From positions 61,947-125,946 of the IMG/VR virus record IMGVR_UViG_3300017917_002762: 64,000 nucleotides of DNA; one strand, 5' to 3'. Position numbers and translations under genes: made by a program. The stretch comes from a virus. Position 1 is the first letter of the stretch. Each line of letters opens with the position of its first letter. Positions 1 through 64,000 of the stretch are shown here, one piece after another. Below the pieces are notes generated by a model. It was not told the DNA's origin. It made no database searches and worked only from the letters and a program-made list of their open reading frames with translations.

Positions 1-2651
1 TAATTTTTAGGAATTACTAATCCATGTTTGGCTGTAAATTCAGTATTACCATTTCTAATACTTACACCATTTTTACCAATGGTTAAATCTACCCCACCTT
101 CTTTATGTGTGGGATAACCTTTTAAATCTTTTACAAGTTTCCATTTACCACCTTTAGTAAAGTTAGTTTGTAAACCTTTTTCAGCTTTTAATTTACCTCC
201 ACCACAATCTTTTTCTATTTTATTTTCTTGTTCAAGTTGATTTAAAACACTAATATACAAATTATTATCCATTTCTCCAACTTTACTATCAGGAAATATA
301 GTATCAAGATAAGAGCTATAAAGTTGTTGAGCTTGTTGTTTATTTTTTAACTGTATTTCAAAATAAGTACCTTTATCAACAGCATAACTTTTATCTAATA
401 AAGATTTCCAAACTCTATTTGCAGCCTCATTAATATCTGCTTTACCAAAAGCTTCTGATTTTAGTGTCTTACCTTCTTTAGCTAATTGTTCTGCTAAAGC
501 TATATAAACTTTTGTACCAAATCCTTTACCTTGAAATTCTTTTTCTAATTCTACTCCAGCCATCCCTATAGAAGATGATATATAGCCTTCGTTATCTACA
601 GAAATAATTCCTGCATATTTACCATCTATTTTAATAGGATAAGATATTGCTTCTGGATTATCTGGATTAAATCTTGGTTTATCTAGTTGTATTTCAGAAG
701 TATTAATTAACCCTAAAGCTTCATATACAGAATTAGCAAGGTCTTGATTAGATTCAAATAACTCTTCTACTCCTGGTTTTATTTCTTCTGTAGCTTTATT
801 TTTTTTAGACTGTTGAATTTGAAAGTAAACAAGCCTGTCATTAAAATCAGGAGGAAGAATAGATTTATCATCGTAATAGTCCCACATTTGATAATCAAAT
901 GCATCTTTTGCCCTACCCATCATGTTAAGCTTTTCGTAAAAAGCATAATTAAAATGAGCTAAAGAAAGACCAAATTCAGAATCTTCTATTCTTTTATATT
1001 GTTCTGAAGACTCTGGACGTAAAAAGAAATCAAACAGATAAATTTGTTTTAGTTCTTCTTTAGTGAAATTCTCTAAACGCTGATTGAAAGAACCTGTATA
1101 TGACTTAAATCTATTTTTTAATTCTTGATTTTCACTCCAAATAGCATTGATTGTAATGTAGAAAGCATTTGCTTTTTCATTATAGAAGGAATATAGAAAG
1201 TCAGTTTGAGGAAACTCTTTTTTAAACTCTTGTAAAACTTCTACATTATCAATTATTTCATCAATGTTTAATCTAATATTTCCTTTTAATTTATATTTTT
1301 TAGCCTCTTGATAATTTCCTTCTGAAACGTACTTGTAATATAATCTACTACTCTCTAGTTCTTCAGGAGATAAATAATTTGCTTTATTAAGATTAATTTT
1401 GTGCACATCAGATGGTACAATATTATCAATATCATGAAGAGCATCTATCTCTGGTCTATAAGTTGTTCCTTGAAGTCTATAAGCTAATGATCCAGTAATG
1501 AGCATTCCTTTTTTAGAGAACCATTGCATAAACTTTAGTGCTTTTCCACCATCTATTTTGTTTTGATTTTTTATAGTTTCAGAATAAGATAGTAAGTTGT
1601 AATTGGATGTATCTTTCTTTATCCTATCTAACTTATCATAATTCTTATTTAATATATCTTTTGCAATAGAATCAACTGTAGTGTTCAAAGAAACATTATC
1701 AATTCCTTTAATAAGATTTAGAATATAGTCTATTACTTTTTGAACCTTTGCCCAAAATTCTGTATCACCTTTTTGAACTTTATAATTTCTAACAAGAGCA
1801 ATACCAATAGCTTGTCCAATAGCTTCTTTTTTAATTTTATAAATGTCCATATTACCTTCTTTGGTAACATATACATTTTTGTAATCTCTTAGCACACGCT
1901 GATATCCATCCCATTTATCAATGTTATCAAACATGTATTTGAATAATGGGTTGTCTGCTTTTTTATTGCTTATACTTCCCAAGAGCTCTACAAACACATG
2001 TCCATATTCTTCAGGAAGAGTTAGAAGACTTCTATTTTTAGAATAGTAGATTGTTTTAGCAAGAACATCAAACACCCCAACAGAATCTACACCAAACTTT
2101 TCTTTTAAGTTATCAAGTTCTTCTCTTCTTATTTTAAATCTATCAAAATAATTTATAAGAATATTTTCTAGTTCGTTGGATAGAGGTTCATCAATAGCTT
2201 TGTAGTATTGTCTGTCTGAATCTTTTACAAACTCTTTTAAATAAGAAGATAGCACTTCAGAAACTTTTAACTGTCTTAATGAAGGGTTTTCTTTTACTAA
2301 CTGAATAAATTGTTTTCTAATATCTGGATCAAGGCCTGCTTTCTTTAGAACATCATCTATGTTTTTTTCAGAGCCCATAGAATTGATTGTTTTATTAACA
2401 GGTTTTAGCTTTGCCTCAATCTCATTAGCTGAATTGAATATGTTTTTAATTTGAAACAAATAGTTGTTTGTAAAATCTATTTGAGCTTTTTTAGCATCTT
2501 TTTCTTGAACACCTGGTTTAATTTGTGGAGTATATTCACTTTCAGGAACATTACCTTTATACTTATCCCATAAGTAATAAGACATATCTTCTCCTCTAGA
2601 AGCTACTAATGATTTCCAAGAATCTAAATTTATATTAGGACATGTTGCCAT
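1..2651 (-). CDS. Partial virion polyvalent protein (nucleotidyltransferase-like and GNAT-like regions)
   Basis: An open frame of at least 883 codons starts at an ATG one base after the TAA of the polymerase gene and runs off the left edge without a stop. The N-terminus reads MATCPNINLDSW. Around residues 384-415 the pattern ITGSLAYRLQG...LHDIDNIVP resembles the GS...DxD signature of a nucleotidyltransferase fold. Around residues 695-735 the pattern EFQGKGFGTKVYIALAEQ is a good match to the acetyl-CoA loop of GNAT N-acetyltransferases. Near the visible end, HKEGGVDLTIGKNGVSI resembles a module common in crAss-like cargo proteins. Position after the polymerase suggests an ejected virion protein, but substrates cannot be predicted. 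The domain calls are by pattern only; the reading frame itself is certain. Confidence 0.85.
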   Translation of the reverse strand, partial: MATCPNINLDSWKSLVASRGEDMSYYLWDKYKGNVPESEYTPQIKPGVQEKDAKKAQIDFTNNYLFQIKNIFNSANEIEAKLKPVNKTINSMGSEKNIDDVLKKAGLDPDIRKQFIQLVKENPSLRQLKVSEVLSSYLKEFVKDSDRQYYKAIDEPLSNELENILINYFDRFKIRREELDNLKEKFGVDSVGVFDVLAKTIYYSKNRSLLTLPEEYGHVFVELLGSISNKKADNPLFKYMFDNIDKWDGYQRVLRDYKNVYVTKEGNMDIYKIKKEAIGQAIGIALVRNYKVQKGDTEFWAKVQKVIDYILNLIKGIDNVSLNTTVDSIAKDILNKNYDKLDRIKKDTSNYNLLSYSETIKNQNKIDGGKALKFMQWFSKKGMLITGSLAYRLQGTTYRPEIDALHDIDNIVPSDVHKINLNKANYLSPEELESSRLYYKYVSEGNYQEAKKYKLKGNIRLNIDEIIDNVEVLQEFKKEFPQTDFLYSFYNEKANAFYITINAIWSENQELKNRFKSYTGSFNQRLENFTKEELKQIYLFDFFLRPESSEQYKRIEDSEFGLSLAHFNYAFYEKLNMMGRAKDAFDYQMWDYYDDKSILPPDFNDRLVYFQIQQSKKNKATEEIKPGVEELFESNQDLANSVYEALGLINTSEIQLDKPRFNPDNPEAISYPIKIDGKYAGIISVDNEGYISSSIGMAGVELEKEFQGKGFGTKVYIALAEQLAKEGKTLKSEAFGKADINEAANRVWKSLLDKSYAVDKGTYFEIQLKNKQQAQQLYSSYLDTIFPDSKVGEMDNNLYISVLNQLEQENKIEKDCGGGKLKAEKGLQTNFTKGGKWKLVKDLKGYPTHKEGGVDLTIGKNGVSIRNGNTEFTAKHGLVIPKN

Positions 2652-2652
2652 A

Positions 2653-5600
2653 TTAACATATTGTTTTTAAAATATTACCAATTTGAAGTGGTGTATAACC
2701 CATGCTTTCTAAAAGCTGGGAATTTATTTGTGAAATAGGATAAGAATTACCATCCATTAATTTTATCTTTCTTTCTTGTTGACCTTCAGCTTCAGTTGTT
2801 ACACCTTTAGATATAAGACCTGTTTTAGTTTTATCTAATTCTGTTATTAATCCAAAATTATCATATAATTCTTTTTGTAACCATTCAGCAAATCTTGTTG
2901 GCATTTTAGCAAGACCTGTTCCAAAACCTTCTGGAAATACAACTTTTGATTTTCCAGATTGTTTAATCTTTTGAATTAACTCTGTATTAACAGATTTGAA
3001 TTCTTCAAAATCAGATTCACTATTAGAATAATCTACATTTTCTCTAGTATTATAATCATATTTTTTCTTAGTCACTATAGCATATGCATTTAATTCTGGT
3101 CTAATTACAGCGGTACCACCCCCTTCTTTATCAGGAAATGCTGTTAAACTGTAAGTGTTTTCAGTATAAATATAAGCAATATCTGGATTTTTTCTTACTA
3201 ATTCTCTAGTATATTTTTCTTTACTTATAGATACAGATTCAAATCCATATCCTTTTATAGATTTAGGTTGAAGATTTGTATACGCTTCAGCTAAAGCTTC
3301 TATAAATTTATTTTTTCCACTTTTAGTTTCCCAAAATTTATCAGTTCCTTTTACATCATGTGTTGATGCATTTATATATTTTAAACCACCTCTATCATTA
3401 ATGCCTTTAATCAGTTCAGGATGTTGTTTAAGTTTTTCAGTAAGTATATCAACCATAAGTTTATAATTAATTTTTATATTAACTTTTTTACTACCTTTTG
3501 GTTTAAACTCATTTGATTTAAAAGCTGTTTCATCAAATTCTCCTGATTTCCAAGTTTGATAAGCATGTTCTGCATTTCTAAAAGTAACATTTCTAAATTT
3601 AATAGCTAAATTATTTCCAGGATTAGTTAATTTCTTAGCAAACTCTGAACCAGAATAAGATATATTTTCACCACCTTTTTCTGATAATTGTATCATATTA
3701 GGAGCAACAGCTGCTTGTGATTGATTTTGAAACATTGGTAAATTTAATGCCATTTGTTTAAATTGTTCAATTGATGCAAGTTTCATTTCAGTAGAGCTAA
3801 TTGGTGCTGCTATCATTGGTGTACTTGCTACAGTTTCTGGTGTATAGTTACTTCTACGTTTATATCCTTCTGCTGTAAGAACATTATTTTTTTCTAAAGA
3901 TGATTGAACTAAATTATAAATAGAAGTTTCAGTATAATTTCTACCATCACCTAATGGAATTAATGGATCATATTGAGCATATTCTTGTCCTTTAATTGTT
4001 GTATATCCTGTTCTTTTATAAATCCAATAATCAAATGCTTTATATCCTTTTTTAAATTTAGACAAATTATTAATATCTTCGCTAGTAACTCCCATTTTAG
4101 GTGCAGATTGTATTATAAATTCATAATTAGAATCTGAATAATCTGCATTTAAGAATATACTAGCACTATATTTTTGCTTCTTAACAAATTTAGGTTTTTT
4201 ATTAATATTTCTATCAAACTTATTATTTTGATGAAATTGTTGCCATATTAAATTAGCATCAAAACTTTCATCAGATGCTTGATATACTGTTAACAATTCA
4301 TTAATAAATCTACTATATAAATGTGCTGGAAGTACTTTTGTATAGTTAATTGTACTATTCTGTAATCCTGATTGAAGTATTGTAAATATAGTAAGATTAT
4401 TAACAAAACTTTCTAGTTCTACATTACCACTTGCTTTTGCATAATCTAATAAATTATTTATTGATTCAATAAGTACATCATTTTTATATGTATCCATTTT
4501 ATTTCTAAATAATTTAATGTTATCTTGACCATCTACATTATTAGCAAATATAGGAAGCAATTCTTTAACAATTAAGTTTTGTGATATATTGTAATCAGGA
4601 GATTGTTTAAGAGCTAATAATTGATTAGGTAAAGATTCGCTACCACGCATTAAAATATCAAACATATCTGATATTCTTGTTTCAACTTCACCATATTTAA
4701 ACGGTGTATTTTGAATTACATATGCTATAAAGAAATTTTGATATTTATTTATTAATAATGATTTATCATCATTTGACATAAATATGTCTCTGTTTTCTAA
4801 AAAGTTATAAAGTTTTTCAAATACAGGTAAAGCTTTATCATCAAGTGAAATAAACATATCTTTAAACAATGGGAACAGATCTTCTTTTTGTTTTTTCATT
4901 TCACCAATAAATGTATTATTAAGAATGCTTTCTGGATTTGCAATAAATCCTCCATCTACCATTCTTTCCCATTTAATTTGTTGAAGTTTATTTTCGATAA
5001 GAGTTTTTGTTTTTTGATTATCATATCCTATTGAACTAATAAACTCTGTAAGATTACTAGATTGATCTTGATATTCTAGATAATCTGAAAGCATTGTTAT
5101 TTGTAATTCAGCATCTTTTTTTGTAAATTTATACTTAGGATTATTTAAATTTTTAATAGCATCTTCAAGTTCTTTTATAGAAGGTTTTTTATTTTCTTTT
5201 CTTATCCTAGAAATTTCAGAATACAATTTAATTTTTTCAGATTTAAGTGCAACATTTATATTTATTATTTCTTGTCTATCTAAATCTTCGTTATTATTAA
5301 GTTTGCTTAATAATTCATTAATACTTGAAATTAATTTAGCATTTTCATCACTAAGCATTCCAAAATATTTAGAAATAGATTCAATATACATATGCTCTCT
5401 AAATACGCTATCATTATTAACAGATTTAAATATTGATTTATTAATGTTTTCTAAACTCATATATTTTTCAACAGCAGGTTGATTAAATAAATAAGCTATC
5501 TCTTTCATTGGAACACCTAACTTCTGTAAATAAAACCATGTTCCAGCTGTATTAAAATTAATATTTAAAGAAAATACAAATGGATCTTTAGCAGCATCAA

Positions 5601-8600
5601 CAAATCCAGAAAGGGCTTCTGATATATTTTCTGATATCCATCTTCCTTCAGCATCTGTTTTAGCATTTAAATAAAACTGACCAATTTTTGTTTCATTATG
5701 TGAAAGATTAATACTAATAGTTCTTTTAATTTTACCATTTACTGTTTCTTGTGATTCTCCCTCATATTTAACCATAAATTTAACATTACCAACATCATAT
5801 TTTCCTGATAATATTATATCAGCAATTTGACACATAACATGACTTGTAGATTGTAAAGCAGCAATACCAACAAGACGTTTTCCAGTTAAATACCTTTCAC
5901 GTGTTTCAGCAGATTGTATAAATTTACGCAATGCTAACATAGAATTTTCAGAATCTTTCTTTCCTTTTAATTCATTTATTTTATTAGCAAGTGATTTAAG
6001 AGTAGCAGTACTATTAGGCATTACAAGCTGACGATAGTTTTCTGGCATAGATACAAGATCTTCCATTATTTCCCTAAGTTCATTTTGCAAAGATTCTTTA
6101 GTATCTTGACCTGCTTCAATATAAAGTATATCTTCAACTATAGGTTTAAACTCTTTCTTTTTATTTTTATTTTCTTTAATAATATTTCTACGATAATCAT
6201 TATACTCAACTAATGAATTTTTTAATTGTGTATACATATCATATTCTTCACCCGTTATATTATTTTCTTTTAAATATTCTTCTAAATTACCAAACTTACC
6301 TTTTCCACTAGTAATTGAAAAATTATTTAAATCATCAATAAGATCAGCAAATTGTTCTTCAGATAAACCATTTATTATTTTTCTAATTGATTTTGAAATG
6401 TTATCAAAAAAAGGACTTTTCTTAAAATCAACTATTTCTTCTTTTGTAAATTTAGAATACTTTAATACATAATTAGGAATATAAAGATTCATTTTATCAA
6501 TATCAAAGTCAGAACCAGCCTTACCTACTATTTCTGTTGGTACAACAATCATATCTCCACTTTCTCTAGGTAAGAAACCTTTAACCACTATACTTTCAAT
6601 AGAGTTCATACCTTGTGTAGGAATACGGAAACCAATCATTTGTAGAAGTCTACTATCCATATTTTTTGGTATTTCATATACTCCATTTTTTAATTTAAGT
6701 CCAAAATCTTCTGGATCAATACCTTCAAAAAACCATGGCATATATATTTCCATCTTTGAAATTTTACCATTTTTTAATTCATAAAATTTCAAATCAGATG
6801 ATGTAGGTATAATTGTTTTTTTCTGTTCATCAGTTAATTTTTCAAGATCATCAACTTCAGTATAAACATCATTATCAAGATACATCATTTTTCTATTAGT
6901 AGAATTGTATCCAGATGATGCAACTTGAACAGCTGGTTTACCAAACATTTTAGCAGATATAACTCTTGAGTCAACTATTTTATTTAATATATTGTCAATT
7001 TTTTCTCTGTTGGCAAGAGTATCAAATTTATATAATAAACCTTTAGTCTCTGAATTTATATTTAAAGCATCAACAAGGTTAGATGGTAAATCTCTTTTAA
7101 TCAATTCATCACGTAATAACTTAATCATTTTTGTATAATCAAGTACTTCATAGTTATTATTAGAATCTACTGTAATTCCTAATTCATCAAGTAATTCTTC
7201 TTTACCTTTAGTTACAATTCTTTCTAACACTTTATTATATCTATTAACTAAATTTTCAGCTTTTGAATTAACATATTTACCATTAACTTTAAAGTTAGAC
7301 ATTATAAGTTTTGTAACCTGAGTACCTCTTACAACTTTATCTTTGTATATAGCAGGTTGTTCAGATTGTATACCATAATATTTAGTATATAATTCTTGTA
7401 TACCAAGTCCCTCTGGTAAAGACCATGACTTAGTTTTTTTATTATATTCAACATTTATAGAACCATCTTGTTTATGAAAATCAATAAATTCACCAGTTTT
7501 AGGATTTACCAATGCTCCAACTTTTTCACCTGATTCAAATCCAATAATATCAATTTGTTGACTTTGTGCAGCTATATATAATTTTTCATATTCTGTACCT
7601 TCAACATTTCTATAAAATTTAGGTTGAACAGAGTGTTTTAAAAACACAGGATGCATCATAGAAGTATTGACAGCATATCCAAAATATTGTGGTTTAATAA
7701 CAGGAAGTGGTACATTTGGATTTCCTTTTTCTAATATAGATTGGGCCCACTTTAAAGTGTATTTACCTTTTTTATATTCTTTATATCCAGCATCTGTTTT
7801 AGGTTTATTTGAACGTGCATTAATTTCATATGCTAATTCGTAATCTATTTGCTGAAGTTGTTTGTTTGAAAGTTTACTACTTAATAAGAGCATATCACGA
7901 TACATATCTGCCATAACCCATCCTTGACCATCTGCTTCATTTAATTCTATATAAGCTTTAATTTCTCCAGTAAATTTACCTTTTTCTAAAATAAAATTTT
8001 TAAAAGATCCATCTTCGTTAAATTTAGCACCAATTCTGTTTTCTGCTTCTTCTTTTGATAATTCATCTCTTCTTATTGAATCATATAATCCTTCAGCAAT
8101 TTGTTTATAATAATTAGATACAGCTGTTACATCTTTAAATGCTATATTTTTAAAGGTTTGAATTTTATTAGTACTTCTAATCTTAGAATCAAATCTTGGA
8201 ATTAATCTATCATATTCTTTGATAATCATAGGATTATCAACTATAGCATCTTTAGATGAATTAATACCATTAGCACGTTTTGCAAGATCTTTATAAAATG
8301 CAGGATGACCATACAATAATTTATGTTGTTCTGTTACAGCAAGTTCTTTATTAATTGTAATATATGTAACAAGTTTTTCTACATCATTATGTGTCATGCT
8401 AGTAGCATCTATATTAAAATAATTTTCTAATACAGTGTTATCAATAGCGTTAGTTGAATAAATAAAATTATTAATATTATCACCAGATCTATTTAGTATT
8501 CCAAGTTTAACTAATGATTCAATTGTATAATCAACTGTTTCATTAAGATCATTTTTTATAAATTCTGAAATACTTGGTTCTGCTAAAAATTCATCTTTAG

Positions 8601-11600
8601 TAATTTTACCACTAAGAAGCATTTCATATCTTTTTTGTAAAAATGATTTTTTTAAACCACTTTCTTTTAATTCTTTTTCAGTTTTAAATTGTAATACATC
8701 TTTAAAATGACCAAGATATTTAACAGAAGTAGAATAATTTTTAATATTAGATTTAGAATCAACTTCCATTAATGCAGCATCTATTTCATCAGAAAGATGC
8801 TCTAAATATATATTTAATACATTACTAAACTGACTACTATTAATTCCATATCCAGCAATATTAGGACTGATAAAAGGTTTTTTAAATGACAATGCAAACT
8901 CAGAACTTTTATCAGAATTAATAATTGTAAAATAAATTGGTTTTAATCCTTCTTTATCAGCATTAAGTATATAATTTATTTCTTGCATTATACGGTCAGG
9001 ATATGTTAAATTAGCAGTATCCGTACCATTTGTATCCATAGAACTAACACCAGATATAAGATAATAATTTATACCGTTTTTTTTATCTCCACGTTCATCA
9101 AATATTAAACCTCCTGGTTTTAAAAGTTGTGAATTATTTTGATAAGGATGTAATACTATAACGGGTTGTCCATCTTTATAATCTACCGTTCCAAATTGAG
9201 GATTAGAAAGAACAAATTCTTCTAGATTTTTTGATTCATTTAATGATGAAAGAACATAATTTATACTAGCAGGTAATGTTATAGAATATTGATTTTGACC
9301 AGAAGCAGTAGTAGACATTAAAATACTATTGTCTGTTCTCATCATAGTTTCTACAGCAATTAATTTTTTCATATTATTTGACTCAGGACCAACAGTTGAA
9401 AATAAATCATCTAAATATTTAATGCTATTTTCTTCACTACTAATTATAGAATTTTTAATATTTTTAAAAGACTCTATAATTGTTGCTTTATTAAAATTAA
9501 TAACTGGAGGAAATGATGATTTAAGTTTTCCATTTTCATCTGTTGTTCCACTAAATATAATTCCTAAATCTTTTAAATATTCTAATACAGTTGGAAGAAG
9601 TAAATTTCTATCAGCATCAGCTTTAAGACTTTGGAATTTTTTATATTGTTGACTATTAGGGTCAAATACTATATTACCCTCATTATCAAATCCCAATATT
9701 TGATTATTGTTTTGAGACTTATCCATTAAGAATTTAAGATTCCTAGGAGTGTTATTCATCCATTCTTCTCTGATTCTTTTTTCATTAGATTCATCCAATG
9801 CATCTATAGAATAAATATCTCCATTTTTATTAATGATAGTTCTTAATGGATTATTCTTTTTGTTCATTAAACTTTTTTCAAATCCAATTAAAAGTTTAAT
9901 ATCATCTATATTTAAAGTTTCTTGTGTAAAATATCTTCCTTCTTCTCCAGCATATTTCAATCTATTTTTTAATCTCTTGATCCACACAAAATTATCAATA
10001 TATAAACCTTTACTTTTATCAAAATATTTATTATCAAGTTTATCAAACATTGCAGATAATGCATCATAAAAAGTAATGTCACCATTTTTAACAATCATTC
10101 TTGAATATGTACCATTAAGTTCATTTAATAATAAATTAAAAGTTGTATCAAAATCTACAAGTGATGGTAAATCTAAATTATTTCTTTTTGCTTTTATTAC
10201 TAAATTACCTTCATCATTTTTAAAATATGCATCATTTGTTAAACTTCCAACCAATATATTAAATGATGTAGCTGTTAATCTTTTTGGATCAATGAATATT
10301 GTATCTCTAATGCCGCTATTATCATTAACTTCTAATTCATCTGTAGGTTTATTTCCTTCTTGATCTTCAACACCTTCAACTTCTTTAAACTTTAATCCAT
10401 ATTTTTGAAGAGATTGTTTTAATATATTATAAACTAATAAAGGATTTTGTTGAGCACTATCAAACATTATAGCAAATCTATTTTTAGATTTAAACTCAGC
10501 TATAGCTTGTGACCATAAATCATTTGCTTCATCTTGTGTCAGATCTCTTCCATTATATTTTATTTGTTTTATAGCTAATGGAGCATAATATCTTTGATAA
10601 CAAATGGAATTTTTTCCATAAATATTATCCCATACATTAGCCATACTTTTTTCAAAAAGTTCTTTTAAAAGTTTATTATTATTTGAGTCTTCAGATAATA
10701 AAGTTTCTATATTAGATTTTATAAAGTTTCCTTTAGAATCTTTAAGAAGATTTGGATTATGTAAATTGGTAAAAAAGTGAGCTGTCAAACCTTCAACAAA
10801 TTGATTGGTAAATTCTTGTGTAGTATTAGGTATTGTTTTTGTAATATCTTCTAATACTGCTTCTCTATAAGTAGTACCAATTTCTGAAACATTTCTTGCA
10901 AATCTAACATTAGCGTAAGAACCATTATTTATTTTATTAAATACACTATGAACAAGTGATTCACCTTCTTTCTTTTCTTTAGTAGATAAACCAATATATT
11001 TTTTAATTGTATTCCATAAATCTCTAAAAAATTCTTTAATCTTTCCTGTTAAAGATGTTTCTTTTTCAGGGGTTATATCATATTCTTCATTTAAAATATA
11101 AGTTCTAAATTCTTCCGCAAGCATTTCTCTAACATCATAATAAGAAGCATCTGCATAATTTTTTGTTTCTTTAGTAAATGGATTGGTAAAAGTACCAGTT
11201 CTATTTCTAAATTCATTTATTAAATCTGCTTGTTCAAATTGATTAAGATATGCATTCCAAATTGCTTCAAATGCTTCATGAAATCCTGTACCTATTTCAG
11301 CATTTTCATATATGTATACAATTCCATTTTTAAAAGCACCCCAAGCTTTACCATCTATTAATTCTGCAACTTTAACTATTTTAATATTTGGTAATTTAGA
11401 TTTAAACCAAGCTTCCATTTTTGCAAAATCTTCTGTTTGCATTACTGTATTGCTTAATCTTTCTCTATAAAACTCTTCGTTATTATTTGCAGGATTACCA
11501 CCTAAATTGTTAGGTTGTGTACCATTAATAACAGTATTTAATTCAGTACTAGATATTGGAGCTGGTTCAACAGATGTTGTTGCTGGTTGACTAGATGTTG

Positions 11601-14600
11601 GTATAGAAACACTTATACCTTGACTTTGAATAGCTAATAACTGTTGTTCTGGTGTAGAAGGTTGTGTAGAAGTTATAGGTTGAGTTTGAGCTTGTGTTTG
11701 AAAACCTGTAAAACCACTTTTCCATAAACTTGCACCTGTAGTTGGAGATGCATTTTGTTGATTATTTTGAATATTGTTATTTATATTAGTTTGTAAATTT
11801 TTATTTTCTGAATTTTGTGCAGCATTATCAAATTTAACATTAATAGGTTGACCTGGACTTAAAAGAACTACGTTACCAGTTCCTCCTTTTAATGAAGGTA
11901 TTGAACCTTCTGCTTTTAATTCTTTATTAATAATGATAGGTTCAAAAGGATCTTCAGGATTATTAAAAATAATATTTACACTTTTTAATTGTGGTGTAGT
12001 TACATCTGTTTCACTATATTCTGGAACATTTGTATATATAACAGGTTCTGATGTTTTAAATAAATACTCTGTATAATTTTCATATTCTTTTTTAATTATA
12101 GGATTACCATCTTTATCAATACCCATTTCAAAAAATGGCTTATTTGTTTTATTTAATAAACTACTATTAACCTGATGATATAATCCTTCTGTAAGTTTTT
12201 CTGCATTTTCATCAATATCTGTTGCACTTAATGTGTATCCCACACCTCCTCTATAAAGTTTATTATCAGAACTACTTATATAAAATCTATTTTGAGATTC
12301 ACTTTTATTACCTTCTGTTGTCCAAAAAATTAATCCTTGTAAATAATTAAGTATATCTTCTCTTGATTGTAATTGATTTTTAGTTAATGCTAAAGGATCA
12401 ACAGCTTCTATTGCATTTATTTTAGCAATGTATTTTAATAAATCAATAATGGTATTTTTTTCATCTGTATTAAGTTCTCTATTAAACACTCTAAAAATCT
12501 GACCATCATCTCTTTTCATATATAGACGACCTTCTTTAACACCATCAGATTTATCTGTTGCAACTTCAAGTTTAATACCTTGACCATTTGGGTGCATTAA
12601 GTTAGAATAATCATTAGTTCCTTTCATGATTAATCTATTTTCTAAACTATGTTCTTGAGGTAAATCAGTTTGAGCATCTTTAGGAAGAATTACTTGTGTA
12701 CCTCTAGTTTTACCTGAAATAGGAATAATGATTTGTTTTCCTTGTTTTATATTTTCACGTGTATTTTTAATAAAACTAATATACCCAATTACTATATTAG
12801 ATATTTGTTCTTTAGTTAAACCTTTAGTTGTAAACTTACTTTCTACCCATTTAATTGCATTTTCAAGTGGACCAAATAATTCAGTATTCATCCTAAAACT
12901 TGTATATACAATATTATCAGCATTAGGATTATCTAATATTTGACCTGTTATGTCAACAGGTTTATATTCTCCATCATCATTTTTAACAACTATAACTTTA
13001 ATATCATTTTCATCATAAGTTATTCCGTAATTATCAGTATCTTTTGTAATTGGCATTAAGAAATACTCACCACCACTTAAGTTTAGATTATCTGTAAATT
13101 TAAAAAATCTTGCATTACCATTTTTTAAGTTTATATCTGTATCTTCTAAATCATTATAATGTAAACCTGTAGTAAGATAAAGTCCAGTTAATCTTAATAA
13201 TGGTTTTTTTAATTGATCAGGATTATTAAACAACTCTCCTTCATTAGATATTTCTACAAGATTAGCATCTGGATTTTGTTTTAATAATTCAGCTCTTCTT
13301 GCAGAAGTAATTTCTGTTTGTAATCTTCTACGTTCTTGTATGTATGATACTTCAGAAAATAATTCATCCTGAATATATTTTAAAAATTTAATTCTATCTT
13401 CTAATTCAGAATACTCTTTAAGTTGTTCTGATGCTTTTTGAAGTCTTTGTAGTTTTGGAAACAGCTCAGTATTAATTTTATTAAATGCTTCTTTTGCATT
13501 TTTAAACCCACCAGCTAATTCTTTGGCAATTTGAAAATCAAGATTATTATTAACAATTCCTCTCCTTAAAAATTTTAAAAATTCTATTTTATCATCATCT
13601 TGACTTTTTTCTTCTTCTTCTTTTAAATACTTTGTAAGCCATTTTTTACTATTATCACTATTAAGAATATCAATGATATCAATATACTTACTTAATTTTT
13701 TCCAAATATCTTTAGCTTCTATAGCAAATTTTTCAAACTTTTGAATTATTTCTTTAAGTTCTTCTATTTCAAATTCTGTATCAAAAAGAAATTTATCAAC
13801 CTCTTCTTTAGAATATCTTTTAGTTATAAGATTTTCTCTTAAAGATTCTGCTTTTGTTTCTTCTGTAGTATAAATGTTACCAGATGAATCTTTTTCAAAT
13901 GCTTTATTGGCTTGTTCAATTTCATCAAGTGCCATATAATATGCATCTCTTGATGTATTTAAACTATCATAGAGTTCTGTTAATGATGTAAGTTCTTCTT
14001 TTAAATCATTAATTAAAGTTTCTATACTATTAATTTTTTCAGGAAAAGAATCAATAGTTTCTTTCATTTTAAGATACTCATTACTACGTCTACCAGACTT
14101 TTTTGGTGGATTTTTTTCTATGTATTGTTGAGCAGTTTGAAGATCTTCACGCATTAATTCTACTTCTGCACGTAAATCTTCTAATCTTTTTGTATTATCT
14201 TCTCTTTTCTTTTTTGTGTCTTCAAGATTTAATTCTACTCTATTAATTAAATTAACTAAAGCTTGTTTTTGATCTTCAATATTTTGTATTTGTTTATACT
14301 TTTCTTCTTCTAAAAGTTGATCTTTATAAAATTCATTAATAGTAAGTCCATTACCTTTGCTTTGTCTTTTAGAAGCATATTTTTCATAATATTTTAAATT
14401 AAATAAAGGTGTAAGAAATTTATTCTTAAACTTATATTTCATTCTAATAACAAAATTTCCATCTTCATCATATTCGCCAACTAAAGTTGCGGTGACCATT
14501 TTACTTGTATCACTATAATCTTTATCATCTAATTTATGAGGAGTTCCATATTTTTCATTTACTTTAATATCAAATTGTTTATCACGATTAATATAATAGA

Positions 14601-17600
14601 ATCTTTCTAATATAGTTAATTCTTTAAAGTTTTTAAGTAAACCAAATTCATTTGCAAAGTCTTCTGCTTTTTTTGTAAATGTTTCTGGTTCATAATTAAG
14701 TTGATATGTTATATTTCCATCTTCAATTGAAATAATTTTAATTACATCATTTGAAAATTTAGATTTTCTTTTTTGATCTACTTTATCTACAGTTGATTTT
14801 TCTTTTAATTTTTCATATAATTTACCATCATCAGTTAATTCACCTTTTTCATTTTTAAAAATTTCTTTATATGCTTGTATTTCAGCATCTTCTTTAGGCA
14901 TTCCATTCTTAACTAAACCTTCTATTCTTTCATCTAATTGATTTTGTAATTGATCTAAATTATATTTTTCATCTTCAGTTAATTTTTCTTTTTTAATTTT
15001 TTTCTCTTTCTGTTTTTCTTTTTCTATTTCTTCTGTTAAATAAAAATTATTCTCTACAATTTCAATAGTGTGATCATTGCCTTCATTATCCTTTACATCT
15101 ATTTTAATTCTATTTGCATTTTCATCATATGTTTCATCTAATAATTCTAATAAACTTTCAGCTTGTTCTTTAGTTTCATGTTTACTAACTACAATACCTT
15201 TAGGAGAATATATAACATATTTACTATTTACTTTTAATATAAAGTGTTTATTATTTTTTGGATTTTTTTCAATATAATCAGCACCTGCTTTTTTAACTGC
15301 TTCTTCATCACCAAGCATGTCCATTAATTGTCTTAAATGTGCTTTATGTAAATTTTCAAAATTACTAGGATTAGCAATTAAATTAAAATAAGAAAGAATA
15401 TTTTCATAATCAGTTTGTAAATGCAAATAGTCAAACATATTACCAACTGTTTTATTTAAAATATCAGTTGTTAAATTTGTAATACTTTTATCTTTATTAT
15501 CTAAAGAAATAATATTAGAAATATCTTGTGCATTTTCATTAATAAAATTTGCTTTTATTTCTGATATTTTATCAGTGTTATTACCTGCTTCTTCTAGTTC
15601 ATTTATAAATTTTTCTACACTTTTTTTATATTTATTTAAAAGATCTAGTTTAGATTTTTTTTCTTCTTTAAGTGTAGGATCAGATATAGCTTCAAATTCT
15701 TTTTCTAAAATTTCAATTTCTTTTTTAAGAGTAAGAGAAGGAGATGTTAATGAATATAAAGAATTAAAATTAATACCAGGAAGATTTTCTTTAATTGCAC
15801 TTAATATTTCAACTTGTCTTTTTGCAATATCTTTATATGTTCCTCCACTAAATGCAATATGATCTATTGCTTGTTCAGCAGCCATATAATTTGCAACTTC
15901 ATCTTTATATTCTTCAGTTCCAATTTTATATTTTTTAGGATTATATGGATTACCATAATTATTTCTTATATTTTCATATGTATTTTTAACTTCTTTAACT
16001 TTAGATTCAAATGTATTTACAAGATTAGTCATTGTTTCTTTAGCTTGTTCTTCAGACATACCTTCATATAAAGAACCAGCATAAGCTTGTTTAAATTCAT
16101 CTAATGTAAGATCATTTATTGATTCTTTCATTCTATCAATAACGACATCATCAACACCAGACTTAATTATACTTAATACATATTTATTAATAAAATCATT
16201 TCTACTATCCCAATAATCTTTTTTTCTACCATCTTTTGCCGATTCATCCATAGATGCATTAAGTTCAACCAATGATCTATAAAAATCAGTTTTGTTATTA
16301 GTTGCTTGATTTAATGTTGAAACTAATTTAGTTCTTTCTTCATTTGCTCTTTGAACACTTGATTTATAACCATCAATGTTCATTTTTCTTTCATAAAGAT
16401 TTTTACCAGTTCTTATTGTACCACCAAGAACGTTCATTATACCACCAGTTAAAAAACCACTCATGAATGTTTTTAAACCATCCATTGTAAGTTGTTCTTT
16501 TGCACCAGCATATAAAAAATCATTAATACCTTTTTGATTTAATCTTTGTTTTTCTGTACCATAATTGTATAAATACCATTGTTTTGTAGCACTGTCTATA
16601 ATATCTTGTCCAGTTTCTTGGACACCTTCCATTAAATTTGTTTTAGTGTAAGTTATAGGTGCTTTTAATAATGTTTTAAAAGGAGAAGTTTTAAGTTGAT
16701 GAGTAAAAGCTGAAATTCCTGTTTTTGCAACAAAAACATCTTCTCCAGCTTTAATTGCTTTTTTACTATTAATAAAAATACCTTTTGCAACTAATCCATC
16801 ATCTAAAAATCTAGTTCCTTTAAATGTTTTAAATACACCATCAAAAGCAATTTTATCTGTAAGTGCAATCCAAGCAGCTTGAACAGCACCTTCTGTTTGT
16901 ATAGTTTCAAATGCTTTTTGTTTTAATTTTTGTTTTATTGCTTCATTTGGTTCAACACTATTTACATTTTTATATTCATTAAGAGCCATTTCATATGCTT
17001 CATCCATAACAGGAGCAATTGTTGCTTTTGCTTCTGTTATACCAGCATTAATCATTCTCATATCGCGATAAAATGCTCCAAATCCCCTAGCTGTAGTTCT
17101 TAATGTGGCTACTGTTGGATTAAATACCATTTTATCAACTCTTGCTAATTTTTTTGCATCTCCTATAAATTCTGTTACATTATTAAAAGGATTAATAAAT
17201 TTAGTAAAAGAATTATTAAATATTTTTCTTAAAGTACTAGCACTTTGTAATGATTTTTCTACTTCTCTTGTCTTATTAATTACATTTCCTAGTTTAGATG
17301 CAAGTTGTAAACTTCTTGCAGCTTGAAGTTCACTTGCACCACCAAACGTTGCAGTAGTTAAAGCAGAAAGAGCAAATTCTTCAGCAGCCATTTCAAGTAC
17401 AGCACCTATAGCATATCCACTTTGCTGAATCATATTAGCAAAATTAGATACATTAAAAAAAGTGTTTCTATCTTCTTGTGTTTGAAAAATATGATATTTA
17501 TTATTAAAATCATTTTGCCAAGCATTAATAGCTTCTAATTCTGATTGTTTAAATGGTGATTCACCTTTAAACATATTTATTGTATCACCCCAAGATAAAA

Positions 17601-18024
17601 ATTGATCTTTAATTTGATTAGCTGCTAATACACTACTTCCTACTATTGCATTAGATATTTTATCCCAATTTGTTTGTGCTTTACCATATGTTTCTTCAAC
17701 ATCTATTCCAGGAAATACACCAATGTCTTGAAAATATGGTGAAGATTTAGCAAGATCATATCCAGGAATTTCTGGAGTTTCATATCGTTGAGCTTGAAAA
17801 AAAGGACTTTGAGAATATTTATTAATATTATTTTTAATATTATTTTCAATATTTTGATCATTAGCTCCTACTAATGTTAATTCAGGATTACTTGTTGAAG
17901 ATAAACTTGCAAATGGATTTTCTAAAGGATCTGATTGTGTAAATGGTACGGGTATATTTTCTTCTGGTCCATTAACAAATGAATTTTCATTTTGAGAAAT
18001 ACTTGATGTATTAAGATCAATCAT
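2653..18024 (-). CDS. Giant virion RNA polymerase fusion protein (5123 aa)
   Basis: Residues near 3836-3842 read SDFDIDK, the DFDID metal-binding loop reported for crAss-like virion RNA polymerases (phi14:2 type, QDE-1-like double-psi beta-barrel enzymes). It is preceded by conserved blocks GFRIPTQGMNSI and FLPRESGDMIVVPTE. The enzyme is expected to be packaged and ejected to transcribe early phage genes. Other regions: helical N-terminal third with long coiled coils near 1230-1500; a Gln/Thr/Pro-rich linker near 2080-2190; a degenerate zincin-like motif HEAFE near 2250; the polymerase core; a second linker near 4700-4770; a NADAR-like domain near 4780-4920; and an unassigned C-terminal domain containing GFGTGLAKMP. 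At 5123 residues it is far longer than the roughly 2200-residue phi14:2 enzyme, so several genes appear fused. ATG start; TAA stop. Confidence 0.93.
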   Translation of the reverse strand: MIDLNTSSISQNENSFVNGPEENIPVPFTQSDPLENPFASLSSTSNPELTLVGANDQNIENNIKNNINKYSQSPFFQAQRYETPEIPGYDLAKSSPYFQDIGVFPGIDVEETYGKAQTNWDKISNAIVGSSVLAANQIKDQFLSWGDTINMFKGESPFKQSELEAINAWQNDFNNKYHIFQTQEDRNTFFNVSNFANMIQQSGYAIGAVLEMAAEEFALSALTTATFGGASELQAARSLQLASKLGNVINKTREVEKSLQSASTLRKIFNNSFTKFINPFNNVTEFIGDAKKLARVDKMVFNPTVATLRTTARGFGAFYRDMRMINAGITEAKATIAPVMDEAYEMALNEYKNVNSVEPNEAIKQKLKQKAFETIQTEGAVQAAWIALTDKIAFDGVFKTFKGTRFLDDGLVAKGIFINSKKAIKAGEDVFVAKTGISAFTHQLKTSPFKTLLKAPITYTKTNLMEGVQETGQDIIDSATKQWYLYNYGTEKQRLNQKGINDFLYAGAKEQLTMDGLKTFMSGFLTGGIMNVLGGTIRTGKNLYERKMNIDGYKSSVQRANEERTKLVSTLNQATNNKTDFYRSLVELNASMDESAKDGRKKDYWDSRNDFINKYVLSIIKSGVDDVVIDRMKESINDLTLDEFKQAYAGSLYEGMSEEQAKETMTNLVNTFESKVKEVKNTYENIRNNYGNPYNPKKYKIGTEEYKDEVANYMAAEQAIDHIAFSGGTYKDIAKRQVEILSAIKENLPGINFNSLYSLTSPSLTLKKEIEILEKEFEAISDPTLKEEKKSKLDLLNKYKKSVEKFINELEEAGNNTDKISEIKANFINENAQDISNIISLDNKDKSITNLTTDILNKTVGNMFDYLHLQTDYENILSYFNLIANPSNFENLHKAHLRQLMDMLGDEEAVKKAGADYIEKNPKNNKHFILKVNSKYVIYSPKGIVVSKHETKEQAESLLELLDETYDENANRIKIDVKDNEGNDHTIEIVENNFYLTEEIEKEKQKEKKIKKEKLTEDEKYNLDQLQNQLDERIEGLVKNGMPKEDAEIQAYKEIFKNEKGELTDDGKLYEKLKEKSTVDKVDQKRKSKFSNDVIKIISIEDGNITYQLNYEPETFTKKAEDFANEFGLLKNFKELTILERFYYINRDKQFDIKVNEKYGTPHKLDDKDYSDTSKMVTATLVGEYDEDGNFVIRMKYKFKNKFLTPLFNLKYYEKYASKRQSKGNGLTINEFYKDQLLEEEKYKQIQNIEDQKQALVNLINRVELNLEDTKKKREDNTKRLEDLRAEVELMREDLQTAQQYIEKNPPKKSGRRSNEYLKMKETIDSFPEKINSIETLINDLKEELTSLTELYDSLNTSRDAYYMALDEIEQANKAFEKDSSGNIYTTEETKAESLRENLITKRYSKEEVDKFLFDTEFEIEELKEIIQKFEKFAIEAKDIWKKLSKYIDIIDILNSDNSKKWLTKYLKEEEEKSQDDDKIEFLKFLRRGIVNNNLDFQIAKELAGGFKNAKEAFNKINTELFPKLQRLQKASEQLKEYSELEDRIKFLKYIQDELFSEVSYIQERRRLQTEITSARRAELLKQNPDANLVEISNEGELFNNPDQLKKPLLRLTGLYLTTGLHYNDLEDTDINLKNGNARFFKFTDNLNLSGGEYFLMPITKDTDNYGITYDENDIKVIVVKNDDGEYKPVDITGQILDNPNADNIVYTSFRMNTELFGPLENAIKWVESKFTTKGLTKEQISNIVIGYISFIKNTRENIKQGKQIIIPISGKTRGTQVILPKDAQTDLPQEHSLENRLIMKGTNDYSNLMHPNGQGIKLEVATDKSDGVKEGRLYMKRDDGQIFRVFNRELNTDEKNTIIDLLKYIAKINAIEAVDPLALTKNQLQSREDILNYLQGLIFWTTEGNKSESQNRFYISSSDNKLYRGGVGYTLSATDIDENAEKLTEGLYHQVNSSLLNKTNKPFFEMGIDKDGNPIIKKEYENYTEYLFKTSEPVIYTNVPEYSETDVTTPQLKSVNIIFNNPEDPFEPIIINKELKAEGSIPSLKGGTGNVVLLSPGQPINVKFDNAAQNSENKNLQTNINNNIQNNQQNASPTTGASLWKSGFTGFQTQAQTQPITSTQPSTPEQQLLAIQSQGISVSIPTSSQPATTSVEPAPISSTELNTVINGTQPNNLGGNPANNNEEFYRERLSNTVMQTEDFAKMEAWFKSKLPNIKIVKVAELIDGKAWGAFKNGIVYIYENAEIGTGFHEAFEAIWNAYLNQFEQADLINEFRNRTGTFTNPFTKETKNYADASYYDVREMLAEEFRTYILNEEYDITPEKETSLTGKIKEFFRDLWNTIKKYIGLSTKEKKEGESLVHSVFNKINNGSYANVRFARNVSEIGTTYREAVLEDITKTIPNTTQEFTNQFVEGLTAHFFTNLHNPNLLKDSKGNFIKSNIETLLSEDSNNNKLLKELFEKSMANVWDNIYGKNSICYQRYYAPLAIKQIKYNGRDLTQDEANDLWSQAIAEFKSKNRFAIMFDSAQQNPLLVYNILKQSLQKYGLKFKEVEGVEDQEGNKPTDELEVNDNSGIRDTIFIDPKRLTATSFNILVGSLTNDAYFKNDEGNLVIKAKRNNLDLPSLVDFDTTFNLLLNELNGTYSRMIVKNGDITFYDALSAMFDKLDNKYFDKSKGLYIDNFVWIKRLKNRLKYAGEEGRYFTQETLNIDDIKLLIGFEKSLMNKKNNPLRTIINKNGDIYSIDALDESNEKRIREEWMNNTPRNLKFLMDKSQNNNQILGFDNEGNIVFDPNSQQYKKFQSLKADADRNLLLPTVLEYLKDLGIIFSGTTDENGKLKSSFPPVINFNKATIIESFKNIKNSIISSEENSIKYLDDLFSTVGPESNNMKKLIAVETMMRTDNSILMSTTASGQNQYSITLPASINYVLSSLNESKNLEEFVLSNPQFGTVDYKDGQPVIVLHPYQNNSQLLKPGGLIFDERGDKKNGINYYLISGVSSMDTNGTDTANLTYPDRIMQEINYILNADKEGLKPIYFTIINSDKSSEFALSFKKPFISPNIAGYGINSSQFSNVLNIYLEHLSDEIDAALMEVDSKSNIKNYSTSVKYLGHFKDVLQFKTEKELKESGLKKSFLQKRYEMLLSGKITKDEFLAEPSISEFIKNDLNETVDYTIESLVKLGILNRSGDNINNFIYSTNAIDNTVLENYFNIDATSMTHNDVEKLVTYITINKELAVTEQHKLLYGHPAFYKDLAKRANGINSSKDAIVDNPMIIKEYDRLIPRFDSKIRSTNKIQTFKNIAFKDVTAVSNYYKQIAEGLYDSIRRDELSKEEAENRIGAKFNEDGSFKNFILEKGKFTGEIKAYIELNEADGQGWVMADMYRDMLLLSSKLSNKQLQQIDYELAYEINARSNKPKTDAGYKEYKKGKYTLKWAQSILEKGNPNVPLPVIKPQYFGYAVNTSMMHPVFLKHSVQPKFYRNVEGTEYEKLYIAAQSQQIDIIGFESGEKVGALVNPKTGEFIDFHKQDGSINVEYNKKTKSWSLPEGLGIQELYTKYYGIQSEQPAIYKDKVVRGTQVTKLIMSNFKVNGKYVNSKAENLVNRYNKVLERIVTKGKEELLDELGITVDSNNNYEVLDYTKMIKLLRDELIKRDLPSNLVDALNINSETKGLLYKFDTLANREKIDNILNKIVDSRVISAKMFGKPAVQVASSGYNSTNRKMMYLDNDVYTEVDDLEKLTDEQKKTIIPTSSDLKFYELKNGKISKMEIYMPWFFEGIDPEDFGLKLKNGVYEIPKNMDSRLLQMIGFRIPTQGMNSIESIVVKGFLPRESGDMIVVPTEIVGKAGSDFDIDKMNLYIPNYVLKYSKFTKEEIVDFKKSPFFDNISKSIRKIINGLSEEQFADLIDDLNNFSITSGKGKFGNLEEYLKENNITGEEYDMYTQLKNSLVEYNDYRRNIIKENKNKKKEFKPIVEDILYIEAGQDTKESLQNELREIMEDLVSMPENYRQLVMPNSTATLKSLANKINELKGKKDSENSMLALRKFIQSAETRERYLTGKRLVGIAALQSTSHVMCQIADIILSGKYDVGNVKFMVKYEGESQETVNGKIKRTISINLSHNETKIGQFYLNAKTDAEGRWISENISEALSGFVDAAKDPFVFSLNINFNTAGTWFYLQKLGVPMKEIAYLFNQPAVEKYMSLENINKSIFKSVNNDSVFREHMYIESISKYFGMLSDENAKLISSINELLSKLNNNEDLDRQEIININVALKSEKIKLYSEISRIRKENKKPSIKELEDAIKNLNNPKYKFTKKDAELQITMLSDYLEYQDQSSNLTEFISSIGYDNQKTKTLIENKLQQIKWERMVDGGFIANPESILNNTFIGEMKKQKEDLFPLFKDMFISLDDKALPVFEKLYNFLENRDIFMSNDDKSLLINKYQNFFIAYVIQNTPFKYGEVETRISDMFDILMRGSESLPNQLLALKQSPDYNISQNLIVKELLPIFANNVDGQDNIKLFRNKMDTYKNDVLIESINNLLDYAKASGNVELESFVNNLTIFTILQSGLQNSTINYTKVLPAHLYSRFINELLTVYQASDESFDANLIWQQFHQNNKFDRNINKKPKFVKKQKYSASIFLNADYSDSNYEFIIQSAPKMGVTSEDINNLSKFKKGYKAFDYWIYKRTGYTTIKGQEYAQYDPLIPLGDGRNYTETSIYNLVQSSLEKNNVLTAEGYKRRSNYTPETVASTPMIAAPISSTEMKLASIEQFKQMALNLPMFQNQSQAAVAPNMIQLSEKGGENISYSGSEFAKKLTNPGNNLAIKFRNVTFRNAEHAYQTWKSGEFDETAFKSNEFKPKGSKKVNIKINYKLMVDILTEKLKQHPELIKGINDRGGLKYINASTHDVKGTDKFWETKSGKNKFIEALAEAYTNLQPKSIKGYGFESVSISKEKYTRELVRKNPDIAYIYTENTYSLTAFPDKEGGGTAVIRPELNAYAIVTKKKYDYNTRENVDYSNSESDFEEFKSVNTELIQKIKQSGKSKVVFPEGFGTGLAKMPTRFAEWLQKELYDNFGLITELDKTKTGLISKGVTTEAEGQQERKIKLMDGNSYPISQINSQLLESMGYTPLQIGNILKTIC

Positions 18025-18060
18025 TTTTAATAATTTTTATTTTATAAAATTAATATAATA

Positions 18061-21000
18061 TTAGTAATTATTTGCGTTTAAAATTCTATTTATGTGATTT
18101 TCTGAACTTTCTCCTTCTTTCTTTTTAAAATTTTTTAATTTAGTAGATTTATTTTCACTTTGTTGCTTTAAATAATTATAAATAGCTTGTGTATTTGGCA
18201 TAAATCCTTCTCTTAAAGATCTTAATATATTATCTACACCAATTTCTTTTGGATAAGATTGAGGTTCAAATTCAGTCCATTCAAATGTATTTGATGTAGG
18301 GTCATATTTTTTAACTTTATATCTAACATTAATTTGATCATTAGAACCCAAAGTTAATGTATAATCATAATGTAATTTATTTTTTTCATAATCAGAAGCT
18401 TTAATACCTTTAGATAACATTTCATCCGTAATTACAGATGACATATAATCATCTTTAGCATATTTTAAAAATACATTATTATCTACATTTAATTCAACAC
18501 CATTAATAACAAATGATTGTGCAATTCCCATCAATTGTTTTTCTTCTGAAGAATTTGGTTTAAGTTGAAAATTCTTTTTAATTAAATTATTTAAATTATC
18601 AGAATCAAAAATTAATTTTACTAATGATTTATCAGAAGTTTTTCCAGAATAAGATAATTCTGTTTTACTTAACACTTTATCTAATTCAGTTGGGTTTTTT
18701 AAAATTATTTCTAATACTTTATTTACATCATCTCTATTTTGATTTTTAATTAATTGATTATAATTATTTGGTAATATAACACCATCAGTTTTTTCAATAA
18801 TGTTACCTTGATTATTAGATATAGCATCTTGCGCTATTAATTTAGAATTTTCATTTTTTGGTGTAGAAGGATCATTTGTATATTGTAAAGTTTTGTTTAA
18901 AACAAAACTTCTATCATATTGAGGATATTTTTTTTCTAAAAAAGAATTAAAATCTAAAAATAAAACATCATTATATTTATTAATTTTTTCTTTTAATTTT
19001 TCTGGAACTAATCCGTTTAATTTTTCAACTAAATCTGTTAAATCCCAAATACCACCATCTTTATCTTTATATTCATATCTTTTTGTGTTTATTCGATCCC
19101 AACCTTCATCACTTGTAGTATATTCTTTTCTATAAACTTCATCAACTTTTAACCTACCATCAACATATGCTTGTGCTATATCTTTTGGTAATTTACCATT
19201 ATATAAAATTTTAGCATTTTCTAAAGATCCTTTTCTTTCATTTACATTATCACCTAATACATAATGACCAAGGTTTCTTCCTTGTTCCCACCAAGGAAGT
19301 TCTTTATCTGTTAATTTATAAACAGTTTCTGCTAAGTTAACAACATCATCTGCATTAATTATTCTATTATTTCCTTTTTTATCTTTTTTTAAAATAGTTT
19401 TAAATTCAGGATTAATTTTAGATTTTTTATTATATTCTTTAAAATCTAACATTATCCCATTACTCATAGTAAATTTAGAAGCTGCATCATCAATTAATGG
19501 TCTTAGGTTTGCTCTTTCTAAACTAGGGTTAGTTGTTGAAGCGTCAATATAATCTAATAATGAACGTAATTGTAATGATGGTGTAGAATTATAACTTTCA
19601 AAATTTTTAAAATAATCTTTTGTATTTTCATTATTTTTTAAATCATTAAAAGTCTTTTTTAAATTTTCTTCAGAAGGAATATTTTTATTTAAAGCAGTAG
19701 TTCCATTAATTAAACTTGATAAATAATCAACATATTTATATATTGAAGGAAAATCACTTCCTAATTTACTATCAGTATTTATATATTGAGCAACTCCTGA
19801 TATAAATAAATCTCTATTTTTTTGAATATTTCTATTAAAATTAATATAAAAACTTTTTTCTAAATCTTCTTGGGTTGTTTTATTATTAACTACAATTGGT
19901 ACATCTGCTTTTTTTTCTGAAATTTTAGAAGCAGATTCTTTAACGTTAGTTTGTATATTTTCATTTGATTGAAATGTTATATCTTCTGGTATACTAGAAG
20001 ATCCATTTTCATTATATCCTTTTTGTGTAATTACAACATTTCCTTTATTATCAGTTCTTACTATTTCTTGTATAGCACCATATTTTCTATTTTGATCTTC
20101 CTGGTGAGCTATCATTTTCATTGCTGCAACTGCTTCACTATCATTTATTAATTTTTCAGTTGTTGCAGCAGCTCTTGTTAAAGCGACATTTTCAGAAAAA
20201 ATATGTCTGTATTGTTCAGCAAAATAACCATTAAGATTAACATCAGGTCTGTTAAAATCATCACTTTGTAAATCTTTTAATACAGATTTATATTTATTAA
20301 TTTGTTGATTTATACTTGAAATTTGAGTTTGATATTCTTTAAACTCATTTAATTTTTCAATAGTAGGTTCTATACCTTTATCATAATCATTACTAATTTC
20401 AGTACTTAATTTAATATATTTAGATTCTAAACCATCATCATTTGTAGTTCCTTTTAATATAGAATTATAATTATTAATTTTACTTTCAAATTCAGAAGTT
20501 TTAGTAGCTATATAATTTTTTTTAGCATATTGTTCTGCTTCTTCTTTAGTTATATTTGGATTATTAAATCTTTCATTATTAACCATATTTTGAAAGTCAA
20601 CAACACCTTCAACCATAAATATTTTTTGTAAATCTGGTCTATTTTTAATAAAATTATCAACTACAGCACTATAAGTTTCTTTAGAACCTGGTCCATTTGT
20701 TACTAAAACAAGACGACCATTTTCATTTTTAATAGAAGTAATTCCATCTTTATAACCAGATTCATTTAGATATTTATTAACTTCAGCATGAACATCTATA
20801 TTTGGAACATATTCATTAACTTTTATTTTTTGAATAGATCCATCACCTCTTTTAGCAAGTTTTAAATTTTGAAGTGTTAACTGAACAAATTGTAATCCTT
20901 TATCCCAAGCTCTATCTCTATCTTCTTTTTTATCTGAATTTTTTAATTTATTATATTCTTGAATTTGCGATTGATATTGCTTAGTAATTTTATAATCAGC

Positions 21001-21315
21001 AAGGATATCTTCATCTTCCCATAACGGAGTAAATAACTTTTCAGCTTCATCAACATTTTGTTTTAATGAAAGATCTTTTGATGAAAGTTGTTTAATTTGT
21101 TCTTTAGTATTTTCTAAAAATTGATTTACATATTCATTATTCTGAGGATTAGATAATGAATTAACAAGTTTATCATAATTACTTGCTATTTCATTATAGT
21201 TAGTATCATATTTAGCTTGTGCTTTTTGTAAAGCATTAGCCATATATGAAAAATTAGGAGTGTATTGTATTGGATTAAATCCTGTATCGGTAGCACCTTG
21301 TAAATATGTTGACAT
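18061..21315 (-). CDS. Internal virion (cargo) protein, 1084 aa
   Basis: A highly charged, mostly helical protein. The N-terminus (FNPIQYTPNFSYMANALQKA followed by a helical stretch ending KQLSSKDLSLKQNVDEAEKLF) has the form seen at the start of internal virion proteins of crAss-like phages. Long stretches rich in Lys, Asn and Glu near residues 260-350 look like coiled coil. No catalytic motif was recognised. It lies directly upstream of the polymerase gene with a 36-nt AT-rich gap and downstream of a weak AT hairpin, so it is probably expressed with the polymerase and packaged with it. Structural role is inferred from position and N-terminal resemblance; a dedicated function is unknown. Confidence 0.85.
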   Translation of the reverse strand: MSTYLQGATDTGFNPIQYTPNFSYMANALQKAQAKYDTNYNEIASNYDKLVNSLSNPQNNEYVNQFLENTKEQIKQLSSKDLSLKQNVDEAEKLFTPLWEDEDILADYKITKQYQSQIQEYNKLKNSDKKEDRDRAWDKGLQFVQLTLQNLKLAKRGDGSIQKIKVNEYVPNIDVHAEVNKYLNESGYKDGITSIKNENGRLVLVTNGPGSKETYSAVVDNFIKNRPDLQKIFMVEGVVDFQNMVNNERFNNPNITKEEAEQYAKKNYIATKTSEFESKINNYNSILKGTTNDDGLESKYIKLSTEISNDYDKGIEPTIEKLNEFKEYQTQISSINQQINKYKSVLKDLQSDDFNRPDVNLNGYFAEQYRHIFSENVALTRAAATTEKLINDSEAVAAMKMIAHQEDQNRKYGAIQEIVRTDNKGNVVITQKGYNENGSSSIPEDITFQSNENIQTNVKESASKISEKKADVPIVVNNKTTQEDLEKSFYINFNRNIQKNRDLFISGVAQYINTDSKLGSDFPSIYKYVDYLSSLINGTTALNKNIPSEENLKKTFNDLKNNENTKDYFKNFESYNSTPSLQLRSLLDYIDASTTNPSLERANLRPLIDDAASKFTMSNGIMLDFKEYNKKSKINPEFKTILKKDKKGNNRIINADDVVNLAETVYKLTDKELPWWEQGRNLGHYVLGDNVNERKGSLENAKILYNGKLPKDIAQAYVDGRLKVDEVYRKEYTTSDEGWDRINTKRYEYKDKDGGIWDLTDLVEKLNGLVPEKLKEKINKYNDVLFLDFNSFLEKKYPQYDRSFVLNKTLQYTNDPSTPKNENSKLIAQDAISNNQGNIIEKTDGVILPNNYNQLIKNQNRDDVNKVLEIILKNPTELDKVLSKTELSYSGKTSDKSLVKLIFDSDNLNNLIKKNFQLKPNSSEEKQLMGIAQSFVINGVELNVDNNVFLKYAKDDYMSSVITDEMLSKGIKASDYEKNKLHYDYTLTLGSNDQINVRYKVKKYDPTSNTFEWTEFEPQSYPKEIGVDNILRSLREGFMPNTQAIYNYLKQQSENKSTKLKNFKKKEGESSENHINRILNANNY

Positions 21316-21348
21316 AATTTTATATTAATATGAATATACTAAAAAAAG

Positions 21349-21380
21349 TTAAAAATAAAAAACTAAACTTTTAAAGTTTA
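21349..21380 (-). terminator. Weak AT-rich hairpin, possible terminator
   Basis: On the minus strand the 7-bp inverted repeat TAAACTT/AAGTTTA with a 3-nt loop is followed by GTTTTTTATTTTT. It lies just after the stop of the 714-aa cargo gene and before the 1084-aa gene. The stem holds almost no G or C, so termination would be partial at best. Confidence 0.4.
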
Positions 21381-21388
21381 TATTATTA

Positions 21389-23533
21389 TTAATCATCTTC
21401 AAAGTTAATATTGTTATTATTATTTTTATTTTTTAAATATCTAGATGTATAAATTTTACCATATATTTGAGCTAATGTATCATCTGTTGCTCTTGGAAAC
21501 GATTTTCTTAATGTTTCTGGATCTATATTAGAATTAGCAGTAGCACGTTTTTTAAGATAATTATCTCTAGCTTGTGGAGATTTAAAGGTTATCCTACCAT
21601 TTCTAGGATCTATAAAATAATCTTCAGATGTTGTTCTATTTATATTATATAATGAAGATGCATTTTCATGACCTTGTGCAAATGATTGTAATAAAGCAAG
21701 TCTAGCTTGTCTCACTGCATTTTGATATTGTTGTTCACCAATTACACCAGCATCATATAATCTTTTAGCTCTTTCTGTATCAAATTGCATTTGTTGATTA
21801 GCAATTTGAGCTTGTTGTTGAGAAGCTTGATTTGCTAAAGGAACATTCATTCCTGCATATTTGTTCATTATTTGTGAAACATTTTTAGCAGTGTTACCAG
21901 ATAAATTTAAATATCTAGCTTGTGGTCCAGATAACATATTATATGCTTGTTGTGTAGCATACGCGTTGGCAGCATTTTCTGATAACTCTTGAGTAGGATC
22001 ATAATAAGTTACTTCAGGACTTTTTAGTTTTGCAACTGGTTCCCAAGGAGTAGCTTTTTTTATAGATGCTAAATTATAAGCAGAATTTAATAATCCTAAT
22101 TTATCAGGAGTAGTCCATCCATAAGGAATTTCATCAACATTATTATCAGAATCATTATCAGAATCATTATTTAATGATTTAACTTTTAATGCTGCATTTT
22201 GAGCATTTGAAATTAAATTAGCTGTAGGATTACTTAATTCAACAGGTAAATTTCTTATACCAATTGATGGTATAGTTTTTAATTTATTAGCATTATAATC
22301 ATAATAATGTAAATCATTAGTTCCAGGTTTTTCTTTAAAATATTTATTATGAAAATTAATAACCTCTGGATTATTTACATCAGATAAATATTTAGCTTTT
22401 GCTAAATCTTGTAAAGTATATCCTTGAGGAGCATATTTTTTAACAGACATTTTCCAAGAATTAGGATCATAGTTTTTACTTTTTTGAGCAGTTGTTAACT
22501 CAATTAATTCAGAAGGTTCTCCATCTTTATCATAATATACATAACCATCGTCATCAGTTTCTTTTTTAAAGTTATTAAGTAATCCTGATGTAGCTAATGA
22601 AATAGGAATAGGTTGATATTTTATATTATTTTTTAACTTATAATTTATACCTTCTTGAGCTTTTAATAAACCGCCTCCATATTTAAAACCCATACCATCC
22701 ATAGCAACAGGCATTTCTTCTTGCATTTCATCACCTTGTTCTTGAATATTATTAATTTTATTATAATATTCTTTTGCTATTTCAGGAATGCCTTGAGGAA
22801 ATCCTTTTTTACCTTCTTGTGCTATTGCTAATTGCGATAATTTTGTATTATAATTATCAATCATTAGTTGAGCAGTTCTTTTCATTATAGCATCAGCTCT
22901 AGGATTATTTAATATAGTTTGATATTTATTAATATCATATTGCTTTGCTAATTGTGCAGGTGTATATTTTTTATCTGTTTTATCAGATTTACCAAAAACT
23001 TTTAATACATCACCACCTAATCTCATTTTAGGAGTATCAGAAAAAACAAAACTTCCTTCAGGTACATTTAAAGGAGTTCCTCCTTGAGAATGTTTTTTAC
23101 CACCAATTTTAAAATGATATTTGCCACCTTTATAAGGAGTAATAATAGTTTCACCTTTTTCTGCTTCAATATTAGCTTCTTCTCTTGGTACTTCTTTTAT
23201 ATGATCATTTAAAGTTTTTTCTTCATCTTGATTCATATATAATCTACGAGAACCTAAATCTAAAGCATGACCCATTTGACCACCATATTCAGCAGTTTCT
23301 ATTTCTTCTTCTGATTGCATATTTTCTTGCTGATTAGATACAGCAACATACATTTGTTGTAATGCTTGTTGTTGTTCATTAGGTTGCATTTTTTGAAGTT
23401 GCAACAAAATAGTTTTAGGATCAACACCAGTTTTTTGAGCATATGCTTTTACAACTTCAATAATTTGTTGTTGATTTTGCTCACCACCATTTTGGTATTC
23501 AGGTTGTTTTATTATTCTTACTTTATATTTCAT
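21389..23533 (-). CDS. Virion cargo protein with GG-box modules, 714 aa
   Basis: No enzyme motif is visible. The N-terminal 70 residues are Gln-rich and helical. Residues around 90-205 contain conserved cargo-protein blocks (EYGGQMGHALDLGSRRL, NIEAEKGETIITPYKGGKYH, GGKKHSQGGTPLNVPEGSF) of a type shared among crAss-like and other large Bacteroidales phages. Short Gly-Gly boxes recur (EYGGQ, KIGGK, SQGGT, RLGGD, KYGGG), as in both upstream cargo genes. The C-terminal part is helical and Ala/Gln-rich. A 12-bp direct repeat (22141-22164) encodes an acidic SDND tandem. It starts 10 nt after the 802-aa gene, in a tight operon. Probably an internal capsid or ejection protein; exact role unknown. Confidence 0.85.
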   Translation of the reverse strand: MKYKVRIIKQPEYQNGGEQNQQQIIEVVKAYAQKTGVDPKTILLQLQKMQPNEQQQALQQMYVAVSNQQENMQSEEEIETAEYGGQMGHALDLGSRRLYMNQDEEKTLNDHIKEVPREEANIEAEKGETIITPYKGGKYHFKIGGKKHSQGGTPLNVPEGSFVFSDTPKMRLGGDVLKVFGKSDKTDKKYTPAQLAKQYDINKYQTILNNPRADAIMKRTAQLMIDNYNTKLSQLAIAQEGKKGFPQGIPEIAKEYYNKINNIQEQGDEMQEEMPVAMDGMGFKYGGGLLKAQEGINYKLKNNIKYQPIPISLATSGLLNNFKKETDDDGYVYYDKDGEPSELIELTTAQKSKNYDPNSWKMSVKKYAPQGYTLQDLAKAKYLSDVNNPEVINFHNKYFKEKPGTNDLHYYDYNANKLKTIPSIGIRNLPVELSNPTANLISNAQNAALKVKSLNNDSDNDSDNNVDEIPYGWTTPDKLGLLNSAYNLASIKKATPWEPVAKLKSPEVTYYDPTQELSENAANAYATQQAYNMLSGPQARYLNLSGNTAKNVSQIMNKYAGMNVPLANQASQQQAQIANQQMQFDTERAKRLYDAGVIGEQQYQNAVRQARLALLQSFAQGHENASSLYNINRTTSEDYFIDPRNGRITFKSPQARDNYLKKRATANSNIDPETLRKSFPRATDDTLAQIYGKIYTSRYLKNKNNNNNINFEDD
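22141..22164. repeat. 12-bp tandem repeat, two copies
   Basis: ATTATCAGAATC is repeated twice without interruption inside the 714-aa cargo gene. It adds an Asp/Ser/Asn-rich acidic stretch and keeps the frame. It is probably replication slippage in a linker. Confidence 0.8.
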
Positions 23534-23543
23534 TGTTACAAAT

Positions 23544-25952
23544 TTAATCTAAAAATTCAAGCTGTCCACCAGCTTTTAAAAATTGTTGTATTTCATTCTC
23601 ATCCATTTCTACTACTTGTCCACCAAGTTGTTGACCTCCATATTTCATAATCTCATAATTTGTTCCTGCTAATTTATTATATGAATTTAATTTATTTTTA
23701 AAATCAACACCCCATTTTAATTTATTTCCATAATCTTTTCTAGGAATTATATTAAATACAGATTTATCTCCTTCCATTGCTCTCTTTGCAAAAGCAGGTT
23801 GATACCATGCACCTAATGCATATACACCATAATTTTTAATATGATCAGACATTAAAGATCTTGCAGCAGCATATTCAACATCAGGATTTGTATCAAATGC
23901 GGATTTAAATTCATTAAATGTTTTAAAATTAGATCTTAAATTTTTATCATTTTTAAATATCTGTTTTAGTGTATCTGTTGTAATTTGATATGTTCCAGAA
24001 GCAGTTGCTCTTTTACCACCTTTACCAATAAGTCTTGTTCTAAATCCTACTTTAGTTTGACCAGGTTTTACACCAGATTCATGTCCAGAAACAGCTTGTA
24101 ATGCAAGATCTACATCAATAGGTCCATCAATAGATCTATTTTTATTAATAGTATATGAAGGACTATTTAAAGGAACAACTGGTGGAGCTACTCTTGTATT
24201 ATCATGTAAAGCTGAAGGAAGTGAATATAAAGATTCATAATTAATTGGAACTGGAATATTTTCTTCTGGACTTTCTAATCCATAATCTGCTAATGTTTCT
24301 ATTTGTGGTTCAAATCCACCAACAGCATATTTAGGAACTTCCATTCCATATTTACCATACATACCTTTAAAAGACATATTAGAATAAGATATTTTTTTAC
24401 CTGTATTAGGATCATAATCTCCTTTACTTGCAGAAGGTGCATTTGAAAATATAGAATCTGTAGAACCTTGTGATATTAATGAATTGTTATAATCATCATT
24501 TAATCTACTTTGTTCCATAGAATTTGTAATTAAATCTCCTATACCAATAAGATTAGAATTAAAATCAGAAATACCTCTCATTGTTTTTTGAAATTTAGTT
24601 TTTCCATTATTCCATCTATCAATAAAAGAAGATTTATTATTTGTTATATCATATGGATCAGATGCATCAGATGTTTCTATTACATTACTTCTATCAGAAT
24701 AATATTGAGAATTATCTTGATTATTATTTGTATTCCAAGTGTTTACAAAACCATTATCAGGAGATATTTGAATTTCTTCACCATCATTTATTTTTGGACC
24801 GCCCCCTTTAAAATAATATCCACCAGCAGAAACATAAGTACCTGAATCAGAATTTTTATGAAACTTACCATCCATTCCATAATATCCCCCATGTTTAAAA
24901 TTTCTCATAGCAGGAAATACATTTCCTCCTTCTTCATGAAATCCGTGATGTTTTTTAAATGTTTGTGCAAGATTCCATTGAGGACTTCCTTTAGGACAAT
25001 CATAATTAGGAGATCCTGGTGTACATCTTCCTGGATGTTTAACAGCACTTTGTATCCAATTACCTCCTGTTTTATATTCTGGTATTAATGGACCACCATA
25101 TTTTCTCATTAAATTATTATAATTTGTATTTGCTATTTCAGGAGCAGGAGTTCTATTTATTCTAAAAGGATTATTAGTACTAGAAACTGATCTCATAGTA
25201 TTAGCTGGTGACATAGGTTGTCTATTTGCAGCACTATAATTTACAGGATTAGGTTTTGTATTTTGATATTCTGTATTTTTTTCTACTTCCCAATAAGGTT
25301 GTCCTTTTAAAACTGTTGTACCAGGACCATATGTATCTGGAATAATACCATTTCTAAAAGCACTATCTATTTCGCTTTTATTCCAATTTCCTTCAAAAAT
25401 AGGTTTATATATTTTTTGAGCAGATGTTTTACCAAAATTATCTTTATAATAATTAGGTGAATTTAATAATTCATACCTTATTTTTTTACTTGGTGCTGTA
25501 GTTTTTTGAAAATCATTAAATATAGCAGCACTTCTTGCACCTAACATATTGTCTGGTGCAAAAGATTGTACACCATTATAATTAACAAATCCTGCTTTTG
25601 CTGCACCATATTTGTTAATCATTTGTTTCATTAATTCTGGATTATTACTAGAAATATGTTTATACATATCTTCTTGAAAATTTCTAGCATTATCAGTTCT
25701 CCAACCATATTTTTTACCAGCTTCCATTAATTGTTCTGGTGTTATATTTTGAGTATTATTATAAAAAGAATTATTTTGACCTGTAGGTGTTAACTGACGA
25801 CCAGATGTATAAACTTGTATACCATTTTGTGCTTCTTGTAATTTATCACACGCTTCAGGGTAATCATTGCAAAATGATTCTTGGTCAGGATAATAATTAT
25901 AAAACTCATTTTCTGTTAAACCTGTAAGGTTTAATATTTCTTGCTTATTCAT
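23544..25952 (-). CDS. Virion protein with C-terminal lysozyme/transglycosylase-like domain, 802 aa
   Basis: Residues about 620-750 carry LALQAVSGHESG...ATASGTYQIT...LKQIF and then GVYALGAWYQPAFAKRA. This is the layout of a lysozyme-like (SLT/GH-type) fold with a likely catalytic Glu in HESG and the substrate-cleft GTYQIT block. The N-terminal 600 residues are a chain of short modules split by Gly-Gly boxes (KYGGP, KTGGN, EEGGN, KHGGY, KGGGP, AVGGF), including WIQSAVKHPGRC, a type of block seen in other phage virion proteins. Residues 562-569 read PEENIPVP, also found near the N-terminus of the polymerase protein. The likely role is peptidoglycan cleavage during DNA ejection. It is in frame with the preceding 2049-aa gene, separated by one TAG codon and 15 open codons. 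Confidence 0.85.
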   Translation of the reverse strand: MNKQEILNLTGLTENEFYNYYPDQESFCNDYPEACDKLQEAQNGIQVYTSGRQLTPTGQNNSFYNNTQNITPEQLMEAGKKYGWRTDNARNFQEDMYKHISSNNPELMKQMINKYGAAKAGFVNYNGVQSFAPDNMLGARSAAIFNDFQKTTAPSKKIRYELLNSPNYYKDNFGKTSAQKIYKPIFEGNWNKSEIDSAFRNGIIPDTYGPGTTVLKGQPYWEVEKNTEYQNTKPNPVNYSAANRQPMSPANTMRSVSSTNNPFRINRTPAPEIANTNYNNLMRKYGGPLIPEYKTGGNWIQSAVKHPGRCTPGSPNYDCPKGSPQWNLAQTFKKHHGFHEEGGNVFPAMRNFKHGGYYGMDGKFHKNSDSGTYVSAGGYYFKGGGPKINDGEEIQISPDNGFVNTWNTNNNQDNSQYYSDRSNVIETSDASDPYDITNNKSSFIDRWNNGKTKFQKTMRGISDFNSNLIGIGDLITNSMEQSRLNDDYNNSLISQGSTDSIFSNAPSASKGDYDPNTGKKISYSNMSFKGMYGKYGMEVPKYAVGGFEPQIETLADYGLESPEENIPVPINYESLYSLPSALHDNTRVAPPVVPLNSPSYTINKNRSIDGPIDVDLALQAVSGHESGVKPGQTKVGFRTRLIGKGGKRATASGTYQITTDTLKQIFKNDKNLRSNFKTFNEFKSAFDTNPDVEYAAARSLMSDHIKNYGVYALGAWYQPAFAKRAMEGDKSVFNIIPRKDYGNKLKWGVDFKNKLNSYNKLAGTNYEIMKYGGQQLGGQVVEMDENEIQQFLKAGGQLEFLD

Positions 25953-26000
25953 AATAAACGATGTATAATATAATTTACTAAATTTTAATGATTTTATCTA
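25953..26000 (-). other. Amber-only junction between two in-frame cargo genes
   Basis: The 2049-aa gene ends in TAG, the only non-TAA stop in the window. The next 15 codons (translated IKSLKFSKLYYTSFI) have no stop and lead in frame into the ATG of the 802-aa gene. Readthrough or amber suppression would give a single 2867-residue protein joining an amidase to a lysozyme-like domain. The gap also holds TATATTAT (25965-25972), a core shared with the candidate late promoters, so separate expression is equally possible. Confidence 0.55.
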
Positions 26001-29000
26001 ATTTTTAAGAAAGTCTAACCAGTTTCTATTATCTTTTTTAACCACTGGGTTTAATGTTGATTGTCCACCTATTGCCATTATCTGTCCACCTTGTTTTTTA
26101 TAACCTTTTGATTTCATATAATTTAAAATTCTTTTATATTCTTTTTCTGATATATCTGGTTTTCTTCCTGGAGCAATCATCTGATGAGTTATAATATCTT
26201 TAACTGATAAATTATATTTTTTAGCAATTGGAGTATAGTATTCAATAAATGATTCTATTTGTTGTTGAGTTAACGGTTGTTTATTTGTATCACCTTGAAA
26301 CTCAACACCTATACTAAAATCATTTACATTATCTCTATTATTCCATTTAGATTCTCCTGCATGAAATGTTACTTGTTCTGGAGATGCATATACTGTTCTT
26401 TTACCATCTTCTTCAATAACTACATGTGATGTATTTGCATTTGGACTCATATATTGTTTTCTAACTTCTTCTTCATTAGTCAAAGGATTTGTATAAGCTG
26501 TATGATGAAGTACAACATTCTTTATTTCATTTTTAAGTTTATGTCCTTTTTTATAACTATCATCTTTAACAGTTCTTACATTAGGTGTTTGTAAATAAGT
26601 TTCAGGATATTTATTTATTGGTTGTTTATAATCATAAATATATAATCCATTACCGCCACTTGTATTTTCTAAATCATAAGCTTTAAGTCTATCTGGAGTT
26701 AATTTTTTATCTTTATAAGATAAACCTCTAGAATATGTACCATTATCAAGAGTATATGCCTCTAAATATTTATTATTACCTTTTAATCTTTTAAATTCAT
26801 TTTTTATATGTTCAACACTTCCAGAAACAAGATATTGTTCTTTTGTTGTTGGATTTACAAATAATATACGACCACCTTGTACTTGACCATAGTAATCTTT
26901 TTTATCATCTCCTTTAACTAATATATTTAATGAACCATCAATAATTTTTCCATTATCATCCAATACCTTTATTTTTGGTTGTTTATATGCAGGATTTCCT
27001 GATTTTGCTCCATCAATATATTCATTTTTACCTGAAGACTCAGCAAAATCTATAATATTATTTTTAAATGTTTTGCTAAATACATAATCTTTATTATTCT
27101 TAAAATCCTTATATTGACCTGTATGTAAATTACCATCTTTATCTAAAGCTAATACACTTGTATTATCTGGTAATTGATTTTTACTAAAAGGATTAAATGT
27201 TGTAATTTCAAGACCATCTGTATTTATGTCTTTATAATCACCTCTATTTCTAAAACCAAATTTAACATTTGAAATAGGTAATAATTGTTGTTTATAAGTT
27301 CTTCCAGAATTACCAGGTGCATTTATTGTAGTTATTTCTCCAGGATATTTTTGATTATAATATTCAAATACTGTTTTTGGTTTATCTGATTCTTTAACTT
27401 TTACATCATTGTCGCTACCTGTATGAGTAGCAAATTTACGTTTAATTCCATTTTCTGCTGTAGTATATAGATCAGAAAGATAATTAAATGAATTATCTAT
27501 TGTATTAAATATATTACTGTTAGATTGTGTAATATTTTTATTATTGATTAATGTTGAACCATGTGTAATATCTCCTTGAAATAAATTATTTTTTGCATCT
27601 GTTACTGTAATAATATAAGGATTTATTTTAAGATCATTTGATTGAATTTTATTATCTTTTTTAGTATTATTTACTGGATTATATGATAAATAATTTTCAT
27701 AAACTGTAGGTTTATATTTATAAAAAGGTGTCTGTAAAATATTTGTATTTGGAGATTTTAGATTAGTTTGTGTATTATTTAAATAGATTTGTTTTTCATT
27801 ACTTCCATAACCTGCCCAATAATTATTTTTATTTATAAATTTAAGAAGATTTTCTCTTGCTATTTTATTATCTGATATATCAGCCCATGTTTTACCATTT
27901 TTAGTTTTATAATAAGTTTTATTTCCTTCTATTATATAATCATAATGTGGACTATAGTTATCTATAATTATTTTTTTATTATCTGTTGTTGGTATCTCTT
28001 CAAATCTTAATTCTCTATCAAATTTTTCAGGAATAATTAATTTATTTCCAGATTTAATTAAATTTGGATTCTGTATATTATTAGCATTGGCTAATGTATT
28101 TAAAGGAACATTATATCTATTTGATATATTTGATAGCGTATCTCCTTTTTGAATTTGATATGTACTACCTCCTTTTTGATATTCCATACCATACATATCA
28201 TTAGCTGCACGTTTATATCCTTTTGTAGCAAAATAATCTGCTACATCCCAAGAAGGTGCTTCTATATATTCTTGTGTTTGATAAGGTTGATAAGATAGTT
28301 GTTCAGGACCTGTTTGTATAATAGTTGGATATACTATATTATCACTACTACCCATTAACAATGTTGATATGTCATTGCTATTAGGATCCTGTCCAGGAAT
28401 ATATTTTGTAGGAATACCTCCTTGATAACCAAATCCAGCAGCACGTTGCATAAAGTTTTTACCTAAATTTCTTTGTAACAAAACTTTAGAAATAGCATCC
28501 ATGCTTGGATCATTCACCATAGGCTTATTAGTTCTCCAATACACTTCTTTTCCTGTCTGTGCTGTTATAAATGGTCTTTTATTATTAGTTTTTGCAATTG
28601 TATTTAAGATATTTATGATTGTTTCGTCATCATAATAGTGTCTTAAATCTTCTAAAGGGCTATAAATAGAATCATTACTTAAAATTGACTTATCAACTTT
28701 TTGTCCAGGTTTAAGATTAAGAGTTCTTCTAATATCCATTATTCTTGGATACATTCCATCTTTATTTAAATATTTTTCTATTTTTTTCCAAACATTATCA
28801 TAAAGTTTAGGAACTCTTTTATATATTTCTTCAAAAGTTTCTTTTGTAAATTTATTTGTTTTTGGATTATAGTTAGATATTCCCATTTGTTCTACAAAAC
28901 GAGCTTTAGAATCTTTTTTATTAAAATATTTCCAATCAATAACATCTTCCATTGCTTTTTGTAAAGGTTGTGCTGCATGTACTCCTTCATGAGCAATTGT

Positions 29001-32000
29001 TCCTGGTAAATTAAAAGAATTAACTATAATTTGTTTTGTATTTGGATTATAACTTCCTAATTCAGATACTCCTGTTATATAATTATGACTATTAAAATAA
29101 GGATTTCCACCAAATGTACTTGGAGATTTCCATTCTTGTAACTCATTATTATATTCAAGATCACTTGCAGAAACATCAGCTTTTTTAACAAGTTCTCTAC
29201 TAAAAGTTGGAGTATTTTGTAAAATATTTATAGCTTGAGAAGTTAACTGACTTGGATTTGTATTTTGGTGAAAAAAACTCTCTTGTAAGTTTTGTTTTAA
29301 TCTTTTTTGTGTTTCTGAATTTTGATACCAATTTTTTAAAAATGGATCAAGATCATTATACATTTTATATGTACTTTGAACATTATCTAAATTATACCAC
29401 CAATCTAATATAGTGTTACCTCTTTTTTTACCAGTTGTACCACCACCTTGATAACTATTTTTAATCTTTCTTTCTTGTTCCAACATTTCTTTTGTTGGAG
29501 CTTTACCAGATCCTCTATTGGCTCTAATATTATCCCACAATCCTCTTCTAGAATATGATCCATCTGCACGTTTTATCATTTCACCACCATCTTCATATTC
29601 TTGAAATATCCCTTGTTGTTTTAATTTATTAATTTCTTCTGGAGTATAATAACCAATTTGAGAAGGTAATAAAGAAGTATTATAACCAATTAATCTACTA
29701 TCGGGAAATTTAGTATACACTGGTGCTCCTGATGGTTGTAATATAAAATAATTTTTTTGTGGAATAATTTTTTTATTTGTTAATTTAGGATTTATAGAAT
29801 AATTATTATATGTGGGAATTTGATTTAAGTTTTCTTTTTCTTTATATAATACTTGTTGTACTGGTTTTTTATATTCATGCACTCCATAAGTAGCTGTATT
29901 TCTATCTATCCCTGCATTTATTAAATCCTGCCTAGTTAAATTAGTAGGTCTTCTATTTTTATCTACTAAAAACTCCCCATTTGAATTTTTTTGCATAATA
30001 ATACTATACCCCCTTATAGGCTTAATTTGTTCATCCGAAATTGGAGTATAAACACCTGACAAAAGATTGTTACTTTTTATAAAATTTAAGTAATTATTTA
30101 CTTTAGGATGACTACTTGTATATAAACTCAAACTATCATCATAAGCTTGTTTTCTTTTTTTATATTCATTAATATCAGATGTAATAAAAGGTGCAACATT
30201 TCCACCACCTTGCATCATAGGATATTCATCTACATAATTAGCTCCAGGAAAATAGTAATCTTGTTCTGGGTACATCATAGTAGTCATACCATTATTAGCT
30301 TTAGCTAATACAGGATATGGTACATTTTGCATAGTTATATTTTTACCTGATATTCTAGTAATTTCTCCAGGATGTGCCCATTGTCCTCTGTTATCTTTTA
30401 TTATACCACCATGTTTATGTTGCTTAACTCCATAATGAGGAAGCATTACATGTTCTCCTTTTTGAAAAGGTCTTGATATGTCTTTTGGAATTACACCTCT
30501 TTTTACTTGCTCATCTATTTCAGAGTTTAGATATTTTGAAATATCATCTGCTCCATATCCATATTTTGATAAAAATCCCATTGGGTTCATCGGTTTATAA
30601 CCAAGAAACTGAGGATCTCCTTTAGTGTATTTAAACACTTGTTTTAACTGAGGAAGATATGAACTATGTGATGTGTTTGTACTTCCTGTAAATACATCTC
30701 CAGACTTAATACCTTCAGGAGCAAAGTTAACTTTTTTAGAAACATTTTTTAAATTACCTGATTCTGCTAAAAAAAGATCTGGAACTTTTTCAAGAACTTC
30801 TCCAGGATGATATGGATAATCTTGTATATTTTTATTTATAAAGTTTTTTAACTTATAATTAATAATTTGACTAGTTCGTCTTTTTTGATTAACATATCTA
30901 TTCCAATCATCACCTAAAGTTTGAAAAAGTGTTCTTCTAGATTCTTCTTGTCCTGGAATAAGTGTTCTTCCTCTTCTAGAACCAGTATTTATTTCTGAAC
31001 TATAATTATCTAATGTATGTCTAAGAATATCACTTCTGTTTAGAATATCACTTCTGTTTTGTGTTGGCATAGTAGACCTAGCAAAATTAATAAGTTCTTC
31101 TTCTGTCATACCAGCAAGAGCAGCAAAATTTGATATTTCTTCAGGAGAACTATTCATTATATCAATCGTTGTTTGGATTGGAGTAGAGGTTCTTCTTGGA
31201 GGTCTTTGTAAATTTATTCTATTTATTATATTATTAGATTCAGCAGTTTCTCTTCTACCAAAACCTCTATCTAATAAAGATTGAGCTTCTTCTTTAGATG
31301 CACCAAATAATTTTTGAAAATGTTCTTCTGGAAGATTATTATTTAAACCATATCTCATTTGTTCAGCATATGATGCATTAGTTGCTCTAAGTCTACCTAT
31401 TTCTTGAACTTTTCTAAAAGTTTTAACATCTTCAGGATTCATTCTTGGAATATCTTTTTTTAAAGGGATACCATTAATTCTTCCAATTGCTTCTTTAACG
31501 TTTTCAGCTCTTGGAATATCTAAAAAAGTTTTAACTACATTTTGTGTAATAGGATGTTTAATTAAATTTGGAACACCTAAAGCCATATTATTTAAAAATT
31601 CAGCATTAGAAACTTCATTGGTCCAAAACTTTTTACTAATTGGATTTATACTTCCAGATCCCATAGATCTACCCATAACTAATGGAGTGGCAATAGCTGT
31701 AAGATATGGAAGAATAGAGTTAGATTGTTGAGCTTCATAAGGAGCTTGCGCTAAATTTCCTGCTATATCTCCAACCCATTGAACAGGATTTAATGCATGA
31801 GGTAATTTATTTATTTTTCCTCTTTGTTTTAAAGCATTTCCTCTAACATAATTTTTTTCTCTCCAATTCATTTTATCAAATGTTTTTCTTTGACCATTTG
31901 GTAATGTATATGGAAGATTTTTTTCTATTGTTTCTATAGGATTTGAAGTAGATATAAAAAATTTATTAGGATATGCATCTCTTAATACTCTTTGATTAAA

Positions 32001-32147
32001 AGCATATTGTTCAGCTTCTTTTTTAAATTGTTCTTTTGTTTTATTAATAATAGGTCTTTTTACAAATGTATTATCTGATAAAACAGGAGATGTATAGTTA
32101 TATACAACTTCATTTCCTAATTGATATTGATCTAACCATTTTTTCAT
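25998..32147 (-). CDS. Giant cargo protein with zincin, LysM and Amidase_2 domains, 2049 aa
   Basis: Three hydrolase-related domains are visible. Near residue 1050, TIAHEGVHAAQPLQ holds an intact HExxH zinc-peptidase motif. Residues about 1328-1373 form a LysM domain (YQIQKGDTLSNISNRYNVPL), which binds peptidoglycan. Residues about 1875-2015 form an N-acetylmuramoyl-L-alanine amidase (Amidase_2): LHHTAYT and THQMIAPGRKPD give the two His and the Asp zinc ligands, and SIGVEFQGD gives the catalytic Glu. Near 855-892, IKRADGSYSRRGLWDNIRAN is a block I associate with phage virion proteins. Gly-Gly boxes separate modules throughout. The protein is probably packaged and ejected to open the cell wall. 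The gene ends in TAG. Confidence 0.9.
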   Translation of the reverse strand: MKKWLDQYQLGNEVVYNYTSPVLSDNTFVKRPIINKTKEQFKKEAEQYAFNQRVLRDAYPNKFFISTSNPIETIEKNLPYTLPNGQRKTFDKMNWREKNYVRGNALKQRGKINKLPHALNPVQWVGDIAGNLAQAPYEAQQSNSILPYLTAIATPLVMGRSMGSGSINPISKKFWTNEVSNAEFLNNMALGVPNLIKHPITQNVVKTFLDIPRAENVKEAIGRINGIPLKKDIPRMNPEDVKTFRKVQEIGRLRATNASYAEQMRYGLNNNLPEEHFQKLFGASKEEAQSLLDRGFGRRETAESNNIINRINLQRPPRRTSTPIQTTIDIMNSSPEEISNFAALAGMTEEELINFARSTMPTQNRSDILNRSDILRHTLDNYSSEINTGSRRGRTLIPGQEESRRTLFQTLGDDWNRYVNQKRRTSQIINYKLKNFINKNIQDYPYHPGEVLEKVPDLFLAESGNLKNVSKKVNFAPEGIKSGDVFTGSTNTSHSSYLPQLKQVFKYTKGDPQFLGYKPMNPMGFLSKYGYGADDISKYLNSEIDEQVKRGVIPKDISRPFQKGEHVMLPHYGVKQHKHGGIIKDNRGQWAHPGEITRISGKNITMQNVPYPVLAKANNGMTTMMYPEQDYYFPGANYVDEYPMMQGGGNVAPFITSDINEYKKRKQAYDDSLSLYTSSHPKVNNYLNFIKSNNLLSGVYTPISDEQIKPIRGYSIIMQKNSNGEFLVDKNRRPTNLTRQDLINAGIDRNTATYGVHEYKKPVQQVLYKEKENLNQIPTYNNYSINPKLTNKKIIPQKNYFILQPSGAPVYTKFPDSRLIGYNTSLLPSQIGYYTPEEINKLKQQGIFQEYEDGGEMIKRADGSYSRRGLWDNIRANRGSGKAPTKEMLEQERKIKNSYQGGGTTGKKRGNTILDWWYNLDNVQSTYKMYNDLDPFLKNWYQNSETQKRLKQNLQESFFHQNTNPSQLTSQAINILQNTPTFSRELVKKADVSASDLEYNNELQEWKSPSTFGGNPYFNSHNYITGVSELGSYNPNTKQIIVNSFNLPGTIAHEGVHAAQPLQKAMEDVIDWKYFNKKDSKARFVEQMGISNYNPKTNKFTKETFEEIYKRVPKLYDNVWKKIEKYLNKDGMYPRIMDIRRTLNLKPGQKVDKSILSNDSIYSPLEDLRHYYDDETIINILNTIAKTNNKRPFITAQTGKEVYWRTNKPMVNDPSMDAISKVLLQRNLGKNFMQRAAGFGYQGGIPTKYIPGQDPNSNDISTLLMGSSDNIVYPTIIQTGPEQLSYQPYQTQEYIEAPSWDVADYFATKGYKRAANDMYGMEYQKGGSTYQIQKGDTLSNISNRYNVPLNTLANANNIQNPNLIKSGNKLIIPEKFDRELRFEEIPTTDNKKIIIDNYSPHYDYIIEGNKTYYKTKNGKTWADISDNKIARENLLKFINKNNYWAGYGSNEKQIYLNNTQTNLKSPNTNILQTPFYKYKPTVYENYLSYNPVNNTKKDNKIQSNDLKINPYIITVTDAKNNLFQGDITHGSTLINNKNITQSNSNIFNTIDNSFNYLSDLYTTAENGIKRKFATHTGSDNDVKVKESDKPKTVFEYYNQKYPGEITTINAPGNSGRTYKQQLLPISNVKFGFRNRGDYKDINTDGLEITTFNPFSKNQLPDNTSVLALDKDGNLHTGQYKDFKNNKDYVFSKTFKNNIIDFAESSGKNEYIDGAKSGNPAYKQPKIKVLDDNGKIIDGSLNILVKGDDKKDYYGQVQGGRILFVNPTTKEQYLVSGSVEHIKNEFKRLKGNNKYLEAYTLDNGTYSRGLSYKDKKLTPDRLKAYDLENTSGGNGLYIYDYKQPINKYPETYLQTPNVRTVKDDSYKKGHKLKNEIKNVVLHHTAYTNPLTNEEEVRKQYMSPNANTSHVVIEEDGKRTVYASPEQVTFHAGESKWNNRDNVNDFSIGVEFQGDTNKQPLTQQQIESFIEYYTPIAKKYNLSVKDIITHQMIAPGRKPDISEKEYKRILNYMKSKGYKKQGGQIMAIGGQSTLNPVVKKDNRNWLDFLKN
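31024..31059. repeat. 18-bp perfect tandem repeat, two copies
   Basis: AGAATATCACTTCTGTTT occurs twice head to tail within the 2049-aa cargo gene. It encodes a doubled NRSDIL hexapeptide and keeps the reading frame. It looks like a recent in-frame slippage duplication in a polar linker. Confidence 0.9.
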
Positions 32148-32153
32148 TTTATA

Positions 32154-35100
32154 TTATTTATTTGATATTTGTAATTTTGTATTAATAAATTTAAATAACA
32201 TTTTTATATCATGTTCTGTTATTTTTTCACATTGAGGTGTATTACAAGGATTTTCTTGAGGTATTAAATTATACCCTTTAGGACATTGATAATCATATTT
32301 ATAAAATGATGTTTTACCTTTTGTACTAAACAATATATTTAAACTGTTATCTGATGTTGCAGATATTATTTCACTATTTGTATTGTTATATATTTCAGCA
32401 GCAAACATTCCAGGATTACCTAAATCCATAGCTTCAAGAGATATTTTATGTACACCAGCTGTTAATGTTACAGGAACAATTAAAAATAACTGATATGGTC
32501 CAGCAATTGAAGATTCAAATATAGAATTTGCTGGACAAGTTGGACATAAAGGATTTAATGAACTAAATGAAGGTTGTAATGTATAATTTTTAATAACTTC
32601 ATAAGGATCAATTATTCCTGTTATTGAATTTGGTGTTGTAGATTCTAAAGATAAAATAATATTATTATCTAATTTTAATCTGTATAAATTATCAGCAGCT
32701 ACGCCTATATAATAAGTTTTATCTGCATCCACTGTAAAACATTCTTCAAAACCTATCCATGTATTTATAGGAGAACTATTACTCCAAACAGCAATATCAT
32801 TAATTTTTTGTTTCCAATAATTAGTTGATAATATATTAATATTATTTATTATTCCATTATAAGAAATACTAGGTGCTAATGCTGCCCCAAATTTACCCCA
32901 ACTTATATATTTAACAGGTATTAAATTATAATTAGTAGGTGGTGTTGCAGGAATACTTTCTACAGGTGGTGGTGTATTTTTTCTTAATAATACTTTATTT
33001 ATATTATGTCTAAATTTTTTATGTTGTATTGCACTTTTATAATAATCAACTGCACTTGGATTTATGTACCAAACATATCCATTATCTAATGTAACAATTA
33101 AATTATTTTTAACATTAGTAAATTCACCTCTATCTTTTGTTATATCATAAAATTGATTTAATCTATATTTTTGTTCTTCTTTTGAAAATAAAATTTCAGT
33201 AGAACCTGTAGGATTAATAATAGGATAATTAAGATATACAAATGGATTATTTTTTGGTTTTATATTTAAATTTAATAAACCAGAAATTTGTTCTGAATTA
33301 TAAACAATTGCAGAATCAAAATTATAATCTAATACGTGAAATTTATCTTGACCATTATTATTGTATTTATAAGCTTCTAAATAATATTCAATGTTTTTAA
33401 TAGTTGTAATTTCAGATCCTGTAGATACAACATATTCTATTTCAAATGGATAATTTTTATTGTAAAAATTACAATAACTATCCCATCTATTATTATGTTT
33501 CCACAATGAACTATTTTTACCACATTCATTATAAGAAGTTAAAAAATGTGTTTTAGATGGTAACATAAATGTAGGATGCCAATCATGAAAACTTAACCAT
33601 TGTTTATTTTTTAAATCATAAGATATGGTCCAAGAAACATCTTTAAAATAAGTTGTATCACAAGTTTTAATTGGTATATAATTTACTTGTTGAATTGGTG
33701 GTTGTGTTACCTCTACAGGTGTTAATGAAATAGTATCTAAAATTGTAGAGCTATTTACATAAGTTTCTCCAGGGACAAATGTTTTATTTGGTGCTAAAGT
33801 AGCATCATAATCATAACTTGTATAACTAATATTAGAATTATCAGAACGATATGTTGTAAAAATAGGATTTAAATCATCTAAAGATGTTGCATTTATTAAA
33901 TCATTTAAAGTATTATTTAAAACCATTATACCACTTTGAGCTAATGCTTTAAATGTTATAGTATGTTTACCAGCAGATAATGTTATTGGAAAAATATGTA
34001 AAAAAGAATTATAAAAATTACGAGCATCAAATCCTGAATAAATTGAAGTTGGAAATAATAAATTCATTTTTGAATTAATAAAATCACTAATTCCTAAATT
34101 AATTATTTCTTTATTATCTACAAGAAGTATGATTCTATTAGTATCTGTTATTTCATTACCTGAACATAATGCTACATAATAAGTAACTTCATTTTCTAAA
34201 TTTAAAAAAACATTATATATAGGGTTTTTAATATTTGCATGTTCTCTCATTAATTTTTTAACAACATTATTTGGATCTGGATAAGTTACATTTTCATTTA
34301 TCCAAAATCTATTTATTTTTCCTATATTAGTAAATGTTCCAAATCCATTTAAAAGAGGAGTTGTTGATAAATTATCATTAAAATTATTATCATAAACTAA
34401 TGTTCCAAATTTAGTCCAACTGTTTGTTGTAGTATTATTTTCAACGTTTCTTAATGTATTATTAAATGTTACTAAATTAACTTGAGTATTTTGATATTTA
34501 ACACATTCACAAATAGTACTATTAACATTATAAACAGGAACATAACCTTCAAGACAAGCTGTATTTAATAAAGATTGTTTATTAATATTACTAGTAATAT
34601 TTGTAGGTATAACAAAACCAACACCAGAAATATATTGTATATCTTCTCTTAAAGGAATGTAGTCTTTTTTAGTTATATAAACTATTTCATTAGTATTATC
34701 GTAAGTAGTAATTACACCAGCACCTTCTACAGTGTTATCATGTTCTGTAAAATTTGGAAAATATTTTTTAAGATTACTTGGTAAATATCTGCTAAACCAC
34801 CATTTCATTCCAGAATTAGATATTTCATTTAAAGAACCACCCCATAAAAATACTTTACCTTGATCTTGACTTACATAAAAAACACCTTGAGGTGTACTAA
34901 CAACACTTCTTGCATTTTGACAAGAACCATATTCAAAAATTTCATCTGAATTAACTTGACTTTGTAAAGGTTGATTAAATAATCCACCATCACCAATTGT
35001 TACTTTGGTTCCAGCATCTGTTTCCATTGTATCAACACCCACCATACTTAATGGAGATTTATTTTCCATTAATATTATAGCACCTGTTTTATTAATTTGT

Positions 35101-38100
35101 TTTACAGTGTTTACAATAGCTGGAAAATCTTTATAATTATTTGCTAAATAAACAACCCAATTATCTTTTTTTAATTCTTGTGCTTGAGGTAAAGAATAAT
35201 TAATTCTTCTTGGATAATAAGAATAACACGTTTCTGCTTTACTAGGATCAAAAGATCTTGGTAAAACATATCCCCAATTTACATATTGATTGTAAAGTTT
35301 ACTTGCTGATAATGAATAATCGTATTTAAATACTTCAGGATATTTAATATTATCACTTCTAAACATTAAATCTAAAGATGCATTGTCACTTGTATAAGGT
35401 ATATAAGATTGATTGTTAGCATCTTCCACCCAATCTCTATATCCAACATTAACTTCTGATTCTACATAAAAATTTCTAATTCCATTATATGAAACAAAGA
35501 ACGAACCTTTTTCTACATGTATGCTAAAATTAATATTATTAAAACCTATAGAGCTACCTGAAGTTTCATTATATAAATTTCTGTAACTATTAACATTTTC
35601 AAATATGTTACCAAAACCCACAATCATTCTTTCATTATTTACATAATATCTTACATTAGGTATGTTTTGATATTTTCTATAATCGTATTGATAATCATTA
35701 GGTTGTTGAAATAACCAATCATTAAAAAACGTAAAGTTATTTTTTTCAGTATATCTATTAATATAAATATCTCCTGAAAATAATAAATCAGAAGTTGTAT
35801 TATTTGTTTCTTGAACACAACTTGTTATAGGTATTTGTCTAATAGAATCTATTTGACCATATTGACTTGTTAAATTTAATTTTATAGCAGCATATTTAGA
35901 TACTAAATTTGAATAATACGTGTTACCTGTTTCTCCTAATAAAATAGATTTTTCAGGTGAAGTTGATAAATTACTATCTGTTTTTAATAAAACATATTTA
36001 TTTCTATATAAATTATTAACTAATTTACCATTAAATGAATAAACACCATCTTTTATATAACTATAATTGTTTACACTTAATTGTTGTGTACTAGCTTTAT
36101 ATGTATTATAATTACCAATCGAATCCATTTGAACAGCATATTGTCTAAATGGTGCTAGATTTTTAAATATCTCTAATAATTTTTGTTTTATTACTGGAAG
36201 CATTGCTGTATTATATGCAGTTATAGCGACAGCCTGAGCTATCCATAATGCAGTTGTAGCAATATTTTGTAAAGTAATAGAAGGATCAGCAGGTGAACTA
36301 TTATTTAATAATAATGGTGGTAATGGAGCAATTGTACTAGAAAAAGGTAAATCACTAGATGCTGCTAAAGTAGTTGAAAAAACAGGAGTGCCAGAAAAAG
36401 TACTAGCATAATTTAATAAATTTAATATATTAATTAAATTATTAGCAAAATTATTTAATAGTCTAAATTGAGGATGTTTATAAACTTCTTTAAAATTACC
36501 ATTTGCTTCTCCCATAATATCTAAATAAACTTTTAAATCACACTTTCCTAAAAAAGGTTGATTAAAAGTTGTATCTGGAGAATGAAATGATAAATAATCT
36601 TGTTTTAAAGAAAAAGAAGTGTTATAAAAAGGATCATTAGAATTAGAATCGTTATAAGGATAGTTTTGAAATAAACTATTATCATTATTATAACTCTTCA
36701 TATTATTAACCATACCCTTAGCAATAATAGATTTATTACCTTCTCTCGAACCTCTTAATATTTCATATCCTACTATTCCAGGAATTAAAGGACTTAATGG
36801 ATTATGAGGATCTTTTCTAGGAGGGTTAATATTTTCAAATTTAATTCCTAATACATTAATTGTATCATCAGAGTTAAAATGTGGAAGTACATCATTAGAA
36901 GGAAATCTATGATGCACTATATTTTGACCGCACAAATTATATAAATTATTAGAAACCAATGATGAATTCCAAATTAATGGTTTATCATCAGGATATTTTT
37001 CTGTTGATGTATATGATAATGTATAACCTTCTTTAGTAATTATACCACCATCAGGTAATGTTTGATTAAGATTAACAGCATTAGTAAAACTACTTATACA
37101 AGGTATATGATAACTTGCTGATTTATCACCTGTATTGTACACCCACCTAATAAAAAATGAATATACTTCATCGCGCATATAACCAACATTAGCACCACCT
37201 TTATTATAGTAGTTGCCTGGATATTTAACATTAACCCATTTAGCTCTAATATAATTAGCAATAGGTTGATAATTTATTTCAGGTTTTGTAGATGGACCAA
37301 TTCTTAAAGCATAATTATTAACAGCAGATATTTTATCAGAACTTTCAATAACTGGAGTTTGTAATGGTATATATTCTATAGGTATAGATATAAGAGCATT
37401 ATTTAAACTATCAATATAAATTGAAGATTGTCTTGTTGAATAAATACCTAATCTTTTTGCATAAACTTGACCATTAGTATTAGCAATAACCACAACTTCT
37501 ATTTCTGAATAATCTCCATCTAAATTAGATAATTCAAGATTTAAACCACCAGCAGTACCAGAATGATCCCAAATAGAAACAGCATTAGATATTTGTAAAT
37601 AATCTGTAATTTTAATTTCATTAACCATATAAGCTACAGCAACTTGATATGTACCATTCATTAATGTTCCTGTATTTCCTTTTGTTAATGATAAACATGG
37701 TACACTTAGTAAAGGAGCTATTCTTAATTTTTCACAATCTAATTGATTTGTTGGAACACATGTTACACAATTATTAGTTGTTGTACAATTCTGTACCCAA
37801 GGTATATTATTTATATCTAAAACTCTATCAGGATTACGTCTTCCATCAGACCAATATACTTTTTTAGAACAATCAAATGTTTTTCTAAAAACACCTGTAA
37901 TTAAATTTTTAGTATTAAAATTTAAACATGGGCTATTTACTAATTTAGTATAAGTACAATTTAATTCTTTAAATAAACCTATTTCTGAATCTGTGTTATT
38001 TGTAGTAAATAATACCCATTCATCATCATCTGTTGAAATACAACCAATTAATGTATATGGTAAATCAATACAATGTAAATTAGAAGGTTCGTTTCCTATA

Positions 38101-38264
38101 ACACCAACATTACCATCATGAGAATTATTAACTAAATTTCTAGCATGAGTCCAAATACCTTCTCCAATATAAGAATCATTAGTATCTTTAATCATTCCTT
38201 TAGTAAAGGAATTTGTTTTTTGAGGTATATTATTAGTATTATTATTTTCCATTTCCAATTTCAA
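32154..38264 (-). CDS. Muzzle / tail-stabilisation protein, 2036 aa
   Basis: The N-terminus (FTKGMIKDTNDSYIGEGIWT, then ARNLVNNSHDGNVGVIGNEP) is the conserved opening of the crAss-like muzzle protein, which closes the tail barrel and is related in role to P22 gp10. A beta-rich body with many aromatic residues follows. Two similar C-terminal regions, beginning near residue 1285 (TKFGTLVYD...VTYYVALCSGN...LSAGKHTITFKA) and near 1788 (GKFGAALAP...KTYYIGVAADN...LTAGVHKISLEA), look like duplicated PA14/lectin-like domains that could bind glycans. At 2036 residues it is long for the family. It overlaps the preceding metallopeptidase gene by 23 nt. The family call is strong; the lectin idea is inferred. 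Confidence 0.9.
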   Translation of the reverse strand: MKLEMENNNTNNIPQKTNSFTKGMIKDTNDSYIGEGIWTHARNLVNNSHDGNVGVIGNEPSNLHCIDLPYTLIGCISTDDDEWVLFTTNNTDSEIGLFKELNCTYTKLVNSPCLNFNTKNLITGVFRKTFDCSKKVYWSDGRRNPDRVLDINNIPWVQNCTTTNNCVTCVPTNQLDCEKLRIAPLLSVPCLSLTKGNTGTLMNGTYQVAVAYMVNEIKITDYLQISNAVSIWDHSGTAGGLNLELSNLDGDYSEIEVVVIANTNGQVYAKRLGIYSTRQSSIYIDSLNNALISIPIEYIPLQTPVIESSDKISAVNNYALRIGPSTKPEINYQPIANYIRAKWVNVKYPGNYYNKGGANVGYMRDEVYSFFIRWVYNTGDKSASYHIPCISSFTNAVNLNQTLPDGGIITKEGYTLSYTSTEKYPDDKPLIWNSSLVSNNLYNLCGQNIVHHRFPSNDVLPHFNSDDTINVLGIKFENINPPRKDPHNPLSPLIPGIVGYEILRGSREGNKSIIAKGMVNNMKSYNNDNSLFQNYPYNDSNSNDPFYNTSFSLKQDYLSFHSPDTTFNQPFLGKCDLKVYLDIMGEANGNFKEVYKHPQFRLLNNFANNLINILNLLNYASTFSGTPVFSTTLAASSDLPFSSTIAPLPPLLLNNSSPADPSITLQNIATTALWIAQAVAITAYNTAMLPVIKQKLLEIFKNLAPFRQYAVQMDSIGNYNTYKASTQQLSVNNYSYIKDGVYSFNGKLVNNLYRNKYVLLKTDSNLSTSPEKSILLGETGNTYYSNLVSKYAAIKLNLTSQYGQIDSIRQIPITSCVQETNNTTSDLLFSGDIYINRYTEKNNFTFFNDWLFQQPNDYQYDYRKYQNIPNVRYYVNNERMIVGFGNIFENVNSYRNLYNETSGSSIGFNNINFSIHVEKGSFFVSYNGIRNFYVESEVNVGYRDWVEDANNQSYIPYTSDNASLDLMFRSDNIKYPEVFKYDYSLSASKLYNQYVNWGYVLPRSFDPSKAETCYSYYPRRINYSLPQAQELKKDNWVVYLANNYKDFPAIVNTVKQINKTGAIILMENKSPLSMVGVDTMETDAGTKVTIGDGGLFNQPLQSQVNSDEIFEYGSCQNARSVVSTPQGVFYVSQDQGKVFLWGGSLNEISNSGMKWWFSRYLPSNLKKYFPNFTEHDNTVEGAGVITTYDNTNEIVYITKKDYIPLREDIQYISGVGFVIPTNITSNINKQSLLNTACLEGYVPVYNVNSTICECVKYQNTQVNLVTFNNTLRNVENNTTTNSWTKFGTLVYDNNFNDNLSTTPLLNGFGTFTNIGKINRFWINENVTYPDPNNVVKKLMREHANIKNPIYNVFLNLENEVTYYVALCSGNEITDTNRIILLVDNKEIINLGISDFINSKMNLLFPTSIYSGFDARNFYNSFLHIFPITLSAGKHTITFKALAQSGIMVLNNTLNDLINATSLDDLNPIFTTYRSDNSNISYTSYDYDATLAPNKTFVPGETYVNSSTILDTISLTPVEVTQPPIQQVNYIPIKTCDTTYFKDVSWTISYDLKNKQWLSFHDWHPTFMLPSKTHFLTSYNECGKNSSLWKHNNRWDSYCNFYNKNYPFEIEYVVSTGSEITTIKNIEYYLEAYKYNNNGQDKFHVLDYNFDSAIVYNSEQISGLLNLNIKPKNNPFVYLNYPIINPTGSTEILFSKEEQKYRLNQFYDITKDRGEFTNVKNNLIVTLDNGYVWYINPSAVDYYKSAIQHKKFRHNINKVLLRKNTPPPVESIPATPPTNYNLIPVKYISWGKFGAALAPSISYNGIINNINILSTNYWKQKINDIAVWSNSSPINTWIGFEECFTVDADKTYYIGVAADNLYRLKLDNNIILSLESTTPNSITGIIDPYEVIKNYTLQPSFSSLNPLCPTCPANSIFESSIAGPYQLFLIVPVTLTAGVHKISLEAMDLGNPGMFAAEIYNNTNSEIISATSDNSLNILFSTKGKTSFYKYDYQCPKGYNLIPQENPCNTPQCEKITEHDIKMLFKFINTKLQISNK

Positions 38265-38604
38265 TTTTTTTTGATTTTATAAAATCATATATTTTTTCTG
38301 TTATATACCCACATAACCAAGCTCTTGTTTCTTCATCATCAATATCTCTATCTGCTGTTATCATTGTAGCTGCATGATATATTTCATGGGCAATTGTATT
38401 ATGAGTTAAATATTTTTTATCAATTAATAAATAATAAATTAAACCATTTACAGATACAAAAATACCTTCTAATTCTATTATTTCATTATTTTTTAATTTA
38501 TGTTTTTTATATATATTAGATATATCTTGACTTATATTATCTGTTACAATAAATTTTAATTTACAACTAAATGTATTAATAGAAATTAATTTTGATAAAG
38601 ACAT
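38242..38604 (-). CDS. Small HExxH metallopeptidase-like protein, 120 aa
   Basis: Residues 73-77 read HEIYH, an intact HExxH zinc-binding and catalytic motif in the setting NTIAHEIYHAATMITADRD. The following acidic helix (DDEETRAWLCGYITEKI) supplies a candidate third ligand, as in small IrrE-like or phage-encoded zincins. There is no signal peptide or membrane segment. It sits between a ring-type gene (3-nt gap) and the muzzle gene, whose start it overlaps by 23 nt, so the two are probably translationally coupled. It could process a virion protein or help maturation, but no substrate can be read from the sequence. Confidence 0.82.
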   Translation of the reverse strand: MSLSKLISINTFSCKLKFIVTDNISQDISNIYKKHKLKNNEIIELEGIFVSVNGLIYYLLIDKKYLTHNTIAHEIYHAATMITADRDIDDEETRAWLCGYITEKIYDFIKSKKIEIGNGK

Positions 38605-38607
38605 ATT

Positions 38608-39477
38608 TTAATAATAATAAAATGATTTAAACATGTTATAATATTTACCATACATTGCTTCTCTGTTTAATTTCCATAAATTATACATTTCTTGAAAATC
38701 TGGAGTATTAACAATTGATAAAGCATTGTTTCTTGCAGGTCTTACTCTTTGTTCTATTAATTGTAATTTAACAGAAACATCCTCATTATTCATCAATAAG
38801 TTCTCAAGAATACGTTGTTTTATAGAATACTCATAATAATCATTAATCATAGGATGATCTAAAACAAGAAGGTTTCCTTGATCATCTTCCATGTTTCCTA
38901 AATAATTTAAATAAACTGTACCTGTATCTATTCCTGTTATATATAAATAATTACCTTTTAATTCTGCTTCTAACCAATCATTATAACTACCTGATTTTTG
39001 AGAACATATAGGATCAACTGCTTTAGCAGGTCTTACATATAATCTTTTAAATTGTGTATATTCTCTTGTTACATAATTTTTTTTATGAATAACTTTAATA
39101 TATTTATTTTCACAAGTAGTAACTACTAAATCACAATTACAACTTGTAGATAATTCATTACAAGTTGTACAAACTGTTGTATATACATCTTCAGTATGAG
39201 TTCCTTGTAATGCTTCTTCTTTTACTTTATATTCAGCACATAGTAATACCATAGTTAAAACATAAAAATCATCAGGAAGTCTTACTTTACCATTAGAAAC
39301 TTCCAAAATTTTTTGTTTTTCTGTGTGTATTCTTAAACCAAGATCATAATTAATTTTTTGTGCAATTTTAATTAATTGTGCTGGTTCAATCATACCTTCT
39401 GCTTCATATACATAAAAGTCATCTCTTACAGATTCCATTAATTCATCAAAAGTTCTATATTGAATTTGTGTTTTCAT
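38608..39477 (-). CDS. Ring/adaptor-type tail-barrel protein, 289 aa
   Basis: The N-terminal helical segment (FDELMESVRDDFYVYEAEG...PAQLIKIAQKINYDLG) and the ending (YNLWKLNREAMYGKYYNMFK) are of the kind seen in the stacked ring proteins between portal and muzzle in crAss-like phages. A Cys-rich insertion near residues 102-120 (VCTTCNELSTSCNCDL) could bind a metal or form disulphides. Its start overlaps the previous stop as TAATG, and it is next to the muzzle module. The structural assignment comes from context and family resemblance, not from a catalytic motif. Confidence 0.75.
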   Translation of the reverse strand: MKTQIQYRTFDELMESVRDDFYVYEAEGMIEPAQLIKIAQKINYDLGLRIHTEKQKILEVSNGKVRLPDDFYVLTMVLLCAEYKVKEEALQGTHTEDVYTTVCTTCNELSTSCNCDLVVTTCENKYIKVIHKKNYVTREYTQFKRLYVRPAKAVDPICSQKSGSYNDWLEAELKGNYLYITGIDTGTVYLNYLGNMEDDQGNLLVLDHPMINDYYEYSIKQRILENLLMNNEDVSVKLQLIEQRVRPARNNALSIVNTPDFQEMYNLWKLNREAMYGKYYNMFKSFYYY

Positions 39478-40157
39478 TATCGTAATACGTTTTTATTATC
39501 TTGTAAATTATCCATAGGAATTTGCATTTGTATAGATAAATCTTTCAATACATTAGATTCAATTTCTCCATATAAATAATCAGGAATGTTAATAGTTTGT
39601 TCTTGTCTTGGTTTACAATAAAATTCAGAAGAAGGACAATCAGCACATTTGTAAGATGATATATCATCTTCAAACACACCTTCTATTCTTACAGTTTTCC
39701 AAATTAAATTAGGAAAATATAAATAATCATTTAAATACCAATAATATTGTGTTTTATTATATTTAAAAGATTTTGATTTAGTCATACTAATATATTGAGA
39801 TGGCATTGTAGGTTGTAAGTTAATTTGACCATCTATAGAAGTTACTTGTCTAATTAATGGTCCCCAATATCCTTGCATAAAAACTGGAATTTTTTCTTTT
39901 GTTCTCATCATTTTAATTCCACTTTTTAAACCTATACAATTAGCTTCTACATTATCAATTTCTATTAATTCAACATTATCTAATGTTTGCATAATAGAAC
40001 TAAATTGCATTAATTTATTTTTACTATCTTCACGTTTCATTAACCATTTAGCGTGTTTAGTATATATGCTATATATATACCTATCAGTTATAAAAGCTTC
40101 TTGACGTAAAGCTTTTATTTGACCACGTATTCTAGAAATAACTTCACTTATTTTCAT
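39477..40157 (-). CDS. Ring/adaptor-type tail-barrel protein, 226 aa
   Basis: The N-terminus is helical (ISEVISRIRGQIKALRQEAF). The middle is beta-rich with many aromatic residues (FKYNKTQYYWYLNDYLYFPN), and near residue 185 there is a CADC pair. This layout and the position directly before a second ring-type gene fit the neck/tail-barrel ring proteins of crAss-like phages, which link portal to muzzle. The final A of its TAA is shared with the next ATG, which implies coupled translation. No enzymatic motif was found. The exact ring cannot be assigned from sequence reading alone. Confidence 0.75.
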   Translation of the reverse strand: MKISEVISRIRGQIKALRQEAFITDRYIYSIYTKHAKWLMKREDSKNKLMQFSSIMQTLDNVELIEIDNVEANCIGLKSGIKMMRTKEKIPVFMQGYWGPLIRQVTSIDGQINLQPTMPSQYISMTKSKSFKYNKTQYYWYLNDYLYFPNLIWKTVRIEGVFEDDISSYKCADCPSSEFYCKPRQEQTINIPDYLYGEIESNVLKDLSIQMQIPMDNLQDNKNVLR

Positions 40158-40163
40158 GTTAAT

Positions 40164-40745
40164 TTAATTTAAATCAAATTCATCATAATCATTTAATAAT
40201 AAATCTGTTTCTATTTTTAATTTATCTTTTTTTATTGAACTCCTAAATATTTTAGAAATTTTTACATAATTATCAACAATTACATATTTCTTCCAATTAA
40301 TAGGATATTCTTTACTAACTTTTCTTTTAAAATCTCTAACTGCTTTAAATCCCCAATATTGATGATATTTAAATTTATATTTAGTTTCATAATTTGTATA
40401 AAAAATTTTAGCAGTGTATTGATCAGATTCCCAATTTTGATGTTGAATTTTAACACCATAATCTATAGATTTTTTATTATCAGGATTGTCATTCTTTTTT
40501 TTCTGACAAGTTCCTATAAATATATAACCTAATTGTTCTAATAATTCAACACCATCTCTTTTTTCAATAACAGATTCCCAAATATTATTATTAAACATTT
40601 TAATAACTTCTTTAATCTGGTTATTTGTTAAATCTTTACAATTTTCATTTTTTTCTTTAATTTTATTACAAAAATTTACATTTAATAAATTATATCTTTT
40701 TGGTCTAAATCTTGGAGCATTTAAATCTGGCTTATTAAAAATCAT
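40164..40745 (-). CDS. Conserved crAss-like protein of unknown function, 193 aa
   Basis: The N-terminal phrase NKPDLNAPRFRPKRYNLLN and the later YIFIGTCQKKK, HQNWESDQYTAKIFYTNYE and WGFKAVRDFKR are in my recollection typical of a protein conserved in the structural region of crAss-like phages. It is strongly basic and rich in Trp, Tyr and Lys, which fits nucleic-acid or ribonucleoprotein binding, but no named domain is recognised. It lies between the metallophosphoesterase gene (57-nt gap) and the ring genes (6-nt gap). Function unknown. Confidence 0.75.
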   Translation of the reverse strand: MIFNKPDLNAPRFRPKRYNLLNVNFCNKIKEKNENCKDLTNNQIKEVIKMFNNNIWESVIEKRDGVELLEQLGYIFIGTCQKKKNDNPDNKKSIDYGVKIQHQNWESDQYTAKIFYTNYETKYKFKYHQYWGFKAVRDFKRKVSKEYPINWKKYVIVDNYVKISKIFRSSIKKDKLKIETDLLLNDYDEFDLN

Positions 40746-40763
40746 ATTCTATATAATAATTTA

Positions 40764-40792
40764 CAAATATTTTTACTTTTTTCCTATTCAAA
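40764..40792 (-). promoter_or_regulatory. Possible weak Bacteroides-type promoter
   Basis: On the minus strand, TTTG is followed after 17 nt by AATATTTG, one mismatch from the Bacteroides TAnnTTTG -7 box. Spacing is slightly short. It would serve the 193-aa gene, 19 nt downstream. Confidence 0.3.
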
Positions 40793-40802
40793 CTTTTAAT
40801 AT

Positions 40803-42068
40803 TTAAAATATTATTTTATGTTCAAATATTCTTTTTGTGTCTTTTTCTATAATGTCAAAAGAACATCCTGGATGTGAAGGACCAAAATTTGTAGAAATCC
40901 ATTTAGAACCACCAAATAAAGAAAGTACATTTCTATATCTAAAATTATAAGTATCTTGAGAATTGTTTATATGTAAATCCCCTTTTACTAAACTTACAAA
41001 TTTATTTTTAGAATCAAGTTGATGATAAATTATATACTTATTAATATAATTTTCTACTTTATCATTTACATTTAATGGTAAACCATGTTTCATATCTTCA
41101 GTATCTTTACCATGTGTTAATAATAAAATATGTTTTCCATATTCAATATGCTCAATAAATTTTTCTTGTATTTGTATTTTTACAAAAGGATACTTAATAT
41201 TAATATAAAGTTCTAAAGTTTTATTTACTATATAATCAAAAAAACCACCGTGATTACTATTAGCATTTAATAACACTGTATAATTATTAGCAAAATCTGA
41301 TGTAAATACATAATCATAAAAATCTTTTTCTACAGATAAAGCTGTATTAAAAGCTTCTTTATTTGATAAATTTTGGGGAAGTTTATGACCACCTCTTGTA
41401 GTTTGTGCATTTAAACCATCCATCTTATCACCAAGATCTATAATAAAGATATCTTCAAAAACACCAAATAAATTTACTAAATAATTAATTTCATGAATAA
41501 CTAGTTTCATTCTAGCTTGAAAAGTTAAACCATCATATTTATTTTCATAAATAGATTCTTGATTATCAACATAAGCAGCAATATGTTTATCAGATGTATA
41601 AACAAATAATGCTTTTTTATTTGTAATTTTATTTATTTTATTTTTAATAAGTGATATATTATTATTATCAAAAGTTGTTTTAATAATATTTTCTAAATCA
41701 GAAAATGATAATTCATTTTCTTTTTTTTGTGATACTAATGCAGATATAGTCCAATATTCATTTCCTTTAAAATCACTATGTTGTTTATTCCAATATGTAG
41801 ATAGTTTCCATTTATCAGTATCAATTTTTAATATTTTTTCAATGTCTTCTGCTGATTTAGGTTCTACATAACTTATTCCTGAATATTTTGCAGTGCCTTC
41901 ATTTAAATTTTCTGAAAATTCTGTTATTTTTTGTTTTATAAGATTTTCATTTTTATAATGATTTTTTAAATTTATCCATTCTTCAATAGAAACACCTATT
42001 CTATTTGCAGAATATTTATTAGATTTTTTAGATTTAATAAGTTTTAAAACTAATTCTTTTGAAATCAT
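40803..42068 (-). CDS. Calcineurin-like metallophosphoesterase, 421 aa
   Basis: The C-terminal two-thirds shows the ordered metal-binding motifs of metallophosphoesterases: SDKHIA (DxH) near residue 157, LGDKMDG (GDxxD) near 210, NSNHGG (GNH-like) near 268, THGKD near 316 and KGDLHIN near 363. The N-terminal 130 residues include a helix-turn-helix-like opening (LKSKKSNKYSANRIGVSIEE type) and may bind DNA. Such proteins cut phosphodiesters; a DNA nuclease or repair role is plausible but not shown. The gene is bounded upstream by a strong terminator and preceded by a TATCTTTG box 15 nt before its ATG, so it may be expressed apart from the tail genes around it. Confidence 0.85.
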   Translation of the reverse strand: MISKELVLKLIKSKKSNKYSANRIGVSIEEWINLKNHYKNENLIKQKITEFSENLNEGTAKYSGISYVEPKSAEDIEKILKIDTDKWKLSTYWNKQHSDFKGNEYWTISALVSQKKENELSFSDLENIIKTTFDNNNISLIKNKINKITNKKALFVYTSDKHIAAYVDNQESIYENKYDGLTFQARMKLVIHEINYLVNLFGVFEDIFIIDLGDKMDGLNAQTTRGGHKLPQNLSNKEAFNTALSVEKDFYDYVFTSDFANNYTVLLNANSNHGGFFDYIVNKTLELYINIKYPFVKIQIQEKFIEHIEYGKHILLLTHGKDTEDMKHGLPLNVNDKVENYINKYIIYHQLDSKNKFVSLVKGDLHINNSQDTYNFRYRNVLSLFGGSKWISTNFGPSHPGCSFDIIEKDTKRIFEHKIIF

Positions 42069-42083
42069 ATTTTATAATTTTAA

Positions 42084-42091
42084 CAAAGATA
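42084..42091 (-). promoter_or_regulatory. Bacteroides-type -7 box (TATCTTTG)
   Basis: TATCTTTG matches the host TAnnTTTG consensus exactly and lies 15 nt before the metallophosphoesterase start, just after a strong terminator. No clear -33 TTTG is present, so the site is only partial. Confidence 0.5.
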
Positions 42092-42100
42092 AAAAATATA

Positions 42101-42132
42101 TTTAATAAAAAGTCTGGATAAAAATCCAGACT
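42101..42132 (-). terminator. Intrinsic terminator after the fibre cluster
   Basis: On the minus strand the perfect 9-bp stem AGTCTGGAT/ATCCAGACT with a TTTT loop is followed by TTTTATTA. It lies about 40 nt after the stop of the FN3-repeat protein and ends the tail-fibre cluster. Confidence 0.85.
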
Positions 42133-42173
42133 CGTCTTCAGAAAACCAAAATAAAACTGTAGACTAAATATTT

Positions 42174-43682
42174 TTAACAATCACTTTTTATTTGACAAAA
42201 AATAATTTTAAGCTCTTCATTGTTTTTAATTAATGTTAAAAATTCTTTTATAAAAGCTTTACTATAAATATAACAAAATTGATTATTTAAATTAGTATAT
42301 ATTTCATTTAAATTATTATTTTCTACTTTTTCAGAATCATTTACATTTACAATAACATCATGAGTTACATTAGTATAATAAGGAGTTGAACATGTAATAT
42401 TTTTATCAAAATATACACAACCTGATGGTATATTATATTCGCATACAGGTTCATTACATTCTATTGTATTATTTATAGTTATACAACTTTCTTCACAATA
42501 TACGGTATCAAATGATTTATTATCACCATAAGCTGTTAATGTTGTATTTGAAATATTAGTTTTAGCATAAGCTCTTATATGATATGTTGTTCCTGGAGTT
42601 AAATTTTGTAATAAAACCAAATAATTATTTGTATTTCCAGGATAAGCATCTAAAACAACTAAACTATTTGTTATTGTAGGATTAGGGTATATACCTATAC
42701 AAATTCCTCTTTCAATAATACTTCCTCCATTTAAATTTATAATTTTACACCCTGATATAGCAGAAGAAGCTTTTATAGAATAAGGAGTAATTGTTTCTAT
42801 AGTTGCACCACCTAAAGTTGTAAAATTATAAATAGCACCATAAGATGTTCCATTATTATTAGTTGCATATGCTTGTACATAATAAGTAGTACCATTTGAT
42901 AAACCTGTTATTACTGATGTAAATGTACCAGTACCATTTCCTGAAGGTACATTTGTTGAAGAATTCATTGTTGAAAATAAACTCCATCTTATACCTCTAG
43001 AAGTAACAGAACTTCCACCAGATGATGTAACATTACCAGAAACAGAAGCACCATTTAAAGATATATTAGTAATATTTGAATTAGTAGTTACTACAGGATT
43101 TGTTGAAAGTGTTGTAAAAGTAATTTGACTACCATAATACGTTACACCATTACTAGTAACATAAGATCTAACATAATATGTTGTTTCTGCTAATAATCCT
43201 GTAATATTACTTGTAAAACTATTACCAATTAAAATATCAGATGTAATATTATTAGAAATTGTAGGAGAAGTAGATGTATTCCAACAAACACCTACAGCAC
43301 TTATAGAAGTAAAACCATTTACAGATGTAGCACCAGATATAGCTGTTGTAGATGTAATAGATGTAGCAGCAGTTGTTGTTAATCCTAATGTAGTAAATAC
43401 AACATTTTGTCCATAATAAGTTCCAGAATTATCAGTAACATAAGCTCTAACATAATAAGTAGTCCCTGATGTAAGACTTATTAATGAACTTGTAAAATTA
43501 CTAGATCCTGTTCCATTATTTGTTTTTGTAGATAATGCTGTAGTTGGATTAGCACTTGTACTCCAACAAACTCCTTTAGCAGTAATACTTCCTGTAACAG
43601 TTCCTAAAATACTATTACCACCACAAGTAGCAGTGGTGGTAAGAATAGATGATATAGGATTTGTTGTTATAAATAGTGGCAT
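42174..43682 (-). CDS. Tail-fibre protein with four FN3/Ig-like repeats and Cys-rich C-terminal module, 502 aa
   Basis: Four repeats of about 95 residues fill residues 1-395. Each ends in a phrase like GTTYYVRAYVTDNSGTYYG and a FTTL strand, typical of Bacteroidetes FN3/Ig-like surface repeats; repeat 4 is the most divergent. The last 110 residues are Cys-rich (CEESC...CNEPVCEY...GCVYFDKNITC, then NNQFCYIYSKAFIKEFLTLI and FCQIKSDC) and match a module in the neighbouring 399-aa protein. The repeats probably bind glycans or extend the fibre, while the shared module probably docks it to the tail. It is the last gene before a strong terminator. Confidence 0.8.
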   Translation of the reverse strand: MPLFITTNPISSILTTTATCGGNSILGTVTGSITAKGVCWSTSANPTTALSTKTNNGTGSSNFTSSLISLTSGTTYYVRAYVTDNSGTYYGQNVVFTTLGLTTTAATSITSTTAISGATSVNGFTSISAVGVCWNTSTSPTISNNITSDILIGNSFTSNITGLLAETTYYVRSYVTSNGVTYYGSQITFTTLSTNPVVTTNSNITNISLNGASVSGNVTSSGGSSVTSRGIRWSLFSTMNSSTNVPSGNGTGTFTSVITGLSNGTTYYVQAYATNNNGTSYGAIYNFTTLGGATIETITPYSIKASSAISGCKIINLNGGSIIERGICIGIYPNPTITNSLVVLDAYPGNTNNYLVLLQNLTPGTTYHIRAYAKTNISNTTLTAYGDNKSFDTVYCEESCITINNTIECNEPVCEYNIPSGCVYFDKNITCSTPYYTNVTHDVIVNVNDSEKVENNNLNEIYTNLNNQFCYIYSKAFIKEFLTLIKNNEELKIIFCQIKSDC

Positions 43683-43684
43683 AA

Positions 43685-44884
43685 TTAGCTATTATAATAT
43701 ATATTACAGTTTATTTTATTAAGTTCTGCACCTGTATATGTACCATTTAATCTTAATGGTAAACCTTGATAACAATTTAAATTATTAGTTTTTACTTGTA
43801 ATAATAATACATATTGTTCTCCATTTATATAACTTGAAGTAATTACATTGTTTGATCCTATAGATGCACTTTGAGTAAATTCATAATGTCCAATATAAGT
43901 GTAAATATCTCCTGATGACGTAGCACCAGATGTTGTTTTTTTATACCAATGAAACAAATAACTTATAGGAGAAAACCAATTATTAGTTGAAAAAGTAGAT
44001 AAATTTAAATAATTAAAATTAAAAGTTAATGTAGAATTATTTAATGTAAAAGTTACTCCAGATACACATAAACAATTATTAGTGCAACAAGATAATACGA
44101 CAGGTGATGTGATTGCTACACCACAAATTTGAGGATTATATATTAAATTATTAATATTACCATAATCTACCCCTGAATAACAACCATTTTCATTTCCTGG
44201 TTCATAAACTTTAATAGTAATTAACCATTCATCTGTATTAAGTAAAGTACCAGTACTTAAATTTACAGTAATTGATGTAGTAGGAAAAGGTGCACTTGTA
44301 ATAGTTGTAGTATTATAATAATCATAACCACCAGTATTATTTTTTCTGTAAGCTTTTATTTTATAATGCCTAGTTAAAGGATTTCCTGATATAGCTTGAA
44401 AACTTATATTTAATGTACCACTTGAATAACTAACGTAAGTATAAGAAACTTGAGTATTAGCAGGACAAGTTAATGTACAAGCTTCATCACATGTAATTTG
44501 ACAAAATAAAGTTTTAAGATCATAATCACTTTCATCATCTCTAATTAAAGTTAACATTCTAGCAATATAATCTTTAGAAAAAAGATAACAAAACATAGAA
44601 TTTATATTTTGTAAAGCAGATTCTAAACTATTATTAGTAGAATTAGATGATATTAATGTATGTGTTATATCTGGATAATTATTTACAGATTCTAAACTAC
44701 ATTGTAATGTAGGTCCTTCATAAATTACACATTGCGCTGGATATATTTCACTACATTCTGAAGGTTCAGAACAAGTAGTTGTTTCAGGCATAAATGTAGT
44801 TTCTACAGGACAAGAGCATTCATTACATGCATTATTACATGTAGTACAATTTATAGTATTTGTTTGTTCACAGTTACAACTCAT
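43685..44884 (-). CDS. Cys-rich tail-fibre/adaptor protein, 399 aa
   Basis: The first 60 residues are packed with Cys pairs (MSCNCEQTN, NCTTCNNACNECSCP), suggesting metal binding or disulphides. Residues about 45-135 (SECSEIYPAQCVIYEGPTL, MFCYLFSKDYIARMLTLI, LFCQITC) form the docking-like module also found at the C-terminus of the 502-aa protein and, shorter, in the 85-aa protein. The rest is beta-rich with FN3-like strands. It sits in a tight run of fibre genes (2-nt and 11-nt gaps). A structural role in fibre attachment is inferred; no catalytic residues were seen. Confidence 0.75.
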   Translation of the reverse strand: MSCNCEQTNTINCTTCNNACNECSCPVETTFMPETTTCSEPSECSEIYPAQCVIYEGPTLQCSLESVNNYPDITHTLISSNSTNNSLESALQNINSMFCYLFSKDYIARMLTLIRDDESDYDLKTLFCQITCDEACTLTCPANTQVSYTYVSYSSGTLNISFQAISGNPLTRHYKIKAYRKNNTGGYDYYNTTTITSAPFPTTSITVNLSTGTLLNTDEWLITIKVYEPGNENGCYSGVDYGNINNLIYNPQICGVAITSPVVLSCCTNNCLCVSGVTFTLNNSTLTFNFNYLNLSTFSTNNWFSPISYLFHWYKKTTSGATSSGDIYTYIGHYEFTQSASIGSNNVITSSYINGEQYVLLLQVKTNNLNCYQGLPLRLNGTYTGAELNKINCNIYYNS

Positions 44885-44895
44885 TTTTTATTATT

Positions 44896-46104
44896 TTAAG
44901 GACTAGGTGTAGTTATTTCTTGAGTATTACATTCATATTCAATATTATTAATTGTTTTTATTTTTAATTTTAATCTATAAAGTGTATTTGGTAATAATGA
45001 AGATATTATTCCAAAAACAGTAGAATTAGGATTCATATAACGAGCTACAACAGTATCACCATTATAAATTCTATATTCACCATTTATTCCTGGTTTAGGA
45101 ATAAATGTATAACTTATAGATGTTGTAGATAATACTGTGTATATTGGAGGAGCATCAGGACAAATAGGATCTATCGTAGCAATAACTGATTTAACAACAT
45201 CAGGTTTATTACAAACAGTTACACCATTTGTAAATTGTATATTTTTTAAAGTTATTGTAATAGTACTAGATATAAAATTTAAACTTGTATTATTTAAATA
45301 AAAAGTTACACCACTTGTATTTTTATTAGCTTCTGTAATATTAACATATGAATTAAAAGAAGTTGTTCCATCAGAAATAGTAATCATTGCTCCATTATTA
45401 TCAACATCTCTATATCCAACAGGTATTGTAGTTAAACCTATAAAATTAATAGTAACAGATTTGTTTTCTCTACTTACAAAAGGTGCAAAATCAATAACTA
45501 TATTACTACAATTTAAAGTAGACATACTATCAATATATGGTTTTACAGCTTTTCTTATATCTAAAATTGTAATCCACATATTTTTAATAGTGTCTGACAA
45601 TTTACGAGAAGGAGAAACCCAACCTGTATATTCATGCATTGGTTTATTTTCATTATTAGGATCAAATAACATAGTTTGATTTCCTAATTCATTAGGTTCA
45701 TATAAAATATTTTCAAAAAGAACAGCATCTGATAATTCTTCAGAATTAAAATTATTAACTAATACATCTTTAAGATTTTTATAATCTTCTGCTAAATTAT
45801 ATAAAGCAAGATCCATTCTTATAGAACCGTTTGTTAAAGGATCTATATCAACATAAGGAATTGATAAACCATTGCTCTCTAATGAAGAAACTCTTGTATT
45901 TAATGAATTATAATTAGCATAAACAGTATTTAAACTACTAATTATTTGTGATATGTTTTGAGTATTTAAAATAATTTTGCCACCAATAAGTCTACAATAA
46001 TCTAATGTTTGATCTGCATCATTAAGAGGTAATATAGTAGTTGCAGGATCTGGTTGAAGACCTTGCAATAAATTAACTAATATATCTAATTTAGGATTTG
46101 GCAT
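44896..46104 (-). CDS. Tail-fibre or adaptor protein with FN3-like C-terminus, 402 aa
   Basis: The N-terminal 130 residues are helical with a coiled-coil-like stretch (SLNTVYANYNSLNTRVSSLE), a common trimerisation element in fibres. The centre (GWVSPSRKLSDTIKNMWITI) is followed by beta-rich sequence. Residues about 315-402 (ISYTFIPKPGINGEYRIY...LLPNTLYRLKLKIKTINN) look like an FN3 domain. It lies between the 85-aa docking-module gene and the Cys-rich 399-aa gene. Probably a tail-associated structural protein; I do not recognise a specific family. Confidence 0.72.
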   Translation of the reverse strand: MPNPKLDILVNLLQGLQPDPATTILPLNDADQTLDYCRLIGGKIILNTQNISQIISSLNTVYANYNSLNTRVSSLESNGLSIPYVDIDPLTNGSIRMDLALYNLAEDYKNLKDVLVNNFNSEELSDAVLFENILYEPNELGNQTMLFDPNNENKPMHEYTGWVSPSRKLSDTIKNMWITILDIRKAVKPYIDSMSTLNCSNIVIDFAPFVSRENKSVTINFIGLTTIPVGYRDVDNNGAMITISDGTTSFNSYVNITEANKNTSGVTFYLNNTSLNFISSTITITLKNIQFTNGVTVCNKPDVVKSVIATIDPICPDAPPIYTVLSTTSISYTFIPKPGINGEYRIYNGDTVVARYMNPNSTVFGIISSLLPNTLYRLKLKIKTINNIEYECNTQEITTPSP

Positions 46105-46110
46105 AAATTA

Positions 46111-46368
46111 TTATAATTTATTTATAATAGCTTGTAATATATTTAATGGTGTTTTAGTACCATCACCAGGTAATTCTAAACCTGTAGTATCTAAACTTTC
46201 AAGATTAAGTAATGTTTTATGATAACATAATTCTTCAGATAATTTTTTGATTATATCTGATAATGTATCATCTTGACAAACTTTTATACAACATAATTCA
46301 GAACCTTCCCAAGAAACACAATTACTTGAACTAGGTAAACAATTATTATTTTTATTCAAAGGTTTCAT
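46111..46368 (-). CDS. Small Cys-rich tail protein with docking-like module, 85 aa
   Basis: Residues 12-48 (SSSNCVSWEGSELCCIKVCQ then DTLSDIIKKLSEELC) follow the same C..CV.YEG..L.C plus amphipathic-helix plan as modules in the 399-aa and 502-aa proteins. In Bacteroidales phages this plan often heads tail-fibre proteins. The C-terminus is a short helical tail. It could be a free-standing adaptor that bridges fibres. The gap upstream holds TATATTAT (46386-46393), a possible late-promoter core. Confidence 0.72.
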   Translation of the reverse strand: MKPLNKNNNCLPSSSNCVSWEGSELCCIKVCQDDTLSDIIKKLSEELCYHKTLLNLESLDTTGLELPGDGTKTPLNILQAIINKL

Positions 46369-46422
46369 TATATCACACTTATATTATAATATACTAAAAA
46401 ATATTGAAAATTTTTATTTTAA

Positions 46423-46668
46423 TTAAATTAAAGTTAAGTTAAGTTTATTAGCAGCCCATTGTAAACAATAATTATTATCTGCTCCCCAACCTGAAAATTC
46501 TTCAGGTGTCATAGTTAAATTTCCTTCTGCACATTTTTTGTTTTCTTCAGTTTCTACTGAATAATAAAATGTAGCAGTAATATCGTCCATTCCGAAAGGA
46601 AGAACTCTTAAGTTTAAATCGGTAGCCGTACCTATGATTGGAAATACGACTGGTTGAATTTTTGCCAT
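46423..46668 (-). CDS. Small conserved tail-module protein, 81 aa
   Basis: The start MAKIQPVVFPIIGTATDLNL and the ending WGADNNYCLQWAANKLNL have the look of a short protein often found next to fibre genes in Bacteroidales phages. It is beta-rich at first, then helical. It lies 11 nt after the long fibre gene in the same operon. Probably a small structural or fibre-associated protein; function unknown. Confidence 0.72.
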   Translation of the reverse strand: MAKIQPVVFPIIGTATDLNLRVLPFGMDDITATFYYSVETEENKKCAEGNLTMTPEEFSGWGADNNYCLQWAANKLNLTLI

Positions 46669-46679
46669 ATAATTAAATT

Positions 46680-48524
46680 TTAATAAAAGTTATTCCAACC
46701 TGTACCATTGTACCCTTGGTGTCTGTTTGTTGTTGTGTTGTAAATTATTAAACCAGCGGCGGGATTTACTATCGCATCCCTTTCACCACTTGACATTCGT
46801 GGTGGCATAAATCCTTTTGTAGTAGAAGTTATTTCCATTATTGCACTTGTTTCCGTTGGTGTACCAACACTTAATTTATCTTGTATTCTTGCAGTACCAT
46901 TTACATCCAATCTAAATCCAGAATCAGTAAATGTTCCACCGTTTTGAAGTGTAAAGTTACCTGTTGTAGCAAAGAATTGACCGAATTGTGAAGTGCTACC
47001 CACAAAGAATTTTAATGGTGTGGTTGATGATATTGTTTTGAGTTGTGTTTCTGCCGATGATGCAAATAAAACATCCACATCACCGCGTTTTAAATAAAGT
47101 TGGTTGGTAAAGTTAATAGATGCGTTGCCTATTAAATTAATCCAATTATTCTTAACACCTGTAAAAGCTCCGTTTGTAAAGGTAGGGTTTATTTCTAACC
47201 CAACGAGTACATCATTGTTTGCACTTGCTACAAGTGTTGGATTTAAATTCACACCTCTTGCAATTGCTCCACTAGTTTGTACTGTAGAGCTAACTTGCAA
47301 AGGTGATGTCGGGGCAGAAGTACCAACTCCCAATCTACCATTAGCATCATCCCAAAATAAATTGTTAGACCCTGTTTGTGTTGTTGTACCATTCCAAAAT
47401 GCCACTTGACCACTAACTCCTGTACCTGTAACAGGATTAGTGAGAGCGTTTTGTTTATTGTTAAATGTATTCCAATCTGTAGATGTTAAAAATCCTTTTG
47501 TTGAACTAGATGCTGCTTGTCCATTAGTATAATCTATACTAATAACACCAGATGTAGAATTAAAATCTGAAGCAGCAAATGTTGCAGCTCCTTTTGTAGA
47601 TCCATCTGCTGCTGCATCTTGTATTGAAAATGCACCTGTTAAATTATTATAACTTAATGGAGAAGATGCAGTTAATGATGTTAATTGTATAGGTGTATAC
47701 CCCAACACAGTTGATATAGATGCGGTCTTCCATTGGTTGCTTCCAAAGTAATACAACACATCATTAGTAGCAGGTGTCTGAGCTTGTACGTTGTGCAACT
47801 CATCTAACTCATAGCCATTTTGTATTTTAACAAATATCTCACCTACTGTAGTACTTTTTCTTGTTACAACACCTATATAAACTAAATGATCAGGAGCATA
47901 AGGTTTATTTGTTAATCCATATATAAGATTTCCATTTGTTCCTAACCATACAGGATCTCCAACAGTTGCACTATTTGTATTTAATGGTTCACTTCCAGTA
48001 CCAGTTAATAAACCTTCTGTAATAATATATCTAAAATCATTTGTTACACCTGAAGTTATTAACAACCCCATTGTTTTACTAGATGTTGCTTCAGATGTAT
48101 TACTTGCTTTACTGACAATCATATTTGTACCACTACTTCCTGATACATATACTGCTTGTCCTTTATTTATTGTTTCACCTAATTTTACTTCATGTCTAAC
48201 TTGACTTGTATAATTATCTATCCATTCTACATTATAATCTGTACTATTAATTTTAGCTAAAATTTGTCCTGTTGTACCACCAGTTGGAATACCATTACTA
48301 CCATCTACTGTATCCCATGTATTAGTAGATCCATTCCAAATATATAATGTATAATCTGTAAGATCATATACAACATACCCATCATAATCTTTTGTAGGAT
48401 TTGCTATAAAAAATGATGCTAATGCTAATCTTTGAGCATTAGTTAAATTATATAATCTAGCTGCTTTTAGCTCATTAGAGTCTAAATCAATATTATGATA
48501 ATATTTTTTGTCTATCGATGCCAT
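46680..48524 (-). CDS. Long mosaic tail fibre / receptor-binding protein, 614 aa
   Basis: The sequence is Gly/Ser/Thr/Asn-rich and beta-structured, as in trimeric fibres. Residues about 105-250 (HEVKLGETINKGQAVYVSGS...GEIFVKIQNG) form a domain common in phage tail proteins. The C-terminus (STTKGFMPPRMSSGERDAIV...LIIYNTTTNRHQGYNG) is a Bacteroidetes-type fibre tip. Several stretches, mainly 46680-47460 and 47700-47820, have clearly higher GC (near 40-48% in sampled lines) than the flanking DNA (near 25-28%), which points to exchange of receptor-binding segments by recombination. Its start overlaps the upstream stop as TAATG. Confidence 0.85.
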   Translation of the reverse strand: MASIDKKYYHNIDLDSNELKAARLYNLTNAQRLALASFFIANPTKDYDGYVVYDLTDYTLYIWNGSTNTWDTVDGSNGIPTGGTTGQILAKINSTDYNVEWIDNYTSQVRHEVKLGETINKGQAVYVSGSSGTNMIVSKASNTSEATSSKTMGLLITSGVTNDFRYIITEGLLTGTGSEPLNTNSATVGDPVWLGTNGNLIYGLTNKPYAPDHLVYIGVVTRKSTTVGEIFVKIQNGYELDELHNVQAQTPATNDVLYYFGSNQWKTASISTVLGYTPIQLTSLTASSPLSYNNLTGAFSIQDAAADGSTKGAATFAASDFNSTSGVISIDYTNGQAASSSTKGFLTSTDWNTFNNKQNALTNPVTGTGVSGQVAFWNGTTTQTGSNNLFWDDANGRLGVGTSAPTSPLQVSSTVQTSGAIARGVNLNPTLVASANNDVLVGLEINPTFTNGAFTGVKNNWINLIGNASINFTNQLYLKRGDVDVLFASSAETQLKTISSTTPLKFFVGSTSQFGQFFATTGNFTLQNGGTFTDSGFRLDVNGTARIQDKLSVGTPTETSAIMEITSTTKGFMPPRMSSGERDAIVNPAAGLIIYNTTTNRHQGYNGTGWNNFY

Positions 48525-49135
48525 TATGATAAATATGCATATCCATTTACAGGTTCAGAAAATTCAATTATTATTGTGGAAATAGTAGCTGTTGTAACAA
48601 CTCCAGATATTTCATCACCACTAGTATTAGTAGTAAGAACATTTGGAACAAAACCAAGATTATGATTAATGGTCCAAACATTAGAAGCAGTGGGTATATA
48701 AAATTGATATGATCCACCGTTTATTGTAATATTAGGATTTACATTAATTCTTGTAAAACAACCACCAACATTAATATCTATAATATTAGCACTTGTAGAA
48801 CCATCTTCTGTTGTATAATTCATTCCTAAATTACAAGGAATTACTGGACCACCATTACATGTTTGTCCTGCTGTAGAAAATCCTCCAATATATGCTGCTG
48901 GATTACCATTATAAGTAACAGGTAGCCATGACATATAAGCAATACTTACTTGAGATAATGCATTATTATCTTCATTTTCAGCCCATTTAATAATGTTATG
49001 TCTTAATATAGATAAATAATCTGGTGTTAAACTACTTTTTACAGTAATACCATAATTATTTAGCATGTAATCTTTAACAATACATTCTGCAAATTCTATA
49101 TTATAACGTTCTTTATTTATTAAAAATTTATTCAT
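48524..49135 (-). CDS. Tail-fibre tip/baseplate-like protein, 203 aa
   Basis: The N-terminal 75 residues are helical (ECIVKDYMLNNYGITVKSSL). The C-terminal 45 residues (WTINHNLGFVPNVLTTNTSG...IEFSEPVNGYAYLS) match a short beta module frequent at the tips of phage fibres. The central part has several Cys. Its ATG lies inside the end of the Cys-rich 49-aa gene (ATGAATAA overlap), and its own stop overlaps the fibre start, so the three genes form a coupled unit. Probably part of the host-contact apparatus. Confidence 0.78.
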   Translation of the reverse strand: MNKFLINKERYNIEFAECIVKDYMLNNYGITVKSSLTPDYLSILRHNIIKWAENEDNNALSQVSIAYMSWLPVTYNGNPAAYIGGFSTAGQTCNGGPVIPCNLGMNYTTEDGSTSANIIDINVGGCFTRINVNPNITINGGSYQFYIPTASNVWTINHNLGFVPNVLTTNTSGDEISGVVTTATISTIIIEFSEPVNGYAYLS

Positions 49136-49277
49136 TTGTATTTGTTGGCGGATTTATTTGTGTTATTTTAATTTCATAAGTATTAATACAATTACTACAA
49201 ACTGTAGTTCCATTAGAAGCTGTTTTAATTTGACAACCACAATAAATTACACTTCCACAATTAGTACAATTTTTCAT
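49128..49277 (-). CDS. Cys-rich mini-protein (zinc-ribbon-like), 49 aa
   Basis: An ATG-TAA frame begins MKNCTNCGSVIYCGCQIK and continues to VCSNCINTYEIK. It contains CxxC, CxC and CxxC pairs, six Cys in total, which is the pattern of a small zinc ribbon. It fills the gap between two structural genes, and its TAA overlaps the next start by 8 nt (ATGAATAA). The neighbouring fibre genes are also Cys-rich. Gene packing and the ordered Cys pairs support a real gene; function unknown. Confidence 0.7.
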   Translation of the reverse strand: MKNCTNCGSVIYCGCQIKTASNGTTVCSNCINTYEIKITQINPPTNTNE

Positions 49278-49293
49278 ATATTATTTGGTTTAA

Positions 49294-49872
49294 TTAACAA
49301 TTATTACAACCTGTTCTATAAGAATCAAGTCTTTTTTTAGCATATAAAAATAATTCCATAGCTAAATTTGGTTCATGACAATCTTCTGCTTTAATTTTTG
49401 CAGCTTCAAAATAAGATTTAATTAAACTTAATTCATTTAATCTTGCTTTAACTTCTACAGAAGGTTCGTATGCTCCTAATTCTAATTTGCATAATTCTTG
49501 ATTATAAATATTATAAGTTTGACTCATTCTTAAAAAATAATAATCAACATATACTTTATCATTAGGACTTACAGAATATCTTATTTTATAAATACCATCA
49601 GGAATCGATGGTAAATTATCTTGTTCATTACAACCATTTGCTAACAATCCTAATGTACAAGCATTTAACATTATATTAAAAGATCCTACAGTATTATTAG
49701 CAAAATTAGTAACATCTATTTCTACAGGAATAGTATATCCTGGAGATGTAATTTGTAATTTAGCACATTTAATTTCTAATCCATCTGCATATATACTAGT
49801 ATCAATTATTCTAAATACACTAACGTTATTAGTTTCAGGAATATTAACTGATAAATGATGTTTAGAAGGCAT
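49294..49872 (-). CDS. Conserved virion structural protein, 192 aa
   Basis: The first half is beta-rich (VFRIIDTSIYADGLEIKCAK, LQITSPGYTIPVEIDVTNF). The second half is helical (VEVKARLNELSLIKSYFEAA) and ends in the pair CNNC. The shape and wording resemble a protein conserved next to tail genes in Bacteroidales phages, but no function is established to my knowledge. It is the first gene after a strong terminator and carries two promoter-like elements upstream, so it probably opens the tail-fibre transcription unit. Confidence 0.76.
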   Translation of the reverse strand: MPSKHHLSVNIPETNNVSVFRIIDTSIYADGLEIKCAKLQITSPGYTIPVEIDVTNFANNTVGSFNIMLNACTLGLLANGCNEQDNLPSIPDGIYKIRYSVSPNDKVYVDYYFLRMSQTYNIYNQELCKLELGAYEPSVEVKARLNELSLIKSYFEAAKIKAEDCHEPNLAMELFLYAKKRLDSYRTGCNNC

Positions 49873-49888
49873 ATTATTAAATTTAATT

Positions 49889-49904
49889 GTACATTAATAA
49901 TATA
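49889..49904 (-). promoter_or_regulatory. Candidate phage late promoter motif
   Basis: On the minus strand TATATTATTAATGTAC lies 16 nt before the 192-aa gene, in the gap after a terminator. It matches motifs before the 675-aa and scaffold genes at 13-14 of 16 positions. Confidence 0.45.
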
Positions 49905-49916
49905 AGATATTTTATG

Positions 49917-49924
49917 CAAATATA
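49917..49924 (-). promoter_or_regulatory. Bacteroides-type -7 box (TATATTTG)
   Basis: TATATTTG fits the host TAnnTTTG consensus and sits between the terminator and the 192-aa gene, 44 nt before its ATG. A -33 TTG at the usual distance is missing, since that position falls in the terminator stem. Confidence 0.4.
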
Positions 49925-49932
49925 CAAATAAT

Positions 49933-49964
49933 AAAAAAGGGAAGAAATAAATCTTCCCTTTTTT
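49933..49964 (-). terminator. Strong intrinsic terminator after the 675-aa gene
   Basis: A perfect 13-bp stem (AAAAAAGGGAAGA / TCTTCCCTTTTTT) with a 6-nt loop ends in a T run on either strand. It follows the stop of the 675-aa structural gene by about 20 nt and divides head from tail-fibre transcription. Confidence 0.88.
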
Positions 49965-49983
49965 ATTTTATTATAAGAAATTA

Positions 49984-52011
49984 TTAAATCATTTCTACAA
50001 ATTGAGCACCACCAGCTGTTTGCGAAGCTTTTAAAATATAATCTCCTAAAAGTGCATTACTACCAGTTGTTGCTGAAGTTATTGTACCGCCAGCAGTATA
50101 AGATGAATTATAAATTAATTTATCAATAGTAATATTACTTGGAACAGCAATTTCAATTAAATATTGATCATTATCAAATGTTGTAGTAGGATTGTTAAAT
50201 CTAGGAACATTATGAAGAATGCAAAGTTTATTGTAAAGACTGTTTCTATTAGAAAGAGTCATCATATCCATTACACCTGGATTAGCTTCAATTTCACGCA
50301 TACGGAATTGATCAACATTAGTTCCATCTCCAAATGCTTCTTGACGATATTTACCAGTAAGAATTAATTCACGAAGAACTGTTTCACCAATACCTTGTGT
50401 TTGAGCAATTGTTTGAATTTCTTCACCTGCATAATATGTTACACCATTTGAAGTTATAGCTTTACCAAAACATTGAGGTTGATTAGGATTACCTGTATCA
50501 TCAGTAAATGATGTAAAAATTCTAAGTGGCTCTAAATCATAATTATCTGTTACAGTAAATGTGGCATTTCCAAATTTAGTTTCTACATAAGCAGAAGTTA
50601 ATTCTAAATATGCATTAATAGAACTTGTAAATACAGATGGTGATATTGATTGTGCAGTATATACATAAGTTCCATTTCCAGCTGTACCAGAAGAAACAAC
50701 ACTTGAAATTACACTTGTAAATGTTGTACCAGCAGTTGCAGAAATACTTGCCGCAGATATTGTAGTGCTAGAAGGTGTATATAAATCTGCTGCTGCTACT
50801 AAATTAATATTACCACTACCTGTTGTAGCAGTATGAGTTGAAGCAACAAAGAAATAAGCTCCTAATGTACCAGCTGCTGGTCCAGTTATTGTTGTAGCAG
50901 GTACATTTTGTGAAATATTAACTTCAAAAGTTGAATTAGCAGCACCACCATTACCAGAAAGTAATCTTACAATTTTAGTTCCTGGAATTACCCCAGTACC
51001 AGTAATTGTCATACCAACAGTAAAAGGAGATGCAGTAGTTGCAGTAACAACTGTAAAAGTTGTTCCTGAAATTGTTGAAGAAGCACTAGATGGTTGTGCA
51101 GTTAAAGCACAAAATACTCTATCTCCAGGTAATATACCATCTTGTGTAGCTGTAATGTAAGTCTGAGTAGTAGTTGCAGTTGGAGTTAAACTTGCTGTTT
51201 GATTTAAAAGTTTAGCAGAAACTAAATCTTTTGTTAAAGGAAAAGTATTAATCTGAGTTCTCCATTGATCTAAAATAATAACAGGATCAACAAAATAACC
51301 ATCAGTTCCAAGAACTTGACCATCAACTGTACGATATACATTATGTGATAAAAAACGTAATGCAGGTGATCCTTTAAGATCAATACGCATTCTATATTGT
51401 GTATTTGCATAAGGAGCTACACTTGTAGAAGCTGATAATGTAACATTAGTTTGAACTTTTACAATGTTATTTTGAGGAGCTTTAGCTTGTACCCAAAAAA
51501 TACGACTAATATATTTTGGATTAATCATTTTAGATTTAACTGATTCTTTATAACCACCATGAGCACCAATTGTATCTGTAGTATAATATGATCCTTGTAT
51601 AATATAAAATGGTGTTGAAGGAACTGTTGCTACTACATTATCTATTGGAGCAAATGTATTAGTATAAAGACCAAGATAACCAGCAGGCAATGCATTAGAA
51701 TTTAATAAAAAAGATCCAGCAGTACCAGTAATACTAATGCTAACAGTTGAACTTCCTAAATCAACTGTAAAAGTTGTTGTTGAAGGAACAGCTGTTACAG
51801 TCCAAGTACCATTATAACCAGCTGGAGTAACTCCACTAATAGTAATAATATTACCAACAGATAAGTTATGTACTGATGCTGATGCAATTGTATACAAAGT
51901 TCCTACTTTTGTAGTAGTTTGATTATTAATTGCAATTTTTGGATAAGTTGCCAATGAACCAGATACACTTTTACCTAATAGGGTTTTGCGAAATGCGTGA
52001 CTAAAATACAT
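49984..52011 (-). CDS. Capsid- or neck-associated structural protein with Ig-like insertions, 675 aa
   Basis: The framework includes MYFSHAFRKTLLGKS, HGGYKESVKSKMINPKYISR, FWVQAKAPQNNIVKV and LRELILTGKYRQEAFGDGTN, wording I associate with a structural protein conserved in crAss-like phages. Two Thr/Ser/Gly-rich blocks look inserted: residues about 35-105 (GNIITISGVTPAGYNGTWTV), a common phage Ig-like decoration, and about 270-475 (GMTITGTGVIPGTKIVRLLS). The insertions may extend from the particle and bind mucus or the host surface. It is the last gene before a strong terminator and has a motif of the candidate late-promoter type upstream. Confidence 0.8.
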   Translation of the reverse strand: MYFSHAFRKTLLGKSVSGSLATYPKIAINNQTTTKVGTLYTIASASVHNLSVGNIITISGVTPAGYNGTWTVTAVPSTTTFTVDLGSSTVSISITGTAGSFLLNSNALPAGYLGLYTNTFAPIDNVVATVPSTPFYIIQGSYYTTDTIGAHGGYKESVKSKMINPKYISRIFWVQAKAPQNNIVKVQTNVTLSASTSVAPYANTQYRMRIDLKGSPALRFLSHNVYRTVDGQVLGTDGYFVDPVIILDQWRTQINTFPLTKDLVSAKLLNQTASLTPTATTTQTYITATQDGILPGDRVFCALTAQPSSASSTISGTTFTVVTATTASPFTVGMTITGTGVIPGTKIVRLLSGNGGAANSTFEVNISQNVPATTITGPAAGTLGAYFFVASTHTATTGSGNINLVAAADLYTPSSTTISAASISATAGTTFTSVISSVVSSGTAGNGTYVYTAQSISPSVFTSSINAYLELTSAYVETKFGNATFTVTDNYDLEPLRIFTSFTDDTGNPNQPQCFGKAITSNGVTYYAGEEIQTIAQTQGIGETVLRELILTGKYRQEAFGDGTNVDQFRMREIEANPGVMDMMTLSNRNSLYNKLCILHNVPRFNNPTTTFDNDQYLIEIAVPSNITIDKLIYNSSYTAGGTITSATTGSNALLGDYILKASQTAGGAQFVEMI

Positions 52012-52049
52012 AATGTTTAAAATTTAAATGTTTATAAATAAAAAAAAGT

Positions 52050-52065
52050 TTACAATAATAATATA
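52050..52065 (-). promoter_or_regulatory. Candidate phage late promoter motif
   Basis: On the minus strand TATATTATTATTGTAA lies in the 79-nt gap before the 675-aa gene, 38 nt from its ATG. It differs at one of 16 positions from the motif before the scaffold gene. Confidence 0.5.
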
Positions 52066-52090
52066 GTATGTTAATTTAAATTTTCCAAAT

Positions 52091-52555
52091 TTATTTTAAA
52101 AATAATAATTTATATTTTGTAGAATTTAATGAACTTTTTACATTATCAAGATCATTTACTATTTCTGAATAAGGCATTTTACCTTGAAGAGTTGTTACCA
52201 TAGAAGTTAATTCTCTTAAATAAGATAGTGCTTCTGATACAGAAGCTAATACTCTTGGTGCTGTGTCTGAATATTCTAATATTTTTTCAGCAGCTCCTTG
52301 AAATCCTTCAGCAAGATCATCTGCATGATCTGGAAGTGCATCATATAATTCATTTAATGCTTTATGTCCAGCATAAGAACCTATACCTTGTATTTTTAAA
52401 TGTAATTTATGAAATGATGTTGCAGCATTCATAAGTTCTGAAACACAAGCAGCAGTCATTGTTTCTAATGATGAAGAACTAGATGTGCCAGAATAAGAAG
52501 CACTTGTTGATTTTCCATCACGTTCAAAAATATTTGGTCTATTAATTGTTTTCAT
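52091..52555 (-). CDS. Dps/ferritin-like protein, 154 aa
   Basis: After a Ser-rich leader, residues about 35-150 are helical. FHKLHLKIQGIGSYAGHKAL then NELYDALPDHADDLAEG follow the Dps/ferritin-like plan: His49/His52, His64, Asp79/Asp80 and Glu83 match the order of ferroxidase-site ligands. This resembles the small ferritin-like family DUF5856 often met in crAss-like phages. It could protect packaged DNA from iron or peroxide, or be a helical virion component. It lies 12 nt after an adaptor gene in the head operon. Fold call is moderate; metal binding is not shown. Confidence 0.72.
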   Translation of the reverse strand: MKTINRPNIFERDGKSTSASYSGTSSSSSLETMTAACVSELMNAATSFHKLHLKIQGIGSYAGHKALNELYDALPDHADDLAEGFQGAAEKILEYSDTAPRVLASVSEALSYLRELTSMVTTLQGKMPYSEIVNDLDNVKSSLNSTKYKLLFLK

Positions 52556-52567
52556 TTTTTAATATTT

Positions 52568-53272
52568 TTAATTATTTCTTTCTGAATTTTGTAATTCTCT
52601 TTGATATTGAGCCATTGATTCTATATCTCCTGCTAATATTGCAGCAGCACCATCTATTAATTTTTCTACAATATCATCTTTAAACTCTGATATAACATCA
52701 GAAGAATTAACATTTCCTGTAGTTAAATTAATACAATTAACAAATTCTACGTTTTTAGGTTTTCTATAATAAGTTAATGTAGGGTTTATAACTTCAAATT
52801 TGTTATTTGTATATATTCTAATTTTATTATTTACTATTGTACAAAAAGTTTCTTTCCATTCAAAACTAGGTTCTGTATTTTTATCTCCTAATAAAATATC
52901 TACATCTGATTCAGATGCTAAATAAACTATCATTTTTCTTTCAGGACAATCCTTTGTTTTTGCAAAAAAAGAAACTCTTTTAAAATTTAAATAATCATCA
53001 GGAATAACTTTTGATTCATAATAAATTTCATTTTCAGTGCTTTTAGTTAATTTAAAATTTGTAATTAAAACTTGTAAATCATCAATAGAGTTAATTGTTT
53101 GTTCATTACCTTCTAGTTTAGAATTTAATCCTGCAATTCTTCTTGATGAAAATTCTAATTGCTCTTTATTAAAAGCTTCTGCAATTTGCCAACATTCTAA
53201 ATTATCATAGTCAAAACTTGATAATTTATTTAAACGTTGTTTAATTTTTATTTGTAGCAAATTGTTATTCAT
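52568..53272 (-). CDS. Head-tail adaptor / ring-type protein, 234 aa
   Basis: The N-terminus is helical (IKIKQRLNKLSSFDYDNLEC, then WQIAEAFNKEQLEF). The middle is beta-rich (YYESKVIPDDYLNFKRVSFF). The C-terminal helices (DDIVEKLIDGAAAILAGDIE then SMAQYQREL) fit the connector/ring proteins that sit under the portal in crAss-like phages. It lies in the head operon between the 338-aa head protein (10-nt gap) and the ferritin-like gene. Assignment rests on the C-terminal helices and position. Confidence 0.77.
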   Translation of the reverse strand: MNNNLLQIKIKQRLNKLSSFDYDNLECWQIAEAFNKEQLEFSSRRIAGLNSKLEGNEQTINSIDDLQVLITNFKLTKSTENEIYYESKVIPDDYLNFKRVSFFAKTKDCPERKMIVYLASESDVDILLGDKNTEPSFEWKETFCTIVNNKIRIYTNNKFEVINPTLTYYRKPKNVEFVNCINLTTGNVNSSDVISEFKDDIVEKLIDGAAAILAGDIESMAQYQRELQNSERNN

Positions 53273-53282
53273 TATTTAAATT

Positions 53283-54299
53283 TTATTGATTCCAAAATTT
53301 TTCTACTTGTGTTTGCACATCAATTAGTATTTGTTCATTTAATGGATTTTTGAAAAATTCCACAGCATCATTTGAATTTCTACCAATCATTGTTGCAGAT
53401 GACAAATGATAAATAAAACCATCTGCTTTTGTAGCAATCATTTTATAATAAATAGCATCTTTAACCAATGCTCTTATTTTAAGATTTTCCATATCAAGCT
53501 TACAAACTTCTAAGAAAGTTTCAGCTGTTTTTTTCTTATCTTTTGTTACTAATTCACCACTAATATATTTATCCATATTATCATAAATAATATCATTTGG
53601 TGTTGATTTTTTATATTGAGCACTATTTATATCTAGTATTTTAGCAATATAAAATAATTTATTTTGATTTTTATCAAATAATTTATGAAGTTCAGCAGCA
53701 GCTTTATTTCTTAATTTTTTAAGTTCTGTATTTGTACTTGCTGTTTCTTCAAGTTTATCTAAATAAAATTTAGGAGGTTTATTCATAGATTTAGCTTCTT
53801 CTAAAGATTTAGCAATCATACTAAAACCTTTATTTTCAATTGCATATAATTTAATTAAATCATATGGGTCTAAAGAAGGATCTAAAAATACTGGTTCATT
53901 ACCACATCTTAATTTTATTTTATCCCAAAATTCTGAATTATCAGGTTTAAGAAGTTTAACTTTATTCCAAAATTCTTTATCTTCAGGATCTACTACATTA
54001 GAATTAAGTTGTTTTTCTAATTGAGAAACAATTATTCTAATTTGTTTAATTTTAGCTTCTCTTTCTTCTGGAGATAAATCATAAAGTTCTGGTGCAAATT
54101 CATTTAACCCTGTTAAATATCTTTTGATACCATTAATTTCTAAACATGCAATTTGTTCTTCATGAAAAACATTGTCAAAAAGAGCTAATCCATAATTTTG
54201 CAATCCCATATTATCTACTTTTGGATCAAAAAATGGTCTAATTGCAATTTTTGATTTTTTGTTTTGTGGATACATTTCCACAATAGTCGGTGTACTCAT
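53283..54299 (-). CDS. Conserved head-module protein of unknown function, 338 aa
   Basis: A charged, mostly helical protein (MSTPTIVEMYPQNKKSKIAI at the N-terminus). Two similar short segments, DKEFWNKVKLLKP and NSEFWDKIKLRCG, suggest a small internal duplication. No enzyme motif is visible. The place between the decoration-like gene and the adaptor gene points to a head-completion or internal capsid role. The 172-nt stretch before it holds a predicted pseudoknot RNA that ends 31 nt before the ATG and could influence its translation. Confidence 0.78.
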   Translation of the reverse strand: MSTPTIVEMYPQNKKSKIAIRPFFDPKVDNMGLQNYGLALFDNVFHEEQIACLEINGIKRYLTGLNEFAPELYDLSPEEREAKIKQIRIIVSQLEKQLNSNVVDPEDKEFWNKVKLLKPDNSEFWDKIKLRCGNEPVFLDPSLDPYDLIKLYAIENKGFSMIAKSLEEAKSMNKPPKFYLDKLEETASTNTELKKLRNKAAAELHKLFDKNQNKLFYIAKILDINSAQYKKSTPNDIIYDNMDKYISGELVTKDKKKTAETFLEVCKLDMENLKIRALVKDAIYYKMIATKADGFIYHLSSATMIGRNSNDAVEFFKNPLNEQILIDVQTQVEKFWNQ

Positions 54300-54330
54300 A
54301 TTTGGTTTTTTATTTGGTTAATTATTTTGA

Positions 54331-54430
54331 CCCCAATGAAGGTTGCCAGTCTTCTAAAATAGGCTTATATTGGGGAGCGTAAAGATACTATCTTTACGGG
54401 AGAGTTATTGTTTTAAAAGTTAGCAACCTT
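54331..54430 (-). ncRNA. Predicted H-type pseudoknot RNA in the head operon
   Basis: On the minus strand four segments occur in the order a, b, a', b': AAGGTTGC (54423-54430), CCCCAAT (54369-54375), GCAACCTT (54339-54346), ATTGGGG (54331-54337). Helices a/a' (8 bp) and b/b' (7 bp) are perfect, interleave as a pseudoknot and leave a single base between a' and b', so they could stack. A third perfect hairpin (CGTAAAGAT/ATCTTTACG, 54378-54398) sits in the first loop. No T run follows any helix, so this is not a simple terminator. The element overlaps the end of the 13-aa ORF and lies just upstream of the 338-aa gene. I recognise no known RNA family. Confidence 0.6.
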
Positions 54431-54461
54431 TCTTGCCACCTTTCTTTCCTTTTCCTTTCAT
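54420..54461 (-). CDS. Possible 13-aa Lys/Gly-rich leader peptide
   Basis: An ATG-TAA frame encodes MKGKGKKGGKKGC, ten nt after the stop of the decoration-like gene. Seven of 13 residues are Lys and there is no acidic residue. Its last codons form the 5' strand of the pseudoknot helix a/a', so a ribosome on the peptide would disrupt that helix. It could be a leader peptide, a DNA-binding micro-protein, or chance. Confidence 0.4.
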   Translation of the reverse strand: MKGKGKKGGKKGC

Positions 54462-54471
54462 GTTATATTAA

Positions 54472-55056
54472 TTATGGATTAATTGAAAATGCACTAGCAG
54501 CTGTTCCAGAACATACAGCTATTCCTTCAACTGACCATAATGTAGTTGATAAACATGTAAAACGTAATTTAGTTCCAGTAAGACGGCCTTTTGTATCTGC
54601 ATCCATTAAAAATGATTTATTACCAGTTGCAAGAAGACTTTGAAATACATTATTAGTTGAACCTGATCCAGTATATCCACCAATTAAAAGTTCTGTTGCT
54701 GCTGCTGGAACTATTTTATATGTTCCTGTTCCATTAACAGTTACAACAAAATCAAAATACATACCTATAGTAGATGCACTAGCTGTTGGAAGTGTAAAAG
54801 TAATACCAGCTGCTCTATCCATTAATATTAAAGAACCTGATTGAGCTGTAGTTAAAGTTACTGTTGCTCCACTACCAGAAACAATATTTAAATCTTGACC
54901 TTTAACTATTGTCATACCTGTAGTAGAATTATAATCTACAGAAGCATTTATATAATCAACTAAAGAATTTAAATGTCCAAATTTAGCAAGAGCCATGTCT
55001 GACTGTGCTTTTAAAAAGGTATCTGGAGATGTAGGAAAAAATTTTGTATATGCCAT
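54472..55056 (-). CDS. Capsid decoration or head-fibre-like protein, 194 aa
   Basis: The first 60 residues are helical (FLKAQSDMALAKFGHLNSLV, then DYINASVDY). The remainder is a beta domain (GSLILMDRAAGITFTLPTAS, YFDFVVTVNGTGTYKIVPAA) of the kind seen in phage capsid decoration and head-fibre proteins. It follows the major capsid gene, with only the homing endonuclease gene between them, which suggests the two structural genes were once adjacent. No catalytic motif. Confidence 0.75.
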   Translation of the reverse strand: MAYTKFFPTSPDTFLKAQSDMALAKFGHLNSLVDYINASVDYNSTTGMTIVKGQDLNIVSGSGATVTLTTAQSGSLILMDRAAGITFTLPTASASTIGMYFDFVVTVNGTGTYKIVPAAATELLIGGYTGSGSTNNVFQSLLATGNKSFLMDADTKGRLTGTKLRFTCLSTTLWSVEGIAVCSGTAASAFSINP

Positions 55057-55094
55057 TTTATTTTAAATTTATAAAGTTATAAAAAATTGTTTAT

Positions 55095-55934
55095 TTATTT
55101 GAATTTGAGATATGTTTGATATTTGCGTTCTAAATATATTGAAGAATCTTTATAAAGTAAGTCTAATATTTGTTTTGCAACATTGTTAACAAAAGCTGTT
55201 TCATAATTGTTTTTAGTTCCTTTTTTAAAACGTGCTGTTGTAACATCTGTTTTTATATTATTATATTTTACAAATTCAATAAAACATTGTACTGTATCAA
55301 TTGTTCCACACAATCCAAGCCATGTATATTTATACTGTCTAGTATGTGTATAACTAATCCAACCATCACCATCTATTACACCTCTCCAAAAATCTCTTGA
55401 ATTTACCAAGTCTTTATGAACAGTAGCATCATATGTTTTATTATTTGTAAAATTTAATGATGTTAATCTATCATAAATAGATTTACTAGATATAGTAATT
55501 ATAGATGTTTGATATTCTTTTATTTCCCCATTTACATTCTTTTTTCTTATATTATCGCGAATAGTAACTCCTGCTGATAAAAAAGATTTAAATTTTTCTA
55601 GATGATGTCTATCTTTAGTATTAATGTCAATGGATATAAGATATCTTCCATTTTTACTATAAATATAACCATCTGCATAGATAAATCCAATCCAATATAA
55701 AGATTCTGGAGTAAGAATATCAAAAGCATTATGTTTCAAAGAACCAGATCCGTTATCAATAAGCTGTTGCTCTGATTGTGTTCTTAATTTTAAACCTTCA
55801 TTAAGAATCACATTACGGACTGTTTTTTTACTTACACCAAGGGCATCTATAATTTTACTTATAGAATACCCTTGGTTTAAATAAAGATCTAATATTTCTG
55901 ATTTTTTTTCTTCTGTTCTTTTTTGTAGTTTCAT
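55095..55934 (-). CDS. Free-standing LAGLIDADG homing endonuclease, 279 aa
   Basis: Two LAGLIDADG motifs are present: YWIGFIYADGYI (residues 80-91) and FWRGVIDGDGWIS (about 183-195), each with the catalytic acidic residue of its helix. An N-terminal helix-turn-helix (YSISKIIDALGVSKKTVRN, near 23-41) probably adds DNA recognition. The length fits a single-chain, two-motif enzyme. It lies between the major capsid gene and a capsid accessory gene and has its own host-type promoter, so it is probably a selfish mobile gene expressed apart from the late operon. No intron sequence interrupts the capsid gene in this window. Confidence 0.9.
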   Translation of the reverse strand: MKLQKRTEEKKSEILDLYLNQGYSISKIIDALGVSKKTVRNVILNEGLKLRTQSEQQLIDNGSGSLKHNAFDILTPESLYWIGFIYADGYIYSKNGRYLISIDINTKDRHHLEKFKSFLSAGVTIRDNIRKKNVNGEIKEYQTSIITISSKSIYDRLTSLNFTNNKTYDATVHKDLVNSRDFWRGVIDGDGWISYTHTRQYKYTWLGLCGTIDTVQCFIEFVKYNNIKTDVTTARFKKGTKNNYETAFVNNVAKQILDLLYKDSSIYLERKYQTYLKFK

Positions 55935-55953
55935 TTTTGTATGTATTATAATA

Positions 55954-55984
55954 CAAAGATAAAAAGTATTTTTATATTTTCCAA
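55954..55984 (-). promoter_or_regulatory. Bacteroides-type promoter for the homing endonuclease
   Basis: TTG at the -33 position is followed after exactly 20 nt by TATCTTTG, a full match to the host TAnnTTTG -7 box. The ATG of the endonuclease is 19 nt downstream. This is the best host-type promoter in the window. Confidence 0.65.
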
Positions 55985-56013
55985 GAACAGAGGTAAAAAA
56001 AATCCACCTGTAC

Positions 56014-57657
56014 TTAGAAACTTGATCCAGTAATTGGATTACGCATTACAATTTTCAACACTTTAGTTGGATCTTTCACCCAAATTGCTGGCATTGTTTG
56101 AGACATCATTACACGATATCCATTAAAGTTACCTGAACTTTGGAATCCTTGTGTACGACCCATATAATCCATAGTACCATTTTGATAGAACCATTTCAAT
56201 TGATTATCCCAAGATAATTTCAACAAGAAAATGTTGTCATTTGTATTATCTGTAATATCAAAGATAATGAAGTTATAAGATGATAATGGGAAACCATCAA
56301 TCAATGGATTTTCAATATCGTTAGTATGTACATTATCAAATGCTGGATTCAATACAAATTTAACATTTGCTAAGAATGGAATTACATATTGTGTATAAGC
56401 AAATCCAAAATTTAAATCCATACCTTGACCTGTAATAGCACCTACTTCGCGAGCATTAATTACCATACCAGAAGCAACAGCATCTTTCTTAATTGCTTCA
56501 TTGATAAGTTTCATACCACCCATACCTGTTTGTACTACAAGACTACGTTGAGGATCTGGACCTTTAAATTCAACTTTACCATTAAAGAAGTTAAAAATTT
56601 CTGCTCTAAACAAATCTAAATCAAAACTAGATTTATTATAAATACGCTTGTAAGAATTATCAAGTTGTTTCCAAAGACCAATTGATAAACGCATGTCATC
56701 TGGACCATCTTGTTTAATTCTACCACCTTGACCCCACATCAAATAAGTTTCAATGTCATTTGCAATTTTACTCAAGTGAGCTGCTTCAAGTGTAGTTAAG
56801 AAAGTGCGAGATAATTGACCACTTTGATATGCTTTTTTAACATAATCAGGTCCCATTTTCTCAGCCATTTTTTCAAGAGAAGTAATTGAAGGATCTAATG
56901 ATTTATCAAAGTTTCTCCATAATTCAATTACTGGAACTGTACCATCTGCTTTCATACCACCTTTCATCATCATATCAGCTTTAGAGCTAATTGAATAATG
57001 AACGTGTGCTTCAGCACCTCCTACGAAATTGTAGAATTCACGAAATCCAGAACGTACATCACCAATATCAGAAAAACGTTCACCATATTCTCCACGTGCA
57101 GAACCTTTACGGAATACTTTAGCACCTGTTTTAAAAGGATTAGCTGCTGTTTGGTTAATAGCTTTTGTACTATCGTTATTTACAATTTGCACAGTGTATA
57201 CAAATGAATCACCAGCTGGAACAATATCATCAGCAGTGATGTACATTTCAACACCATTGTATTTGTCATAAGTGATAATATCACCATGTCCAAATGTACG
57301 TTTGTTCAAACGAATTTTAAAAGTAGTACCATCAGCACCATAAGTTGAATTTGTTGAACCACCATTGGTTACATATAATTCTTCTGTTAAATATGGAAGA
57401 TCTTGTGCCACTGGAACTTGCCATTTGTATTCTCCACGTGCATTATCTACCATGATTACATTTTTACCTCCAAATGAACTCATTTGATAAAGAGGCATTT
57501 CTACTTTTTGGGTCATTGCCCAAAGATCTACTGGACCAAGATCCATAGGTTCTGCTGATTTCAGCATACTTGTCATGTGGTATGAATCTACATGCGAACT
57601 TGTTTTATAACTGTTATCGCGTAAAAATATACCATTGTTTAAAATTGGTGTACTCAT
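56014..57657 (-). CDS. Major capsid protein (crAss-type HK97 fold), 547 aa
   Basis: The sequence has the hallmarks of the crAss-like major capsid protein: MSTPILNNGIFLRDNSYKTS at the start, VIMVDNARGEYKWQVPVAQD, KVFRKGSARGEYGERFSDIG and an end near PTKVLKIVMRNPITGSSF. It is expected to form the icosahedral shell. It follows the putative scaffold gene by 17 nt, so the pair is cotranscribed, probably from the motif in front of the scaffold. GC content and codon use look a little higher than in its neighbours, as expected for a highly expressed gene. The homing endonuclease lies immediately downstream. Confidence 0.93.
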   Translation of the reverse strand: MSTPILNNGIFLRDNSYKTSSHVDSYHMTSMLKSAEPMDLGPVDLWAMTQKVEMPLYQMSSFGGKNVIMVDNARGEYKWQVPVAQDLPYLTEELYVTNGGSTNSTYGADGTTFKIRLNKRTFGHGDIITYDKYNGVEMYITADDIVPAGDSFVYTVQIVNNDSTKAINQTAANPFKTGAKVFRKGSARGEYGERFSDIGDVRSGFREFYNFVGGAEAHVHYSISSKADMMMKGGMKADGTVPVIELWRNFDKSLDPSITSLEKMAEKMGPDYVKKAYQSGQLSRTFLTTLEAAHLSKIANDIETYLMWGQGGRIKQDGPDDMRLSIGLWKQLDNSYKRIYNKSSFDLDLFRAEIFNFFNGKVEFKGPDPQRSLVVQTGMGGMKLINEAIKKDAVASGMVINAREVGAITGQGMDLNFGFAYTQYVIPFLANVKFVLNPAFDNVHTNDIENPLIDGFPLSSYNFIIFDITDNTNDNIFLLKLSWDNQLKWFYQNGTMDYMGRTQGFQSSGNFNGYRVMMSQTMPAIWVKDPTKVLKIVMRNPITGSSF

Positions 57658-57674
57658 ATTTATTTGTTTTTAAA

Positions 57675-58898
57675 TTATCTTTGAAATATATTTCTTTGTC
57701 TTGTTAATTTTTTAATTTCATTATTTTGTTCTACGTTAATAGAAACATTATTTTTAGATCTAGATTGTTCTGTTTTTAAAGCTCTTACAGTTTGTTCAAT
57801 TTTTTCATTTCCTCCTAATCTTTTAATATTATTTCTATAATCTTCAGGATTAGAAAGTAACCACAAAGCTTCTGCAATTAAATCATATCTAGGTTCTACA
57901 TATTGATATTTTTCTAACAAATGCCCTAATAAATTTGTAGGATTACCACTAATAGAAGGGTATTGTGTTTGAATCAATCCATTATATAAAAAAGATTGTA
58001 CTTTTTTATCAAGTTTTAATCCAGCTAATTGACCAGGTCTTAATGCTTCAAAAACATTTTCAACATAAGCTTGTGCTGCTTGTTCTTGTTGTTGTTTAAT
58101 CATTTCTTGTTGTGCAAGTTTTGATTGAATAATCTCTTCTTGCATTGCATCAAGTTTAGGTTTGAATTGTTTTGCTTTTTTTTCAAGTTGACCTAAATCT
58201 TTCCAATTATTTAATTCTTCTTCAATTTCTTCAGCATCTCCAAAATTAGTAGCTTGAAGATAAGATCTTACAATTGTTTCTTGATCTCCATCATTAGAAG
58301 GATCCATTTCTCTAACTTGTTCTACTTGTGCAAGTACTTGAAATAATCCTTTTAAATCTTGACCTCCATCTGCTACATATTTAGCAGCATATTGTAATTC
58401 TTCAGGAAGACTTTCAAAAAATTGTGCAGGTGTTTGAGAAGCAACTTCTTCTTTTAAATTAGAAATATTTGCTTGCCACAACTCATCAACATCTTTTTCA
58501 CTCAAAGAACTTAAATAGTCATCTAAAGATTGTTTGCTTTCATCAAAATCATCAAATGCAAACATTTCATTTGATTCTATTCTTTTTTTAAGAAAATTTA
58601 CAAGTCCTGATTTTTCTGATTTTGTTTTATTTCCATCAAATTTTTCAAAATCATCTTGTTCTGGAACTTTACTTATTTCTTCTATTACATCTTTAGATTC
58701 TAAAGAATTTTTTTCTTCTCCTTCCTCATCTAAAAATGAAATATCTGTTTTTGCAGAAGAAAATATATTAGGTTTTTCTTCTGTATTTATTTCTGGTGTA
58801 ATTATTGAATCTGCTCCAGGAGCACCAATCCAACTATCAATATCCAGATTAATTTTTTCTACAGATGTATTATCTGTATTTAAATTTTGCTTTTCCAT
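57675..58898 (-). CDS. Putative scaffold / head-assembly protein, 407 aa
   Basis: The N-terminal 130 residues are strongly acidic and disordered in appearance (EEKPNIFSSAKTDISFLDEE). Residues about 230-285 are Gln/Glu/Ala-rich and likely coiled coil (IIQSKLAQQEMIKQQQEQAA). The C-terminus is basic. This composition and the location right before the major capsid gene are typical of scaffolding proteins, which guide shell assembly and are then lost or cut. No protease motif is visible in it. A candidate late-promoter motif lies 20 nt before the start. Confidence 0.78.
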   Translation of the reverse strand: MEKQNLNTDNTSVEKINLDIDSWIGAPGADSIITPEINTEEKPNIFSSAKTDISFLDEEGEEKNSLESKDVIEEISKVPEQDDFEKFDGNKTKSEKSGLVNFLKKRIESNEMFAFDDFDESKQSLDDYLSSLSEKDVDELWQANISNLKEEVASQTPAQFFESLPEELQYAAKYVADGGQDLKGLFQVLAQVEQVREMDPSNDGDQETIVRSYLQATNFGDAEEIEEELNNWKDLGQLEKKAKQFKPKLDAMQEEIIQSKLAQQEMIKQQQEQAAQAYVENVFEALRPGQLAGLKLDKKVQSFLYNGLIQTQYPSISGNPTNLLGHLLEKYQYVEPRYDLIAEALWLLSNPEDYRNNIKRLGGNEKIEQTVRALKTEQSRSKNNVSINVEQNNEIKKLTRQRNIFQR

Positions 58899-58918
58899 TT
58901 ATTATGTTTTTTGGTTTA

Positions 58919-58934
58919 TTACAATTATAATATA
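58919..58934 (-). promoter_or_regulatory. Candidate phage late promoter motif
   Basis: On the minus strand TATATTATAATTGTAA lies 20 nt before the scaffold ATG, in a 108-nt gap after the PhoH-like gene. It differs at one of 16 positions from the motif before the 675-aa gene. It would drive scaffold and capsid expression. Confidence 0.5.
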
Positions 58935-59006
58935 ATTATTAAATTTATAAAATTTATAAAAAGATATATTTTAATTTTAAAATTATGGATAATAGAGCTA
59001 TAATTT

Positions 59007-59663
59007 TTATGTGTCATTTAATGTTTTAAGAATTTCTTCTACAATAGGATCTCTATGATTAGTTTTAAGTGCTATAGTTTCTATACCATCAATAAAACTA
59101 AGTTTTTTACTCATCCAATCAAATCCACTTTGTCTTTTATCTTTTAAATCTATTTGAGAATTATCTCCTACAAAAATCATTTTAGATCCTATACAAAGTC
59201 TTGTTATAATTAATTCTAATTGTGTTTGAGTTATATTTTGTGATTCATCTATTACCACTAAACAATCTGAAAAATTTCTTCCTCTCATAAATCCAATAGG
59301 AACAACTTCAATATTTCCTTCTAAAATTTCTTTATCTATTTTTTCTTTATTATACAATCTATACATATTATCATATATAGAAGCTGTATATGGTGCTAAC
59401 TTAGCATCTTTATCTCCTGGAAGAAATCCTATTTCTTCACCAGCTGTTACTACTGGTCTTGTAAGAATAATTTTTTTTATTTCTTTTTTAAACAAAAGAT
59501 CTAATGCTATTTGTGCTGCTAAAAGAGATTTACCAGATCCTGCTTGTCCTTTTAAAAAAGTTATTTTTGAAATTAATATTTTTTCTTTAGCTTCTTTTTG
59601 TTCAGAATTTAAAGAGATAGCAAATCTAATTGGATTTTTTGGTTTTGATTTTTCTAATGACAT
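59007..59663 (-). CDS. phoH: PhoH-like P-loop ATPase, 218 aa
   Basis: Residues 39-46 are the Walker A motif GQAGSGKS, and near 131-140 CLVVIDESQN is the Walker B motif of PhoH proteins. RPVVTAGEEIGFLPGD and MIFVGDNSQIDL are further PhoH-family signatures. PhoH proteins are ATPases linked to RNA or DNA handling and are common in phages, but their phage role is not settled. It lies between the portal and scaffold genes, 3 nt after the portal stop. The protein has the size of the core ATPase domain alone. Confidence 0.9.
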   Translation of the reverse strand: MSLEKSKPKNPIRFAISLNSEQKEAKEKILISKITFLKGQAGSGKSLLAAQIALDLLFKKEIKKIILTRPVVTAGEEIGFLPGDKDAKLAPYTASIYDNMYRLYNKEKIDKEILEGNIEVVPIGFMRGRNFSDCLVVIDESQNITQTQLELIITRLCIGSKMIFVGDNSQIDLKDKRQSGFDWMSKKLSFIDGIETIALKTNHRDPIVEEILKTLNDT

Positions 59664-59666
59664 TTA

Positions 59667-62405
59667 TTACTTTTTAGAAGATTTAGAATCATATTTATTT
59701 TTATTAGTTCTAGCAATTTCTAATTGTTTATCAGCAATTTCTTTTTGAGTTTGAAGTTTTTGTCTTTCAATATCTAATTTTTGTTCATTAAATCTTGTTT
59801 TATTAACTTCTTGTTCTCTTTTGAAATTTGTTGTATCAGTATAATTTTGTTGCTGTTGTATTTTACTTAATGCATCTTGATAATCAGATATTTGATTTTC
59901 ATTAATATCTACACCAGCACCCATACCAGCAGCTCTGATTTCTGCTTCTAATAATCTTACTTGTCTATCTTTATCTTTTTCAGAAGCTTCAAATTGTTGT
60001 CTCATCAATTCTTGTTGTTGATCAGCTTCTATTTTTTGTTGTTGTAATTGTTTTTGACTTTCTTGTTCTTGTTGTCTAATCATATTTGCTTTTTCTTCTG
60101 TTCTTTTCAAAACATTAGTTAATTCTGCAATAGATTCCGATTTAATAATATTACCTAAATCATAAATACTAGCACCTGTAGTATTGTTATTAAGAGCTAA
60201 TGATTTTAATTGTTCTAATATAACTCTTGAATTTGTTTTAGTAGTACAAAATATATTAATATCTCTTAATAATAAATTAGTTCCATTTATTTGGAAATTT
60301 ATTTTTTCATCAGCTGATGTTATATATTGTAAACGTAATGAAGGTTTTGTAGAATTATAAAATTGAGCAAGCTCTGTTCTCATTTGATGTACGCGAGGCA
60401 TAAGATTATCACTATGCTGTACAAAATAAACTTCTGTTTGATTATAAGAAGAATTAACAGCTTGTTCTACTCCAGTTGCAGTTTGTCTTGCAATTTCTTG
60501 TCCCATTCTTTGAGCATTAATACCAATAGTTTCAAAAGCTTGCTGTTTAAAATAATTAGCTAATTGAATTCTTGATAATAATCTTTGAGTTTGTTCTAAG
60601 TTTAAAACTTGATAATGTTGGAAATTTAAAGCATTTTCAGTGTTTGTGATGGAAGTATCCAACGGAAGCATCTGAAAATTCTTCATTGCAACATAAGCAT
60701 TAGCTAAATTATTTTTTCCCCAATCTTCACCCATTGAGTGACGTGGTAATGCATTTTGATCAAATAAAATTACTGTACCAAGTTCGTCTATTAATATATC
60801 TGCAATTTGATTATTTACAATATTATATCCTATTTGATAAGGTTTCATTAAATCAACCATTGCTACAGATTTTGTATTTCTATCAGAAAATACAGAACCT
60901 TCTACAGGTAATTTACAACCATATAATGAATAATCACCTTTAAATTGAAATGGTAATCTACCTGGTTTTCCACCATTCATACCTAAATAAATTGGATTAA
61001 AACCTCCTGGATTATTCATACCCCAGAATGATGGTCTATTTGGTCCAACTTTAATACCACCCCATGTTTCATTAATCCAAATCCAATCTATATGTTCACC
61101 AAAAATTAAATTATCTTTTGTTTTTTCTTTATATACAGTTGTATCATAAAGTGGTTTTTCTGTAATTTTATAATCTTCAGTTACAATATCTTGTATTAAT
61201 TCTCCTATTTCTGTAATTTTAGTAAGGTGTCCAACACGTCTTTGTGATTTCCAATATACTGTAGTACATCTTAATAAATGTGCATTACCCCAATCAAACA
61301 AATCTTCAGATTCATTAAGAATCATTTGGATAACATCACCACTCCAACGCGTATTATCATAATTGCTCATAAATTGTCTATAAGACAATCCTGGCATTTG
61401 TGTATTCCAATCATGAGATCTTGTACCATCATAATAAGAACCATCGTTTTGCATACCTTGAATTGCATATCCAGCAGATCTTACTGGATAAATTACTTCT
61501 AATGCTTTTAATTGTTCTTCATTCATCATCCATCCATACTTATCTATAACATCTGCTACAGATAATAAATCAATATATCCTACCCAATGAGATTCTGATA
61601 TATATCTTGCTCCAGGAGATTTATGATAAAATACTTGTACAGGGTTCCATAGTTCAACTTCATAATCATCTTCCATCATTCTAAAATGCCAAAATTCCCT
61701 ATCTGTAATAAGCATATCTCTAAATGCTCTTTCTTCAAGTTCTTGCATTTTAAATTTTTCTTCATCTACTTTATGTTGATGATGTGCCCATTCTTCATAT
61801 ATATTTCTATAATCTTTCTTAAAAAATTGTTCAATTTCAGGTAATGATTTTAATTTTTCTGGACTCATTTCTTGTTGAAACTCTTCAGAATTAGGATCCA
61901 TACCCATAGTGATGAGTTTATCCATCATTTTAGCTTGTGCTTTTTGCATAAGCACTTCTTCTATCATGTTCTTTTTTTCTTCTAACATTTCATTATAAGA
62001 AAGATCATCGACTGCTCTAAACATAATTTTAGAACTTCTCTTGCTAAATTCAGAACATAATACATTAATTACATTAGGAATAATAGGATAAAATTTTAAC
62101 TCTAAAGCACTACTATCTTCTTTAGTTAAAACATCTATTAATTCTGCATTAGGATTTTCTTCATCAGGAATATAATCTTTTTTATCAATAATACCTTTAG
62201 CTAATTTATAATTTTTTAAAAGTTTTGTAGATGTACGTCTTAATTGACGCATACCTTGCCATTCTAACCAATCTAAATTCCAAGCTTTCCACTCATCATC
62301 TTTTTCTACTTCAGGTAAAAATTGAACGGGTTGCATAAGCGTACCCATTTTATTATATTCAACTTTTTTACCTGATTTTAAATCTAACGCATTATATATA
62401 TTCAT
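59667..62405 (-). CDS. Portal protein, 912 aa
   Basis: Position directly after TerL, length, and the family look (GMRQLRRTSTKLLKNYKLAK near the start; NLEQTQRLLSRIQLANYFKQ and RMGQEIARQTATGVEQAVNS in the helical region) mark it as the crAss-like portal, the dodecameric ring through which DNA enters and leaves. The C-terminal 150 residues are a long Gln/Glu/Lys-rich coiled coil (QQKIEADQQQELMRQQFEAS), likely the barrel or crown region. The end is Lys/Ser-rich. It starts 7 nt after a 39-aa ORF. Confidence 0.88.
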   Translation of the reverse strand: MNIYNALDLKSGKKVEYNKMGTLMQPVQFLPEVEKDDEWKAWNLDWLEWQGMRQLRRTSTKLLKNYKLAKGIIDKKDYIPDEENPNAELIDVLTKEDSSALELKFYPIIPNVINVLCSEFSKRSSKIMFRAVDDLSYNEMLEEKKNMIEEVLMQKAQAKMMDKLITMGMDPNSEEFQQEMSPEKLKSLPEIEQFFKKDYRNIYEEWAHHQHKVDEEKFKMQELEERAFRDMLITDREFWHFRMMEDDYEVELWNPVQVFYHKSPGARYISESHWVGYIDLLSVADVIDKYGWMMNEEQLKALEVIYPVRSAGYAIQGMQNDGSYYDGTRSHDWNTQMPGLSYRQFMSNYDNTRWSGDVIQMILNESEDLFDWGNAHLLRCTTVYWKSQRRVGHLTKITEIGELIQDIVTEDYKITEKPLYDTTVYKEKTKDNLIFGEHIDWIWINETWGGIKVGPNRPSFWGMNNPGGFNPIYLGMNGGKPGRLPFQFKGDYSLYGCKLPVEGSVFSDRNTKSVAMVDLMKPYQIGYNIVNNQIADILIDELGTVILFDQNALPRHSMGEDWGKNNLANAYVAMKNFQMLPLDTSITNTENALNFQHYQVLNLEQTQRLLSRIQLANYFKQQAFETIGINAQRMGQEIARQTATGVEQAVNSSYNQTEVYFVQHSDNLMPRVHQMRTELAQFYNSTKPSLRLQYITSADEKINFQINGTNLLLRDINIFCTTKTNSRVILEQLKSLALNNNTTGASIYDLGNIIKSESIAELTNVLKRTEEKANMIRQQEQESQKQLQQQKIEADQQQELMRQQFEASEKDKDRQVRLLEAEIRAAGMGAGVDINENQISDYQDALSKIQQQQNYTDTTNFKREQEVNKTRFNEQKLDIERQKLQTQKEIADKQLEIARTNKNKYDSKSSKK

Positions 62406-62412
62406 TTTGTAT

Positions 62413-62532
62413 TTAATTTATTGTGTTTACAATAATAGTTGTTGTAAAACTACAAACAACAGAAGAACCAGTATTTGTTTCAGTATAACAAATAGAAGAT
62501 TTTGTAAATAAATTTTTAATAAATTTTATCAT
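62413..62532 (-). CDS. Small hypothetical protein between TerL and portal, 39 aa
   Basis: The ATG follows the TerL stop by one base (TAATATG) and the frame ends in TAA seven nt before the portal start, so it exactly fills the gap. It begins MIKFIKNLFTKSSICYTETN and ends in a Val/Thr-rich stretch (VVCSFTTTIIVNTIN). There are two Cys and no recognisable domain. Packing is the main support for a real gene. Confidence 0.5.
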   Translation of the reverse strand: MIKFIKNLFTKSSICYTETNTGSSVVCSFTTTIIVNTIN

Positions 62533-62533
62533 A

Positions 62534-64000
62534 TTATTTCATGTTTTTAAAAGGATTTCTTGTAAAATTTTTATTTAAACTTTTATTGTTTGAACCAATG
62601 TTATGAAATGGACTTCTTATAGATAATTTACTTAATTTTTGTGTATTTTCCAATTTATCTGTACTTATTTCTAATCTTGTAGCTCTACCTCTATTATTTT
62701 GTTGTATTTGAGCAAAAGCTACAAGTGCACAAAAAGAAACTAAACGGTCTACGTTTAAACCTGGTTGATATTGTTTCATTTCTTCTAATAACATTGGATC
62801 TGGAATTCTTTCTATACCAAAATTAGTTTTAAGAATTTCTCCATTTTCATTTGTTTGTATATCTAATTCTTCTTGTGTAAATTGGATACCATAAGAAATA
62901 AGATGTGTTTTAAATAAAGTTCCTGTATTTTTCCAACCATATGTTGAAAATACATTTGCATTACTAGATAATTCTTTAAGAAAAGGAATTTGATCTTTTG
63001 GTACCAAATATCTTTGTTTTCTTTTGCTTATCATATATTGTATAAAAGTACTGACATTATTTTCTACAAGTGTCCATGCTTTATACCATTCTATCATAAG
63101 TTCTAATCTTTCATGTGTTTTTTGTAAATCATCAAATCTTCCACACCAAGATGCTACAATAGCATCTCTTTCAAAATAAGATTTTACATTACCTTTTCCT
63201 TCATCTTTAACTACTTCTGTAGGATTTTTATATATATAAATACTACATAAAGAATCACTAGTGGTTGTTTTTCCTTCTCCTACTGGGTCAACAGAAGCGT
63301 AATAAGTTCCCCATGGTGCATTTGGAATTGGTCTTTCATAAATACATATTACACCAGATTTATCTTCCATTGTTTTATCAACAGGAAATTTTTTAATTGG
63401 ACCTTTATTAGATTTTTTAGCTACAATTTTATTTTCAGCATCTGCATATAAATCTAAATATTCTACAGGATATTCTCCTTCTTCTATACGTTTAAGTTGA
63501 TGTGAAATGAGATGGGGTGGAAACACAGATTCTTTTCTTGTAGCAAAAGCTTCTTCAATATTTGTTGGTTTTTGAGAAATACGAAGTTGATATTGTTCAG
63601 GACTTAAATCTTTTTTCCATTGTTTACGTTCCTCATATATAGCATCTAAAGCTTCTTTTACTAAAGAATTACCATATTTATCTATATATGGAGGCATACT
63701 CCATTGTTCAGGAATAAATAATCCTGTTTGACTTATAGTTTTATTAGCATCTAATAAATCAGTAGTGATAGCAAACATTCCATATTTATTGGGATATAAC
63801 ACCATTTCTTTTAATGGAATACATTGATCTAAATCACCTACTGAACCAGCAGCAATAAATGTACCTGTAGTAACCATACCAGATTGCATAGCAGGTCTCA
63901 TAAATTCATAAGTATCCATCATTTTTGGAGCAATACCAGCTTCTTCATGAAAAAAATAAGTTACTGGTCCACCGACACCATTAGTAGGATCTTTTTCAAA
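62534..64000 (-). CDS. terL: Terminase large subunit (partial, cut by the right edge)
   Basis: The frame is open to the window edge, with 26 codons before the first in-window ATG, so the N-terminal ATPase half lies outside. Visible parts are the Walker B end and catalytic acids (TYFFHEEAGIAPKM), the coupling-type motif GTFIAAGSVGDLD, and the RNase-H-like nuclease start ASVDPVGEGKTTTSDSLCSI with its metal-binding Asp. The C-terminus is basic (RSPFHNIGSNNKSLNKNFTR). TerL drives DNA packaging and cuts the concatemer. Gene order TerL, small ORF, portal fits crAss-like phages. Confidence 0.9.
   Translation of the reverse strand, partial: FEKDPTNGVGGPVTYFFHEEAGIAPKMMDTYEFMRPAMQSGMVTTGTFIAAGSVGDLDQCIPLKEMVLYPNKYGMFAITTDLLDANKTISQTGLFIPEQWSMPPYIDKYGNSLVKEALDAIYEERKQWKKDLSPEQYQLRISQKPTNIEEAFATRKESVFPPHLISHQLKRIEEGEYPVEYLDLYADAENKIVAKKSNKGPIKKFPVDKTMEDKSGVICIYERPIPNAPWGTYYASVDPVGEGKTTTSDSLCSIYIYKNPTEVVKDEGKGNVKSYFERDAIVASWCGRFDDLQKTHERLELMIEWYKAWTLVENNVSTFIQYMISKRKQRYLVPKDQIPFLKELSSNANVFSTYGWKNTGTLFKTHLISYGIQFTQEELDIQTNENGEILKTNFGIERIPDPMLLEEMKQYQPGLNVDRLVSFCALVAFAQIQQNNRGRATRLEISTDKLENTQKLSKLSIRSPFHNIGSNNKSLNKNFTRNPFKNMK

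Follow-up and report, generated by a model that had tools for sequence, protein, structure and literature searches.

A NADAR domain on a crAss-like virion RNA polymerase as a candidate injected ADP-ribose hydrolase

Results

A giant polymerase gene carries a NADAR domain and DUF7831

The window, i.e., the whole stretch of DNA analysed here, is a 64-kb part of a 125,946-base IMG/VR virus record (IMGVR_UViG_3300017917_002762). An open reading frame (ORF) on its minus strand (positions 2653–18024) encodes a giant crAss-like virion RNA polymerase (RNAP) of 5123 aa with payload domains at the C-terminus. The core alignment with relatives places the active-site motif, DFDID, at residues 3839–3843 (6496–6510, minus strand), so that the DxDxD motif of Crassvirales virion RNAPs is present in a crAss-like context. 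The block RIPT...GSDFDIDK is common to the window ORF, its relatives and phage phi14:2 (alignment, tblastn). A tblastn search with this block matches 142 phage records, and phi14:2 g066, annotated as the catalytic RNAP subunit, is matched at 54% with an E-value of 1e-11.

Sequence profiles, the predicted structure and the family alignment identify a NADAR domain at residues 4786–4921 (3262–3669, minus strand). The peptides quoted in the original prediction are all present, in frame, in the ORF at 2653–18024 (minus strand). Because these peptides and the GSDFDIDK motif lie in the same ORF, NADAR is fused to the crAss-like polymerase, as predicted. The range given for NADAR, 2900–3720, does enclose the domain; it also takes in most of a second domain, DUF7831 (residues 4930–5074; 2803–3237, minus strand).

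A zincin-like motif at 11266–11280 of the window reads HEAFE, not HExxH. The HE pair is invariant in 16 pre-core regions, with the consensus YHEAFEA, and the metalloprotease site may be altered in the clade of the window phage.

The domain belongs to the NADAR superfamily

Pfam PF08719 matches the whole 126-kb record with an E-value of 2.1e-4 (18.1 bits; curated cut-off 35.1) and the window domain alone with an E-value of 3.5e-4 (21.3 bits), still under the curated 35.1. The match to phrog_1017, a profile that also responds in three bacterial control genomes found by PF08719, is stronger (E-value 3.2e-8). Taken one by one, 14 of the 21 relatives match PF08719 (best E-value 3e-12), and two embedded NADARs, those of locus L078 (47.2 bits) and gut phage cr126_1 (54.3 bits), exceed the curated cut-off. 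A profile of the 21 relatives, searched against PDB sequences, finds YbiA (8.4e-8) and the ADP-ribose-bound P. nicotianae NADAR (8bau; 4.9e-6), with the next match at only 0.03.

An AlphaFold model built from the relatives' alignment has a pLDDT of 86.4 and a pTM of 0.83. In a blind Foldseek search of all solved structures, it retrieves E. coli YbiA (2b3w) with a probability of 1.00 and 8bau with 0.98, while every other structure among the matches listed is at or below 0.08. These two single-domain cellular proteins are thus the best and only credible structural neighbours of the embedded domain. The TM-scores are moderate (0.57) and the E-values weak, as expected for a divergent member of the family. 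A chance resemblance is ruled out by phrog_1017, Foldseek and the profile search of the PDB. By four independent lines of comparison, the window domain is a member of the NADAR superfamily, and we regard this as practically settled. The proposed NADAR/YbiA assignment of residues ~4780–4920 is therefore upheld by profiles, fold and catalytic residues alike, and matches above noise come from phrog_1017, the family profile and Foldseek.

The active site is of the phage type

NADAR enzymes use a catalytic Glu (E43 in P. nicotianae NADAR, E88 in E. coli C7 NADAR), a catalytic Lys (K50/K95) and a variable third residue (PMC11543638, PMC11125620). The third residue is Glu in the YbiA type (E125), Asp in DarT1-linked NADARs (D171) and His in phage NADARs (PMC11543638, PMC11125620). 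By alignment, the window domain keeps the first two as Glu4819 (3568–3570, minus strand) and Lys4826 (3547–3549, minus strand), with roles as assigned in PMC11543638, and both are invariant in all 21 relatives. The third position is His4889 (3358–3360, minus strand), which the profile alignment to 8bau pairs with E125. Its register is slightly uncertain owing to a one-residue insertion, the distance from the third-position His to the conserved Trp being eight residues in relatives and nine in the window. The segment Asp4895-Lys-Phe-Trp4898 (3331–3342, minus strand) corresponds in the alignments to D130 and W133, which contact ADP-ribose.

With His4889 in place of the Glu of the YbiA subfamily and of the Asp of DarT1 antitoxins, the window domain belongs to neither of these types and is assigned to the phage type. 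The alignment thus contains the catalytic residues sought in the original prediction, the third in its phage form. The domain could instead be catalytically dead and give the polymerase a structural element or a site that binds ADP-ribose or nucleic acid. The Pfam score below threshold, the divergent loop after the catalytic Lys and the replacement of Glu or Asp by His would fit such a loss; however, all 21 relatives keep Glu and Lys, and His is the normal residue in phage NADARs (PMC11125620), which makes a dead domain unlikely. Judged from these residues, the window NADAR is probably an active enzyme.

The second domain matches DUF7831

The domain after NADAR, with its GFGTGLAKMP loop, had been left unassigned; Pfam DUF7831 (PF25176) matches it with 41.2 bits over a cut-off of 27. 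Its model has a pLDDT of 87, and the confident matches of this model are limited to other proteins with DUF7831, from phages and giant viruses, and to giant proteins of three gut crAss-like phages. Neither Foldseek nor a profile search of the PDB yields a convincing solved-structure neighbour. The motif order, GGG...FPxGxGTG, is reminiscent of Macro domains; the DarG macrodomain ranks 12th in Foldseek with a probability of 0.08, and the profile search of the PDB gives no match. Rhodanese, phosphatase and other Rossmann-like folds are all returned with probabilities below 0.2.

NADAR and DUF7831 move among polymerases

Related loci (L numbers) were collected from viral contigs with two queries, the C-terminal region and the polymerase core, and their ORFs were annotated with our own profiles. 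NADAR lies at the polymerase C-terminus in the window, L011, L019, L078 and L118, between the core and a helicase in L010, and before the core in L008, L009, L012, L014, L043, L074 and L098. In L013 it is nested inside DUF7831. DUF7831 alone is C-terminal in L002–L007, L048, L049 and gut phage cr55_1. Two of the polymerase genes are open only when TAG is read as an amino acid (L009, 5329 aa versus 462; L047, 4979 aa versus 2790).

Our profiles detect NADAR in ~5 of 80 sampled crAss-like RNAPs and DUF7831 in 2 more. Because only a minority carry it, NADAR is optional for these polymerases. Its shifting position and its absence from most polymerases also argue against a structural role in transcription. 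A Pfam scan of 16 pre-core regions returns no family at 1e-3, so whole-protein Pfam scans miss most internal cassettes; the embedded pre-core NADARs were found with our own family profiles instead.

In an all-versus-all blastn comparison, the cassette is the sole DNA similarity over ~20 kb for most pairs compared. Specifically, the window and L008 share a 374-bp cassette, L004 and L006 one of 438 bp at 84%, and L010 and L012 one of 401 bp at 88.5%. L010 and L011 share 433 bp at 99.8%, although the surrounding polymerase does not align. At the protein level, the polymerase bodies are mostly 22–29% identical, whereas the cassettes are 46–66% identical. Among closely related embedded NADARs, dN/dS is 0.03–0.21, indicating that the domain is maintained for function. 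Embedded NADARs fall into several separate groups in a tree with modest support and long branches, which suggests that polymerases captured NADAR repeatedly.

Because the loci are metagenome contigs and the L010–L011 identity reaches 99.8% over 433 bp, the shared cassettes could in principle be assembly chimeras. We consider this very improbable, since the reading frame runs through both junctions of the cassette in ~10 different contigs, the identities are graded from 66 to 99.8% and the cassettes are under purifying selection. In addition, NADAR is found in giant genes of the deposited complete gut crAss genomes cr126_1, cr130_1, cr131_1 and cr272_1, as in the window; the GenBank entry for the cr126_1 protein gives it as DUF1768.

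Other domains occupy the same slots. Among 65 C-terminal tails, we find cpYpsA SLOG, SF1 helicase, histidine phosphatase and 2OG-Fe(II) oxygenase families. Several domains may share one polypeptide: NADAR, DUF7831 and RNAP in the window; SLOG, another domain of the NAD/ADP-ribose kind, directly before NADAR in L078; helicase, NADAR and RNAP in L008; and RNAP, NADAR and helicase in L010, each in one ORF. By sequence comparison, NADAR and DUF7831 are exchangeable cassettes, alongside SLOG and helicase domains. The helicases of L008 and L010 are SF1/PIF1-like and lie on different sides of the core. A second mobile cassette, of the cpYpsA SLOG type, is shared by L059 (12516–13072) and L078 (13254–13810) over 557 bp with 91.6% DNA identity. 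A third is shared by L093 (2397–2763) and L106 (8417–8783) over 367 bp at 88%, in different places in the two polymerase genes; it has no Pfam match and bears some resemblance by eye to ASCH domains.

Giant polymerase proteins carry cysteines at their ends

In an alignment of 65 unrelated polymerase C-terminal tails, the sole invariant column is a Cys. In the window, this is Cys5123 (2656–2658, minus strand), the last residue of the polymerase and one of only 3 Cys in 5123 residues. The next protein (gene 3–2651, 883 aa) starts with MATCPN and has Cys4 (2640–2642, minus strand) and a second Cys at 816. The following large protein (~1750 residues) lies outside the window and has a single, N-terminal Cys. 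Between this second and third large protein of the polymerase series, just past the left end of the window (positions 60131–61959 of the record, G000), lie two smaller ORFs of 388 and 222 aa stop to stop, possibly inserted genes.

Among 91 crAss-like polymerase proteins, Cys amounts to 0.026% outside the last ten residues, and 39 of the 91 have none there. Even so, a Cys within the last eight residues is present in 90 of 91 polymerase proteins and in 12 of 102 other long ORFs. The terminal Cys is retained in 36 of 37 clusters at 40% identity, which rules out repeated counting of near-identical genes as the source of the pattern. The next giant protein nearly always has a Cys among its first few residues (MAC, MSC, MATCPN), and in most cases no other. 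An automated count gives 82 of 83 such N-termini, the 83rd being the window, whose true neighbour starts with MATCPN.

If the protein ends are joints, a split of the polymerase should add a Cys pair and a fusion should not. The counts agree. Of 20 split polymerases, 19 have an N-terminal Cys, against none of the 40 that are fused; a C-terminal Cys is present in 13 of the 16 upstream neighbours of split polymerases and in none of the 15 next to fused ones. A small extra protein in the series (L002, L095, L112) has one Cys at each end. The N4 virion RNAP, a single protein, has 0 Cys in 3500 residues. The exceptions are the L047 polymerase and the L002 upstream protein, both without a C-terminal Cys, the L118 upstream protein, with a Cys 23 residues from the end, crAss002 gp33, without an N-terminal Cys at the annotated start, and the 883-residue second protein of the window, with its second Cys at 816.

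The embedded NADARs are likewise cysteine-free, with 0 Cys in 2345 residues versus 26 in 2262 for stand-alone phage NADARs (p about 1e-8, with residues counted as independent and the two groups differing in lineage). This is supporting, though not decisive, evidence that the embedded NADAR obeys the same Cys constraint as its carrier polymerase.

The same pattern is found in isolated phages. In phi14:2, the Cys positions are 1797 of 1797 in g067, 3 and 2179 of 2180 in g066, and 3 in g065. In crAss001, they are 2339 of 2341 in gp47, 5, 1334 and 2404 of 2412 in gp50, and 5 in gp49. p-crAssphage has a Cys at 1956 of 1957 in gp45 and then at 3 and further positions in gp44, and Fpv2 has one at 4400 of 4401 (the sole Cys), followed by 3 and 1461 in the next protein. 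DAC17 and Rudgehvirus agree, and the DAC17 polymerase shares its first residues, MSKTCYTP, with that of cr126_1, whose relatives belong to the Steigviridae. The giant proteins of gut phages cr130_1 and cr272_1 have many Cys and still keep the terminal ones. phi14:2 g066, crAss001 gp50 and p-crAssphage gp44 thus resemble the window protein in both polymerase core and terminal cysteines, and no NADAR match was obtained in these three. crAss001 gp47 is encoded on the strand opposite to that of gp50 and gp49 and does not adjoin gp50, yet it has the C-terminal Cys; the effect is therefore at the protein level, and a nucleotide-level effect of gene junctions is ruled out. The terminal-cysteine pattern is real beyond reasonable doubt.

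In Intestiviridae, an upstream protein has a single near-C-terminal Cys (Carjivirus gp47, 856 of 857; crAss002 gp30, 550 of 557; Rudgehvirus gene49, 747 of 757) with no obvious partner.

Discussion

The domain identity, fold and catalytic residues of NADAR, its fusion to the polymerase, purifying selection, cassette mobility and the absence of Cys from embedded copies are established directly by the comparisons above. crAss001 gp47, gp49 and gp50 were found in the virion by mass spectrometry, and the presumed route of the cargo is extrusion through the tail followed by refolding (PMC10172136). According to database record notes, the phi14:2 homologues of the giant RNAP proteins were likewise found in virions by proteomics. 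By analogy, the window polymerase is very probably delivered in the virion; the delivery foreseen in the original prediction thus stands by homology with the crAss001 and phi14:2 proteins detected by mass spectrometry.

We propose that NADAR is a swappable cassette placed close to the C-terminal end of a virion RNAP that would be carried in the head, be threaded down the tail and regain its fold in the host. Since homologous polymerases are virion cargo, NADAR would reach the cell ahead of the first phage transcript and of any phage gene expression, always in a 1:1 ratio to the polymerase. Once inside, it would most likely remove ADP-ribose from nucleic acid (guanine adducts) or destroy an ADP-ribose-derived host immune signal, and either action would protect the first round of transcription. 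We put the probability that the cassette on the injected polymerase is an ADP-ribose hydrolase protecting early transcription at roughly 0.6; packaging in the window phage, NADAR activity, substrate and benefit are the parts of this model that we infer. A defensive role against ADP-ribosylation or ADP-ribose signals, as originally suggested, is plausible and somewhat more likely than not, and protection of the template or the polymerase from DarT-like ADP-ribosylation is a possible form of it.

Two kinds of target have to be weighed. T4 gp30.3, a phage NADAR, hydrolyses guanosine-ADP-ribose in vitro and gives cells no protection from DarT1 (PMC11125620). Small ADP-ribose-derived immune signals have been proposed as an alternative target (PMC9503650). 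NADAR might accordingly act on soluble ADP-ribose-derived immune signals or toxic metabolites, not on ADP-ribosylated DNA or polymerase, as Iyer et al. argue for phage NADARs in general (PMC9503650); the SLOG domain adjoining NADAR in the L078 polymerase fits this, the pairing having been linked to such signals (PMC9503650). On the other hand, all NADARs tested on ADP-ribosylated oligonucleotides, one from a phage included, hydrolyse guanosine-ADP-ribose (PMC11125620). An action on soluble signals is a serious, if somewhat less probable, candidate, and both DNA guanine ADP-ribosylation and ADP-ribose-derived signals are live options as the target (PMC11125620, PMC9503650). In the 126-kb record, which is possibly incomplete, searches found no DarT (PF14487) or Macro gene as a partner of NADAR, so no genetic partner points to the substrate. 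A target not derived from ADP-ribose, such as riboflavin-pathway intermediates or NAD-capped RNA, seems improbable. NADAR proteins have been described as N-glycosidases that also act on riboflavin intermediates (PMC9503650), but there is no evident reason to deliver such an activity with the first transcription complex.

The predicted ADP-ribose hydrolase can be compared with several known systems. Phage NADARs of the T4 gp30.3 type (Pfam Phage_30_3/NADAR) have the same fold family, Glu and Lys, and His in third position. However, gp30.3 is a free-standing protein, whereas the window NADAR is cysteine-free and part of a virion polymerase. The DarT1–NADAR toxin–antitoxin system (DarTG1) has the NADAR fold and, if the predicted activity holds, the reaction in common with the window domain, and DarT1 is a possible opponent of it; there is no DarT in the window record, and the antitoxin Asp171 is replaced by His. 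Polyvalent proteins (Iyer et al. 2017, PMC5512222) are likewise giant multi-domain injected proteins with counter-host domains. Several unrelated effector domains per polypeptide, which define that class, are found in the window, L008, L010 and L078, and these proteins too would presumably be injected. One polyvalent protein, an ADP-ribosyltransferase (ART) fused to an N4-like virion RNAP (PMC5512222), shows that a virion RNAP can carry an ADP-ribose enzyme; however, ART adds ADP-ribose and its N4-like RNAP is unrelated to the crAss one, whereas NADAR is of the removing kind. No mention of crAss was found in PMC5512222. Packaging of NADAR in virions was proposed earlier by Iyer and colleagues, chiefly for myoviruses, and an injected ADP-ribose enzyme is therefore already known as an idea. 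In the literature searched, we found no description of NADAR on a crAss-like polymerase or of its mobility.

The terminal cysteines suggest how such a payload may travel. We lean towards a chain in which the giant virion polymerase proteins are joined end to end by disulfides, with the C-terminal Cys of one paired with the N-terminal Cys of the next. The tail and portal vertex of crAss001 contain disulfides between virion proteins (PMC10172136), so bonds of this kind do form in such particles. The chain would thread the polymerase parts, together with payloads that they carry such as NADAR, through the tail in a set order and with equal copy numbers, and the reducing cytoplasm would release them. 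Disulfide joints and gene fusions would then be interchangeable ways to the same chain. No treatment of these cysteines was found in the literature searched, which did not include the phi14:2 structure paper. If true, the chain would offer an answer to the question of how a set of giant proteins gets through a single narrow tail in sequence and in the correct number.

If borne out, the window NADAR would be the first case found in the literature searched of an ADP-ribose-erasing domain riding on a virion RNAP, in the most abundant group of viruses of the human gut. The crAss-like polymerase would then be a platform for swapped anti-host domains, with NADAR, DUF7831, SLOG and SF1 helicase as a short list of candidate injected effectors.
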